Shown piece after piece: positions 1-64,000 of a stretch of DNA of 64,000 nt. Under the pieces are notes generated by a model. It was given only the letters and a program-made list of their open reading frames with translations, was not told the DNA's origin and made no database searches. Source of the DNA: Aliidiomarina taiwanensis (GTDB taxonomy: Bacteria; Pseudomonadota; Gammaproteobacteria; Enterobacterales; Alteromonadaceae). How positions within the stretch are numbered: position 1 is the stretch's first letter; the number at the start of each line of letters is the position of its first letter. The stretch covers positions 62,001 through 126,000 of the forward strand of contig NZ_PIPQ01000001.1 of the NCBI RefSeq assembly GCF_003987015.1, in the 5' to 3' direction. The translations under genes and the position numbers were made by a program.

Positions 1-896
1 CTTTAGTCGCCGACAATTCCTTAGAGGTGGTGGCGGCCTACACACAGCCCGACCGCCCGGCTGGACGCGGGAAAAAGCTACAACCTTCTGCGGTAAAGTC
101 GTTAGCACTTGAACACAACATTCCGGTTGAACAACCGGCCAACTTTAAAAGCGAAGACGCGTTGGCCACCCTCGCCGCTTATAACGCCGATGTGATGGTG
201 GTGGTTGCCTATGGTTTGCTGTTACCGCAGGCCGTTTTAGACACTCCGAAGCTGGGCTGTATTAATGTGCATGGCTCCTTATTACCCCGCTGGCGCGGCG
301 CCGCACCTATACAGCGAGCTATTTGGGCTGGCGACACAGAAACTGGGGTCACCATTATGCAAATGGACGCGGGTTTAGACACAGGCCCCATGCTCATAAA
401 AGCCGCCTTACCTATTACGCCAGAGGACACCAGCGCCAGCTTGTACCAAAAGTTGGCGGACATAGGGCCAAGCACGCTCGTCAGCGCCTTACACAAATTA
501 GCCGCGGGTGAGCTAGAAGCCGAGATACAACAGGACACCGACGCCACCTATGCAAAGAAACTGGATAAAGCGGAAGCCGCCATTGACTGGCAACAGGACG
601 CAGCCTTTATTGAACGCTGCATTCGGGCATTTAACCCCTGGCCTGGTACCGAGTTTTATTGCGGTGAACACCGAGTGAAAGTGTGGCAGGCCCAAGTAGT
701 GCCCAGCACCAGTCAAGCTCCTGCTGGCACTGTGCTCGCTGCGAACAAAAACGGAATCGACATTCAATGTGGCAGCGACGTATTACGCCTGCTAAAACTA
801 CAGCCCCCTGGAAAAAAACCGATGAGCTGCCAAGACCTACTCAACTCTCGTCGCCATTGGTTTACCCCAGACTTACCTCTAGGAGCTGAGGCATGA
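1..896 (+). CDS. fmt: Methionyl-tRNA formyltransferase, 5'-truncated by the window edge
   Basis: Fmt transfers a formyl group from 10-formyl-tetrahydrofolate to the amino group of Met on initiator tRNA in the cytoplasm. The frame is open from base 3, and the first residues ([23 protein letters not shown]) align with the family about 20 residues after its start, so the true start lies outside the window; the GTG at 27 is internal. The conserved [18 protein letters not shown] block carries the active-site Asn and His, and GLDTGPM follows with the catalytic Asp. The C-terminal OB-fold domain is complete. The stop overlaps the rsmB start (ATGA), so the two are translationally coupled. Confidence 0.97.
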
Positions 897-2200
897 GCCA
901 AACGCCGATGTCTAGCCGTGCTGCAGCAGCCTCCATTTTGCAAGCAGTGTTGCAGCATGGCCGCTCGTTATCGGCCGTGTTACCTGAATACCAACAACAG
1001 CTAAGCCCTGCTGATCGGGCTTGGGTGCAAGCGGTTTGCTTCGATGTATTACGCGAACTGCCACGCTACGAATGGTTAATTAAGCAGCTTGTCGACAAGC
1101 CCTTAAAAAGCAAAGTGCGCATTATTCACTACCTACTTATGGTGGGGCTTTCGCAGTTACGCACCTTAAACACCCCTGAGCATGCCGCTTTATCGGAAAC
1201 GGTCAATGCCACCAGCCGCTTAAGGCAAAAAGGCCTGAAAGGCTTAGTAAACGCTGTTTTGCGCAATTATTTAAGGCAACGAGAGGCCTTAGAAACACAG
1301 CTTGCCCAGCAAGTCCCTTTAGCTCACTGTTTTCCCCGCTGGTTACGCGACCGCATTGAAACCGCGTGGCCGGAACAAAGCCAGGCCATTTTCACAGCAA
1401 GCCAGCAACGGCCACCTTTGTGGCTGCGGGTCAATGCCCAAGCTTTCACCACCGAAGAATATTTAGCGCTGCTCGCCGAACAGGGCATTGAAGCACATGC
1501 TCACGCCCAGCGGCCCTACGCGTTAATGTTGGAACAACCCTTAGATGTGCGCACCCTGCCTCACTTCGAAACAGGTGCCGTGTCCGTGCAAGATATTAGC
1601 GCACAATGGGCAGGTTATTACCTACAGGCAGAGCCTGGCATGCTGGTACTCGACGCCTGTGCTGCGCCTGGCGGTAAAAGCGCTTTGTTGCTTGAACAAA
1701 CGCCGGGCATCGAACTGCATGCGCTTGAGCTGGAAGAACGGCGCATACCCCGTATGCATGAAAACTTTGCCCGCTTAAACTTACAAGTCAAAGTAATGCA
1801 AGGCGATGCCGCTCAGCCTGAGCCTTGGTGGCCAGGTCAGTTATACGACCGCATTCTTCTCGACGCCCCCTGCTCTGCCACAGGTATATTGCGCCGTCAG
1901 CCGGACATTCGCTGGCACCGGCGAGAAACCGACATTGCCAGTTTAGTGACACTGCAACAAGACATATTACGCGCCCAGTGGCAGCTTTTAAAACCAGGCG
2001 GGATTTTGGTGTACGCCACCTGTTCTATATTACCGGAAGAAAACGAAGCCCAAATTCAGCAGTTCTTAGCCACTACCCCCGACGCTCAGCGGTCCGAGCC
2101 GCTTGCTCAGACAGGCTTACAAATTTTGCCTGGAACTGAACAAAGTAGCCATGGCGACGGCTTTTACTATGCTGCATTAACAAAGCGCGATATTAAATAG
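893..2200 (+). CDS. rsmB: 16S rRNA m5C967 methyltransferase RsmB (Sun/Fmu)
   Basis: RsmB methylates C967 of 16S rRNA using SAM. The protein has 435 residues, the usual length. It has an N-terminal NusB-like RNA-binding domain (about 1-140) and a Rossmann methyltransferase domain with the SAM loop [10 protein letters not shown]. Two cysteines typical of m5C enzymes are present, in [10 protein letters not shown] (motif IV) and [11 protein letters not shown] (motif VI, the catalytic nucleophile). The ATG overlaps the fmt stop by four bases. The fmt-rsmB-trkA order is common in gammaproteobacteria. Confidence 0.97.
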
Positions 2201-2245
2201 TTTGCTAAGGTGTGAACAGCAAACCAAAGGGAGCGAATACAGGCA

Positions 2246-3625
2246 ATGAAGATTATTATTGTTGGGGCCGGGAAAGTAGGCGTCACACTCGCCGAGCATT
2301 TGGTTTCGAGCCGAAATGAAATTACCGTGGTGGACCAAAATCCCGACATTTTGACGGAGCTTCAGCGCAAGTACGACTTAAACATTGTACACGGGAATGG
2401 GGCCTACCCTGAGGTATTACGCAATGCGGGTGCCGAAGAGGCAGACCTACTCGTGGCCGTGAGCAACAGCGACGAGGTGAACATGCTAGCCTGCCAGGTA
2501 GCCCATAGTGTGTTTAAGGTATTCAAAAAAATAGCCCGTATTCGCGCACCACAGTATATTCGCTATGCGGACGTATTGTTCCATAAAGACCAAATGCCCG
2601 TTGACCACGTCATAGCCCCAGAGCAACTTGTCACCTCCTACATTAAGCGCCTAGTGGACTACCCGGGTGCCTTGCAAGTGCTTGAGTTCTCGGACGGCAA
2701 GGTGAGCCTAGTCAGTGTTCGCGCCTACTATGGCGGGAAACTTGTAGGGCATGCTATTTCAGCCTTGCGCGAGCATTTACCCAATGTGGATGTGCGGGTG
2801 GCGGCTATTTTCCGCCAAGGTAAGCCCATACGCCCGCTGGGTACCACAATTATTGAAGCCGGCGACGAAGTGTTCTTTGTTGCATCGACACGCCATATTC
2901 GCGCTGTTATGGAAGAATTACAGCCGCTCGAACGGCCTGTGCGCAAAGTGATGATAGTCGGTGGTGGTTTGGTGGGTGCTGGCCTTGCCAAAGCCCTCGA
3001 ACAAACTCATAAGGTTAAAATTATTGAGCAGAACGAAAGCCGCACCCAAGAGCTTTCTTCCGAGCTTTCCTCGCGCACGCTTGTACTGTGCGGTGACGCC
3101 GCAGACCAACAATTGCTTAGCGAAGCCAATATAGAAGACCAAGACGTTTTTATTGCTGTTACCAACGACGACGAAGCCAATATTATGTCGGCCATGTTGG
3201 CGAAGCGTATGGGGGCTAAGCGCACTTTGGTACTCATTCAGCGCGCTGCCTATGTTGACTTAGTACAAGGTGCGGAAATAGATATCGCTATAGCGCCTCA
3301 ACAAGCAACTGTTTCTGCCCTCTTACGCCATATTCGACGTGACTTCTTTATTAACGACTACTCACTACGTAAAGGGGTTGCTGAAGCCGTTGAGCTGGTG
3401 GCGAAAGGCGATGAGACCACCTCCAAAGTTGTGGGCCGCGAGCTACGAGAACTCGACTTACCACCAGGCACGACAGTGGGTGCCATTGTTCGAGGCGACG
3501 AAGTACTGCTGGCCCATAACAAGGCTGTCATTGAGCACGACGACCACATTATTCTATTCTTAGTGAATAAAAAGTACGTGGAAGACATTGAAAAGCTATT
3601 TACCCCTGGCGCCCTGTATTTTTAG
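2246..3625 (+). CDS. trkA: Trk potassium uptake regulatory protein TrkA
   Basis: TrkA is the peripheral NAD(H)-binding gating ring of the Trk K+ uptake system. The 459 residues contain two RCK repeats. The first opens with the dinucleotide motif [17 protein letters not shown] at the N-terminus, and the second with [16 protein letters not shown] near residue 234. Each is followed by a TrkA_C domain. It lies 45 bp after rsmB and converges on trkH, the channel subunit it regulates, with the two coding ends overlapping by a few bases. Confidence 0.97.
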
Positions 3626-5070
3626 TGGCGCCAGAACGTTGGGCTAAACAAGACCAACAAGGTGAATATTTCTAAGCGACCAAAAAGCATGGCGAGTATT
3701 GCAATCCACTTGCCGCCGTCGCTCACCGACTGAAAGTTAGACGCTACCTCACCTAAGCCTGGGCCAAGGTTGTTCATGGTGGCAGCTGTTGCTCCAAAGG
3801 CAGAATAGTCGTCCAACCCTGTGGCAATAAAACCCAGCATTAACAACACAAACAATAAGGCGTAGGCCGAGAAAAAGCCCCACACTGCCTGTACCACTCG
3901 GTCAGGCAAAGCGCGCTTACCCCAGCGCACTGAAAACACACCATGAGGGTGGATCAGGCGGTTAATTTCACGTTTCCCTTGGCGGTACATCAAGGCCACC
4001 CGAATTACTTTAATGCCCCCGGCTGTCGACCCTGCGCTGCCGCCAATAAAGCTTGCAAAAATAAGCAATACAGGCAAAAACAGAGGCCAGGTACTGAAGG
4101 AGTCTGTGGTAAAGCCAGCCGTTAAACCAATGGAAGCCACTTGGAATAAACCGTCTATCCACGCTGTGTCTAACCCTGCGTCTGACTTCCACCACAAGAC
4201 AATAATGGTCACCAAAGCCAAGCCGCCTTGAATGGTCAGCAAGGCTCTAAATTCTGGATCACGCCAATAGGCTTTAACAGTTTTGCCTCGGTAGGCGGCA
4301 AAGTGCAGCGAAAAATTAACGGCAGCCAATAGTAAAAACACCACGCATATTAAGTGGATCACCCAGCTGTCGTAATGCCCCATGCTGGCGTCGTAGGTGG
4401 AAAAGCCTCCTATTGCCACTGTCGAAAACGAATGACCAATCGCGTCAAAGGGGGTCATACCCGCAAGCCAATATGCAAAAGCACAAGCAATGGTCATGCC
4501 TAAATAAATAAACCATAAATGCTTGGCGGTATCGGCTATGCGTGGCGTTAACTTTTTGTCTTTCATTGGGCCTGGAATTTCTGCCTGATACAGCTGCATG
4601 CCCCCTATCCCCAATAAGGGCAAAATGGCAACAGCAAGCACAATAATTCCCATGCCGCCCATCCACTGCAATTGTTGGCGGTAAAAGCGGTACGAGTGGG
4701 GCAGCTCCTCTATGCCTGTCAGCACGGTGGCACCTGTGGTGGTTAATGCCGAAAAAGACTCAAACATAGAGTTGGTAATACTCAGGGAGTGTTCGTCAGG
4801 CAACATAAAGGGAATGGCACCCACAGAGCCTAGTACCAACCAAAACAACACAACAATTAAAAAGCCTTCTCGGGTTTTCAATTCTTCTTGCGCATTTCGG
4901 TTAGGCCACCATATCAGCAGCCCCATGACTAAACTTATAAAAAACCCAAGCAAAAACGACCAACCACCACCGTCTTTATAGAAGTAAGCAAGGGCCGCTG
5001 GGGGTAAAAGCGCCACGCTAAAAATAGCAATTAATAGCCCTAATATTCTCAGTATGGTTCTAAATTGCAT
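3622..5070 (-). CDS. trkH: Trk potassium uptake channel subunit TrkH
   Basis: TrkH is the K+-translocating membrane subunit paired with TrkA. The 482 residues form many hydrophobic helices. Selectivity-filter-like glycine segments are visible, including [36 protein letters not shown] and [10 protein letters not shown], one per M1-P-M2 repeat. The gene runs on minus; its stop overlaps the convergent trkA stop. Its ATG directly abuts the stop of pepQ upstream (5071), so slt, pepQ and trkH probably share a transcript. Confidence 0.96.
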
Positions 5071-6402
5071 TTAACCCAGCCCTAGTTCGCGTGTTACGTT
5101 TTCGTTTCTGTTGCTATGAATAATAATATTGTCTTCTATTCGAATGCCGCCATAGGGCGATAACGCCTCGACCTTTTGCCAGTTAATGGTACGCCCTACT
5201 GCGCTTTCTTGCAGCTGATGAAGTAAAGAATCTATAAAATAAATTCCAGGCTCTATGGTCAGTGCCATGGCGGGCGCTATGGTCCGCGTCGATTTCAATT
5301 GCGGGTAGTTCTGAGGTGAAGGTGCAAGCTGACCATATTCATTGGCAAGATTTCCGCCTACGTCGTGCACTTGCAAGCCTATAAAATGGCCTATGCCATG
5401 GGGCATAAATACATGACTTATCTGGTTTTCAACGATGTCTTCGGCGTTTATACTGCAAATGCCAAATTGAATTAAAAGCTGGGCAATATGCACATGCGCT
5501 TGGTGATGTAAGTCCGCAAACGCCATACCTGGCTTTAATTTAAGTACCAGTGCTTGGGCTATGTGCGCAACCCCCTCGATTAGTGCTTTATACTCGTCGG
5601 ATGCATCTTTACCAGAGTAACTGCGGCTAATGTCCGCTGCATAGCCTGCATAATTTGCACCGGCGTCAATCATTAAGGAGCGGTGCTCACCGCGTCGTTG
5701 GGGCAAGGTGCTTTTGCCACGGTAATGCAAAATAGCCGCATGCTCGTTTTCACCAATAATGGGCGGGTAATGCATTTCATTTTCCCGCTGTTGCGTGGCT
5801 TGCATGTACACCATCAGGCAGTCGAACTCTGAAGCGCCTTGAGCCCATATTTCTGCTACCGCCCTATGGCCTCGAATAGCGGTTTCATTTGCCCGGCGAA
5901 TACACTGCAATTCATAGTCTGTTTTTATCGCCCGGTAGTAGCTCAAGAAACTTAATGCGGCTTCTGGATTCACCAACTCGAAACCTAATGCCTGCGCAAC
6001 TTCGATGTGCTCCCCTATATAAACTGCCCTTTTCCTGTCGTAAGGTAAAATTCTGTCCACTTGATCTGGCCGCGCAATAAGTTCCACATGGAACATGCGC
6101 ACCCAAGGCGCAGTGCTTAAATTGGGCTGTTCATACCAAAATGCTTCAGAATGCAAAATAACCAGCGTTGGCTTGTTAAGATTTGGATTAAACACCACCC
6201 AGCTATGGGGTAAGTTGTCTAATGGACACCAAGACTTAAAGTGTGGGTTCGCTTTAAAGGGGTACTCCATGTCGTCGAGAAAGGCTCGTTTTAACTGCCC
6301 CGCATGAATAGCTAGCAGCTCGTAGCCTTCACGCTCGCATAAGGTTTTACTGCGTAACGTCATTTCCGCAATATGCGCAGGAAACAAGGTCTGAAGCTCC
6401 AT
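5071..6402 (-). CDS. pepQ: Xaa-Pro dipeptidase PepQ
   Basis: PepQ is an M24 metallopeptidase that hydrolyses dipeptides with a C-terminal proline and is also known for organophosphate hydrolase side activity. At 443 residues it has the usual length. Pita-bread fold metal ligands are visible: the Asp pair in MIDAGANYAGYAADISRSY, the His in FMPHGIGHFIGLQVHD, and the Glu residues in LTIEPGIYF and GGIRIEDN. It sits 11 bp from slt and abuts trkH. In many gammaproteobacteria pepQ is near fadBA, as here. Confidence 0.95.
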   Translation of the reverse strand: MELQTLFPAHIAEMTLRSKTLCEREGYELLAIHAGQLKRAFLDDMEYPFKANPHFKSWCPLDNLPHSWVVFNPNLNKPTLVILHSEAFWYEQPNLSTAPWVRMFHVELIARPDQVDRILPYDRKRAVYIGEHIEVAQALGFELVNPEAALSFLSYYRAIKTDYELQCIRRANETAIRGHRAVAEIWAQGASEFDCLMVYMQATQQRENEMHYPPIIGENEHAAILHYRGKSTLPQRRGEHRSLMIDAGANYAGYAADISRSYSGKDASDEYKALIEGVAHIAQALVLKLKPGMAFADLHHQAHVHIAQLLIQFGICSINAEDIVENQISHVFMPHGIGHFIGLQVHDVGGNLANEYGQLAPSPQNYPQLKSTRTIAPAMALTIEPGIYFIDSLLHQLQESAVGRTINWQKVEALSPYGGIRIEDNIIIHSNRNENVTRELGLG

Positions 6403-6413
6403 AGGGTTTCTTC

Positions 6414-8393
6414 CTATCCGCTGTGAGATGCACCGACTGTCATGCTTATTAAAGGCCTAAACACATTGTTCCTCTCGCCTAGCAACATACTATAAATTTG
6501 CTGGTACGCGAGCACACCTTTTATATAGTTACGGGTTTCTTCATAGGGCACGGTTTCTACCCACACGTCTAATTCCACCGGCGTTTCCGGAAGCCACTCT
6601 TGCACGCGATGAATGCCCGCATTATAGGCGGCGGTGGCCACTATCCAGTTGTTCCCGCTTCGCTGCAGTAGTTCTTTTAAATAGCGGGTGCCTAAGCGCA
6701 CATTAAACTCGGGGTTATATAGCTGCTGCCGAGAAAAGCGGGCCGCAGGGCCTGGCATGCGGCTTAATAGGTACTCGGCGGTGCCTGGCATAACCTGCAT
6801 AAGCCCGCGAGCTCCCACAGGTGAAACTGCGTCGGCGCGAAACGAACTTTCTCGTCTCACTATGGCATATACCCAAGCCAAATCAAGGTTTTGACTTGTT
6901 GCATGGGTTTTAAGCACATCGTAAAAGGCTAAGGGAAAACGTCGCTCCACGTCATTGAACATACCCGTATGAGCAAAGGTAAAAATAGCTTGTTCATATA
7001 AACCTAGCTCATGAGCAAGCACAGCACTTAATACTTGTTCCTGGTATTGCCCGCGGTATGCAATACGGTTCCACTCGCGTCGTCCTTGTAAGTTGCGCTC
7101 TAAGGCAAATAATTCAATGGCCCGCTGCATAGAAGCTCGGCTTTTCAAGGCTTCCAGCTCGCGGGTGTCATACTGCACGGGCTGGTGAGCAAGCGACGCT
7201 TCTCTATTTAAATGGGCACTGGCCAAAAAACCATAATAACTGCGGTTTTGGGCCACTTCAGCTAACTCTTCCTGCCCTTCTTCCGTAAAGTTTAGTGCTA
7301 ATAAAGCCCGCGCCCGCCAATAACGCCATTGGTCTTTTTCTTGTTCTTCCGCAGGTAAGGCGTTAATAAACATGGACACACGGTCGTACCTATTGGTGCG
7401 CAGTAACGCGGCAAGCATCCATTGCCGCCCTTGTTTTGACAGTTGTGTCATTGGCACTTGTTCCAACCAATACAGTGCTTCTGGATCGCCTCGTACGGAC
7501 AGGGTCACCCCAAACCGCTCATGCATATTGTGTACAACGTCATCAGGAAAGTCGTACACTTGTTGGTAATGCACCCAGGCTTGTTCGGCCTTTTCTATGT
7601 CTTGCCAAATAAGCCGCGGCAAAGCGGACAGTATGAGTTCCTGCTCTCGGGGATCGTTATTTTGATAATCCCGAAAGCGCATAATGGCTGCTGAGTTGTT
7701 CGCAGCCCGGCGGGCTAACCGAGCGAGGTACCTATTTTGCTCTGGTAACAGCCGTGTTAAGTAATTCACCAAGCCAAGTTCTTTGTTTGCCAGCGCGAGT
7801 TTTATCCTATCCCACACGTGTTGTTCCGTGCGCATACCGGCATTTGCCCATGCGGCGAATACAGGGTCGCATTCTTTTGGCTGGCTATTCCCATTTACCC
7901 ATTGGTTACTTACTTGGGGCCACACGACGTTTAAATTTTCTGTGCTTTGCCACAAAAAGTGCAAATACTGACATTGAAGCTTTCCGTTCCTGCTGCCTTG
8001 GTAGTAAAGTAAGAAGCGCTCGGCCTGATTTTTTTGCGCTAAAAACCGCAGCCAATCAGTGCGCAAGCTGTCTGCGACGGGTGTCCCAGAATAATCGTTA
8101 AGAAATTCGCTGATCAGTGGTTCATTCGCTAAACTCAAGTTCTGCTGTAAAAACTCAGCTTCTAAATAAGGGTATAATGCGTACCCGCGTAACTGAGCCA
8201 TATTTTCCCGAGCCTCAGTAAAGCGGCGAGCTGAAATGTGCTCCTCCGTTTGGACAAAGAGTTCCCGCTGTTCAGCCAAGGAAAGTGAGGCAGCCACAGG
8301 CAGTGACGCAAGCAACTGCAGAACGCCAACAACACCGAGAGCGAGCAGAATTTTGCATTGGTTTTTAAACGCCTGTTTAATTTTTTTTCGCAT
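6414..8393 (-). CDS. slt: Soluble lytic murein transglycosylase Slt
   Basis: Slt is a periplasmic enzyme that cleaves the MurNAc-GlcNAc bond of peptidoglycan to give 1,6-anhydro-muropeptides. I choose the ATG at 8393, giving 659 residues, because it opens a signal peptide (MRKKIKQ, then a hydrophobic stretch ending near SLPVAAS). A longer reading would start at a TTG in front of it. A superhelical N-terminal domain of about 430 residues precedes the goose-lysozyme-like C-terminal domain, with IVRRESSFRADAVSPVGARG carrying the catalytic Glu, then LMQVMPGTA and TAAYNAG. It is divergent from fadB. Confidence 0.93.
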   Translation of the reverse strand: MRKKIKQAFKNQCKILLALGVVGVLQLLASLPVAASLSLAEQRELFVQTEEHISARRFTEARENMAQLRGYALYPYLEAEFLQQNLSLANEPLISEFLNDYSGTPVADSLRTDWLRFLAQKNQAERFLLYYQGSRNGKLQCQYLHFLWQSTENLNVVWPQVSNQWVNGNSQPKECDPVFAAWANAGMRTEQHVWDRIKLALANKELGLVNYLTRLLPEQNRYLARLARRAANNSAAIMRFRDYQNNDPREQELILSALPRLIWQDIEKAEQAWVHYQQVYDFPDDVVHNMHERFGVTLSVRGDPEALYWLEQVPMTQLSKQGRQWMLAALLRTNRYDRVSMFINALPAEEQEKDQWRYWRARALLALNFTEEGQEELAEVAQNRSYYGFLASAHLNREASLAHQPVQYDTRELEALKSRASMQRAIELFALERNLQGRREWNRIAYRGQYQEQVLSAVLAHELGLYEQAIFTFAHTGMFNDVERRFPLAFYDVLKTHATSQNLDLAWVYAIVRRESSFRADAVSPVGARGLMQVMPGTAEYLLSRMPGPAARFSRQQLYNPEFNVRLGTRYLKELLQRSGNNWIVATAAYNAGIHRVQEWLPETPVELDVWVETVPYEETRNYIKGVLAYQQIYSMLLGERNNVFRPLISMTVGASHSG

Positions 8394-8508
8394 TATGGGA
8401 AGATGACTATTAAGTGAATACCATGCTTTTGTATCATAGTGTGGTGACAACTCAAGTACATTAGGTATTTGTAGGCAGATACCCTGCCAACAATTCAGGA
8501 GACCGAAG

Positions 8509-10650
8509 ATGATCTACCAAGGTGACAACCTAAGTGTTGAAATCGTAGAACCAGGTATAGCCGAACTCAAGTTTGACGGCCAAGGTTCTGTCAACAAATT
8601 CGACCAGAAAACCCTGAATGAATTTAGCAGTGCTCTCGACGCGATAGCGGCCGACAGCGACGTAAAAGGGGTACTCGTTACCAGTGCTAAATCGACGTTC
8701 ATTGTGGGGGCGGACATTACAGAGTTTTTAACCCTGTTCGCTGATATTGAAAGTACCAAAACATGGGTGCACAAAGCGTCGCGTGTGTTTGACAAGTTAG
8801 AAGACCTACCTGTTCCTACCATTGCAGCCGTCAATGGTTTTGCTCTTGGTGGTGGTTGTGAGGCTATTTTAGCCTGTGACTTCCGTATTGCAGACGAAAC
8901 CGCCGTTATTGGCCTCCCGGAAGTGAAGCTTGGTCTTATTCCAGGATTTGGCGGCACGGTTCGTTTACCTCGTCTGATTGGTCCCGACAACGCATTAGAA
9001 GCCATGACAACTGGTAAAAACCATAAGCCTGACAACGCCCTTGCTATTGGTTTAGTCGACGCCGTTGTGAGCAGCGAAAATCTGCGAGATGGCGCCTTGT
9101 CTATGTTACGCGACGCCATTCATGGCGAGTTAGACTGGCGAGCAGCACGTACACCAAAACTACAGCCGCTTAAAGCCAACGATGTTGAGCGTCTGATGAC
9201 CTTTAGCACGGCCAAAGGCATGGTATGGGCAAAAGCTGGTAAACACTACCCGGCTCCTCATGCGGCTGTTGAGGTGGTTGAACGCGGTGCCGGGGAAGAG
9301 CGCAACGGTGCCCTGCTTGTTGAAAATGAATTATTCGTGAAGCTAGCCCAAACTGATGCGTGCCGTGCACAAGTAGGTATTTTCCTGGCGGACCAGGTAG
9401 TGAAAAGTAAGAGCAAGAAACTTGCTAAGCAAGCCACGAAAAAAATTAGCCGTGCCGGTGTCATTGGCGCCGGTATTATGGGCGGCGGTATTGCCTACCA
9501 GTCGGCGGTTAAAGGTGTGCCTGTTGTGATGAAAGACATCAAGCAAGAGGCGCTAGACCTTGGCTTAACTGAAGCCACAAACATTTTAACGAAAAGCCTG
9601 AAGCGCGGTCGCATTAGTGCCAAAAAAGTGACAGGTACGTTGAATAAAATTACCACAACCATGCACAACAACGAGCTAGAAAACGTTGATATTGTGGTAG
9701 AAGCCGTTGTTGAAAGCCCGAAAGTGAAAACAGCCGTGCTTTCTCAAATTGAAAAAGTTGTTCCTGAAGACACTATTATTACGTCGAACACCTCAACTAT
9801 TTCCATTGACCGCTTAGCAGAAAGCCTGGAGCACCCGGAATACTTCTGCGGCATGCACTTCTTTAACCCTGTGCACAAAATGCCTTTGGTTGAAATTATT
9901 CGCGGAAAGCGCACATCTGACGAAACCATTGCAACTGTTACTGCCTATGCGCTACAAATGGGTAAAACACCCATTGTGGTCAATGACTGCCCTGGCTTTT
10001 TAGTGAACCGAGTGTTGTTCCCTTACTTTGCAGGTTTCAGCTTGTTGTTAGACGACGGTGTTGACTTCCCTGCTATCGACAAGGTGATGGAAAAAGACTT
10101 TGGCTGGCCTATGGGGCCCGCCTACCTATGCGACGTGGTGGGCTTAGACACAGCCACCCATGCTAGTGAAGTCATGGCAGCTGGCTTCCCAGAGCGCATG
10201 CCACACCACGCAGAAGGTGCCATTGCTAAGCTTGCAGCAGCAGACCGCTTTGGCCAAAAGAATGGCAAAGGCTTCTACCAGTACGGTGTGGACAAGCGCG
10301 GCAAGCCAACCAAGACAGTGCATGAAGACGTGTACGAAGTGATCGGTGAAAAACAAGAAGCCGCTGACAAAGAAGAAATTATTGCACGCTGCATGATTCC
10401 AATGGTGAACGAAATGGTTCGCTGCTTAGAAGAAGGCATTGTTGCTTCAGCCGAGGAAGCTGATATTGCATTAATTTATGGCCTTGGGTTCCCTCCTTTC
10501 CGAGGCGGTGCATTCCGTTACTTAGAAACCCTTGGTTTAAAACAATTCATTGAGTTAGCCGACAAGTATGCACACTTGGGCGAACTGTACCAAGTAACCG
10601 ACGGCTTGCGGGCGAAAGCCGAAGCTGGCGAATCTTACTTTAAAAGCTAA
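8509..10650 (+). CDS. fadB: Fatty acid oxidation complex alpha subunit FadB
   Basis: FadB is the multifunctional beta-oxidation subunit: enoyl-CoA hydratase/isomerase at the N-terminus and 3-hydroxyacyl-CoA dehydrogenase at the C-terminus. The crotonase half shows [13 protein letters not shown] and [16 protein letters not shown], carrying the two glutamates. The dehydrogenase half opens with the NAD-binding [14 protein letters not shown] near residue 320 and has [16 protein letters not shown]. At 713 residues it is close to the usual 715-730. A Shine-Dalgarno (AGGAGA) precedes the ATG. It forms an operon with fadA, 18 bp downstream. Confidence 0.97.
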
Positions 10651-11832
<1,182 letters not shown>

Positions 11833-11862
11833 CGCTGTAATCACAGCAATTTGTTAGCATAA

Positions 11863-11900
11863 AAAAGGCGGTGCGCATGTTATGATGCTCACCGCCTTTT
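11863..11900 (+). terminator. Rho-independent terminator after fadA
   Basis: A stem with arms GGCGGTGCGCAT and ATGCTCACCGCC (one internal mismatch) around a short GTTATG loop is flanked by an A-run on the left and TTTT on the right, so it may work in both directions. It separates fadA from tusA. Confidence 0.85.
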
Positions 11901-11920
11901 ACTTTTAGCTAGGTATTCAT

Positions 11921-12169
11921 ATGAGTGACTTTTCTAATCCCACCTTACAGCTCGACACCCTTGGTTTACGTTGCCCAGAGCCAGTGATGCTTATTCGTGG
12001 GCGTATTCGTAAAATGGCGCCAGGCGACACCCTATTGGTGATAGCCGACGACCCTGCCACACTGCGCGACATTCCTGCGTATTGTCGCTTTATGGAGCAT
12101 GGTTTAGTAGCGGCTGAAACGGAACAAGCCCCCTACCGCTACCTCATCCAAAAAGGCGAAAACGCTTAA
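11921..12169 (+). CDS. tusA: Sulfur carrier protein TusA
   Basis: TusA is a small cytoplasmic sulfur carrier that takes persulfide sulfur from IscS and passes it on for tRNA 2-thiouridine synthesis and other uses. The 82 residues contain the family motif [13 protein letters not shown] with the persulfide-carrying Cys at residue 18, followed by [18 protein letters not shown]. It sits just after the fadA terminator and its stop overlaps that of the convergent GNAT gene by four bases. Confidence 0.93.
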
Positions 12170-12651
12170 AGTTTGTATTCCCAAAACTCCGCAGAGCCGG
12201 TAGCTGGGTCTAACTGGTAGGCTGCGAAGCCAAACTTTTTATAAGCAAGTTTCGCTGGCTCGTTGCCCGTCAGCACTTCCAGTGTCAGTTTGCAGCAGCC
12301 TCTCGCTTTCGCTTCCGTCACCACCGCTTGCATGAGTTTTTGTGCCAGGCCTTGGCCACGCAAACCACTGCGAATGGCTATATCGTGAATATTGCACACA
12401 GGTTTTGCGGCAAAAGTGGAAAAGCCGATAACACAATTCACTAAGCCAACCGCCTGACCTTCTTCATTCCATGCCAGAAAACTAAAAACAGTGTCCCGTG
12501 CAGCCATTTCTTTAATTAAAACAGCCTTGGTACTTTCTGGTAAGGCTTCGCCACCGCCCATTGGGTCTTGCGCATAGTGATCGAGCATCTCAATTAGCGC
12601 GTGGGCATGTACTGGGTTGTGATAGTCAACAGCTTCTACTTTTACTGCCAT
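12166..12651 (-). CDS. GNAT family N-acetyltransferase
   Basis: A 161-residue single-domain GNAT. The acetyl-CoA pyrophosphate-binding signature is [18 protein letters not shown] (motif A, Q/RxxGxG/A type), followed by a motif B strand and helix with [21 protein letters not shown]. The substrate cannot be told from sequence. It lies 8 bp downstream of tag on the same strand, so the two are probably co-transcribed. Confidence 0.9.
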
Positions 12652-12659
12652 AAGGTCCT

Positions 12660-13256
12660 CTATTTTGATTGCTGAACTGCTTGATGTCGAAAACAGGTGG
12701 TGACATGGTCGTTCACCATGCCCACCGCCTGCATAAAGGCATAAACGATGGTGGGGCCCACGAAGGTAAAGCCTTGCTTTTTTAGGCGCTTAGAAAGGGC
12801 TTCAGAAGCTTCTGTGTAGGCAGGTACGTCTGTTTGCTGCTCCCAGTTATTTTGCACGGGCTCACCCTGCACGGTCGACCATAACCACTCGCTAAAACAA
12901 ACCCCTTCTTTTTCTAATGCCATATAGGCATCTGCATTTTTGAAAATAGAGTTTATTTTCAACCTGTTACGTATTATTCCAGGGTTATTCATTTGCGCTT
13001 CAATATATGTTTGTCGTGCTTCGCCTTGAATGGCATGTATCCGTTCTGGGTCTAAATAATGAAAACTGCTTAAATAGTTATTTTGCTTTTTTAAAATGGT
13101 AATCCAGCTTAAGCCAGCTTGCTGCCCGTCGAGGATTAACTTAGAAAACAATTGTTTAGGGCAGTACTCAGGCACGCCCCATACTGTGTCGTGGTATGCC
13201 ACATACTCTTTGTCGCTACCGCACCAAAGACAGCGGTTTTTTGTTCTCTCTACCAT
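12660..13256 (-). CDS. tag: DNA-3-methyladenine glycosylase I
   Basis: Tag removes 3-methyladenine from alkylated DNA. I choose the ATG at 13256 ([13 protein letters not shown]), giving 198 residues, because GAGGTG lies at Shine-Dalgarno distance; an open frame continues upstream but has no family similarity. The zinc ligands appear conserved (Cys in RCLW, His in YHD, and the His and Cys of VNDHVTTC), as does the Trp of GQQAGLSW. The Glu before GQQ in the E. coli enzyme is Asp here (LILDGQQ), and the family YHDNEWG reads YHDTVWG. Confidence 0.92.
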
Positions 13257-13373
13257 CGACACCTCGTTCCCAACGCAATTCCCGTTGTTGCGCCTATAAA
13301 ATTTAACCATTCTCAGGGTATAATGTACGCATATTTCTTCATTTTGTACTACATAGGCGAATTGAGACACCTT

Positions 13374-14363
13374 ATGGATAAATTTGACGTGAAAACTTTC
13401 CAGGGCCTAATTCTGGCACTGCAAGACTTTTGGGCACGCCAAGGCTGTGCTGTTGTGCAACCCCTTGATATGGAAGTTGGGGCTGGGACCTTTCACCCAA
13501 TGACCTTCTTGCGCTCAATTGGCCCAGAGCCTGCCAGCTTTGCTTATGTGCAACCATGCCGACGCCCCACAGACGGCCGTTATGGTGAAAACCCGAACCG
13601 TTTGCAGCAATACTACCAGTTCCAAGTTCTCATGAAACCCTCCCCTGACAATATTCAGGAGTTGTTTTTAGAGTCCTTAAAAGAGCTTGGGTTTGACCCA
13701 CTGGTTCACGACATTCGTTTTGTTGAAGACAACTGGGAGTCGCCAACTCTAGGCGCTTGGGGTTTAGGTTGGGAAGTTTGGCTGAATGGCATGGAAGTCA
13801 CTCAGTTTACGTACTTCCAGCAAGTGGGTGGTATTGAATGTGCTCCTATCGCGGGCGAAATAACCTATGGTTTAGAGCGTTTAGCCCTTTATATTCAAGG
13901 TGTTGACAGCATTTACGACCTGGTATGGACCGACGGCCCACGGGGTGTCATCAAGTATGGCGATGTATTTCATCAAAACGAAGTGGAACAGTCCATTTAT
14001 AACTTCGAACATGCCGACGTTCCTGTTTTATTCGAGCGGTTCGACGCAGCTGAGCGCGAATGCCAGCATTTGCTAGCAAACAAATTACCTTTGCCAGCGT
14101 ACGAGCAAGTCATGCGTGCTTCTCATGCGTTTAACTTACTCGATGCCCGCCAAGCTATTTCTGTTACCGAGCGCCAACGCTATATTTTGCGTGTTCGTGA
14201 CCTGGCTAAAGGCTGTGCTGAAGCCTATTACTCCGCCCGAGAAAAGCTCGGTTTTCCGCTGGCTGACCCTGACTCATTAGCTATGCAACAGGCCCATAAA
14301 AAAGCAGAAGCACGCGTAGCAAAAGCAAAGAAACAAGCCAAGAGTACCGAGGAGAAGAAATAA
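13374..14363 (+). CDS. glyQ: Glycyl-tRNA synthetase alpha subunit
   Basis: GlyQ is the catalytic alpha subunit of the bacterial alpha2beta2 glycyl-tRNA synthetase. The start is the ATG at 13374 ([20 protein letters not shown]), which matches the family N-terminus; the open frame from 13152 runs antisense through tag and is not coding. Conserved blocks include [31 protein letters not shown] and [17 protein letters not shown]-type sequence. At 329 residues it is slightly longer than E. coli GlyQ because of a Lys/Ala-rich charged tail. It is followed two bases later by glyS. Confidence 0.96.
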
Positions 14364-14365
14364 CC

Positions 14366-16441
14366 ATGAGCACCACTGCAAATTTACTAATTGAACTTGG
14401 TACAGAAGAGTTACCTCCTAAGTCGTTAAAAGCATTAAGCGACAGCTTTACTCAAAGTATTACAGACCAATTAACAGGCTTGTCCATTGCTTTTGGCAAG
14501 GTCGAGTCTTTTGCTACGCCCCGCCGTATAGCGGTGTTGGTCTCCCACGTGCAACGCCAGCAAGACGACGAGCAAGTGGACAAACGTGGCCCTGCTATTG
14601 CTGCTGCGTTCGACGCTGAAGGAAACCCAACCAAGGCGGCTCTTGGCTGGGCCCGCGGGGTTGGTATTGATGTGGCAGACGCCGAGCGCCTCGTGACGGA
14701 CAAAGGCGAATGGTTACTGCATAAAGCTATAGTTCCAGGCAAAGACCTGCAAGACTTATTGCCCCAAGTAGTGCAGCAAGCAGCGAAGCAGCTTCCCGTA
14801 CCTAAAACCATGCGTTGGGGTGAAGGCGAGTTTGCCTTTATTCGCCCGTTAAAACGCCTAACAGTGATGCTGGACGACACCCTGGTGCCTATGTCGCTTT
14901 TTGGGGTTCAAAGCAGTAACCGCCTGCTAGGGCACCGCTTCCATAGTCAAGGCGATGTGGAGTTAACCAAAGCCAGCGACTACCCTGAAGCATTAAAACA
15001 AGCCTATGTTATTGCTTCTTTTGCTGAACGTCGTCAATTAGTGAAAGAGCATGCACAAGCCCTAGCTGCAGACATTAATGCAACACCCGTCTGGGACGAA
15101 GACCTATTAGACGAGGTAGCGTCACTTGTTGAGTGGCCTGTGGCTTTACTGGCAGCCTTCGACGAGGCCTTCCTCGATGTGCCAAAAGAAGCCCTTATTT
15201 ACACCATGAAAGACGATCAGCGTTACTTCCCGCTGGTGGACAGCGAAGGTAATTTGTTGGCCAAGTTTATTTTCATTACCAACATTGAAAGCAAAAACCC
15301 TGACTTAGTGGTTGCCGGGAACGAAAAGGTTATTCGCCCTCGCCTTGCCGACGCTGAATTCTTTTATACCAATGACAAGAAAGTTAGCTTAGCGTCGCGC
15401 ATTGAAAAGCTCGACAGTGTGCTATTCCAAAAAGAGCTAGGCAGTATTGGCGACAAGGCTCGCCGTATTTCGCAAGTGGCTGGCAATATTGCGAACCAGT
15501 TAGGTGCCGACGCCGCCATTGCAACACGTGCAGGCTTGCTGGCAAAAGCCGACTTAGTCAGCCATATGGTGATGGAATTCCCTGAAGTTCAAGGTGTTAT
15601 GGGTATGCACTATGCCCGTCACGACGGCGAACCAGAAGGTGTGGCTTTGGCTATTGAAGCCCATTACCGCCCACGATTTGCGGGTGACACCCTCCCCTCA
15701 ACCACCGAAGGTGCCGCTGTTGCCATTGCCGACAAGTTAGACACGCTCGTAGGTATTTTTGCCATTGGGCAAACGCCACGAGGTGACCGCGACCCCTTCG
15801 GCTTGCGTCGTGCTGCTATAGGCTTGTTGCGCATGCTGGTTGAGCTAGAGCTTGATCTGGACTTTAAAGCCATAATTGCCCACGCTGCTGGTGCCTACGC
15901 TAGCACTATTCAGGTGTCTGAAGAAACTCAGGATGAGATATTTAACTTCCTACTAGGTCGCTTCCGTGCTTGGTATCAAGAGCAAGGCATTGCCGTGGAT
16001 GTGATTCAGTCTGTGTTGGCTCGTCGTCCGCAGAAAGCCCTGGACTTCGACCGCCGCGTGAAGGCGGTCACAGAATTCGTGCGCTTACCTGAAGCCGAAG
16101 CACTTGCTGCTGCCAATAAACGTGTTAGCAACATACTTGCCAAGTCCGACACGGCTAACCTCACCGAGATCAACACTGCACTGCTGCAAGAAGAGGCTGA
16201 AAAAGCTCTGTATGACGCTCTTAACGGCTTGCAAAGCACGGTTGAGACTGGTGTTGCCTCAGGTAACTATAACGCCGTACTGAGCCAGCTGGCGCACTTA
16301 CGTAGCCCTATCGACAACTTCTTTAACGAAGTTATGGTCAATGCAGACGAGCCGGCGATACGTACCAACCGATTAGCGCTACTGACCAAGCTGCGTAATC
16401 AATTCTTAGCGGTTGCCGACATTTCCCTTCTGCAAAGCTAA
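14366..16441 (+). CDS. glyS: Glycyl-tRNA synthetase beta subunit
   Basis: GlyS is the beta subunit needed for tRNA-Gly recognition. At 691 residues it has the standard length. It begins with ANLLIELGTEELPPKSLKAL, typical of the family, and contains the HD-like segment (GLLAKADLVSHMVMEFPEVQG) and a C-terminal DALR-type anticodon-binding region (VNADEPAIRTNRLALLTKL). It is tightly coupled to glyQ and ends at a strong terminator shared with the convergent gyrB. Confidence 0.97.
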   Translation: MSTTANLLIELGTEELPPKSLKALSDSFTQSITDQLTGLSIAFGKVESFATPRRIAVLVSHVQRQQDDEQVDKRGPAIAAAFDAEGNPTKAALGWARGVGIDVADAERLVTDKGEWLLHKAIVPGKDLQDLLPQVVQQAAKQLPVPKTMRWGEGEFAFIRPLKRLTVMLDDTLVPMSLFGVQSSNRLLGHRFHSQGDVELTKASDYPEALKQAYVIASFAERRQLVKEHAQALAADINATPVWDEDLLDEVASLVEWPVALLAAFDEAFLDVPKEALIYTMKDDQRYFPLVDSEGNLLAKFIFITNIESKNPDLVVAGNEKVIRPRLADAEFFYTNDKKVSLASRIEKLDSVLFQKELGSIGDKARRISQVAGNIANQLGADAAIATRAGLLAKADLVSHMVMEFPEVQGVMGMHYARHDGEPEGVALAIEAHYRPRFAGDTLPSTTEGAAVAIADKLDTLVGIFAIGQTPRGDRDPFGLRRAAIGLLRMLVELELDLDFKAIIAHAAGAYASTIQVSEETQDEIFNFLLGRFRAWYQEQGIAVDVIQSVLARRPQKALDFDRRVKAVTEFVRLPEAEALAAANKRVSNILAKSDTANLTEINTALLQEEAEKALYDALNGLQSTVETGVASGNYNAVLSQLAHLRSPIDNFFNEVMVNADEPAIRTNRLALLTKLRNQFLAVADISLLQS

Positions 16442-16472
16442 GCTTCCGCTGAACAATAAGCGTTACGCAAAT

Positions 16473-16508
16473 AAAAAAGCCGCACTTTCAATCAGTGCGG
16501 CTTTTTTT
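16473..16508. terminator. Bidirectional terminator between glyS and gyrB
   Basis: A perfect stem GCCGCACT/AGTGCGGC with loop TTCAATC is flanked by A6 on the left and T8 on the right, so it can end transcripts from both the plus-strand glyS and the minus-strand gyrB. Confidence 0.9.
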
Positions 16509-16535
16509 TATGCTTACTGCGAAACGTATGGAAAC

Positions 16536-20058
<3,523 letters not shown>

Positions 20059-20061
20059 GCA

Positions 20062-21162
20062 TTACAGCCGCATTGGCATAATGACGTAGACTGCACTGTC
20101 ATCGGCAGCGTCTTCAACTAAAGCACTGCTGTTTTCGTCGGTCAATGTAAACTTCACTTGGCTCCCTTCAATGGCATTCACCACGTCAAGCAAGTAGTTC
20201 ACGTTAAAGCCAACTTCCATATTGTCGCCACTGTATTCTACTTCTAAGCGTTCGTCGGCCTTTTCTTGTTCTTGGTTATTCGCAGTCAGGCACATTTCAG
20301 AGCCTTCCAAGACAATGCGAACACCACGGAACTTTTCGTTCGACAAAATAGCAACCCGCACGCAAGACTGCTTCAGTAAGTCCCGATCGGCAATGACAAT
20401 GCGTTCGCCCGTTGTTGGTATAACGCGGCGATAATCTGGGAAGCGACCGTCTAACAACTTGCTGGTGAAGGTCATACCGCCTGTTTCAACACGAATGTGA
20501 TTTTGCCCTAAGTACACTTGTATAGGGGTGTCGTCCGCGTCCAACAAGCGCATAAGTTCACTAATACCTTTGCGCGGCACAATGACTTGTTTGTGGGGTA
20601 ACGCACTTTGTTCTAGCTGGCAGGTTGCCATGGCTAAGCGGTGACCGTCAGTGGCAACAGTGCGTAGCACATTGTCGTTCACTTCAAACAACATACCGTT
20701 CAAGTAATAGCGAACATCTTGGTTTGCCATAGAAAAATGAGTGCGTTCAATAAGATGCTTCAACTTTCCCTGCTGCATTTGCAAGGTAATTTCGCTTTCG
20801 AAGTCTTCAATATTTGGATATTCAGAGGCAGGCAAACTGCTTAATGTGAAACGACTTTTACCGGAACGCACAATAACCTTGTCGTCTGTGCTTTCAACAC
20901 GCACGTCGGCACCGTCGGCTAAGCTGCGCACAATGTCCAAGAGCTTTTTGGCGGGTACGGTAATGTCGCCTGGCTCGGCTCCTTCAAGCATCACCGAAGA
21001 AACTAACTCAACCTCTAGGTCGGTCCCTGTCATCCGTAACGAGTCAGTACCTACTTGAATAAGAACATTGCTTAGAATAGGTAGTGTTGAACGGCGCTCG
21101 ACCGCACCACTGACAACTTGTAAAGGTTTTAATAAAGCGTCACGGTTAATGGTGAATTTCAT
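20062..21162 (-). CDS. dnaN: DNA polymerase III sliding clamp (beta subunit)
   Basis: DnaN forms the ring-shaped dimer that tethers polymerase III to DNA. At 366 residues it matches the usual length of three repeated domains. It opens MKFTINRDALLKPLQVVSGAVERRSTLPILSNVLI (family-typical) and ends VYVIMPMRL, the C-terminal edge of the protein-binding cleft. It lies about 50 bp after dnaA and three bases before recF. Confidence 0.98.
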   Translation of the reverse strand: MKFTINRDALLKPLQVVSGAVERRSTLPILSNVLIQVGTDSLRMTGTDLEVELVSSVMLEGAEPGDITVPAKKLLDIVRSLADGADVRVESTDDKVIVRSGKSRFTLSSLPASEYPNIEDFESEITLQMQQGKLKHLIERTHFSMANQDVRYYLNGMLFEVNDNVLRTVATDGHRLAMATCQLEQSALPHKQVIVPRKGISELMRLLDADDTPIQVYLGQNHIRVETGGMTFTSKLLDGRFPDYRRVIPTTGERIVIADRDLLKQSCVRVAILSNEKFRGVRIVLEGSEMCLTANNQEQEKADERLEVEYSGDNMEVGFNVNYLLDVVNAIEGSQVKFTLTDENSSALVEDAADDSAVYVIMPMRL

Positions 21163-21212
21163 TTCACTGGCTCTCCCATTTTATTATTTTGCAGCCATTG
21201 TTCAACAACGTA

Positions 21213-22589
21213 TTAAACAGACAATGTGCGGTTTAAATTACGATAATCTTGTTGTATTTCGTGATCCTCTTCACGTAACTCCTTGATTTTCCAACAAGCG
21301 TGAAGAACCGTCGTGTGGTCTCGACCACCAAATGCGTCACCTATTTCAGGTAAACTATGGTTCGTTAGCTCTTTCGCAAGGGCCATGGCCACCTGGCGCG
21401 GACGGGCAATAGAACGGCTGCGCCGTTTCGAAATAAGGTCCGACACCTTAATGTTATAATACTCAGCTACTGTACGCTGAATATTGTCGATAGTGACCAT
21501 CTTTTCTTGTGCTATCAACAAGTCCCGAAGGGCTTCTTTTACAAAGTCGATAGTGACAGCTTTACCGGTTAAATTCACGTTCGCTATCACACGGTTTAAG
21601 GCGCCTTCCAGCTCACGCACATGGGAACGTAAACGCTTCGCAATGAAAAACGCCACTTCATGGGGAAGTTTCATGCCGCGCTCTTCAGCTTTACGCTCGA
21701 GAATAGCCACACGTGTAGGTAAGTCTGGCGGCTCAATAGCAACCGTTAACCCCCAGCCAAAGCGGCTTTTCAGGCGGTCGTCTACCCCTTCAATTTCTTT
21801 TGGGTATACGTCACTGGTTAAGATGACCTGCTGATTGCCTTCTAACAGCCAATTAAAGGTGTGGAAGAATTCGTCTTGGAAGTGTTCTTTTTTTGCAAAG
21901 AATTGAACGTCATCAATAAGTAAAGCTTCGACCGAACGGTAGCTTTCTTTGAAGATGTCAATTTTATTGTGTTTCATGGCATACACCATGTCTTGCACAA
22001 AGCGTTCGGCCCTTAAGTAATACACTTTCGCTTCGGGGTTGCGCTCAAGTATGGCATTGCCAACCGAGTGCAATAAGTGAGTTTTACCTAAACCGGTGCC
22101 CCCATAAATAAACAAGGGGTTATAAGCGCCGCCTGGGTTTTCTGCCACTTGAATAGCCGCAGCTCGGGCAAGTTGGTTCGACTGACCTTCAACAAAGTTT
22201 TCGAAACGATGTGTTGGCGCCAGGTTTGAATGCTGCAAGGAAATAGGCCGGTCACCCACATTCACCGTGGGCTGTGGCCGTGGCGATGCAGCACGCTGAT
22301 TATCAGAAGCAGACGCAGTCGGTGCTTCAGGTGCTGGTTTTTGCTTACGCGAGCCAACCCGAAGCTCCACATTAGGTGCTTTGTCGCCTGCTAGGTCCCG
22401 TAAAAAAGAAATAATTTGCTTTAAGTACTTATCTTTCACCCAGTCCATAACATAAGGATTGGGTGCATACAAAAACAGGGTATTTTCCTCTAGCTCTGAC
22501 TGCAGCGGCTTTATCCAGGTATTGAAGTTTTGCAACGACAGTTCGCTTTGCAAGCGTGTAGCACATTGCTGCCACAAAGAATTCCCCAC
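21213..22589 (-). CDS. dnaA: Chromosomal replication initiator DnaA
   Basis: DnaA binds 9-mer boxes at oriC and melts the origin. I choose the GTG at 22589 ([17 protein letters not shown]), giving 458 residues, because AGGGGAG lies six bases upstream; an in-frame TTG at 22595 would sit on the Shine-Dalgarno. Domain I (about 1-90), a Pro/Ala/Ser-rich linker (about 100-130), an AAA+ domain with Walker [14 protein letters not shown] and Walker [11 protein letters not shown], and domain IV with the DnaA signature [16 protein letters not shown] are all present. It is the first gene of the replication operon. Confidence 0.96.
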
Positions 22590-22747
22590 TAACAACTCCC
22601 CTTCAAAAACAAAATTTCTTATTAGAATAAGCGTGTAATGGCAGCGCTAAAACTTCTTAAAAGAATAACCACGCAAGCTGCTATTTGCACACCCATCATA
22701 CGAAATTAAGGGGCTTTACGCCACCTTTTTGCAGAAACTGCGCAAAC

Positions 22748-22756
22748 TTATCCACA
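22748..22756 (+). promoter_or_regulatory. DnaA box between dnaA and rpmH
   Basis: TTATCCACA is a perfect consensus DnaA box in the divergent dnaA/rpmH intergenic region, just upstream of the rpmH -35 element. It is in position for DnaA autoregulation, as known for dnaA promoters in related bacteria. The rest of the region from 22590 holds the dnaA leader and promoter, which I could not pin to clear hexamers. Confidence 0.75.
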
Positions 22757-22777
22757 GGCAAATAATGCCGAATTTGT

Positions 22778-22806
22778 TTGACACTGATCGAATTTCTCGA
22801 TAAGAT
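22778..22806 (+). promoter_or_regulatory. Sigma-70 promoter of rpmH
   Basis: TTGACA (22778-22783) and TAAGAT (22801-22806) are separated by 17 bases, a near-consensus promoter about 45 bases before the rpmH start. A second TTGACA occurs at 22818-22823 but lacks a good -10 element. Confidence 0.7.
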
Positions 22807-22849
22807 CCGCGCTCATTTTGACACACTGATCAGTAACGGAAATAAAGCG

Positions 22850-22984
22850 ATGAAAAGAACATTTCAACCAAGCGTAATTAAGCGCAAGCGCGACCATGGC
22901 TTCCGTGCACGCATGGCAACAAAAAACGGCCGTAAAGTATTGGCCCGCCGTCGTGCTAAAGGGCGTAAAGTACTGTCTGCTTAA
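22850..22984 (+). CDS. rpmH: 50S ribosomal protein L34
   Basis: This 44-residue, highly basic protein begins [20 protein letters not shown] and ends in an Arg/Lys-rich segment, which identifies L34 of the large ribosomal subunit. It is divergent from dnaA and 25 bases upstream of rnpA, as in most bacteria. The start is the ATG at 22850 inside a longer open frame. Confidence 0.98.
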
Positions 22985-23009
22985 TTGCAGACAGTTCACT
23001 TTCCTCTAA

Positions 23010-23399
23010 GTGAAGCACTATGCATATCCTCGGGAGTTACGTCTGTTAACTCCCGCGCATTTTCAAAGCGTATTTAACAAGCCTCCTGTTAAAGCTGTCA
23101 GTAAGCAGCTAACCCTTCTTGCCCAACCGAATTCATTAGACAATCCACGTTTAGGTGTTACCGTTAGCAAACGGAACGCACGTTTAGCCGTACAACGAAA
23201 TCAAATTAAACGAATAATTCGGGAATCCTTTCGGTTACAGCAGCATAAACTGGCTGGCTTTGATATTATTGTTATCGCCAAACCTGGGGTAACCGAGTTA
23301 GATAAGGTGGCGCTTAGAGAGTTATGCAACTATTTATGGCGAAAGTTAAGCAAGCGCTGCAAGCAATACTCATCGGCCTCATCCGACTCTACCAACTGA
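23010..23399 (+). CDS. rnpA: Ribonuclease P protein component
   Basis: RnpA is the protein cofactor of RNase P, which matures the 5' ends of tRNAs. At 129 residues, with a GTG start ([22 protein letters not shown]), it contains the conserved [28 protein letters not shown] stretch, matching the family RNR motif (RNQIKR here). Its 3' end overlaps the yidD start by about 76 bases. Confidence 0.96.
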
Positions 23400-23638
23400 T
23401 AATAAGCCCTTTGCTTGGGCCACGTTGCCGATTTGTACCAACGTGTTCAGAATATGCAATACAAGCGGTAAAACGGTTTGGCGTGATAAAAGGAAGCTGG
23501 CTTGCCATACGGCGAATAAGTAAATGCCACCCGGGTCATCCGGGTGGATTTGATCCTATACCGGGAAATGAGCAGCACAGCCACATGACCCATAAGTCTG
23601 GCGAACAATCGCAGAGCAAAAAACGAGAGACGAAGTAA
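23324..23638 (+). CDS. yidD: Membrane protein insertion efficiency factor YidD
   Basis: YidD is a small membrane-associated protein that helps insertion of inner-membrane proteins and is encoded between rnpA and yidC. The family core [20 protein letters not shown] and [20 protein letters not shown], with its conserved cysteines, is present. The annotated ATG at 23324 gives 104 residues; a second ATG at 23336 (MAKVKQ) is equally plausible. The C-terminal 25 residues are a charged tail not found in E. coli YidD. It ends two bases before yidC. Confidence 0.95.
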
Positions 23639-23640
23639 CT

Positions 23641-25302
23641 ATGGATTCGCGACGCACATTATTAATCATACTCTTTTTGGTGATGTCATTTTTTATGTAC
23701 CAGCAATGGACATTAAAAGATGTTGCTAAAACGCCTGGAATTGATTCGCAGAGCTCATCTGCACAGGCTCAAACCGTACCGAATACTGCGACAAGCAACG
23801 GTATTCCTCAGGCAGGTCAAAGCAGCGTAAATACAGTGGACACCCCTTCTGTCCAAGCGTCCGAAGTGACCGACAGCGCCGACACGGTACGTGTGACCAC
23901 AGACTTATTCGACATTCGTATTAGCCTAAGCGGCGGTGACATTGTTCGGGCCGAACTATTAGAGCATGCCAAAGAACTTGGTGAAGACGCTCGCTACAGC
24001 ATTTTATTCCAAGAGCAAGGTGCTATGCACATTGCAGAAAGCGGTTTGACCGGGCCGGATGGGTTTGATAACGCCAGCACCCGTCCTCAGTATACAGTTT
24101 CAACGGACCACTTCCGCTTAACCGGCGACACCCTGCGTGTTCCTCTAACCTATACTGCTGAAAATGGCAGCACGGTTACCAAAGAATATGTATTTACACG
24201 CGGCGACTACGCTGTGGATGTACACCATAAGGTCAATAACAACACCAATACCAGCTTGAATATGGCGCTTTTTGGTCGCTTAACGCAAACCATGGTGTCG
24301 AATGACCGCTCTATGTTTATGCCCACCTACCGAGGTGCGGCCTATTCGTCAGAAAATGACCGCTATAAGAAGTACAGCTTTAAAGACATTAAAAAGCGCA
24401 ACTTAGAACAGAACACCTCAGCCGGTTGGGTGGCTATGCTAGAGCATTACTTTGTCACCGCTTGGGTGCCCGACCAAAACGCACTGAACTACTTACGTAC
24501 CAGCACGTCGGCAGCGACAAATGCTGCGCGTATTAGTTTTGTTGGCCCGGTTATTAATATTCCAGCAGGCAGCCAATACGACTTTGAAAGCCAAATTTAC
24601 ATGGGGCCGAAAGACCAAGAGCGCCTAGCTGAACTAGCAAACCACCTTGACTTAACCGTTGACTATGGCTTCCTGTGGTGGCTTGCCCAGCCTATTCACT
24701 GGTTAATTGCCTTCTTGTTTGGCTTTGTTAAAAACTATGGTGTAGCTATTATTCTTATCACCATTATTATCAAAGGTTTGCTCTACCCGTTAACCAAGGC
24801 ACAGCATACGTCCATGGCCAAAATGCGTAAAATTGCCCCCCGCATGGCCGAATTAAAAGAACGCTTTGGTGACGACAAGCAAAAAATGTCGCAAGCCATG
24901 ATGAGCATGTACAAAGAAGAAAAGGTAAACCCGCTCGGTGGGTGTTTGCCTATGTTCTTACAGTTGCCAATTTTCTTAGCTTTGTATTGGGTATTACTAG
25001 AAAGCCCAGAAATACGCCACGCAGACTTTGCGCTGTGGATAAACGACTTGTCCAGCCGTGACCCGTACTTCATTCTGCCTCTGTTAATGGGTGCCAGCAT
25101 GTACTTTATGCAGCGTTTACAGCCGACCCCTATGACAGACCCTATGCAGCAGAAAATTATGCAAATGATGCCGGTGGTATTTACCGTCTTCTTCCTATTT
25201 TTCCCTGCTGGCTTGGTTCTATACTGGTTGGTTAGTAACCTCATCACTATAGCGCAAATGTTATGGATTTATCGTCAGTTTGATAAGAAAGGCTTGAAAT
25301 AA
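23641..25302 (+). CDS. yidC: Membrane protein insertase YidC
   Basis: YidC inserts and folds inner-membrane proteins, alone or with SecYEG. The 553 residues comprise an N-terminal membrane anchor (about 5-22), a Ser/Thr/Gln-rich linker, a large periplasmic P1 domain (about 80-340), and five C-terminal membrane helices starting near LWWLAQPIHWLIAFLFG, including GCLPMFLQLPIFLALYWVL. It ends the rpmH-rnpA-yidD-yidC set at a clear terminator. Confidence 0.98.
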   Translation: MDSRRTLLIILFLVMSFFMYQQWTLKDVAKTPGIDSQSSSAQAQTVPNTATSNGIPQAGQSSVNTVDTPSVQASEVTDSADTVRVTTDLFDIRISLSGGDIVRAELLEHAKELGEDARYSILFQEQGAMHIAESGLTGPDGFDNASTRPQYTVSTDHFRLTGDTLRVPLTYTAENGSTVTKEYVFTRGDYAVDVHHKVNNNTNTSLNMALFGRLTQTMVSNDRSMFMPTYRGAAYSSENDRYKKYSFKDIKKRNLEQNTSAGWVAMLEHYFVTAWVPDQNALNYLRTSTSAATNAARISFVGPVINIPAGSQYDFESQIYMGPKDQERLAELANHLDLTVDYGFLWWLAQPIHWLIAFLFGFVKNYGVAIILITIIIKGLLYPLTKAQHTSMAKMRKIAPRMAELKERFGDDKQKMSQAMMSMYKEEKVNPLGGCLPMFLQLPIFLALYWVLLESPEIRHADFALWINDLSSRDPYFILPLLMGASMYFMQRLQPTPMTDPMQQKIMQMMPVVFTVFFLFFPAGLVLYWLVSNLITIAQMLWIYRQFDKKGLK

Positions 25303-25330
25303 TACTCAACTTTCTTCTTGAAAGCCTACA

Positions 25331-25356
25331 AAACCCGACCTTAGGTCGGGTTTTTT
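25331..25356 (+). terminator. Rho-independent terminator after yidC
   Basis: Stem AAACCCGACC/GGTCGGGTTT with a TTA-type loop is followed by a T-run. It lies about 30 bases after the yidC stop. Confidence 0.92.
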
Positions 25357-25429
25357 GTGTGTGACATCCAACCCCAACTAGAATACAATTACGCAACACT
25401 TGATGTATTTATGTGAGCGTTCAATTGAT

Positions 25430-26125
25430 ATGAAGTTTCAAAACCTGGTCGTCTTTTTCGTTGTGGCTCTTTTCGTGAGTAGTCCAGTGTTCGTTACTGC
25501 GAAGGAAAAAGAGCTTGTGATAGGCACCATGCAAGAAGTTGACACGTCCCACGAATCGTTTCAGCATGTTCAAGCGGCTTACCAACACATTGGTTACGAC
25601 ATTCGTTTATTGCCCATGCCCTACGCTCGAAGTTTCTACGAGAGTAACCGCGGAATTATTCTTGATGGCGAACTTGCACGCACCGAGGTGGCTGCACACC
25701 AAGCCCCAGACATGATCCGCATACCAGTCCCAATCGACGAGTCTGCCGCGGCTGTATTTACCAACGACCCACATTTCTACCCAAATGACTGGGCTGACTT
25801 ACACGGCAAGCGAATTGACGTGCTAAAAGGCACCAGTATTATTATCGGGCGCTTAGGGGACCTTCCATACAATACAGTGACCACCTTAGAACAAGCTTTT
25901 TTACGTTTAAACAGTGGCCGCAGCGACGCTTTAATTGCACCCGGTTCGATAGCCCAAGAGGTGCTTAATAATATGCAAGTAAGCGGTATTTACCGCGTAA
26001 CACCAGACTTAGAAACCTGGCTTGTGTACCACTACATCCACAAGCGGCATGAAAATTTGGTGGAGCCCTTAACCCAAGCTCTGCAGCAGGTTATGCAACA
26101 CGAAACCTTTGTCGCCATTCAGTAA
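25430..26125 (+). CDS. Periplasmic solute-binding protein, family 3-like
   Basis: A 231-residue protein whose ATG at 25430 opens a signal peptide (MKFQNLVVFFVVALFVSSPVFVTA). The mature part begins KEKELVIGTMQEVDTSHESFQHVQAAYQHIGYDIRLLPMPYARSF, the pattern of SBP_bac_3 (PBPb) domains that bind amino acids or similar ligands. No permease or ATPase genes are nearby, so it could be an orphan sensor or binding protein; the ligand is unknown. It has its own transcript between the yidC terminator and mnmE. Confidence 0.75.
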   Translation: MKFQNLVVFFVVALFVSSPVFVTAKEKELVIGTMQEVDTSHESFQHVQAAYQHIGYDIRLLPMPYARSFYESNRGIILDGELARTEVAAHQAPDMIRIPVPIDESAAAVFTNDPHFYPNDWADLHGKRIDVLKGTSIIIGRLGDLPYNTVTTLEQAFLRLNSGRSDALIAPGSIAQEVLNNMQVSGIYRVTPDLETWLVYHYIHKRHENLVEPLTQALQQVMQHETFVAIQ

Positions 26126-26213
26126 CAAGGGCCCTTCCCTATGTAAATTTCCTAAGCCAAGTTAAGCCGAGTATAATGAAACCCATTATTCTTACTTACG
26201 GCATAGGAACTTC

Positions 26214-27590
26214 ATGGGCGAACAAGCTTTCAATACAGACACTATTGTTGCGCAAGCGACACCACCGGGCAAAGGCGGTGTCGGTATTGTGCGTGTAAGC
26301 GGCAGCCAGGCGAAAAATGTTGCCAAGCAAATTCTTGGGCAATGTCCAAAGCCCCGTTATGCACTGTATACCGACTTCAAAGACGCTTCCGGCTTGGTTA
26401 TTGACCAAGGCATCGCTTTGTATTTTGAAGGGCCTAACTCATTTACCGGTGAAGACATACTTGAACTGCAAGGTCACGGTGGCCCTGTGGTACTCGACAT
26501 GCTTATCCGAGCCATTTTGACCCAGCCTAAAGTGCGTTTAGCCCGCCCCGGCGAGTTCAGCGAACGCGCTTTTATGAACGATAAAATTGACTTAACCCAA
26601 GCAGAAGCCATTGCCGACTTAATTGAAACAAACTCAGAACAGGCCGCACGTATGGCGCTGCAAAGTTTACAAGGCAACTTCTCGCACCGCATCGACCAAT
26701 TAGTCGATGCGGTTATTCATTTACGCATGTTCGTCGAAGCAGCCATTGACTTTCCCGATGAAGAAATAGACTTTCTGAGCGACGGCAAAGTGGCCGCCGA
26801 CTTACAAAGCATTATTGATAATTTATTAGCCGTTGAAGCGGAAGCAAAACAAGGCAGCCTTCTGCGTGAAGGCATGCGGGTGGTGATTGCAGGTAAACCC
26901 AATGCCGGTAAGTCGAGCTTATTGAACGCATTAGCAGGCCATGATTCTGCCATTGTTACCGACATAGCAGGCACAACCCGCGACGTACTGCGCGAGCATA
27001 TTCAGATTGATGGTATGCCCTTGCATATTATTGACACAGCCGGCTTACGTGAAAGCCCCGACAAGGTAGAGCAAATTGGTATCGAGCGGGCTTGGGCAGA
27101 AATCGAACAAGCCGATCGGGTGTTATTTATGGTGGACAGCACAGAAACCCATGCTACCCACCCTAAAGACATTATGCCGGAGTTTTATAAACGCCTCCCC
27201 CAGCATATTCCCTTTAGTGTGATCAGAAATAAAGTTGATCTAACCGGCGATGCGCCTGGAATACAAGAAGTAGAGGGTATTCACGTACTTGCACTATCGG
27301 CTTCTGCAGAAGTGGGTTTGCAACACTTACGCGAACATTTAAAAGAATGCATGGGCTTTAACACCAACCTTGAAGGTGGCTTTATGGCACGGCGTCGCCA
27401 CTTAGAAGCCATAGAGCAGGCCAAGCAGCATTTATTTATAGGCCAAGAGCAACTTGAAACCTTTGCCGCTGGCGAAATTCTGGCTGAAGAGCTGCGCTTA
27501 GCCCAGTCACACCTGAATGAAATTACCGGCGAATTCACCAGCGACGACTTGCTGAGTAAAATATTTGGCAGTTTTTGTATCGGGAAGTGA
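26214..27590 (+). CDS. mnmE: tRNA-5-carboxymethylaminomethyluridine GTPase MnmE
   Basis: MnmE works with MnmG to add the carboxymethylaminomethyl group to U34 of certain tRNAs. The 458 residues carry the N-terminal folate-binding domain, a helical domain, and an inserted G domain with [14 protein letters not shown] (G1), DIAGTTRD (G2), DTAGLRE (G3) and RNKVDL (G4). The protein ends in the conserved FCIGK, whose Cys is essential in E. coli. The last 18 bases are the left attachment site of the island that follows, so the present 3' end may have been supplied by the element. Confidence 0.97.
27573..27590 (+). other. attL: left attachment site at the mnmE 3' end
   Basis: TTTTGTATCGGGAAGTGA, the last 18 bases of mnmE, matches 15 of 18 bases of 45424-45441. 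The 3' end of mnmE (trmE) is the known 18-bp target of Salmonella genomic island 1 and related elements. An integrase gene begins about 200 bases further on. Confidence 0.85.
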
Positions 27591-27711
27591 ACCTCATTCT
27601 TAAGTGGTAAAGTCCCGTGAAACCTATCAAAACATATCAAAATAAATTGTTGTTTTGTAAGGACATAAATTACTTTTTCCTCAGAAACCTTTTTCCCGCG
27701 TTTTCTTCTAG

Positions 27712-27792
27712 TTTGCTCCGTTTCACTATAAATTTATCCCGATTTGCTCCAAGGTTAGAATTCGGGAGCAATGGGATCAAAATTGGAGCAAA
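27712..27792. repeat. Four TTTGCTCC/GGAGCAA repeats before the integrase
   Basis: Two direct copies of TTTGCTCC (27712-27719 and 27743-27750) and two inverted copies of GGAGCAA (27765-27771 and 27785-27791) lie in 81 bases ending at the integrase ATG. The inner pair extends to a perfect 10-base inverted repeat, TTTGCTCCAA with TTGGAGCAAA. By position these are candidate arm-type integrase sites or an autoregulatory operator. The role is inferred. Confidence 0.55.
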
Positions 27793-27793
27793 C

Positions 27794-29014
27794 ATGAAGG
27801 TATCTGTTAACAAGCGGAACCCCAACTCGAAGGGGCTACAGCAGCTTCGCCTGGTGTACTACTACGGTGTAGTCGAAGGGGAAGACGGAAAGAAGCGGCC
27901 TAAGCGGGATTACGAGCCTCTTGAGCTGTACGTGTATCACAACCCCAAGACTTAGGCTGAACGGCAACACAACAAGGAAATGATGCGCCAGGCCGAAGCT
28001 GCAAGATCTGCACGCCTTGTTGAATCACATGCCAATAAATTCAAGCTTGAAGATCGAGTGAAACTGGCCTCAAGCTTCTTTGACTACTATGACCAATTAA
28101 CCTCGACCAAAGAGTCTGGAAGCGCTTCTAATTATTCAATCTGGATCTCGGCAGGTAAGCACCTCAGAAACTACCACGGCAGAGCTGAGCTCACCTTTGA
28201 GGAGATTGATAAGACGTTCCTGGAAGGGTTCCGCAAGTACCTACTGGAGGAAAAGCTCACCAAATCGAAAACCCGGCTCGCCAAAAATACTGCATCGAGC
28301 TACTTCAATAAACTTCGGGCTGCTCTGAATGAAGCATATCGAGAGGGCATGATCAGGGACAACCCGGTTCAACGGGTGAAAAGTGTCAAGGCAGAAAACA
28401 CTAAGCGAACCTACCTCTCTCTGGATGAGGTTCGTGCGCTGGCAAAAGCAGAGTGTCGCTACGATGTCCTGAAACGCACTTTTTTGTTCAGTTGCACTAC
28501 CGGTCTCCGCTGGAGTGACATCAATAAACTCACATGGCGTGAAATTGAGGAGTTTGAGCCCGGCCACTATCGAATCATTTTTGACCAGCAAAAGCTCAAA
28601 AACGGTGGAAACTCCCTTGTGTATCTGGACCTTCCAGACTCGGCTGTAAAGCTGTTGGATATAGATCAAAAGGGCGAACCAGACGACCGAGTTTTCGTCG
28701 GCCTCAAATACAATAGCTACTTCAACGTGGCGCTGCTGCAATGGGCAATGAGAGCTGGGATAACAAAACACGTTACTTTCCACGCTGGACGACACACTTT
28801 CGCCGTTGCGCAGCTCAACCGGGGAGTAGACATATACTCACTCTCTAGGCTTCTTGGACACAGTGAATTACGCACTACCGAAATATACGCTGACATTCTT
28901 GAGAGTCGCCGCGTAACGGCCATGAGAAGCTTTCCAGACATCTTCAAAGAGCGTGAAAGTGAGGACAATAGATGCTCCCGCTGCGGGCAGACAGTCCCCA
29001 TGACTATCGCTTAG
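27794..29014 (+). pseudogene. Tyrosine recombinase (island integrase) with in-frame amber codon
   Basis: A phage-type tyrosine recombinase reads in one frame from the ATG at 27794 (MKVSVNKRNPNSKGLQQLRL) to 29014, about 406 codons, except for a TAG at 27953-27955 after codon 53. The upstream part is an arm-binding domain; after the stop come a SAM-like core-binding domain (about 85-190) and a catalytic domain with Arg in TTGLRWSDI, Lys in QQKLKNGG, HAGRHTFA, LLGHSELRTTEIYADI with the nucleophilic Tyr, and a C-terminal CSRCG. The style resembles integrases common in Bacteroidetes elements. A truncated product could start at the ATG at 27980. It lies beside attL, as expected of the island's own integrase. 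Confidence 0.85.
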
Positions 29015-29235
29015 GCGCTTTACGTCCAGGACGGCGAGAGTTTTTCATAAACTGCTCAACGTCGTTCTGCACATCCTTCTGAGATTTGATGCGGTTGGCC
29101 TCAATCCAATCCAGAAGGAGGGAGGTTCACGTTACTGGTGTCATTCGAAGCTGTTCCCGAAACGAAATCAGCCAAGATTTTTTTGATTTCTGCCAATTCA
29201 TTCATCACGCACGATAACTGTTCTGCTCCAGACAT
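29011..29235 (-). pseudogene. Possible frameshifted small ORF after the integrase
   Basis: On minus, an ATG at 29235 starts a 44-codon frame (MSGAEQLSCVMNELAEIKKI...) ending at TGA 29101-29103. The next frame then carries a coherent peptide, LDWIEANRIKSQKDVQNDVE..., to TAA at 29011. Read together they resemble one small helical, charged protein with a single frameshift. There is no clear Shine-Dalgarno, and I do not recognise the family. This is a weak call. Confidence 0.3.
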
Positions 29236-29622
29236 CATTCACCCACATTGTCTTTGATTCGCTTTGATGGGTTTATGATGAAGGAGAGAGATGCGAAACG
29301 ACGGGTCTGCTTTTACCCAATTTGGGCGGTTTGAGCCGAATTGAGAAAATTTTCTGGAAAGTGCCTACGTCAGTCCGACCGACTGACTGTCCAACACGAT
29401 AATTTATCCTTTAAATTCAATTGATTTACTTATAGGTGTGGCACTAGTGACGTGGATAACATCAGTTATGAACAGGGTTATCCACCATGGGAGCGAATTC
29501 GACTTAACGAGAATGCCGCCCATAGGTGCTGTAATTATCATAATTATCGTAATCGAAGTGGACTTGCTAGGGCTTTGAATGAGGAGATGCGAACAAAGAA
29601 GGATTCGCCCCGAGGCTTTTGT
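29236..29622. other. Non-coding stretch with paired DnaA-box-like inverted repeats
   Basis: No convincing gene. GTGGATAAC (29452-29460) and GTTATCCAC (29477-29485) form a perfect 9-bp inverted repeat, each containing TTATCCAC, one base short of a DnaA box. AATTATC-type repeats follow at about 29533-29552. With a RepA-like remnant next to it, this may be a relic of a plasmid origin; that is inference. Confidence 0.4.
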
Positions 29623-30003
29623 TCACTTAGGGGCGATATGAGGATTCGTCTTGGTAATTATCAGTTTATCGCTGTGAAAAAGCGTGCTGTTGAATATCTC
29701 ATAATGGAAAATCGACGCTAATATAGCGGCATTTTCCAGCTTACGACGGAAGTCTCTCCGCTCTTTCGTTTCACTGCTGAACTGAAGCTTCAGGGCATCG
29801 AGGGGGATTTCAATTTGCTTTCTACGCGACATTGAATGGACTCGCCAATTCCACCAACAGTAGAAATCGATGGCGAGTGGGTTTTTAGTCAAAGCTTTGA
29901 TCGCGTGGGCCGAAACTGGCACAGCATTACTAAGAATGCTTTGATAGAACTCTTCATCCAGACGGATTGTTGATGACCAACTCGAATTTTTACCAGGACG
30001 CAT
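29623..30003 (-). CDS. Plasmid RepA-like replication protein, C-terminal part
   Basis: A 126-residue protein whose body (STIRLDEEFYQSIL...PVSAHAIKAL, then SPLAxD-like KNPLAIDFYCWWNW, then IEIPLDALKLQF and RRDFRRKLENA) follows the pattern of the C-terminal domain of plasmid-encoded RepA initiators, including the closing PHIAPK. The N-terminal half expected of a full initiator is missing: the frame is closed by a stop about 40 bases before the ATG. It is therefore probably a remnant. It suggests the island passed through, or captured, a plasmid. Recognition is by eye only. Confidence 0.5.
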   Translation of the reverse strand: MRPGKNSSWSSTIRLDEEFYQSILSNAVPVSAHAIKALTKNPLAIDFYCWWNWRVHSMSRRKQIEIPLDALKLQFSSETKERRDFRRKLENAAILASIFHYEIFNSTLFHSDKLIITKTNPHIAPK

Positions 30004-30074
30004 TGAGATAAGCGCCTTACGGGATACAGACCAAATCTTTCCCTATACTTAGGCCTATCGTTGAAAACTAAACA

Positions 30075-33000
30075 CTAACAAATAATATTAAACCAAGCTT
30101 TCAAAACCCCACGCTCTTCCTCATTAAAATCAACACTAGGAAACGCAATCTGCGCCATCACTTTTCCTGTATCGCCGGCCGTATCATCAGCCACAAAATT
30201 GATAAACGGAAACAGCGAATTGCAATGCATCGCGATGTGAGCCATTGCGGGTTTATGCTTACCTAGCATTCCTTTCAAAGTCTCAAGATCAACCACAGCT
30301 TGAATAATTTCAACGTCGCCGCTTGCCAAAGAATACTTTCGCCACTCGGCCTGGCTAAAATCAACAGTTCTGTTGTGAATGCTAGCCTGACCACTTCCAC
30401 GCACACTCGTTCCTGTCAGAACATGCTTCATGCGCAAATCCTGCTGTCCATTAAATAGCGCATATTCAAGCGCATCGGCAAAGGCTTCAAGCTGCTGTAG
30501 GCAAAGCGTTATTTCCGCCTGTGACAACAAGCCAAGCTTGCCGTCATTCGCAAACAACGGTAGCTCACATACTGCGCTCAAATAAAAATGGCTATTCTGC
30601 GCTTCGTTGTTTAACACGGCCCGCACCAACGGGTAATGCTGGGTCAGCTCAGTAACCAACCTCGGCCAGTTTGGTTCAGCAACCTGCTGCAGTGTGTCTT
30701 TGCTAGCAATAGGTGATGCCAGCCGAACAATATAGGCTGTATCTGGCACCACGGCCGAAAATGCTGCCGAAAAATCAAGCTTCACGAATATGGGTTGGTA
30801 GCGCTCTGTCGTATCATTGGTGGCCGATAATTGTCGCTCTAGTTTATATAGCCACTCAGATTTTTCGTCGGTTGCATGTAAATTTGCAGCGCTTGCTTTT
30901 GTTAATAACTCCTTTAATTGGCTTGTAATATCGGGGCGCGGGTAGGTGTCTTCTGCTTTTTGTTCACTCACGGCGCTATCGCGCAATAGGCCATCAAACG
31001 TCGCCGGATATGGGTCAACAGCATCATGAGGTTCCGACGCATTTGCATCCTTTCTAACAGGCTTATGCAGTAAGTGCTGCCAACTTGCCGTTTCTTCTTG
31101 ATGAATCACGTCATCGGCGTTGTCCTGCAAACATTTGTCCAGCTGATTTTCAACGTCGCGCTTGCGTCGAATAAATGATGCAACTTGGTCTTCGTCAATT
31201 GAGGCGGCTAAAAATGGGTAAAGTATTTTTAACGTGCCTTCGCCTGTTCCCAAACGCCGATTTAACGAGCCATACATGCGGTCAACTCGCCCTACGCGCT
31301 GCTCGTTGTCACCCGCTGAACCAGCTAAGCCGTAATGGTGTACCTGATGGCAGTTTAAATGTAAATTCACGCCCTCTTTGAATACCGACGTTGCAATTAA
31401 AACATGTGGGTAAAATGGGCTATTAAAGCCAAGCTTTAAGCTTTCTCGGGTGCTAGCGGCCGTATCACCGCTAGCAAACCAAACGGGGTTCGTTTGGCTT
31501 TTTAGCTGGGTCCATTCGCGCTTCCAGTCGTCTAATTTATGCCCGACAATTTTTTCGCAAAGCATTTCAAAGGTATTTAACGCAGCTTTAAAGTATTTAA
31601 GCAACAGCGAGTTAGGCAACTTGAGTTTTACGAACTCGCAAAAACCTCGATAGCTGGTTTCCGCGCTTAGATGTGAGCCTGATTCTTGCTTTTCATAGGT
31701 CTTGAACCATGCGTAAACTTCAAGAAATACGGGGCTTGCATATAAAAACCCAGCGCGAATGTAGTTGCTAAAGTTCTCTACTATTTTTGGCGTCTTATCT
31801 TGCCATGTTGCTAATTGTTTTCTCTCAGCGTCGGTCAGCTCTGCGTAAACTAACCCCCAACATGTTGTCAGCTCTGTATTAAAACGGTCTTCTGAATGAT
31901 TTTGCTGCTTGCTCATCTCAACTTCAGAGAGCAAATCAGAGTCTTTGGTTTGTTTGTAGCGCGCGTCTTGTGCTGCACTTTTATAAAGCGCGCGCTTGTT
32001 TGTGTCATCGCTGCGGTAATGGTAAGAGTAGCCCGCTTGTTTGTAATCCGCAGCGGGTTCAAAAAACAACGAATAGATACTTTCATTTTTGATAAATCGA
32101 AGTTTCACATTGGCAGCGTCTGATTGCGAATGTAAATCACGTTTTACAACAAACAATTGTGCGACGGCGGATGCTAATGATTCGTTGCCTTTGGTGGCTT
32201 CTTGGTCGTCGTCGTTTTCGGGGTCAACGTCAAGGTTTTCAGCAATGTCAGCTTTGCCTACTTGTTTGATAATCTCGGAAAATACATCTCGCTTATAATT
32301 CGCCTTCACTAAGTTATCGACCGAGCCGTCGGCCCAACCATGTAACATCAACGTCGCTAATTCAGCATCATAGCGCTCGTTCATACGTTGCGTTAGTTCT
32401 CGCAGCGACGGAATTCGACGCACAAAAATTAGATGTTTTAGGTCTTCAATACTTGGCGTATTTATTAATGCCTCGGCACTCGGCACACACTTATCAACCA
32501 ACGCTCGGTATTTCGGGTGTTTTGGAAACGCCTTAAACTTCTCTCGATAACTTGCCGTTAAGCTTTGCAATAGCTTCGTGTCTAGAGCGCGTGAGAAAGC
32601 TTCTTTGCTTTGTTCGCCGTTTTCTTCAGCGTTAGCCTCTTCTGCCTCTTCATTGATTTCGCCAGTTGCTGGAGAATCAACGCTGGAAGATTTAGCTTGT
32701 TGGTTGTCGGCATCAAGTTTTTCAATATCACGGCCAATTGATTCAAAGCCTTCAAGATATCCATAGGTTAAATGCCGTTTTTCTTTGCTGTGCTCAAGCT
32801 CGCTAACCAGTCGTTTTTGATAAATTGCAAAAAAAGCTTCTGCTTCTGGGTGCGCCGCAAATGTCGCAGGCAGCGCTTGTTCATCTCGGTACTCGTACTT
32901 ACCAAAGTTTTGGGTTTCATCACCCTCTCCAACTGACAGAACGCGTAACCGCCGCAAGCCAAAAATTTGCATTAATGTCTGCGCATCGTTTGCCGCGTTC

Positions 33001-33791
33001 TTATACGGTGGATAATCAGAAGTCACAAAGTAACTCAGAATATTGGCGATATCGGTTTTGTTGGTGTGGTTTGGGGTGGCCGTTAGCAACAAGACTTTTT
33101 GTGCCAGCTGCGAATCATCATTTTGGAAAAATGTCTGTGCAGCTGCAGTACGCTGTGATCCGCCATTTTTGTTCCGTAAATAATGGGCTTCATCAATAAT
33201 GACGAGATCAAAACCTTCGCAACAAAATGGTGCTTGTTTTATCTTGTCATGAAGTTTTTTCGCCTCTGAGGCTGCGCTTACTGCTTTGTCACTCGCGTCT
33301 TTTTGCGATAAATGACTAAACGCGTGAATGGTCACAAAATACATGTGCGCTGTGGCTCGCTGCACCACCGCAGCTAGCTCATCTAAACTTTTAGCTATTT
33401 CCATTCCCTGTACAGGTTTGTCGTTTACGCAGCTTTTTACTTTATGATCAATTTGTTTATAGAGCTTGCGTACAAAGGTTTCGTATTCATTGCGCCACTG
33501 GGTACATAACGTTGTATTTGGCGCGACCACCAATACACGAGCATGTGGCTTTTGTTTCCATAATAATGCAGCTACAGCAAGCGCTTGAAAGGTTTTCCCG
33601 GTGCCAACTTCGTCGGCCAATAAGGCAATATTATGCTTACTGAGCAGGTTCCATAAATACGCCACGCCCTCGGTTTGTTTCGCCGCCATCGAGTCACGCT
33701 TAGCGCTGTCGTATTGCCACTTCTCGTCTTTTGTCGCGTTGAAGTTAATGGCTTCGCTGACAATTTCTGGCGCTATCATTTCCCATACCAT
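30075..33791 (-). CDS. Large DEAH/SNF2-type helicase of a defence-like operon
   Basis: A superfamily 2 helicase of 1238 residues. I choose the ATG at 33791, which overlaps the stop of the PLD gene as TAATG, indicating translational coupling; the open frame extends 38 codons further into that gene. Motif I is DEVGTGKT (about 60-67), motif II IIDEAH (about 198-203), motif III LLTATP (about 236-240), motif V ATSVFKEGVNLH (about 797-808) and motif VI QRVGRVDR (about 831-838). A long acidic insert (NEEAEEANAEENGEQ) and about 400 uncharacterised C-terminal residues surround the motor. The function is probably DNA translocation in phage defence, inferred from context and architecture. Confidence 0.85.
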   Translation of the reverse strand: MVWEMIAPEIVSEAINFNATKDEKWQYDSAKRDSMAAKQTEGVAYLWNLLSKHNIALLADEVGTGKTFQALAVAALLWKQKPHARVLVVAPNTTLCTQWRNEYETFVRKLYKQIDHKVKSCVNDKPVQGMEIAKSLDELAAVVQRATAHMYFVTIHAFSHLSQKDASDKAVSAASEAKKLHDKIKQAPFCCEGFDLVIIDEAHYLRNKNGGSQRTAAAQTFFQNDDSQLAQKVLLLTATPNHTNKTDIANILSYFVTSDYPPYKNAANDAQTLMQIFGLRRLRVLSVGEGDETQNFGKYEYRDEQALPATFAAHPEAEAFFAIYQKRLVSELEHSKEKRHLTYGYLEGFESIGRDIEKLDADNQQAKSSSVDSPATGEINEEAEEANAEENGEQSKEAFSRALDTKLLQSLTASYREKFKAFPKHPKYRALVDKCVPSAEALINTPSIEDLKHLIFVRRIPSLRELTQRMNERYDAELATLMLHGWADGSVDNLVKANYKRDVFSEIIKQVGKADIAENLDVDPENDDDQEATKGNESLASAVAQLFVVKRDLHSQSDAANVKLRFIKNESIYSLFFEPAADYKQAGYSYHYRSDDTNKRALYKSAAQDARYKQTKDSDLLSEVEMSKQQNHSEDRFNTELTTCWGLVYAELTDAERKQLATWQDKTPKIVENFSNYIRAGFLYASPVFLEVYAWFKTYEKQESGSHLSAETSYRGFCEFVKLKLPNSLLLKYFKAALNTFEMLCEKIVGHKLDDWKREWTQLKSQTNPVWFASGDTAASTRESLKLGFNSPFYPHVLIATSVFKEGVNLHLNCHQVHHYGLAGSAGDNEQRVGRVDRMYGSLNRRLGTGEGTLKILYPFLAASIDEDQVASFIRRKRDVENQLDKCLQDNADDVIHQEETASWQHLLHKPVRKDANASEPHDAVDPYPATFDGLLRDSAVSEQKAEDTYPRPDITSQLKELLTKASAANLHATDEKSEWLYKLERQLSATNDTTERYQPIFVKLDFSAAFSAVVPDTAYIVRLASPIASKDTLQQVAEPNWPRLVTELTQHYPLVRAVLNNEAQNSHFYLSAVCELPLFANDGKLGLLSQAEITLCLQQLEAFADALEYALFNGQQDLRMKHVLTGTSVRGSGQASIHNRTVDFSQAEWRKYSLASGDVEIIQAVVDLETLKGMLGKHKPAMAHIAMHCNSLFPFINFVADDTAGDTGKVMAQIAFPSVDFNEEERGVLKAWFNIIC

Positions 33792-35728
33792 TAGCGAGTT
33801 TCCTTCTCGATTGCACGGGCGTAATTCCCCTCTGTGCGTATCCATGAAATAAGTTCCGGCGAAAGTTGTGACGGTTTTTGTTGATTTATATTGAAGCGAG
33901 ACCAATCAAAATTATCGTTTGCTAACTGAGCTCTATATTGCTGGGCTAGCTGCACAAGTTGCTTCACTTCTTCGGCTATAAACCAAGAATAAACGGAGTC
34001 GTCTTGTTGCTCGTTAGCTTTCTCAACCCATTCAAGGAGGCAGCCAGGCATGGATAATAAAATTTGATCGAATTTTTTGAGTTGCCGCTCTTTCTTACGA
34101 GCCGACTTGGGAGTTTGAGCGACTTCCTCTAGCCGCTTGCTGAAGTTTTGACACGCTAAAAAGAGTTTAAAATAACTTGCTGTCGGTGATTCTCGATTAA
34201 CTCCAATTTGCTTATCTTCCCATGATTCTGAATTGTCATCTGGGCTAGCGCTGAATCGATAGACCAGTCTCTGACTGTTTTCATGGTCCATGCTTAAGGC
34301 TGCAGCATCAATAAGGCTAGTTAAATCCTCAAACTTCTGGTTGCGTCGATAATCTTTATTCGTTTCAATAATAAATCCTGAACTTTCAATTTCATCACCT
34401 TTCTTAATGTAAAAGCGGCGATTATTGATAAGTGCCTGTTCGTCATTGACCTTTAAGGTTTGTCCACTTTCGGCAGGTTCAATTGCCACAGGCGATTTTA
34501 CGCCGGGTAATGTTAGTGTGTATTGCTTTACGCAAAGCAAACTGCTCACGTTAAGCTGATATGTTAACTGCCGCCAATCGAGCGTTACTTGTACGTTAAA
34601 AGGCGGTAGAGCTGGTACTTCGAGCTTTTCACGCTCAAGCTCAGAATGGTCGCTAAATTGCGGTTCATCAATAGCTTCACCATACAAACATGGTGCCTCA
34701 GCAGCGGAGAAAATTAACCCCGCTTCTATGTTGATTGAATTGCCACCATCGTTGGAAGAATGGCTAGAATTTCCGGATAGCAAATTACTGCCCGGCTGCG
34801 TGAAATTCCATGAACCTATTGCAATATCCTTTTCTGTGGCCCAGATTTTCGCATGCACCATGGCAAATTCGTCAGCTTCAATTGCCTCTGGGCGTTTGTG
34901 AAAAGCTAATTTTTGAGACTGCAGGTGTTGATTGAGAGCTTCATCCGATACTGACCGAATTGTTTTACCGTTAACAAGGTCTGGCACGATTCTATACGTG
35001 ATCTGACGGTTATTTGTTGCGTTTTCTATTTTCTCGATAAAGCTTGAAATGCTTTTAGAAAAATAAGGGGACCACACAGTAAGTTCATGGGAATCGGCCG
35101 TGATCATGCGATTGATAAAATTCGTATCTGAAAAACTATGATGAAACTCAACTTCTTCAGTTTCGGAGTTGCCTAAATTCGGTAACAGTTTCCAGTCAAA
35201 ATCTTTAACGTTTGCGCTTTCAAAAGTGCCTTCAAAAAACTTGGATATCGATGTGGATAATTTCTTTGAATTAACCGCAATAAACTTAAAAACTTCCCGA
35301 TTCCGACCCCAACCTGAAATAGTTAAATTAGCGCTGCCAGCACCAAGCACCGCCCCGTCTTTGCCTTGAATATAAATAACTTTGGGGTGAAATAAGCTAT
35401 CTTCTGTAAACTGTTTGTTTTTGGGCTCTCCGAGACTCGGCAATACGCCATGCACCGGAATTGACGTGCGCTTCAATCGGCTACCGGCTTCTCCTTCCAA
35501 AAATCGCTTATCGCAGAAAACACGAACATCAACCGTTGACTCAACATAAAGCTGTTGTAACCGCTCGTAATCCATATGCGTTCGCGGTTTATTATTCGCG
35601 TCATCGACAATAATGGGCAGCAAATAGGTTTCGATAAACTCAATATCAATTGTAAAGCTTGTAAGCCATACCTTTTCAACCTTCCCAACTTGCTTAATCG
35701 CTTGTTTGAATGAATCAATCATTTGCAT
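33791..35728 (-). CDS. Phospholipase D-fold protein (putative nuclease) of a defence-like operon
   Basis: A 645-residue protein starting at the ATG at 35728, preceded by GGAGG at ideal spacing; a TTG further upstream is less likely. It has two PLD half-sites: H114-P-K116 with GSANLT (131-136), and H292-A-K294 with GSWNFT (305-310). The Asp of the classical HKD motif is not at its usual spacing in either, as in several PLD-type nucleases. The second half (about 350-645) is not recognised. Its start overlaps the 459-residue gene upstream by 14 bases and its stop overlaps the helicase start, so all three form one operon. Confidence 0.8.
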   Translation of the reverse strand: MQMIDSFKQAIKQVGKVEKVWLTSFTIDIEFIETYLLPIIVDDANNKPRTHMDYERLQQLYVESTVDVRVFCDKRFLEGEAGSRLKRTSIPVHGVLPSLGEPKNKQFTEDSLFHPKVIYIQGKDGAVLGAGSANLTISGWGRNREVFKFIAVNSKKLSTSISKFFEGTFESANVKDFDWKLLPNLGNSETEEVEFHHSFSDTNFINRMITADSHELTVWSPYFSKSISSFIEKIENATNNRQITYRIVPDLVNGKTIRSVSDEALNQHLQSQKLAFHKRPEAIEADEFAMVHAKIWATEKDIAIGSWNFTQPGSNLLSGNSSHSSNDGGNSINIEAGLIFSAAEAPCLYGEAIDEPQFSDHSELEREKLEVPALPPFNVQVTLDWRQLTYQLNVSSLLCVKQYTLTLPGVKSPVAIEPAESGQTLKVNDEQALINNRRFYIKKGDEIESSGFIIETNKDYRRNQKFEDLTSLIDAAALSMDHENSQRLVYRFSASPDDNSESWEDKQIGVNRESPTASYFKLFLACQNFSKRLEEVAQTPKSARKKERQLKKFDQILLSMPGCLLEWVEKANEQQDDSVYSWFIAEEVKQLVQLAQQYRAQLANDNFDWSRFNINQQKPSQLSPELISWIRTEGNYARAIEKETR

Positions 35729-37094
35729 GGTCGTTTCCTCCAAAATAGCCGCGTATTAAGTTATTAAATTGGTGCAAGTAATAGGAATTTACCCATTTGA
35801 GTTCTTTGGCAGAATCAGGAGGGCTTAGTGGTCGTGCATGTAATTTGGTTATGCCATTTCGCAATTCTACCCAAGGTTGCTGCCCTCGCGTGTGCATTAC
35901 GGATTTGTGGTAGCTTATTAGCTCTGCTATTTGCTGCTGCAAGGTGTCACATTGAGCGACACCTGATAATTTTTCGAATCGTTGTCGTGCAGAACCGGTT
36001 AAAACATGTTTGGCTGAATCAGAAATATTCTTATACAGGTCTGCCAATGTTGCGTTGGTCCCGCCATACTTCAGCCACTCACTCTCGATATCTCGCATCG
36101 TTTGAGAATTTTGGCGGCAAATGAGCGTAAACAACAAATTAATACGGGTCAGAAAGGGCTCAACTTGCATGACATGTTCAAGTTTTTCTCTTTCTTCGGC
36201 ATTTTCATCATTGAAGGCCGCGTTAAAAACGTCTTCGGGTTCGATGCCGCCACCAGACTGATTTCTTAAAGCCTTTAATAAAATACCAGCAGCGCCTTGG
36301 TCTAAACCGGTTACTTTAAGCCAATAATCTCGCGTGATTTCACCGACTTTTCCTGATGTCGAAAACGCGACTCTGCACGCATTTTTAAAGTTATCCGGTA
36401 TATCGCTGAACTGAATTTCCAGTGGAGACTTTGAACTCTCAGCGCTTTTTATTAAACTCTTAATGTAAGATACGGCAGCATCAAAGTATGATTGCAAAAT
36501 CGGCTTTTGGGCGAGCAGTAGTCTATATTCATCCCAACGCTGTTTTGAAACATCGTCATGGTTATAATGGTAATACTTATCAAAATAGCCAAGTTCTAAA
36601 AACGGTGTGCGGTAACGCCCGCTGACACCTAAGCCCAACTGACGCACCAGAATTTGGCCTTCTCTGTTGGTGGTAAAAACAAGTTTGGGGTTTTCGTCTT
36701 CCGCATCTAAGATTTTACGACCATTATTACTACCGAGTATTCCCGATGTATCGACATTCTTTTCCTTTGCGGTAAGCATCGAAAATACATAGATATTTTC
36801 TAAATGAAGCAAGCAGGTTTGGGCAAAGCGGGAACTCGTTTTATCACCGACAAAATTTTTGAGATGTTCTGGTATAACAAATGAACTATCCGAAATTAGT
36901 GACTGAACCACCCCATGATGCATCAAATTAACCGTGAAGTTGCGAACGTCGTTCGAAATAGAGTTCACTCGCTTTTCGAATATAGCCTCGCCATAGCTCG
37001 ACCAAATAACTAGCATTCCAAGTGGGTCTATATAAAGTGACGAAGCTATGTCTTTGTTAGCATCGGTAATGATGTCTGCTAATTTAAAATTCAC
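35715..37094 (-). CDS. Unknown protein, first intact gene of the helicase-PLD operon
   Basis: A 459-residue soluble-looking protein that I do not recognise. It starts at a GTG (37094) with AAGGA eight bases before it. No membrane segment, zinc motif or nuclease motif stands out; it is rich in aromatic and charged residues (for example YFDKYYHYNHDD around 175). Its tight coupling to the PLD gene says it belongs to the same system, perhaps as a specificity or regulatory subunit. Function is unknown. Confidence 0.75.
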   Translation of the reverse strand: MNFKLADIITDANKDIASSLYIDPLGMLVIWSSYGEAIFEKRVNSISNDVRNFTVNLMHHGVVQSLISDSSFVIPEHLKNFVGDKTSSRFAQTCLLHLENIYVFSMLTAKEKNVDTSGILGSNNGRKILDAEDENPKLVFTTNREGQILVRQLGLGVSGRYRTPFLELGYFDKYYHYNHDDVSKQRWDEYRLLLAQKPILQSYFDAAVSYIKSLIKSAESSKSPLEIQFSDIPDNFKNACRVAFSTSGKVGEITRDYWLKVTGLDQGAAGILLKALRNQSGGGIEPEDVFNAAFNDENAEEREKLEHVMQVEPFLTRINLLFTLICRQNSQTMRDIESEWLKYGGTNATLADLYKNISDSAKHVLTGSARQRFEKLSGVAQCDTLQQQIAELISYHKSVMHTRGQQPWVELRNGITKLHARPLSPPDSAKELKWVNSYYLHQFNNLIRGYFGGNDHAND

Positions 37095-37108
37095 GGACGT
37101 TTCCTTGT

Positions 37109-37264
37109 CTAGCTGAGTGAGTTCGAGATCTTACTCATCAATAATTCACTAAAATTTTCTGCGTTAATAGGCGTTGCTTGTAATTTGTTCTTCGAATTGT
37201 AAGCCAGTAATTTTGAATTACCTAATTGCAGCGGCTCTTCGTGCTTTGAAACAAAAAGAGGGGG
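37109..37264 (-). pseudogene. C-terminal remnant of a fourth operon gene, cut by an IS3 fragment
   Basis: Upstream of the 459-residue gene, the same strand has an open frame without a start, ending at TAG 37109-37111, 14 bases before the next gene. It reads PLFVSKHEEPLQLGNSKLLA, then YNSKNKLQATPINAENFSEL and a short serine-rich end. The composition and flow are those of a real protein end. Its 5' side runs into the transposase fragment at about 37260, so the rest of the gene seems to have been lost. I do not recognise the family. Confidence 0.5.
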
Positions 37265-37510
37265 TTATGGATTTGTATTCTCGCCGAATCATTGGCTGGT
37301 CTATTAACAAACGTATGACAACTGATCTTGTGTTGCAGTCGGTTAAGCAAGCCTATTGGCTTAGAAAGCATCCAAAAGGTGTTGTTTTCCATAGTGACCG
37401 TGGCTCCCAGTACACCAGTAAAAAGTTAAAAAGTTAAAAAGTTAAAAAGCTCGCTAACTAAGCTAGGTATAAAGCAGTTAGTAGAGCCAGTTACCGCCTT
37501 TAATTAGCAT
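37261..37510 (+). pseudogene. IS3-family transposase (OrfB) fragment
   Basis: The plus strand reads MDLYSRRIIGWSINKRMTTD, then HPKGVVFHSDRGSQYTSKKL, the central part of an IS3 OrfB integrase domain with the second Asp of the DDE triad (HSDRGSQY). Both ends are missing. At 37420-37449 an 8-base unit (AAAAAGTT) is repeated about 3.75 times; with two fewer copies the frame would continue KSSLTKLGIKQLVEPVTAFN. No terminal inverted repeats were found. The rest of the stretch to 37536 holds nothing else I can name. Confidence 0.8.
37420..37449. repeat. 8-bp tandem repeat (AAAAAGTT) in the IS3 fragment
   Basis: Consecutive AAAAAGTT units end in AAAAAGC. Removing two units (16 bases) restores the transposase frame, so this looks like a slippage expansion in a dead gene. 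Confidence 0.7.
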
Positions 37511-37536
37511 AGCTAAAAGTCATACCAGCAGGCTGT

Positions 37537-38454
37537 TTAACTTAATAAATCACTATGAATTTCTTCATAGGAATCTTCAGAGTAGTAACTTGCACGCTGC
37601 TCCTTAACAAGATTTTGTGTACCTGATATTGCTGGAATACTTAGGTCAGGATACCCCGCAGCTTGGCTATCAGGAACAAAAACCGGACGGCCCATTGCAT
37701 AGCTTGCATTAACGGCATGCATAGTGCCGCCATCAATGGTTGTTTCTATGGCAAAAACTGCTGACGCTAACCCTGCTTGAATTCTATCCCGTTTAGCAAA
37801 TAAAGCCGGAATTGAACGAGTGCCCGGCGGATTTTCTGAAACCCAAAGCCCACCATTATCGAGTATTTCATTTGCTAGCTTTCGGTTAACGGCAGGGGAG
37901 ATCGTTGCCAAATCAACCAGCACAGCGATTGTGGGTACGCGAAAGTCTAACGCAGCACGATGTGCAATAGCGTCTATCCCTAGTGCTAAACCACTAATTA
38001 TTGCAAAGCCTTTACTCGCAAACGCTTCAACAGTGCTTTTAGTAAGCTCTTTACCTAATGCGGTGTTATTACGAGTTCCCACGACGGCGATTGCTTTGTT
38101 ACTTTGCAGTAGCTCCACGTTTCCTTTGCAAAAAAGAAATGGCGGTGGCTTAACGACTTCCAGTAAGTGAGAAGGATACTTAGCATCACCACGCATTATT
38201 ACCTTGATACCTTGCAGTCTCCACTCTTCAATTTTTTCAGATATTTGCTTTCTTGCAGACTCAAAATGACCTACCTTTAAAAATTCAACCAATGAAGAAG
38301 GTGTTCTTTTTAATGGCAAATTTTGAGTGCGTACTCCTGCAATATCTTCGAGAGTTTTGAAACCATTTGCCGCTGCAAAAATCAACAGCGAGCTTATCGT
38401 TTCATCACCAACGCCTTTGAGTTCTTTAAGTGCGAGCGCATCAAGTATATTCAT
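37537..38454 (-). CDS. DprA/Smf-like Rossmann-fold (SLOG) protein
   Basis: A DprA-family protein of 305 residues from the ATG at 38454 (MNILDALALKELKGVGDETI); an alternative ATG at 38535 would add 27 residues. An N-terminal helix-hairpin-helix-like segment (about 1-60) precedes the Rossmann core, with IAVVGTRNNTALGKE (GSR of DprA is GTR here), IISGLALGIDAIAHRAAL, SENPPGT, AKRDRIQAGLASAVFAIET (RNRI is RDRI) and GRPVFVPD. It is diverged from housekeeping DprA, which usually sits beside fmt-def. DprA-like proteins recur in defence islands; a role here is inference. It is divergent from the WYL regulator. Confidence 0.8.
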   Translation of the reverse strand: MNILDALALKELKGVGDETISSLLIFAAANGFKTLEDIAGVRTQNLPLKRTPSSLVEFLKVGHFESARKQISEKIEEWRLQGIKVIMRGDAKYPSHLLEVVKPPPFLFCKGNVELLQSNKAIAVVGTRNNTALGKELTKSTVEAFASKGFAIISGLALGIDAIAHRAALDFRVPTIAVLVDLATISPAVNRKLANEILDNGGLWVSENPPGTRSIPALFAKRDRIQAGLASAVFAIETTIDGGTMHAVNASYAMGRPVFVPDSQAAGYPDLSIPAISGTQNLVKEQRASYYSEDSYEEIHSDLLS

Positions 38455-38668
38455 ATCATTCCAATTATATAAAGCTAAAACGTTGTAAGTGCTTCCCAAC
38501 ATTATCCTAAAGTAAGGCGAGTGAGCTTGTATCATAATGCTAAAGCACTACAAACTCTTCATGAAAAGTACTAATTAAAGCTAGGATATAAAATAGCAGC
38601 GACAATCTGTGTCGTATAGGATTGTTAAATTCACTGCATGAATGATAATTTTTAAAGAGAGAGTGATT

Positions 38669-39670
38669 ATGGCTGATTCTTCATTGCGCCTATTGCTAAT
38701 GTTACAGCAGATTCCTAGAGAGCCGCGCTATGTTAGTAGCCAACAACTGCACGCTCGTCTAGCCGATGCAGGCTACAGCGTTAGCTTGCGCACTGTGCAG
38801 CGAGACTTAGTGAAATTATCTAGTCACTTTCCATTGATACAGAGCGAACCAAGCGGGCAAGGAAATACGGGCGTGTCTTGGGCGTTTAGTCAGCATGGAC
38901 AACACATGGCTTTCCCGGGTATGGATGCAGTAACTGCATTAACGGTATCTATGGCGCTAGAGCATTTACAGTCACTGTTACCGCCGCAAGTATTACAGCA
39001 CCTGGAACCTTGGCAGCTGGAAGCCGAAGAACGGCTACAGAAGCTAAACTCAAGCAAGTATCAAAGCTGGATGGATAAAGTACGGGTCTCTCCGCAGCAT
39101 GTCTTGCAAGCACCACAAGTAGATGCAGAAGCAGTAGGGTTGATTTATGAGGCTCTGCTAGAAAATCGTCAGTTTTGTGCCACCTATAAAGGTAAGTCAG
39201 AAAGGGTAATCCACCCATACGGGCTTGTTCAACAAGGGCGCACCTTGTATTTATTATGTCGTTTTTATGACTTTGAAGACGTGCGTATTACAGCGTTGCA
39301 TCGCTTTGAAAAGGTCGAACTACTCGATGAACCAATTCGTCCTTTTCCAGCATTCAATATTGATGACTACCTTAATACTGGTGCAATGCAGTGGGCGTTG
39401 CCAGACCCTAAGCTTATTTCATTAGAGCTTCGTGTGAATCAATGGCTTAAAAACCATCTTGAAGAGTCTCCATTATCGGAACAGCAGCTATTAGTAATCG
39501 ATGACGAGCAGCAAGAGTCTTACTTAGTTAAGGCTGAGATGTTGGATGGTCGACAGCTGCGCCGCTGGTTATTGAGTCTAGGTTCTGATGTGGAAGTAAT
39601 CGCCCCTAAGGGCTTGCGTGATTGGATGGCTAGTATAGTGAAGGCTCAGGCTGATAGGTATTTAGAGTGA
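38669..39670 (+). CDS. WYL-domain transcriptional regulator
   Basis: A 333-residue regulator with an N-terminal winged helix (SSQQLHARLADAGYSVSLRT, VQRDLVKLS) and a WYL-type ligand-sensing domain (about 165-240: ATYKGKSERVIHPYGLVQQG, TLYLLCRFYDFEDVRITALHRF), then a WCX-like C-terminus. I choose the ATG at 38669 (MADSSLRLLLML), with AGAGAG at Shine-Dalgarno distance. WYL regulators commonly control phage-defence loci. The 214-bp divergent gap to the DprA-like gene is where it might act. Confidence 0.85.
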   Translation: MADSSLRLLLMLQQIPREPRYVSSQQLHARLADAGYSVSLRTVQRDLVKLSSHFPLIQSEPSGQGNTGVSWAFSQHGQHMAFPGMDAVTALTVSMALEHLQSLLPPQVLQHLEPWQLEAEERLQKLNSSKYQSWMDKVRVSPQHVLQAPQVDAEAVGLIYEALLENRQFCATYKGKSERVIHPYGLVQQGRTLYLLCRFYDFEDVRITALHRFEKVELLDEPIRPFPAFNIDDYLNTGAMQWALPDPKLISLELRVNQWLKNHLEESPLSEQQLLVIDDEQQESYLVKAEMLDGRQLRRWLLSLGSDVEVIAPKGLRDWMASIVKAQADRYLE

Positions 39671-39710
39671 CAGGTAGGTTGGGTAGGAAGGAAACACTGA
39701 TATGTCGGTA

Positions 39711-40013
39711 CTAATAAAGCCGAGGCCTATTGTTCGGGTTTAGTCTGCCACTACACAAGCTTAATGAGTGACCAAGTGCTAAAACGTCTTCCATTATAGG
39801 TCCTGATAGAGCGTTACTCCCAGCCCAGTCTTGGAGAACTACCATAATATCAGCTTCAATATTGTTTGCGCTCTTGGTGTAAGGGGAAACAAAATCGCAG
39901 TCATAAATGCCGTTGTGGAAGTCGCCAATATTTTTAAAGCCTGCCCGCGTGGTTCGCTGTCTCCTATGCGCGAGCTCTCTTAGTTTTGACTCTTTTATTG
40001 CGAGCGAATCCAT
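39711..40013 (-). CDS. Short protein, perhaps a truncated uracil-DNA-glycosylase-like protein
   Basis: A 100-residue ORF. The stretch DCDFVSPYTKSANNIEADIM followed by VVLQDWAGSNALSGP resembles, from memory, the N-terminal part of a uracil-DNA-glycosylase-superfamily group, which would normally continue well past 100 residues. The last residues (NNRPRLY) then look like a broken end. If so this is a 3'-truncated relic. The similarity is uncertain and no catalytic residue can be confirmed. Confidence 0.35.
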   Translation of the reverse strand: MDSLAIKESKLRELAHRRQRTTRAGFKNIGDFHNGIYDCDFVSPYTKSANNIEADIMVVLQDWAGSNALSGPIMEDVLALGHSLSLCSGRLNPNNRPRLY

Positions 40014-40130
40014 GCCCTTAATCTTCTTAGGTTAGTTATCAAAAACCGAATGAACGCGACACAAATTGTCGTACACTCGACTTAATATCGTAAAAAGTAA
40101 AATATCTTATACAGAAGCAAGGAGCAAACG

Positions 40131-40349
40131 ATGGCTAAGCAGTTACAAATAAAACTCACTCCTGAAGCTACTCAAAAATATTTAAAGCTTTGTGGTGAGC
40201 AGATGGAGGCAGAGATGAATGAGTTTGTGGAGCCGACATTTCCATTAATAAAAATTGAAATGAGCATGTTTGAAAACGAAGTATTCATGGAAGTTGGTAA
40301 TGAGTGGGTTGAGCTGGGCGATTCAGCTGTAGAAATCATTTCGTCTTAG
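40131..40349 (+). CDS. Small acidic protein of unknown function
   Basis: A 72-residue acidic protein (MAKQLQIKLTPEATQKYLKL..., many Glu and Met). It has an excellent Shine-Dalgarno (AAGGAG) before the ATG and is followed 17 bases later by the IS21-split gene, so it heads a small plus-strand operon of unknown genes. I do not recognise it. Confidence 0.6.
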   Translation: MAKQLQIKLTPEATQKYLKLCGEQMEAEMNEFVEPTFPLIKIEMSMFENEVFMEVGNEWVELGDSAVEIISS

Positions 40350-40788
40350 AGCTGGAGTATTAACTAATGAGTCTATTCGATAAGACTGTTGGCTTTTCGC
40401 AACTCAAATCGATGCTCGACAGCATAGGGTTCGAAAGCTTTTATAGGGACCACTTAAGGAGTATGGCTCAGTCTATAAATTATGGCGTCCGAAAAGGGGA
40501 AGTTAACTTTGGTGGCCTGGCCGATGCAGGAGAGCAGTACAACTATAAGCAGGACGAACGGTATACCGTAAGTATCAACTCGAAAGTAAAGCCAGCTAAG
40601 GGTATCGAATTGTTACTTCAGTGTGTTGAGGTTTTTGACTGGGGCGGTGTACAAAAAGGGAACATTATTAATGCGATTAATCTCTACCGTACTGACCGGC
40701 TAGAAGAGTTAATTTTTTCAGCAAAAACTGACTTTGAAAACGATTCAGCGCTACAGTTTTTGCACGTTGACCATCAGTTAGCCATTTG

Positions 40789-40796
40789 GTCCAGTG
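40789..40796. repeat. Target-site duplication, left copy
   Basis: GTCCAGTG borders the left end of the IS21-family element and recurs at 43188-43195. Eight bases is within the usual IS21 range. Confidence 0.85.
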
Positions 40797-40851
40797 TATA
40801 GAGCGTCAACTATCTTGACTGATCAGCGTCAATTAACTTGACGGGTTGTCG

Positions 40852-41610
40852 TCATCCTTCTTCTTTAGTTTTCAGTGATGCTTTCCTCCTGTAGCTTTCA
40901 CCCAAGCACTGGATGATGGTGGCATGATGCACCAGCCTGTCGATGGCTGCGATGGTCATGCTGGAGTCATCGAACAGCGTGTCCCAGTCCTCGAACGACT
41001 GATTTGACGTAATGATCATGCTGCAGCGTTCATACCGGTGAGCGATGAGTTCGAACAAGACACTGGTTTCCTGCTCGGTCTTGCGGATGTAGCCAATGTC
41101 ATCGACGATGAGCACCGCGTACTTATCCAGTTTAAGCAGTGCATACTCAAGCTTAAGCTCTTGTTTTGCTTGCTGCAGATGCTGCACCAATGCGGTTGCG
41201 GAGCTGAACTTCACACGGATGCCAGCTTCGATTAGGCCGTAACCTATGCTGCTGGCGATGTGGGTTTTACCTACGCCACTGGCACCGAACAAAAGGATAT
41301 TAGCGCCTTGTTTCACCCAGCTGGGCCGGTCTATCAAGTCATGAACCTGCGCTTTGTTAACGCCTTCTATGGCGTTGAAGTTAAAGCCACTAAGGTGCTT
41401 GCCTGCCGGCAGTTTTGACTCACGCAGATGCCGTTGCAGCCTCTTGTCTTCGCGGCTGGCGAGTTCGGCACTGCATAACTCAGCGAGGTATTGTTGTGGT
41501 GACCATTGTTCATGGATGGCTTTTTCGGCCATGGTTTGCCAGAGCTCACGTATTGAACCGAGGCGTAGCTGCTTAAGCATTAATGGCAAGGAGGCGGTGG
41601 CTTTATCCAT
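40852..41610 (-). CDS. istB: IS21-family transposition helper ATPase
   Basis: IstB is the AAA+ ATPase that assists the IstA transposase in target choice. The 252 residues contain Walker A LLFGASGVGKTHIASSIG and Walker B AVLIVDDIGYIRKT, then IITSNQSFEDWDTLFDD, the sensor region. Its ATG overlaps the istA stop by eight bases, the usual coupling. It looks intact. Confidence 0.95.
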   Translation of the reverse strand: MDKATASLPLMLKQLRLGSIRELWQTMAEKAIHEQWSPQQYLAELCSAELASREDKRLQRHLRESKLPAGKHLSGFNFNAIEGVNKAQVHDLIDRPSWVKQGANILLFGASGVGKTHIASSIGYGLIEAGIRVKFSSATALVQHLQQAKQELKLEYALLKLDKYAVLIVDDIGYIRKTEQETSVLFELIAHRYERCSMIITSNQSFEDWDTLFDDSSMTIAAIDRLVHHATIIQCLGESYRRKASLKTKEEG

Positions 41611-43096
41611 GATTGCCCCCGTGCAGTAATGACTGATACTGACTCAGTGCATGCTGATGAACGGTCATCTTGGGTATGGCTGCTGGCGGGTAGGCAAATC
41701 GCTCTTCGCAGTCATAGATGCTCGGTACGCGACCGTGTTCTATTTCGTTCACAACGAACTCGCCCAGTCGTTGCTCATGGCCGGTCTTGCTGGCTAAGTG
41801 AAGCAAGCGAACGATGTAATAGCAGGCCTTATCTGCCATCATCGTATCGTTGACGTGTGACCAGATGTGCTTGTAATTGTCGCTGGGTAACAACTCATCA
41901 CGCCACTGTGAGTGGCGGAACGCTCTTGGTTTTTTCACCAGGGCCTCGATGACGTGCTGGTAATTGACGCTGCGCACGCGCTTGGAGCCCTGCGCATAGA
42001 CTCGTGGCAATGTCTCAGTAAGGACGGTACCCAGATAAAGCTCCAGGCGGCTATCATACAGCCTAACCAGCAAGCGGCTTCCAACCAGTCGGGATGGTAC
42101 TGTATAAGTGACTCGTTTCAAGGCGATGGTACTGGTGCGGCTGACTCGTAGGTAATGTTCCGTGTAATTGACGCTGGTGTGCACAGGAAGCGGCTGTAAT
42201 TGTCGCTGTTCTTGGGCTAACTTATCAGCAACCCGGCGATTACGCCGTTCAACAATGCTTTGCACGAACGCCTCATAATCACTTCTTGAGGTAAAGTCAT
42301 AGCTACCACGTATTCTTAACGCTTGCTCCAGCTGGGCTTTAATGTGACGATTCGGTGACTCGATAGCCCCATTTTCTTGGGCAACTCCACGATTGTTTCG
42401 GGTGGCTTTAAAGCCGTAATGCTTCATCAGTTCGGTAAATCGCTCAGTGAAGTCGTCCTGCTCGGTACGGTTTTTATAAGCTGCACTTAAGCTGTCGGTG
42501 CGGATTTCAGTCGGTACGCCACCTGCTGCAATCAACGCATTCTGCAGGCCATCAGAGAAGGCAGCAAAGCTTTCACCACCATAAATTACCTGAGCAAACG
42601 CCCAGCCACACGCTGGCAACCTAAAGTGGAACAACTGATGCTGAAGCACTTCACCGAGGATGCTGACCGGATATTGGACTCTCGTGAAGTCGGCGATCCC
42701 CAATCTGCCTGGCTCATGATGTTGAACAAAGACGACATCGCTTGAATCAGCGTTAAGATGCCGCCACTGCTTGATTCTACGCTCCAGTGTACGTCTAGAC
42801 GAGGGGTTAAATTTATCTTGATGGTGTTCGCATAAGTGGTCGTAAATACCGACCGGCGAGATGTCACTATCTTGCTCAAGCAACGGGAGTACGACGCTGT
42901 CCCAAATTGATTCCAGAGGGTCAGTGCGCGTTCGCCAGTTTCGTTGGCCGCGTTTAGGTTGCAGTGCTTGCTTTTCGATGCGATAGCCAGAGCTCTCGGA
43001 GATACCAGCCTTAGCCGCTGATACCTTTTGACTGTAGTCCTTCCTAAGTTTCATATATAGATTAACCTGTTGATCTGTAACTTGCTTTCCCGACAC
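41603..43096 (-). CDS. istA: IS21-family transposase
   Basis: IstA is a DDE transposase. The 497 residues start at a GTG (MSGKQVTDQQVNLYMKLRKD) with GGAGG upstream, have an N-terminal helix-turn-helix, and an rve catalytic core with Asp in GRLGIADFTRV, Asp in IRTDSLSAAYKN and Glu in QENGAIESPNRHIKAQLE, followed by a basic C-terminal domain. It appears intact and the element could still be active. Confidence 0.95.
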   Translation of the reverse strand: MSGKQVTDQQVNLYMKLRKDYSQKVSAAKAGISESSGYRIEKQALQPKRGQRNWRTRTDPLESIWDSVVLPLLEQDSDISPVGIYDHLCEHHQDKFNPSSRRTLERRIKQWRHLNADSSDVVFVQHHEPGRLGIADFTRVQYPVSILGEVLQHQLFHFRLPACGWAFAQVIYGGESFAAFSDGLQNALIAAGGVPTEIRTDSLSAAYKNRTEQDDFTERFTELMKHYGFKATRNNRGVAQENGAIESPNRHIKAQLEQALRIRGSYDFTSRSDYEAFVQSIVERRNRRVADKLAQEQRQLQPLPVHTSVNYTEHYLRVSRTSTIALKRVTYTVPSRLVGSRLLVRLYDSRLELYLGTVLTETLPRVYAQGSKRVRSVNYQHVIEALVKKPRAFRHSQWRDELLPSDNYKHIWSHVNDTMMADKACYYIVRLLHLASKTGHEQRLGEFVVNEIEHGRVPSIYDCEERFAYPPAAIPKMTVHQHALSQYQSLLHGGNHG

Positions 43097-43187
43097 AGCA
43101 TGACCTCCGTTTTGCTGTATCGAACCCTATCAGATCAACCGGTCAAGATAATTGTCGTGGACCGGTCAGGTTAATTGTCGCTTAATA

Positions 43188-43195
43188 GTCCAGTG
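43188..43195. repeat. Target-site duplication, right copy
   Basis: GTCCAGTG, identical to 40789-40796, directly follows the right end of the IS21-family element. Confidence 0.85.
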
Positions 43196-43604
43196 GCTGG
43201 ACTAAGGTTTACTCACTCATGTTTGACTTAACTACCATATATGATTCACGAGTTGCTGCATTTTTGAACTGGGTTGTAGCTCGATTTATGGAGACATTAC
43301 AGGACGATGAAAACAGAGCATTATTGCAGAGTATCTCCTCTCACCTATTTACTGTAGACGGAAATAATATCCGTGAGCGGGGACTTTCTAAAGAGAGTCG
43401 AGAGCAGCTTAAAATTGACCCATTGAGAAAAGGGGCTCCGCTAGAGCAGATGGAGGCAAACAAGTTGGCCTCTTGGTTATTACGAGTTATAGCTAACTAT
43501 CAGTTTGGACCTAACTTTGGGCAAAGTGACTTTAGACAAGTTGATAAAGCATTCTTTATGCTCGGGTTTGACCTTAAACAGTTAAAATAATGGGAAATAT
43601 ACCA

Positions 43605-43874
43605 ATGACAAGTAAGTGCATTGAGAACTTGACCTAAGTGATTAACGAAAAGCTGTACTACCTCGATCCAATGAATACAGGAAGTGTGGATAATGAGCTT
43701 GATGACGAATACTGCCGCTTGGCGGAAGGCATTGCGCAAAGCCTACACGAGGGTATCCAAGTCGAGAAAGCTGTGCAAAGTGAATTTGTGTTTTGGTTTG
43801 GCGAGCAATCTAAAGACAAGTTATTGAGTGTATGTAGCGCACTAAAAGAGGCAGGTATTGGCGATGGAAAATAG
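43605..43874 (+). pseudogene. Unknown small gene with early in-frame stop
   Basis: From the ATG at 43605 the frame reads MTSKCIENLT, then TAA (43635-43637), then VINEKLYYLDPMNTGSVDNE and on to 43874, 89 codons in all. A single change of CAA to TAA would explain the stop. Alternatively the protein starts at the GTG at 43638 (78 residues), but that has no Shine-Dalgarno. The product is acidic and of unknown function. It overlaps the next gene by about 11 bases. Confidence 0.45.
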
Positions 43875-44319
43875 AATAGTCGACAACAACTTTAACTGGT
43901 TTGCAAGTAAGTTTCCCGGGTCAAACCTGCGACAGGACGGGCCGATACCTTGGCTATGGCTCTGCCGTCATGGGGAAGAGCTTTATCTAGTGAATTCGTC
44001 CAGTGAAATGATTGATGAAGTGTCTGCGAGTAATGGAGGGATGCAGACAGTTGATGATGTGGCAGTATGGTTGGAAAGCAAGTCGCGCTATATATATAAC
44101 AATGTGGAGCCAAACCAAGCTGTCAAGGTTAACGAATACGATGGCTTTTATGACTTAGACTTTTTGATACAAGTATATATCAGGATACGCTCAGACCTAT
44201 TGGGGCATATGGAATTAAGAACTCCTTTGTCCAAGGGAGGATTAAAGCGTAATACTGCACTTATTTGGAACGAAGGAAAGCTAGGAAAAGACGTACAAGC
44301 TGAGAATATCAGCTCATAA
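43864..44319 (+). CDS. Unknown protein, last gene of the small operon
   Basis: A 151-residue protein starting at the ATG at 43864 (MENRIVDNNFNWFASKFPGS). It is soluble and aromatic-rich (GPIPWLWLCRHGEELYLVNS) with no motif that I recognise. It overlaps the preceding small gene, which supports co-translation of the set 40131-44319. A role in the island is likely but unknown. Confidence 0.55.
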   Translation: MENRIVDNNFNWFASKFPGSNLRQDGPIPWLWLCRHGEELYLVNSSSEMIDEVSASNGGMQTVDDVAVWLESKSRYIYNNVEPNQAVKVNEYDGFYDLDFLIQVYIRIRSDLLGHMELRTPLSKGGLKRNTALIWNEGKLGKDVQAENISS

Positions 44320-44468
44320 ACGATATGCTCCTGGTAGGATTAAAATGCTGATAACATGACCGAACTGATTAAAATATTGAGCGCTTGTTGTAGAAAAATT
44401 TCTACATAAAAACTCAGGTTTTAAAGGCAAGAGCTGAGGATTAATCAGCCTACGAGCCGAGCTGTTCT

Positions 44469-44792
44469 TCAGGCCTGCTTCATCGGCAGAACGTGAGGCT
44501 TTACACGTTTCACATTTTTCGCTTCCTGCTCGTAGGCTTGATGACGAACATCCCATAACTCAACCGCGTGCTGAATATTTAGCCAGAACTCCGGCGTATT
44601 CCCCAAAGCCGCTGCGAGTTTGATTGCCATGGATGCTGTCAGGGTGCCTTTGTCGTGTACGATTCGGCTGAGGGTGTTTCTGTGCACACCCATGGCTTCG
44701 GCAAGCTCACTGATTTCAATGTTCACCGGCTCCAGGAACTCGGTGACCAGCATTTGGCCCACGGTCACGGGACGACGTTTTGTAGTTCTCAT
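44469..44792 (-). CDS. higA: HigA-type antitoxin, XRE family
   Basis: A 107-residue antitoxin starting at the ATG at 44792 (MRTTKRRPVTVGQMLVTEFL) with GGAGG upstream; the open frame extends further but into the toxin region. The helix-turn-helix reads ISELAEAMGVHRNTLSRIVH, followed by LTASMAIKLAAALGNTPEFWLNIQ, the VapI/HigA family pattern. It would neutralise HigB and repress the shared promoter. It lies 14 bases after higB. Confidence 0.93.
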   Translation of the reverse strand: MRTTKRRPVTVGQMLVTEFLEPVNIEISELAEAMGVHRNTLSRIVHDKGTLTASMAIKLAAALGNTPEFWLNIQHAVELWDVRHQAYEQEAKNVKRVKPHVLPMKQA

Positions 44793-44806
44793 AACTATAA
44801 CCTCCT

Positions 44807-45100
44807 CTAACCCTTGTACGCGTGCGGGTCTAGGTACGTATCCAGGGCGGTGCTGTCTTCCCAGCGAAAGATCAGGCGATACTGTTTGTTTACCCGGATG
44901 GAACACCAGCCCGACAGGTTTCCCTGCAAATGCTCAAACCGGTTACCCGGTGGAACCCTCAAGTCTGACTCCTGCGTCGCGGCATCCAGAATCTGAATCT
45001 TCCTGAACAGAGCACCTTCAATGGTGCTGGGTATTTTCTTATGGCTCCGGTCTTGCTCGTAGAAAGCTTCCAGCCACGCATCCCTGAATTCAACCGCCAT
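44807..45100 (-). CDS. higB: HigB/RelE-type toxin (ribosome-dependent mRNA interferase)
   Basis: A 97-residue toxin of the RelE/HigB (plasmid maintenance killer) family: FRDAWLEAFYEQDRSHKKIP near the start, RKIQILDAATQESDLRVPPGNRFEHLQG in the middle, and WCSIRVNKQYRLIFRWED near the end, the usual active-site strand. It precedes its antitoxin, as in higBA systems. It sits close to the right end of the island, where it may help maintain the element. Confidence 0.93.
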   Translation of the reverse strand: MAVEFRDAWLEAFYEQDRSHKKIPSTIEGALFRKIQILDAATQESDLRVPPGNRFEHLQGNLSGWCSIRVNKQYRLIFRWEDSTALDTYLDPHAYKG

Positions 45101-45123
45101 AGTTACCTGATCACTTTTTGCTC

Positions 45124-45152
45124 ATTATATGCACAACAATGTTGTGCGTCAA
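45124..45152 (-). promoter_or_regulatory. higBA promoter with operator palindrome in its spacer
   Basis: On minus, TTGACG (45152-45147) and TATAAT (45129-45124) are 17 bases apart, a near-perfect promoter 24 bases before the higB ATG. The spacer coincides with a perfect inverted repeat GCACAACAATGTTGTGC (45131-45147), an obvious operator for HigA. Confidence 0.85.
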
Positions 45153-45423
45153 TGCCGTTTAAATGAGAATGAATCTGTTTAGGGTGTGATGTTACTATAG
45201 CTAAGGCTAACATGAAGGGTCTATGAGGCAGCATCAATGTCCGGATATTACAATTGAAGCATATGCAGAGTTCCCAGTTTCCCACTTATCCCAGTTTGGA
45301 ATTGGGTGATCAGGAGCCGGTTCTGAAGAAAATTACAAATATTTGCACTTCTTTCGCAATTTTTTGCACTCCGCAGGTGCTCCAACATATTTATAAGTTA
45401 TTGTTTTTAAATGGCATGTTAGA
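45153..45423. other. Island right end, no gene seen
   Basis: AT-rich sequence with no convincing gene. TTTGCACT occurs twice (about 45352 and 45363), and GTGCTCCAA follows at about 45378. These resemble the TTTGCTCC repeats at the left end and may be right-arm integrase sites, which is a weak inference. Confidence 0.4.
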
Positions 45424-45441
45424 TTCTGTATCGGTAAGTAA
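45424..45441 (+). other. attR: displaced mnmE 3' end
   Basis: TTCTGTATCGGTAAGTAA reads Phe-Cys-Ile-Gly-Lys-stop, the conserved end of MnmE, and matches 27573-27590 at 15 of 18 bases. No mnmE body precedes it. A small hairpin CCACT-CACTC-AGTGG (45442-45456) follows and may be what remains of the native mnmE terminator. It marks the right border of the island. Confidence 0.85.
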
Positions 45442-45471
45442 CCACTCACTCAGTGGCTAGTTGACTAAATA

Positions 45472-46143
45472 CTATGCGTGTAGCTCTGTATACCCACGAC
45501 GATACGTTAACAACCGCCCTTTGTAGGGTGGTTTCTCGTCTTTATCAAAAGGTACACGTTGTTCATTTAGGGTAAAACCTAAATCCGCGAGAGATCGGGT
45601 AAAGCGGTTCCGGTAACCACGGCCTGGGCAGCTAATGATCACTTTTGCTTTGTCGCTGGCTATACGCTCGATCAGTCCGGCTAGCATGTCGGCGTGATCT
45701 GGTTCATATAAAATATCGCTGCCGACGATCAAGTCAAAGCGGCCAATATCAAGCTTTTCGTCGGCCCAGGGCAAGTTAATGTAGGGGATGGGCTCTAACT
45801 TGTTAATAGTGGCATTGTGTATAAGAAAGCGTTTACTTAAGGGGTGGTAGTCGCTGGCTGTAATATTGGCTCCGCGGTGTTGCAATACAAGGCTGGGCAA
45901 AGCAAGTCCGCAACCTAATTCCAAAATACGTCGGTTTTCAATGTCCACATGTTTAACAGCTTTGGCAAGCACTCGGCTTGCTTGCCAAAGTTGCCCAAAC
46001 AAACTCCAACTAGCGGAACAAATTCCAGCTTGTTTTGCTTTACCTTCTGGGTCGGAATACTGGTTATGGTCACTTAATGCTTTTAATCGTGCTTTAAAAG
46101 CACCTACTTTTACTTTTAACTTCTTTGTGGAATAACCTTGCAT
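45472..46143 (-). CDS. Class I SAM-dependent methyltransferase, METTL21/Nnt1-like
   Basis: A 223-residue methyltransferase with AAAGGAG before its ATG. The SAM-binding motif is RILELGCGLALPSLVLQHRG, followed by ITASDYHPLS and the FDLIVGSDILYEPDH motif typical of the METTL21/nicotinamide N-methyltransferase-like group, many members of which methylate protein lysines. The substrate is not known. It is the first gene beyond the island and is divergent from the diguanylate cyclase. Confidence 0.8.
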   Translation of the reverse strand: MQGYSTKKLKVKVGAFKARLKALSDHNQYSDPEGKAKQAGICSASWSLFGQLWQASRVLAKAVKHVDIENRRILELGCGLALPSLVLQHRGANITASDYHPLSKRFLIHNATINKLEPIPYINLPWADEKLDIGRFDLIVGSDILYEPDHADMLAGLIERIASDKAKVIISCPGRGYRNRFTRSLADLGFTLNEQRVPFDKDEKPPYKGRLLTYRRGYTELHA

Positions 46144-46280
46144 ATAAAGCTCCTTTGCTTCTACTATTAAAGTTAATTATACCACTTATACATATTTATT
46201 ATTTTAGAGCCCACTTGTATGTTTTACGGGTTTTACAACCAGCGCTAAATTGTTAGCGTATAAAAACAAAAAGGCGTGTC

Positions 46281-48221
46281 ATGCTGAAGCAAATTGTGTA
46301 CCGGAGCCTACTATTTTGCGCATTACTTACAGCTATTTTGTGGCTTGCTAAAAGCTATTACGATAGTGACCTAAAAGAAGAAGCCTTTGCGCGGCACAAA
46401 CAAACCATTCAAAGTGCTCGCACGCTTCTTCATGAGCACATGCTTCGAACCACGCAAGACATACAGCAGCTGTCTCGATTTAACGCTATCCGCAACTTTG
46501 TTATATCTCCTTCCAGTGAAACGAAAGAGCAAGCTCAACATATCCTGTTAGAAACAGCTCGTGTATTTAGTCAGTACGACCAACTACGTATTATTGCTTT
46601 TGATGGCCAAGAGCTCATTCGTATCGACAATCAGGGAGCAGAACCGGAACTAGTTGCCACCGAGAAGTTGCAAAACAAGCTAACCCGTTACTATGTTCAA
46701 GAAGGATTGCAATTAAATCCAAACGAAATTTATATTTCTCCGCTAGATTTAAATAAAGAACATGGCCTTATTCAAACACCATATAAACCTATGGTGCGCA
46801 TTGTTAGCCCCATATTAAATAATGAAGGCATGCCAACAGCGTTACTTGTTTTAAACTATAAAGCCGCTGGGCTTCTCAACCAATTCCGCAATGCTTTTTC
46901 TAAGCTAGACCGAGCCATGCTGGTGAATCGTGACGGTTTTTGGCTTTCAAATCACTTCAAAGAAAATGAATGGGGCTGGGAGCTTAACAATACCCACTTA
47001 ACATTACGAAACTGGCACCCAAATTTATGGGAGCAAATGCAAAACAACGAAGTGGGCAGTGCTGTTATTAACGATGAGTTGTTTTCTTATCAAAATATTC
47101 ACCTAGCAAACATGTATGAAGGGACGTCCCATGGCCGGTACAAAGACAGCCTAAGTTTTAATAGCGACATAGTAGACAGGGTGTGGACTATTTTAGTGCA
47201 GTCTTCAAAAGAACAGTGGCAAGCAGGTGCTGTGTATAAAAGTTATTGGTTCAAGGTATTGCTTGTGGCTTTATATGTCATTGTTATTGCTTTGGTCTAT
47301 TCGCTTTCCATCCATAGATATCAGCACAAAGAAAATTTAAGACTTGAACGCCTGCAGTTGGCAAACTTCCGTGACTTATACGAAAACGCCCCTATTGGAT
47401 ACATTACGTTGGCCGCTGACGGCATGATTACCAACGTCAACAAAATGCTACTGAGTTATTTAGGTTACAAGCGAGAAGACTTAGTGGCCAAGGTGAACTT
47501 AAAAGACTTGGTGGTAAAAGACTCGGAAAGCCAAGCTCACGACTTATTAAACGCTTTAAGCGAAGCCCGCACTAAACAGCACCGATTGCTCATGAAATGC
47601 AAGAATGGCGACACCATTGTTGTGTCTTGTAACTTAACCTCACGCACCGACGGTATTCCAACCCTTGAGGTAGGTCGTTGCAGTGTGTTGGATGTAAGCG
47701 AACAAGTTAAACTTGAAAATCGTCTGCAACATTTGGCCCATAATGACCCATTAACTGGCCTAGCTAACCGCCGCTACTTCGACGAGTTCGCGACCCATGA
47801 ATTTGTGAAAGCCCAGCGCCACAAAAGCCCGATTAGCATACTTGCTATGGACATAGACCACTTCAAGAAAATCAACGATACCTACGGCCATGACGTGGGC
47901 GATGATATTTTGAAGTCTCTTGCAAATACTTGTGAGGGCGTAATACGCTCGACCGATATTATGGCCCGCTTTGGTGGAGAAGAATTTGTTATTCTCATGC
48001 CAGATATTGACTATGACGATGCAGTGATAAAAGCCAATGAGATACGGGAAACTCTCGCCGCATTGAAAACACCATTATCGAATGGTGGCATTGTACAGTT
48101 CACTATTTCAATTGGTGTGGCAGCATACTCAGCTGAATTAGACACTATAGATAAAATACTAAAGTCAGCAGATATGGCGCTTTACAAAGCGAAAGAAAGC
48201 GGTCGTAATAAAGTTTGCTAA
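46281..48221 (+). CDS. Membrane-bound PAS-GGDEF diguanylate cyclase
   Basis: A 646-residue protein predicted to make cyclic di-GMP. Membrane helix 1 lies at about 8-24, then a large periplasmic sensor (about 40-310, Cache-like by size and placement), helix 2 at about 323-345 (FKVLLVALYVIVIALVYSLS), a PAS domain (about 360-470, FRDLYENAPIGYITLAADGM), and a GGDEF domain with the active site GGEEF at 565-569. An intact I-site, RSTD (556-559), lies five residues before it, so product inhibition is likely. There is no EAL domain. The signal is unknown. Confidence 0.92.
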   Translation: MLKQIVYRSLLFCALLTAILWLAKSYYDSDLKEEAFARHKQTIQSARTLLHEHMLRTTQDIQQLSRFNAIRNFVISPSSETKEQAQHILLETARVFSQYDQLRIIAFDGQELIRIDNQGAEPELVATEKLQNKLTRYYVQEGLQLNPNEIYISPLDLNKEHGLIQTPYKPMVRIVSPILNNEGMPTALLVLNYKAAGLLNQFRNAFSKLDRAMLVNRDGFWLSNHFKENEWGWELNNTHLTLRNWHPNLWEQMQNNEVGSAVINDELFSYQNIHLANMYEGTSHGRYKDSLSFNSDIVDRVWTILVQSSKEQWQAGAVYKSYWFKVLLVALYVIVIALVYSLSIHRYQHKENLRLERLQLANFRDLYENAPIGYITLAADGMITNVNKMLLSYLGYKREDLVAKVNLKDLVVKDSESQAHDLLNALSEARTKQHRLLMKCKNGDTIVVSCNLTSRTDGIPTLEVGRCSVLDVSEQVKLENRLQHLAHNDPLTGLANRRYFDEFATHEFVKAQRHKSPISILAMDIDHFKKINDTYGHDVGDDILKSLANTCEGVIRSTDIMARFGGEEFVILMPDIDYDDAVIKANEIRETLAALKTPLSNGGIVQFTISIGVAAYSAELDTIDKILKSADMALYKAKESGRNKVC

Positions 48222-48289
48222 GGTACTACCCCTTTTAAAACGGGGGCATGTTATCATGCGGCAGTTCAAAAATAACATGAGACACACCT

Positions 48290-49438
48290 ATGAAACTCAT
48301 ACTTAAACTCATTGCGGGTATTCTGATCGGCTCCTTAGTGGGGCTGTTTGCGCCAGACTTTGTTACCCGTTTACTGCTTACCTTTAAGTCTTTATTTGGT
48401 GAGCTTCTATTCTTTGTAATCCCACTTCTTATTCTGTTCTTTATTACTAGTGGTATAGCCGCTTTACCAAAGAAAAGTGGCAAGCTGCTTGGCCGCACCT
48501 TGGGGGTCGCCTACCTGTCTACCGTTATTGCTGGCATCGGCGCTTTTTTAGTAGCGCGTATGGTGGTGCCCCTCTTAACGGCGAACAGCCAAGCCGTAAC
48601 GGAAGAACTGAATGGTAATGGTTTACTGCCCTTCATTACCATGGACATTCCTCCTGTGTTTGGTGTGATGACAGCCTTAGTGCTAGCCTTTGTTCTGGGG
48701 TTAGGTATTTCAGCAACTGGCTCTACAACACTGAAGTCTGCCAGCGACGAAGGCCGAGATATTATTGAAAACCTATTGGTAAAATTAATTATCCCGTTAT
48801 TGCCTGTGTATATTGCCGGGGTTTTTGCGGAAATGGCAGCAGCTGGTACCGTATTTGAAACCCTAAGAACGTTTGGGGTTATTCTTATTCTGGCCATTGT
48901 GCTGCACTGGGTGTACCTAACCAGCATGTTCTTTGCTGCAGGTATAAAAGCTGGTAAGTCGCCATTGAAGCTGATTAAAAACATGCTGCCAGCTTACTTC
49001 ACCGCATTAGGTACAATGTCGAGTGCAGCCACTATTCCCGTCACGCTACAAAGTGTAAAGAAGAACGGTGTTAACGAGGATATTGCTAACTTTACCGTTC
49101 CTTTATGTGCCACTACTCATTTGGCTGGCTCTACTATTACCATTGTTAGCTGCACCATGGCGGTTATGGTGCTACATAGTTCCCTGGCCATTCCAAGCTT
49201 AACCACAATGCTGCCATTTATATTAACCCTAGGCGTGGTTATGTTAGCCGCTCCTGGCGTGCCTGGTGGTGCTGTTATGTCAGCCGTTGGCTTGCTGGGT
49301 AGCATGCTTGGCTTTGGCGAAACGGCTATTGCCCTGATGATTGCTCTCTATATGGCACAAGACAGCTTTGGAACCGCTTGTAACGTAACAGGTGACGGCG
49401 CTATCGCCCTGTTTGTGAATACTGCAGCGAAGAAGTAA
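48290..49438 (+). CDS. Dicarboxylate/amino acid:cation symporter (DAACS family)
   Basis: A 382-residue, strongly hydrophobic inner-membrane transporter of the glutamate/aspartate/C4-dicarboxylate family. The serine-rich hairpin motif TMSSAATIPVTLQSVKKNGV and the late helices with PLCATTHLAGSTITIVSC and DSFGTACNVTGDGAIALFVN match the substrate- and Na+-binding core. The substrate (serine/threonine, glutamate or dicarboxylate) cannot be set from sequence. It is followed by a strong terminator. Confidence 0.88.
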   Translation: MKLILKLIAGILIGSLVGLFAPDFVTRLLLTFKSLFGELLFFVIPLLILFFITSGIAALPKKSGKLLGRTLGVAYLSTVIAGIGAFLVARMVVPLLTANSQAVTEELNGNGLLPFITMDIPPVFGVMTALVLAFVLGLGISATGSTTLKSASDEGRDIIENLLVKLIIPLLPVYIAGVFAEMAAAGTVFETLRTFGVILILAIVLHWVYLTSMFFAAGIKAGKSPLKLIKNMLPAYFTALGTMSSAATIPVTLQSVKKNGVNEDIANFTVPLCATTHLAGSTITIVSCTMAVMVLHSSLAIPSLTTMLPFILTLGVVMLAAPGVPGGAVMSAVGLLGSMLGFGETAIALMIALYMAQDSFGTACNVTGDGAIALFVNTAAKK

Positions 49439-49458
49439 TTTAAGGTAAAAAGAAAGAG

Positions 49459-49490
49459 AGCCTCACACCTAATGGGTGTGGGGCTTTTTT
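49459..49490. terminator. Bidirectional terminator after the symporter
   Basis: Stem AGCCTCACACC/GGGTGTGGGGCT with a TAAT loop is followed by a T-run on plus. The stop codon of the convergent PGPGW gene lies within the hairpin, so the structure is partly coding on minus. Confidence 0.85.
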
Positions 49491-49891
49491 AATGGTGGGC
49501 GCTGGTATTTCTTGCGTATCCAATTAAGTGAACGAAGCACGCCTGGCTTACGCACCAACCAACGTTCTAACTTATATTTATACGGTATGTCCGACACCAT
49601 AATAGCCATGAGTATACTTAGCAGCCCCTGCCCTGGTAATACCAACATAGCCACGCCCGCAAAGAATAAAAGCAGAGCAAAGGCATTACGCACAACGTAC
49701 AAAAAAATACGCGGTAGCGTCCAAAGACGCCTGCGCTGTTTGCCTACAAAGTAATGGGACGGCATACGCACCACCAGCACGGGTAATAGTGCAAACGACA
49801 CCAACAGCGAAACAATACTCGTACTAATAAGTACCGGTATATAGGGCTCTATCCAAGCTACCCACGCAGGTAAATATTCAATGTTTAGCAT
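49469..49891 (-). CDS. PGPGW-family transmembrane protein
   Basis: A 140-residue membrane protein with helices at about 14-40 and 66-92. The sequence FFAGVAMLVLPGQGLLSILM corresponds to the PGPGW motif region of a family of unknown function, followed by a basic cytoplasmic tail (VRKPGVLRSLNWIRKKYQRP). Its last codons sit inside the terminator hairpin. Physiological role is unknown. Confidence 0.75.
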   Translation of the reverse strand: MLNIEYLPAWVAWIEPYIPVLISTSIVSLLVSFALLPVLVVRMPSHYFVGKQRRRLWTLPRIFLYVVRNAFALLLFFAGVAMLVLPGQGLLSILMAIMVSDIPYKYKLERWLVRKPGVLRSLNWIRKKYQRPPLKKPHTH

Positions 49892-49934
49892 GTACAGTTT
49901 CGCTGTAAAAGTGTCGGGGCTGTCCGCTTAAAGC

Positions 49935-50792
49935 TTAGCGCAGTAATAACACGGGCACCTGAGCACTTTGCACCAATGCATTGGTGTGGCCGCCCACAAA
50001 GAAGTCACGAATGCGAGAGTGTCCATACGCACCCATCACCATGGCATGTATATTGTGTTCTGCAATATAGGCGTTCAACGCTTCTTCCACATCACCCGCA
50101 ATAATGGCCGTAGTAACCGCAAACCCTTGTTCCTGAAGTTGCTGTTCTGCCCAGTGCAACTGGGCTTGGTGATCTTTGCTGTCGGCTCCCACCATCACTA
50201 CATGCACTGGTAGCCCTTTAAATAAAGGGCTACTGGCAACCATAGACACGGCTTTCTGCGCTGTTTTGCTATGGTCATAGGCTATAAGAATACGTTCAGG
50301 GGCTTTAAACTCACCATGTACCACCCAAACCGGACGCGACACAGTCCGCACCAACTCTTCCACTTGATGCCCAATGCGGCGTTTACGACGGCTTTCTGTG
50401 CCCCGTTTGCCTTGACGGCCAATTACCAATAAGCGTACTTCATCTTCTATATCTAGCAGGGCATCGACCAAGTTGCCATGGCGCTGGCGTAGCAAAGGTT
50501 CTTCAAACTCAGTACTAATATGCTCTTGCGCCGCTTGTAAAAACACCTGGCCCTGTTCTCGAGCAAGCTTGGCGCGCTTTTCTTCTAGCTCTGCGATTTC
50601 TTCTAAAATACGCTGGCGCTGGTCAATATCAATTCGGCCACTAAAGTCGGAACTGTCCCCACTGCGATTATCATCTAATACATTCAGTAGAACCAAAGGG
50701 CTGCCCATGCGCTTAGCGGACCAGGCTGCGTAACTTGCAACCGTGTCACTCAAGGCTGAACCATCGATACATGCAACTGTATTTACTGTCAT
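49935..50792 (-). CDS. Tandem-domain universal stress protein
   Basis: A 285-residue protein with two UspA domains (about 1-150 and 160-285). The second carries the ATP-binding-type motif VMGAYGHSRIRDFFVGGHTNALVQS (GxxGHxxxxxxxxGS-like); the first has VIGRQGKRGTESRRKRRIGH. It lies 24 bases downstream of a SulP transporter on the same strand, a pairing seen in other marine gammaproteobacteria, and the two probably form an operon. Confidence 0.9.
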   Translation of the reverse strand: MTVNTVACIDGSALSDTVASYAAWSAKRMGSPLVLLNVLDDNRSGDSSDFSGRIDIDQRQRILEEIAELEEKRAKLAREQGQVFLQAAQEHISTEFEEPLLRQRHGNLVDALLDIEDEVRLLVIGRQGKRGTESRRKRRIGHQVEELVRTVSRPVWVVHGEFKAPERILIAYDHSKTAQKAVSMVASSPLFKGLPVHVVMVGADSKDHQAQLHWAEQQLQEQGFAVTTAIIAGDVEEALNAYIAEHNIHAMVMGAYGHSRIRDFFVGGHTNALVQSAQVPVLLLR

Positions 50793-50816
50793 TCTGATTC
50801 CCTTTATACCAGTAGG

Positions 50817-52295
50817 TTACGAGTTAGATAAATGGTCAATAGCGTCTGGTTTGTCGGAAACACCAAACTTGTCAACCACGGTGGCTGTCGCTTTATTCAT
50901 GCCTTCTACTACCACTTCAGCGCCTTCTCGGCGGAACTTCAAGACCACTTTGTCCAATGCGCCCACTGAAGTAATATCCCAGAAGTGTGCCCGATCAAGG
51001 TTAATAACCACTTTATCAAGTGCTTCATGGAAGTCGAATGACTCGCCAAACTTCTCGGCTGAAGTAAAGAACACCTGGCCCACAACATCGTACTGACGTT
51101 GTTTCCCGTCGTCTGACAGCGTAGAAGAAACATGCATATAGTTGCTAACTTTGGCCGCAAAGAAGAGCGCTGCTAATAGCACACCAACAAACACACCCAA
51201 GGCCAGGTTATGCGTCCATACTACCACCACAACCGTCGCCACCATCACAATGTTGGTACTTAATGGGTGTTTACGTAAGTCCGCTACAGACTGCCAACTA
51301 AAGGTACCTATGGACACCATAATCATGACCGCAACAAGCGCTGCCATGGGTACTTGGGACACCCAGTCACTTAAAAACACAACCAGAATAATAAGGCCCG
51401 TTCCCGCCACTAACATGGACAAACGACCCCGACCACCCGACTTTACGTTAATCACCGACTGACCTATCATGGCACACCCGGCCATACCACCCATTAAGCC
51501 TGCACCAATATTGGCAATTCCTTGGCCGCGGCACTCTTTATTTCGGTCTGACTTAGTATCTGTTAGGTCATCTACTATGGTCTGCGTCATCATCGACTCA
51601 AGCAAACCCACCATAGCCAATGGGAAAGCGTAAGGCAGAATAATGCTTAAAGTTTCTAAATTCAGCGGGATATTTGGTAAGAAGAACACGGGTAAGGTGT
51701 CTGGTAGTTCTCCCATATCTCCTACTGTGCGGACATCAATGCCAAAGAACATCACAATGGCAGTAATGATAATGATAGAAATAAGGGGGGAAGGTACGGC
51801 TTTGGTTATGTAGGGCAGTCCATAAATAATACCTAAACCCGCTGCAGTTAAGGCATACACATGCCAAGTAACGTCGATAAGTTCAGGTAATTGCGCCATA
51901 AAAATAAGAATAGCCAAAGCATTTACAAAGCCTGTTACGACGGAGCGGGACACAAACCGCATAAGACTACCTAGCTTTAAAAGCCCAAAAACTAACTGAA
52001 TAACACCGGTTAGAATGGTTGCTGCAAGCAAGTACTCTAGGCCGTAGTCTTTCACGAGCGTGACCATAAGTAAGGCCATAGCCCCTGTAGCAGCCGATAT
52101 TTGCCCTGGGCGACCACCTATAAAGGCCATGATCACACATATACAAAAAGACGCATACAAACCAACTTTCGGGTCGACACCGGCAATAATAGAAAAGGCA
52201 ATGGATTCTGGTATAAGTGCTAGCGCAACCACAAGACCTGCGAGTATGTCGGGCCTAATATTGCCAAACCATTCTTTTTTCCAATCACTTTTCAT
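50817..52295 (-). CDS. SulP-family inorganic anion transporter
   Basis: A 492-residue SLC26/SulP transporter. About 10-14 membrane segments (about 15-400) include [22 protein letters not shown] and [28 protein letters not shown], typical of the family core, followed by a C-terminal STAS domain (about 410-485: [20 protein letters not shown]). The substrate could be sulfate or bicarbonate; the sequence does not decide. It is the upstream partner of the UspA gene. Confidence 0.92.
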
Positions 52296-52677
52296 GTATC
52301 TTCCTACTAAAGTTAACAGTTATATGCCTAGACTATTTGCTAGTCTCATCACAATATGGTTACCAAATAACCAATAATGAAATATAAATTTATTGTTATT
52401 TATCAATAACTAAAATAAAAAAGTTTTGTTATAGATAAAGTTAAGCAGCTTAAAACTGGGCTTGGTGCCGATTTTTGAATTTAAACCGGCTAAAGACCAA
52501 GTTAACCTGCCTTAAATTAGCTGATATGTGGTAGTTAGCTTCAAAATAAAAGCGAATACTAAAGGCGTACACACAGCCTTACAAGCAACTTATAAATAAA
52601 GTGCACTTTACTTGTTGCTATTTTTGCTAAACAACTTCAAATTTAACCACAAACACGCCAACGAAACGTCTTAAATT
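52296..52677. other. Divergent intergenic region sulP/mioC
   Basis: An AT-rich 382-bp region without a gene. It holds the promoters of the minus-strand SulP operon and of mioC. A perfect palindrome AAAGTGCACTTT (52598-52609) nested inside AGCAAC...GTTGCT arms lies about 70 bases before mioC and could be an operator; no regulator can be named. Confidence 0.5.
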
Positions 52678-53118
52678 ATGAGCAAACCTATCGAAATTCT
52701 TGTCGGAACCACCGCCGGTAACACCGAGTTTTTAGCCAGCGAACTCGAGCTATATTTACAAGGTCAAGGCTTAAAAACTGAGTTTCACGACTACCCGAAA
52801 TGGGATGATCTTAATCTAAAGGCCAGCTTTTTATTTTGTATTGCAACCCATGGAGCTGGAGAGTATGCAGAAAGCATTGCCGAGCTAATGGAGCATATTG
52901 AACAACTTCAGCCAGATCTTACCCACATGCATTATGCTTTAGTGGCGATCGGCGACTCGAGTTACGACACCTATTGTAGCGCAGGTATCGCTGCGAATAA
53001 ACTTCTCCAAAGCCTAGGTGCCGTAAGCCTTAGCCCGATGTTAAAAATAGACATGATGACCGCTTTAGAACCTGAAGCCATTGCGTTAGAATGGCTAAAG
53101 CACATTCGCTGGCCATAA
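52678..53118 (+). CDS. mioC: Flavodoxin-like protein MioC
   Basis: MioC is a small FMN-binding flavodoxin-fold protein beside oriC; in E. coli its transcription runs into the origin. The 146 residues show the FMN phosphate loop GTTAGNTEFLASELE, then ATHGAGEYAES and VAIGDSSYDTYCSAG for the isoalloxazine loops. It is followed directly by oriC, on the same strand as in enterobacteria. Confidence 0.93.
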   Translation: MSKPIEILVGTTAGNTEFLASELELYLQGQGLKTEFHDYPKWDDLNLKASFLFCIATHGAGEYAESIAELMEHIEQLQPDLTHMHYALVAIGDSSYDTYCSAGIAANKLLQSLGAVSLSPMLKIDMMTALEPEAIALEWLKHIRWP

Positions 53119-53539
53119 ATAATATGCAGGTTATACACAGGAAATGATCCTGTTTACCAACATAAATAAGATCCTGTGGAAAACCTATGATCTTACTTGT
53201 GATCTGATCAGGGTACAGATCTGGGGATAACTTTGGCTGTGCATAAGTGATGACTTATCCCACTGGTTATTCGCACTGATCATCGAGCCTTACTCACAAC
53301 ATAAATTCGATCGTAAGTGATTGTTAAAAATAAAGTTATTTCAGTTAACCACAGAAATCGGCCTCGCTAGTAATAACAATAATAATCTTCTTTAAAAGAA
53401 TATAGATCTTATAACTACTACCCGATCAGCAAATTCCTGATCACCAACCAAAACCAATGATCGCTTAATCTTGCCTTCGATCCGAGGTATACTAAGACGA
53501 TCGTTTTGAACAGACACTGCTTAACCGCTAGGAAGATGT
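53119..53539. other. oriC: Chromosomal replication origin oriC
   Basis: The mioC-mnmG interval of 421 bases contains 14 GATC sites by my count (Dam/SeqA sites; one or two expected). DnaA boxes: TTATACACA at 53131-53139 and TTATGCACA (minus) at 53238-53246 are consensus. TTTTCCACA (minus, 53175-53183), TTATCCCCA (minus, 53222-53230), TTACTCACA (53290-53298) and TTAACCACA (53345-53353) each differ by one base. The stretch from about 53315 to 53420, on the mnmG side, is very AT-rich and fits the unwinding element. Confidence 0.93.
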
Positions 53540-55453
53540 ATGACCAAAGAAAATAAGTTCGATGTAATCGTGATCGGTGGAGGACATGCTGGTACGGAAG
53601 CCGCTTTAGCTGCTGCTCGTATGGGCCAACAAACGTTGCTGTTAACCCACAACATCGACACCCTTGGTCAAATGTCGTGTAACCCTGCCATTGGCGGTAT
53701 TGGCAAAGGTCATTTAGTAAAAGAGATCGATGCCTTAGGTGGACTTATGGCTAAAGGTGCCGATCATGCGGGTATACAGTTTCGCACCTTAAACGCTTCT
53801 AAAGGGCCTGCGGTACGCGCAACCCGTGCTCAAACCGATCGCCAATTGTATCGATCTTTTATTCGCAAGCACTTGGAGCAAACCCCGAATTTACGAATTT
53901 TTCAGCAAGCTTGTGACGACTTAATTGTGAGTGAAACCGGTACTGGCCCGCGTGTTGAGGGCGTTGTAACCCAAATGGGCTTAAAGTTCTTTGCCTCACG
54001 GGTTATTTTAACCGTTGGTACCTTCCTTGGCGGGCAAATTCATATTGGGCTTTCTCAGTACAGTGGCGGCCGCGCGGGTGATCCACCCTCCATTGCACTA
54101 GCACAAAGACTACGCGCTTTACCGTTTCGTGTTGATCGTTTAAAAACCGGTACACCACCACGGATTGACGCAAACACCGTTGATTTTTCCGTGATGCAAG
54201 AGCAACCAAGTGACTCCCCTCGCCCGATCTTTTCCTACACGGGTTCTCATGCGGATCAGCCACGCCAAATTAGTTGCTATATCACCCATACCAATACCCA
54301 AACGCACGATATTATTCGAAGCGGCTTGGATCGATCGCCCATGTATTCAGGTGTGATTGAAGGTGTAGGCCCGCGCTATTGTCCATCCATCGAAGACAAA
54401 GTCATGCGCTTTGCTAGCAAAGAGTCGCACCAAATTTTTGTTGAGCCCGAAGGACTCGACACCTGTGAGTTATATCCAAATGGTATTTCTACAAGTTTGC
54501 CTTACGATGTGCAGCTAGAACTTGTGCATTCCATTCGTGGTTTTGAAAATGCTCATATTACGCGACCTGGTTACGCCATTGAGTATGACTTTTTTGACCC
54601 ACGTGACTTGAAGAAGTCGTTGGAGTCTAAATTTATTGAAGGTTTATACCTTGCTGGTCAAATTAATGGCACGACCGGCTATGAAGAAGCCGGGGCCCAA
54701 GGGTTAATTGCTGGAATGAACGCAGCCCTGGCAGTACAAGGTCGTGAGTCTTGGTCGCCTCGCCGTGACGAAGCTTACATAGGCGTGTTAATTGACGACT
54801 TGGCCACTTTAGGTACCAAAGAACCCTACCGTATGTTTACCTCACGGGCGGAATACCGCTTGCTTTTACGGGAAGATAACGCCGATATTCGCTTAACGGA
54901 AAAAGGCCGTGAGTTGGGCTTGGTAGGCGATGCTCAGTACGCCCTATTCGAAAAGAAAATGGAACAGATTGAACAAGAAAAGCAGCGTTTACGGTCTACT
55001 TGGGTGCATAAAGACCACCCAGGACTGGGCGAGCTGAATCAACTGTTGAAAAGCCCAATTAGCAAAGAAGCCAACCTGGAAGAACTGATACGTCGTCCGG
55101 AAGTGCGTTACGCTGAATTAACGAACTTGCCAAGCTTTGGCCCTAGTATTGCAGACCAGCGCACGGCCGAACAAGTTGAAATTCAAATAAAGTATGCGGG
55201 CTATATTGAGCGTCAAAAGGACGAAATAGCCAAAGCGATACGCCACGAGAACACCTTACTGCCACTCGACTTTGACTATGGCACTATTTCTGGGCTGTCA
55301 AACGAAGTAATTTTCAAGTTAAATGAACATAAACCCGAAACCGTTGGCCAAGCGGCCCGCATTTCAGGTATAACACCCGCCGCAATTTCTATGTTGCTGG
55401 TTCATTTGAAAAAACTTGGTTTATTACGCAAATTTGATAAGAAAAGAGCCTAA
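53540..55453 (+). CDS. mnmG: tRNA-5-carboxymethylaminomethyluridine enzyme MnmG (GidA)
   Basis: MnmG is the FAD-dependent partner of MnmE in wobble uridine modification. The 637 residues open with the FAD-binding [21 protein letters not shown] and contain [22 protein letters not shown], the family signature [11 protein letters not shown]-type segment with a catalytic Cys, and [25 protein letters not shown]. The ATG has AGGAAG upstream. It is adjacent to oriC, and its transcription is known to affect origin function in E. coli. Confidence 0.98.
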
Positions 55454-56107
55454 ATGAGTAAAAACTTCCCTACAGCTGAGCTGCAGGCGCGCTTAGCTGC
55501 AGCGTTGCAAACTCCTGAATTTGAAGCTTTATCTGTAACCACTGAGCAGCAAGCATTGCTAATCCAATTGCTTGCTCAATTGCATAAGTGGAATTCAGCG
55601 TATAACTTAACTTCTGTACGTAACCCACAGGATATGTTGGTACGGCATATATTTGATAGCATAGCTGTCAGCCCCTACTTACCAGGCAAGCGCATTATTG
55701 ATGTGGGTACAGGGCCAGGTTTACCGGGATTGCCCCTAGCGATTATTAATCCAGACAAACACTTTGTGTTACTGGACAGTTTGGGCAAGCGTATATCCTT
55801 TATTCGCCAGGCAGCGCATCAGCTAGGCTTAGAGAATGTGACAGCAGTACAGTCGAGGGTGGAAGCTTACCAACCTGAACAAGGCTTCGACGGCGTGATG
55901 AGCAGAGCATTTGCTTCGCTTGCAGACATGCTCAGCTGGTGTCATCATTTGCCTTCTGCCTCCGGTCAGTTTATTGCATTAAAGGGCCAATTAAGCGAAG
56001 AAGAACTAGCAGAGGTTGCTTTGCCTTTCGAAATTACAGCAACACATGCTATACAAGTTCCTGAACTAGATGCAGCGCGCCATTTAGTTGAAATAAAAAA
56101 ATTATAA
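55454..56107 (+). CDS. rsmG: 16S rRNA m7G527 methyltransferase RsmG (GidB)
   Basis: RsmG methylates N7 of G527 in 16S rRNA. The 217 residues contain the SAM motif [20 protein letters not shown] and the RNA-binding segment [16 protein letters not shown]. The ATG immediately follows the mnmG stop, so they are coupled. Loss of function of this gene gives low-level streptomycin resistance in several bacteria; here it appears intact. Confidence 0.97.
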
Positions 56108-56129
56108 TATCCTTTAAAGGTGCTAAAAC

Positions 56130-56912
56130 GTGGGAAAAGTAATTGCCATTGCCAACCAAAAAGGCGGTGTCGGTAAAACAACGACAGCCGTAAACTTGTC
56201 TGCCTCTATGGCGGCAACAAGGCGTAAGGTGTTACTGATCGATCTTGACCCGCAAGGGAATGCCACCATGGCAAGTGGGGTTGATAAGTATCAAGTAGAG
56301 CACAGTATTTATGACTTATTGGTAGACGAACGGTCTGCTGAAAGTGTGATTACCCAAGAAACAACGGGCAAATACGACTTAATTGCAGCCAATAGCGATG
56401 TAACGGCCGCAGAAATTAAGCTTATGGAAGTGTTTGCCCGTGAAACACGTTTACGTAGGGCTTTAGAGCCTATTCGCGCCAATTACGACTACATTTTCAT
56501 AGACTGCCCGCCTTCACTGAACCTGTTGACAGTGAATGCAATGGCAGCCGCTGACTCAGTGATGGTCCCTATGCAGTGCGAATATTACGCACTAGAAGGC
56601 CTAACTGCACTGATGGACACCATTGAACAGTTACGCAGTGTGGTCAACCCAGACCTCAGTATCGAAGGGTTACTGCGAACCATGTATGATCCACGTAATC
56701 GCTTAGCCAATGATGTGTCTGAGCAACTGAAAAATCACTTTGGCGACAAAGTATACCGCACGGTTATTCCACGGAACGTGCGTTTAGCAGAAGCGCCAAG
56801 TTTCGGTTCACCCGCTATGTACTATGATAAAAGTTCCACGGGGAGCAAGGCTTACTTAGCCTTAGCAGGTGAAGTTATTCGACGTGACGAATTAGCACGT
56901 CAAGCATGTTAA
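56130..56912 (+). CDS. parA: Chromosome partitioning ATPase ParA (Soj)
   Basis: A Walker-type ATPase of 260 residues that moves ParB-parS complexes. The start is a GTG (MGKVIAIANQ), with AAAGGTG upstream. The deviant Walker A KGGVGKTTTAVNLS, the LLIDLDPQGNATM switch and IFIDCPPSLNLLT are visible. It is part of rsmG-parA-parB. Two candidate parS sites lie in recF in this window. Confidence 0.97.
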   Translation: MGKVIAIANQKGGVGKTTTAVNLSASMAATRRKVLLIDLDPQGNATMASGVDKYQVEHSIYDLLVDERSAESVITQETTGKYDLIAANSDVTAAEIKLMEVFARETRLRRALEPIRANYDYIFIDCPPSLNLLTVNAMAAADSVMVPMQCEYYALEGLTALMDTIEQLRSVVNPDLSIEGLLRTMYDPRNRLANDVSEQLKNHFGDKVYRTVIPRNVRLAEAPSFGSPAMYYDKSSTGSKAYLALAGEVIRRDELARQAC

Positions 56913-56922
56913 AGGTATTTCC

Positions 56923-57807
56923 ATGACGGTTAAAAAAAGAGGATTAGGGCGAGGACTCGACGCATTGCTTGCAACTAGCGCAAGTGCCGCCGCCCGTCAT
57001 GACAGCGAAGAGCCGGTACAAGAAACGGTTGATAAAGGCGAACTACGAAAGCTACCTATCGAGTTTTTGCAGCCTGGCCAATACCAACCACGTAAAGAAA
57101 TGGCACCCGAAGCTCTAGAAGAATTAGCCAGCTCTATTAAAGCGCAGGGCATTATCCAGCCTATTGTCGTGCGGGTATTAGGCACAGACAGTTACGAAAT
57201 AATTGCCGGTGAACGTCGGTGGCGCGCAGCCCAGCTAGCTCAGCTTGACGTTGTTCCTTGCTTAGTAAAAGACGTCCCAGAAAACGCTGTTATTGCCATT
57301 GCGTTAATTGAAAATATTCAACGGGAAGACTTAAACGCCCTTGAAGAAGCAGTTGCATACCAGCGTTTAATTGATGAATTTGGTATGACACACCAACAAA
57401 TTTCTGAAGCAGTGGGTAAGTCACGTACCACAGTGACCAACCTGCTTCGTATTAACCAACTCAATGACGACGTAAAATTACACCTAGAACGGGGTGATAT
57501 TGACCTGGGTCATGCTAAGGTATTGCTGGCGGTCCAAGGTGAACTACAAAGCGAATTAGCACGTGTTATTGTGGCCAAAGGACTTACCGTACGAGAGTCG
57601 GAAAAACTGGTAAATCAAGCGCTTAACCCTAGTGCTCCAAAAGAGCCGACACCCGTAGACCCAGATGTAAAACAACTAGAAGAACGCTTAGCCAACAAAT
57701 TAGGGGCAAAAGTTTCAATTAGCCACAACCGTAAGGGGAAAGGCAAGTTGGTTATAAATTACACCAGCTTAGACGAACTCGACGGCATTTTAGAACACAT
57801 TTCATAA
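56923..57807 (+). CDS. parB: Chromosome partitioning protein ParB (Spo0J)
   Basis: ParB is a CTP-dependent clamp that loads at parS and spreads on neighbouring DNA. The 294 residues contain the N-terminal KKRGLGRGLDALL ParA-contact segment, the CTP-binding box YEIIAGERRWRAAQLA, the helix-turn-helix MTHQQISEAVGKSRTTVTNL, and a C-terminal dimerisation domain. It follows parA by 10 bases. Its likely targets are the two palindromes at 18991 and 19621. Confidence 0.97.
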   Translation: MTVKKRGLGRGLDALLATSASAAARHDSEEPVQETVDKGELRKLPIEFLQPGQYQPRKEMAPEALEELASSIKAQGIIQPIVVRVLGTDSYEIIAGERRWRAAQLAQLDVVPCLVKDVPENAVIAIALIENIQREDLNALEEAVAYQRLIDEFGMTHQQISEAVGKSRTTVTNLLRINQLNDDVKLHLERGDIDLGHAKVLLAVQGELQSELARVIVAKGLTVRESEKLVNQALNPSAPKEPTPVDPDVKQLEERLANKLGAKVSISHNRKGKGKLVINYTSLDELDGILEHIS

Positions 57808-57821
57808 CACCGCAGACACGT

Positions 57822-57868
57822 AACCAAAGGTGAACTTTGGTTGCAATTTTGCTGCAAAACTTTATAAT
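57822..57868 (+). promoter_or_regulatory. Hairpin and promoter of the ATP synthase operon
   Basis: A hairpin AACCAAAG-gtgaa-CTTTGGTT (57822-57842) may attenuate parAB read-through. It is followed by TTGCAA (57841-57846) and TATAAT (57863-57868), 16 bases apart, a good sigma-70 promoter 40 bases before atpI. Confidence 0.65.
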
Positions 57869-57907
57869 CTGCGCAGTTTTCACGGCACTGTGGATAAAAG
57901 GGCTAAA

Positions 57908-58306
57908 ATGGCGCACAAAAAGAACAACCGGCTGACGCACGACGGTCGTCGGATTGCAAAACGCCTTTTAGTACTACAAGCGGCAGCTACGCTCGTGCTA
58001 GTTGCTCTTTTTGCTTGGATATACGGGCCTTCAGGAGCTATTACCGCCAGTGCAGGTGGGGTCATTAGCTTAGTTCCAAATGCAGTTTTTGCAGTGTACG
58101 CCTTCCGCTTTGGTGGCGCGCGCTCAGCATCCGAAGTGGTGCGAAGCTTTTATGCTGGTGAAGCAGTAAAAATGGTTTTAACAATTATCCTTTTTGCTGC
58201 TGCGTTTATGACACTTAACGGGCCATGGTTGCCCCTATTTATTGTGTTTGGTGTCGTAACTTTTATGCACTGGCTAATACCGTTTCTAAACTTTAAATCT
58301 AACTAA
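57908..58306 (+). CDS. atpI: ATP synthase accessory protein AtpI
   Basis: AtpI is a small membrane protein that assists c-ring assembly. I choose the ATG at 57908 (MAHKKNNRLTHDGRRIAKRL), giving 132 residues, instead of an earlier frame start with no similarity. Four hydrophobic segments are present (about 22-42, 45-65, 82-103, 107-125). It is the first gene of the atp operon. Confidence 0.9.
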   Translation: MAHKKNNRLTHDGRRIAKRLLVLQAAATLVLVALFAWIYGPSGAITASAGGVISLVPNAVFAVYAFRFGGARSASEVVRSFYAGEAVKMVLTIILFAAAFMTLNGPWLPLFIVFGVVTFMHWLIPFLNFKSN

Positions 58307-59170
<864 letters not shown>

Positions 59171-59246
59171 TAGAACCGAATTTGGGGTTTCTTTGTAAGC
59201 CCCAGTGAAACTTAACTTTAATTTACTTTTAACTTTAACTATCTGA

Positions 59247-59531
<285 letters not shown>

Positions 59532-59569
59532 TTGAAACTCAACGGTCATCAACGTAGAGGAGTTCCGTT

Positions 59570-60040
59570 GTGGATATCAACTTAACGCTGATAGGTCAGG
59601 CTATTGCGTTCGTAGTCTTCGTACTATTTTGTATGAAGTTTGTTTGGCCACCGCTAAACAAAGTCATTGAAGATCGTCAGAAAACTATTGCTGACGGCTT
59701 GGCTGCTTCAGAACGTGCCGAAAAAGACCTTGAAAATGCGCGTGCAACGGCCGAAGAAGAGCTCAAAGCTGCAAAACAACAAGCAGCTGAAATAATTGAC
59801 CAAGCGAAAAAGCGCGCGGCTAAATTATTAGACGATGAGACTTCACGTGGCCATGCAGAGCGTGAAAAAATTATAGCTTCCGGTTATACCGAAGTAGAAG
59901 CTGAGCGTGTACGTGTTCGTGAAGAACTGCGTCAAAAGGTAGCTGCTTTAGCTATTGCCGGCGCAGAGAAAATCATTGAGCGCGAATTAGACGCTGAAAA
60001 ACAAAGCGACATCGTTGAAAAACTTGTCGCTGAATTGTAA
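59570..60040 (+). CDS. atpF: ATP synthase F0 subunit b
   Basis: Subunit b is the peripheral stator stalk. The start is a GTG ([20 protein letters not shown]) with AGAGGAG upstream. One N-terminal membrane helix (about 6-26) is followed by a long Ala/Glu/Lys-rich coiled coil. At 156 residues the length matches the family. Confidence 0.97.
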
Positions 60041-60057
60041 TCACGGGGGTTGAGCAG

Positions 60058-60591
60058 ATGTCTGAATTAACTACGGTCGCTCGCCCCTATGCTAGAGCAG
60101 CTTTTAACTATGCTGTAGAGCAAGGCGCGATCGAAAACTGGCATGAAATGCTTGCCTTTGCTGCGGAAGTGGCAGTGCAAGAAGACGTGAACCGCTTTTT
60201 ACAAAGCGCCGCACACCGCGACAAAACCACCGAAGTATTTATTGGTGTTTGTGGCGAACAGCTCAATGAGAAGGGCCAGAACTTAATAAAAGTTATGGCC
60301 TCCAACGACCGTTTGTCTGCATTACCTGAAGTAGCACGCTTATTTGCTGAGCTTCGCGCAGAATACGACAAAGAAGTTACCGTTGAAGTAACTTCAGCTA
60401 CTGAACTGAGTGCTGCTGAACAAGCAAATATCAGTGCAGCGTTGGAAAAACGTCTCGCACGTAAAGTTAAGCTCAATTGTAGTGTGGATCCTTCAGCAAT
60501 TGGTGGCCTGCTTGTGGAAGCAGGCGATTTAGTTATTGATGGCACATTACGTAGCAAGCTAGCAAGGCTTGCCAACACACTACAATCATAA
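60058..60591 (+). CDS. atpH: ATP synthase F1 subunit delta
   Basis: Subunit delta connects the b stalk to the top of the alpha3beta3 hexamer. The 177 residues begin [20 protein letters not shown] and contain [25 protein letters not shown] near the end, both family signatures. It lies 17 bases after atpF. Confidence 0.96.
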
Positions 60592-60605
60592 TCGGGGACG
60601 AGAGC

Positions 60606-62147
60606 ATGCAACTGAATTCAAATGAAATTGCCGAGCTGATCAAAAAACGCATCGACCAGTTCGAAGTTGTCAGTGAAGCTCGTAATGAAGGAACCATCAC
60701 TGCTGTAACAGACGGTATTATCCGTATTACCGGATTAGCCGACTGTATGCAGGGAGAGATGATCGAGCTTCCTGGAAATCGCTACGCTATCGCGTTGAAC
60801 CTAGAGCGTGACTCTGTAGGTGCGGTAGTAATGGGTCCATATGGTGACCTGCAAGAAGGTGTAAAAGTTAAGTCTTCTGGACGTATTTTAGAAGTTCCAG
60901 TGGGCCGCGCCCTACTAGGCCGTGTTGTAAACACCCTAGGTTTACCAATTGACGGTAAAGGCGCTATCGACGCAGAAGCACACGAGCCAATTGAAAAAAT
61001 TGCCCCAGGTGTTATCGAGCGTCAGTCAGTCGACGAGCCAATCCAAACGGGTTATAAGTCAATTGACGCCATGATTCCAATTGGCCGTGGCCAGCGTGAG
61101 TTAATTATCGGTGACCGCCAAACGGGTAAAACCGCTATGGCTGTAGACGCCATTATTAACCAGAAAAACACAGGTGTTAAATGTGTTTACGTAGCAATTG
61201 GTCAAAAAGCGTCAACTATTGCGAACGTTGTTCGTAAGCTCGAAGAGCACGGTGCTCTAGCACACACCATTGTGGTTGCTGCATCGGCTTCTGAGTCAGC
61301 TGCCCTTCAGTACTTATCTGCTTATGCTGGTTGTACTATGGGTGAATTCTTCCGCGACCGCGGTGAAGACGCACTGATTGTATACGATGACTTGTCGAAG
61401 CAAGCTGTTGCTTACCGTCAAATTTCATTGTTGCTACGTCGTCCACCGGGCCGTGAAGCTTACCCAGGTGATGTTTTCTACCTTCACTCGCGCTTACTAG
61501 AGCGTGCAGCACGTGTAAACGCAGACCACGTTGAGAAGTTCACTAATGGTGAAGTGAAAGGTAAAACAGGTTCACTAACCGCATTACCTATCATCGAAAC
61601 CCAAGCGGGTGACGTTTCTGCTTTCGTACCTACGAACGTGATTTCCATTACCGACGGTCAGATTTTCCTTGAAACTGACTTATTTAACGCGGGTATTCGC
61701 CCTGCTGTTAACGCCGGTATTTCTGTTTCACGTGTTGGTGGTGCAGCACAAACGAAGATCATCAAAAAGCTTGGTGGTGGTATTCGTTTAGCATTAGCTC
61801 AGTACCGTGAACTTGCAGCCTTTGCTCAGTTCGCGTCAGACCTAGACGAAGCGACACGTGCTCAGCTTGAGCATGGTCAGCGTGTTACTGAACTAATGAA
61901 GCAAAACCAATATGCGCCGATGAGCGTTGCAGACATGGCTGTGTCCATTTATGCCGCTGAAAAAGGCTACTTGAACGATGTTGAAATTGACAAGGTTCTT
62001 GACTTTGAAGCAGCTCTAATCAGCTACTTCAACAGCGAACATGCTGAGCTCATGGCGAAAATCAATGAAACTGGCGATTACAACGACACCATCGATGCAG
62101 AAATGAAAGCAGGTGTTGAGAAGTTCAAATCAACGCAAAGTTGGTAA
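60606..62147 (+). CDS. atpA: ATP synthase F1 subunit alpha
   Basis: Subunit alpha is the non-catalytic nucleotide-binding subunit. The 513 residues carry Walker [16 protein letters not shown], the [18 protein letters not shown] region, and the signature [17 protein letters not shown]. Length and motifs match E. coli AtpA. Confidence 0.99.
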
Positions 62148-62203
62148 TTGAACGGGCTGCACGGAAGTGCGGCCCTCAAACGTTGTAATACGGGAGATAT
62201 TTT

Positions 62204-63064
62204 ATGGCCGTTGGTAAAGAGATAAAAACTCAGATCGGGAGTATTAATAATACTCAAAAGATCACCAGCGCAATGGAGATGGTTGCGGCGTCGAAAATGC
62301 GCCGTGCACAAGAGCAAATGGCGGCGAGTCGCCCCTATGCAGACTCTATTCGTGAAGTGATCGGCCATATTGCCCAAGGTAACCTCGAGTACCGCCATGC
62401 TTGGTTGGAAGAACGTGAGGTTAAAAGTGTTGGTTACATCGTCGTCTCCACCGACCGTGGCTTATGTGGCGGTTTGAACTCAAACGAATTCCGTATGGTT
62501 CTTCGTGATGTTCAAGAGTGGGAAGATAAAGGCGTAGATGTACGTTTCGCTGCCGTGGGTAGTAAAGCATCGGGCTTTTTTAGACGGTTCAGCGGTGGTC
62601 TTATTTCTCAAACATCAGGACTAGGCGACAGACCGAAGCTTGATGATTTGATTGGTACCGTTTCAGTCATGTTAAAAGCCTTCGAAGAAGGAAAAATTGA
62701 CCGCGTGTACTTAGTGTATAACAAGTTTGTTAACACAATGACGCAAGAGCCAACGATGAACCAGCTATTGCCTTTGCCGAAGTCAGAAGAGGTTCAACGG
62801 AAACATCCGTGGGATTATCTGTATGAGCCAGATGCAAAGTCTATTCTAGACGTATTGTTGCGTCGGTTTATTCAAAGTCAGGTTTATCAAGGTGTGGTTG
62901 AAAACTTGGCCAGTGAACAAGCCGCCCGAATGGTCGCAATGAAAGCAGCGACAGATAACGCCGGCGAGCTTATTGACGAACTGCAGTTGATTTACAACAA
63001 AGCGCGTCAGGCAGCGATTACCCAAGAAATATCGGAAATCGTATCGGGTGCTGGTGCGGTTTAA
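62204..63064 (+). CDS. atpG: ATP synthase F1 subunit gamma
   Basis: Subunit gamma is the central rotor shaft. The 286 residues open [20 protein letters not shown], contain [16 protein letters not shown], and end with the conserved helix [41 protein letters not shown]-type sequence. It lies 57 bases after atpA. Confidence 0.98.
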
Positions 63065-63109
63065 CGCACTAGGGCAAAGGTCAGAAAGATTTTGCAAATT
63101 AGAGGATAA

Positions 63110-64000
<891 letters not shown>

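Follow-up and report, generated by a model that had tools for sequence, protein, structure and literature searches.

The operon analysed here is a member of PDC-M27, a candidate anti-phage system that is already catalogued in PADLOC-DB 2.0.0 (2023; models PDLC04551-04556). The three proteins, which lie in the window (the whole stretch of 64,000 nucleotides that was analysed), match the PADLOC models end to end: protein A matches PDC-M27A (PDLC04552; E 4.7e-165) over residues 4-454 of 459, protein B matches PDC-M27B (PDLC04553; E 2.7e-199) over residues 6-641, and protein C matches PDC-M27C (PDLC04554; E 0, 1896 bits) over 37-1276, the latter two in TTG-ORF numbering. PADLOC-DB holds a long and a short model for PDC-M27C, of which C represents the long form, and we found no difference between the trio and PDC-M27. 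A preliminary description of this DNA had presented the operon as new and protein A as unrecognised. Neither claim survives: the check proposed for novelty, a match of all three proteins to one named set of HMMs, came out positive with this candidate name, and the novelty claim falls because the trio is already in PADLOC-DB, as a candidate and not as a proven system. Because of this prior entry, our own claim of discovery is modest. The literature that we searched does not contain the system's name, and we found no experimental work on it there; we infer the anti-phage role of the trio from homology and neighbourhood.

Gene organization

The ORF list and a reading of the junctions agree with the preliminary description in giving three intact minus-strand genes of the sizes listed in Table 1, and an ORF check found no in-frame stops in A, B or C. 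PDC-M27 requires three adjacent genes; here A and B overlap by 14 bases and B and C by one base (TAATG), and the same order recurs elsewhere. Because the genes overlap, their co-transcription, also proposed earlier, is supported. The preliminary description ended its interval at 37264, which is upstream of A by about 170 bases.

Table 1. Features of the operon and of the island that carries it (positions in the window).
Feature	Position	Strand	Description	PADLOC name
Gene A	35715-37094	-	459 aa; GTG start; AAGGAAACGTCC upstream of start	PDC-M27A
Gene B	33791-35728	-	645 aa; ATG start; GGAGGAAACGACC upstream of start	PDC-M27B
Gene C	30075-33791	-	1238 aa; ATG within TAATG	PDC-M27C
Left attachment copy	27573-27590	+	last 18 bases of mnmE, TTTTGTATCGGGAAGTGA; encodes FCIGK*	
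Right attachment copy	45424-45441	+	TTCTGTATCGGTAAGTAA; also encodes FCIGK*; 15 of 18 bases identical to left copy	
Tyrosine integrase of island	27617-29014	+	PF13102 and PF00589; interrupted by in-frame stop at 27953-27955	
Transposase remnant	37174-37437	+	rve domain; directly upstream of A	
DprA/ShosA-like protein	37537-38535	-	island neighbour, outside the trio	
WYL-domain regulator	38642-39670	+	island neighbour	
Methyltransferase-like protein	45472-46143		PF10294; just outside the island	

Predicted functions of the three proteins

The pairing of a helicase with a PLD-fold protein, noted in the preliminary description, is borne out. Protein C is an SF2 ATPase of the RapA/SNF2 type, with the motifs DEVGTGKT at 60, DEAH at 200, TATP at 237 and EQRVGRVDR at 830, and these ATPase motifs are present in all 24 C proteins compared. 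Its best NCBIfam match is DpdE (85.2 bits). The C-terminus, previously called uncharacterised, is spanned by PDLC04554 (1217 positions); a C-terminal extension of about 309 residues is found in three of the 24 aligned C proteins and is absent from most relatives. Residues 1-367 of protein B form a double PLD fold that is closest to Tdp1 and contains two HxK...N motifs of the HKN form (H114-K116-N134 and H292-K294-N308), whereas residues 368-645 have no assigned domain. Both HxK..GSxN motifs are present in 24 of 24 B proteins, and we predict that B is a Tdp1-like DNA phosphodiesterase.

Protein A is mostly helical, with a possible winged-helix end and no clear fold match. Its conserved motifs are DPLGxxVIW, SISNDVRN, LVRQ..LGVSGRYKTP and RGQSPW, and we found no clear relatives of A outside PDC-M27. 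SspF was considered and rejected as a relative: PADLOC matched it to two of 26 members, with a best E-value of 7.4e-4, and, among the matches listed, a profile built from two SspF sequences picked up no A protein in a set of 2022 ORFs at E 10. Other weak PADLOC names, PDC-M41A and JetC, occur in one member each.

Conservation and distribution of the trio

We compared 33 loci, comprising the window, L003-L005 and L007-L035; a third plasmid match (H3) is not among them. In 25 of the 32 other loci, A, B and C are all present and arranged as in the window; this number counts records and not independent events because some loci are near relatives (L008/L009/L012, L021/L023, L025/L026 and L010/L011/L013). 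Among the remaining seven, one has an A gene split by an IS, four end at contig edges and two are broken. The divergence of the three proteins is correlated (r 0.97-0.98); alignment A3 contained L008 twice, and each locus was counted once in this comparison. The full-length matches to the family models, the shared order and the correlated divergence reveal more than a chance association: A, B and C form a real unit, which is the conserved co-occurrence that the preliminary description had asked for.

In L029, A and B are fragmented and the contig stops ahead of C. In L033 an insertion, which we take to be of the IS5 type, splits A near residue 165; in L031, where A is truncated near the same residue, no B or C was found. 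We judged the shared breakpoint to be a coincidence of a truncation and an IS insertion. The B protein of L035 was missed by phmmer with the window's B and recovered by PADLOC. The trio is patchily distributed: it occurs in two of 58 relatives and, across the phylum, in two of 398 genomes, and each count includes the genome from which the window comes. Its homes are plasmids, an island and restriction loci, and PDC-M27 is spread thinly but broadly over Pseudomonadota and Bacteroidota. Searching viral contigs with the two patterns used yielded no phage-borne copies.

The mobile island and its neighbourhood

The preliminary description placed the operon in a mobile island, which our analysis confirms: the island lies in the 3' end of mnmE and would span 27573-45441 (17.9 kb), with its likely ends at the two attachment copies. 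The reported WYL, DprA-like and toxin-antitoxin (HigBA-like) neighbours are present as well, and the transposase remnant upstream of A is presumably of the IS3 type. Of the 17 window proteins in the Pfam scan, the PF10294 protein is the only methyltransferase-like one. Its gene, tried as an empty-site marker, occurred in just two of 16 genomes, including the window's own, and mnmE was therefore used instead.

L003 and L005 likewise have WYL proteins a short distance upstream of A, and type I restriction genes lie within 10 kb before A in five of the 33 loci (L019, L022, L024, L027 and L034); both counts are lower bounds, as they rest on phmmer searches with a small set of selected queries. The flank scans covered 95 of the 99 proteins upstream and 71 of the 72 downstream, five very long ones being omitted, and excluded the near copies L009, L012, L023 and L026.

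Relationship to known defence systems

DISARM (DrmA, DrmB, DrmC, DrmD and a methyltransferase) likewise combines a helicase with a PLD protein. However, the earlier judgement that the operon is not plain DISARM stands, as no DrmB-type (DUF1998) partner occurs among the 17 Pfam-scanned window proteins and no methyltransferase among the island proteins scanned. In PADLOC, C scores 59.7 bits against DrmD and B 23.4 bits against DrmC, about 30 times below the PDC-M27 scores, and the match of B to DISARM_DrmC_I (32.3 bits) is far below the curated cut-off of 133. Hachiman (HamAB) resembles our working model in that a helicase gates a nuclease, but it consists of two genes and has a different nuclease fold; no Ham model is among the 25 of 52 PADLOC matches listed for C. 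In BREX-related Type-2 systems, a PLD-type (HKD) nuclease is reported to be fused to a Swi2/Snf2 helicase as effector and accompanied by DUF499, DUF3780 and a methyltransferase (PMC12839542), whereas the window has separate genes and protein A.

Among the named PADLOC systems Azaca comes closest, and the preliminary description had already noted a likeness to it. Azaca too has a protein of unrecognised kind, a PLD protein and an SF2 helicase in the same order; in L039-L041 a ZacA match is followed on one strand by a protein with PLD motifs and then a helicase, which we assigned as ZacB and ZacC from their positions and motifs. This raises the quite conceivable, if tentative, explanation that PDC-M27 is a deep branch of Azaca and not a separate system, in which A is a strongly diverged ZacA, B a ZacB and C a ZacC. 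In the window, L034 and L035, the PADLOC models that B and C match best, PDC-M27 aside, are ZacB and ZacC. B matches ZacB partially (E 6e-8, 30 bits; 13-25% in hhalign), and C matches ZacC with E 1.1e-23 and 81.8 bits (best stretch 65 residues; 98% in hhalign). However, the significant ZacC similarity is confined to the helicase core, in hhalign to the first RecA domain; DpdK (32.7 bits) ties with ZacB (33.3 bits) in L034; DpdE is the best NCBIfam match of C; and SNF2 helicases are paired with PLD proteins in many defence systems. For A, a profile comparison with 16 ZacA sequences scores 23.9 and is colinear (17-328 with 28-269), against 15.9 +- 2.7 for column-shuffled ZacA (maximum 28.0; 3 of 200 reach 23.9) and 16.9 for reversed ZacA. 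The divergent A of L035 scores 26.6 over 30 columns (control 14.1 +- 2.1, maximum 21.8; 0 of 200 reach it) and shares the motif DxLGxxxIx(7)L[FI]PxxST with ZacA. Against this, hhalign probabilities for A and ZacA are low throughout (0.1-5.3%), the PADLOC scan gave no ZacA match for the window's A, ordinary searches with A or ZacA do not recover the other, and in a search of 2022 ORFs a ZacA HMM matches none of the A proteins with an E-value under 3.3. We regard the relationship between A and ZacA as suggestive only. An unlikely extension is that PDC-M27 and Azaca are branches of one larger class, defined by a recognition protein with the DxLG motif, an HKN phosphodiesterase resembling Tdp1 and a motor of the RapA/SNF2 type, in which the phosphodiesterase would act on special phage structures exposed by the motor (protein-linked or stalled DNA ends) and not as an ordinary restriction nuclease.

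Proposed mechanism and alternatives

The trio probably defends against phages: C, acting with A, would detect foreign DNA or remodel it and license its cutting by B. We infer that recognition and motor functions lie with A and C: C would be an ATP-driven translocase that moves along or remodels double-stranded DNA, and A may bind C, B or DNA and supply specificity. The trigger would be invading DNA or a phage-made replication structure met by the complex, and B, once licensed, could cut DNA without metal through a phosphohistidine intermediate. No companion methyltransferase turned up on the island, so self DNA would probably be spared not by base modification but because C and A gate B, by analogy with Hachiman. 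With an intact operon, catalytic residues located in B and C, protein A modelled with confidence and a possible kinship with Azaca, what was a name in a database becomes a molecule that can be tested. If the trio protects, it would be a second helicase-PLD system, one for which no modification partner was found, and the sparing of self DNA in such systems would become open to experiment.

A possible but rather doubtful alternative is abortive infection, in which the complex would respond to DNA damage or to a stall in phage replication, and B would destroy cellular DNA too and so stop the cell. The island's lack of a self-marking methyltransferase among the proteins scanned agrees with this, as does the response of Hachiman, a helicase-gated nuclease, to DNA damage (PMC12278908); however, the sequence does not separate abortive infection from selective restriction, and the type I genes near the trio in five loci fit either reading. 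That the trio serves outside defence, in DNA repair or adduct removal or in island maintenance, with B freeing protein-linked DNA ends opened by C, is quite unlikely. The Tdp1-like core of B and its HKN instead of HKD motifs would suit such a role, but the fold is common to PLD proteins generally, and the patchy distribution and the plasmid, island and restriction-locus homes of the trio argue against it. Very improbable is a function as a type I restriction accessory, with B and C substituting for or aiding HsdR: this would be consistent with the five loci that have type I genes before A, and with an HsdR-like gene behind C in L019, but the queries used found none in 28 of the 33 loci, the window included, and L024 carries its own full-length HsdR.

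Results

Genes A, B and C, which encode a protein without a clear fold relative, a PLD-fold protein and a RapA/SNF2-type ATPase, lie head to tail on the minus strand. The overlap between A and B is 14 bases, that between B and C one base within TAATG; these overlaps and the protein sizes were correct in the preliminary description. None of the three has an internal stop, and a purine-rich stretch suited as a ribosome-binding site is present for A and for B.

Features of the trio and the surrounding island (window positions)
Feature	Position	Strand	Remark
mnmE	26214-27590		ends in FCIGK and a stop
Island	27573-45441		17.9 kb
Tyrosine integrase	27617-29014		in-frame stop at 27953-27955
Remnant	29623-30003		matches plasmid RepA C-terminus, E 3e-9; lies between gene C and the integrase
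Gene C	30075-33791	minus	1238 aa
Gene B	33791-35728	minus	645 aa
Gene A	35715-37094	minus	459 aa
DprA-family protein	37537-38535		matches ShosA, E 1.5e-66
Three small proteins	40367-40798, 43219-43587, 43858-44316		near IS21 element; no Pfam match (E 0.01)
IS21-type pair	40852-43096		IstB-like ATPase and transposase, inside island
HigBA-like pair	44472-45100		HigB-like toxin and HTH antitoxin
Second copy of 18-base mnmE end	45424-45441		15/18 bases equal

The trio had been proposed as a new system, a claim we withdraw because all three proteins match the candidate defence system PDC-M27 of PADLOC-DB 2.0.0 end to end (A to PDC-M27A, E 4.7e-165; B to PDC-M27B, E 2.7e-199; C to PDC-M27C, 1896 bits). 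The next families are far weaker: ZacC (81.8 bits), DpdE (60.8) and DrmD (59.7) for C, ZacB (30.0 bits) and DrmC (23.4) for B, and a chance-level match for A. The best NCBIfam match of C, DpdE, scores 85.2 bits where the cut-off is 500. Pfam assigns ResIII/SNF2 and Helicase_C to C and PLDc_2 to B, and returned no match for A. The trio is a correctly observed system that others had already listed. PDC names are attributed, in an excerpt of PMC12988326, to a guilt-by-embedding screen, with the Payne 2024 preprint cited for them. Our literature search for the term PDC-M27 found no paper, and hence no functional test. Our additions are a catalytic assignment for B, the distinction between long and short C proteins, a weak but testable link to Azaca, and the likely ends of the island.

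The nearest solved protein to C is RapA (E 6e-13). The motifs of C (Walker A DEVGTGKT at 60, DEAH at 200, TATP at 237, FVRR at 456 and EQRVGRVDR at 830) are all kept in 24 of 24 C proteins, with DESH or SATP accepted as variants. The C-terminal extension of the window's C (309 residues) recurs in two other loci (L007, 312 residues, 29% identity; L034, 274 residues, 24% identity) and is missing from the other 21 C proteins, which have 3-29 residues there.

Searches with A gave matches in three plasmid records and in two genomes, the window's own and G053, which were the only positives both among 58 relatives and among 398 genomes of the phylum. Among 84,980 species genomes, in which the search covered stretches that match two peptide patterns, at least 29 loci were found. 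Together with two plasmids and G053 these give 32 loci for comparison; 25 of the 32 carry A-B-C complete, in the same order and on a single strand. Elsewhere, A is split by an IS next to intact B and C (L033), the locus stops at a contig edge (L015, L018, L024, L032), or the trio is broken (L029, L031). Hosts include Pseudomonas, Vibrio, Photobacterium, Marinomonas, Novosphingobium, Massilia, Herbaspirillum and Pandoraea, with divergent members in Chitinophaga and Pedobacter. Across 23 loci, the pairwise identities of the three proteins correlate with one another at 0.974-0.983 (0 of 2000 permutations as high), part of which would also be expected from shared host descent. The trio is a unit.

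The likely ends of the island form an imperfect 18-base repeat, whose two-copy pattern is weak on its own because 22 of 100 shuffles give two or more matches at up to 3 mismatches. The right copy has one mismatch to what we take to be the SGI1-type site. Comparison with 15 further genomes from the genus shows integrase or island-like genes behind mnmE in at least three. Among the matches listed, a related integrase lies directly behind mnmE in G014 and G005, and G008 has there a stretch that shares 76% identity with the HigBA-like pair; in G013 and G004, mnmE is followed after about 1.1 kb by the counterpart of a chromosomal gene found at 48290 in the window. The end of mnmE therefore appears to be a hot spot for insertion, and the trio appears to be mobile cargo. 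The island may no longer be self-mobile, because its integrase holds an in-frame stop.

Discussion

The motifs, the predicted folds of A and B and the conservation of the unit are computational results; that the proteins form a complex, act on DNA and serve in defence is inferred. Most likely, C would track or remodel DNA, A would give recognition or coupling, and B would cut once licensed. The island proteins scanned include no methyltransferase, so self is presumably spared by gating. The outcome would be either selective restriction or cell suicide.

The neighbourhoods, as raw counts without a background set, support a defence role; this evidence is of the same kind as that behind the PDC-M27 label. 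Type I restriction genes occur within 10 kb before A in five loci (L019, L022, L024, L027, L034), accompanied in L022 by Septu PtuA/PtuB; in L019, 120 bases separate the end of HsdS from A, and C is followed by a weakly HsdR-like gene. Downstream flanks hold, in single cases each, a CBASS cyclase, a reverse-transcriptase defence and Gabija-type genes. WYL proteins lie near the trio in the window, L003 and L005, and a weaker WYL match lies downstream in L023. The divergent A-B-C of L035 (8640-19850; 379, 660 and 1020 aa) has a helical-REase, a DpdB-like protein and a type II methyltransferase on its flanks and is possibly a larger composite system. A tubulin/FtsZ-family protein is encoded close to the trio on a Rhodoferax plasmid (L003, 4045-5232).

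The predicted structure of A is mostly helical (pLDDT 84.1), and a fold search with it gave no convincing match; winged-helix proteins recur among the weak matches at about 296-437. All 26 A members scanned match PDC-M27A, with only weak matches beyond it (SspF in 2, PDC-M41A in 1, JetC in 1). Against a 16-sequence profile of ZacA, from the named system Azaca (ZacA-ZacB-ZacC), A aligns colinearly (17-328 to 28-269) with a score of 23.9; column-shuffled ZacA controls give 15.9 ± 2.7 (highest 28.0), and 3 of 200 reach that score. The divergent A of L035 scores 26.6 over 30 columns (control 14.1 ± 2.1), a value reached by 0 of 200. Both families have the core DxLGxxxIx(7)L[FI]PxxST. This kinship is suggestive only, because hhalign probabilities are 0.1-5.3% and a plain HMM search gave no significant match. 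In one Azaca locus (L039, 1-11132), the genes adjoin, by eye, what we take to be DrmA- and DrmB-like proteins.
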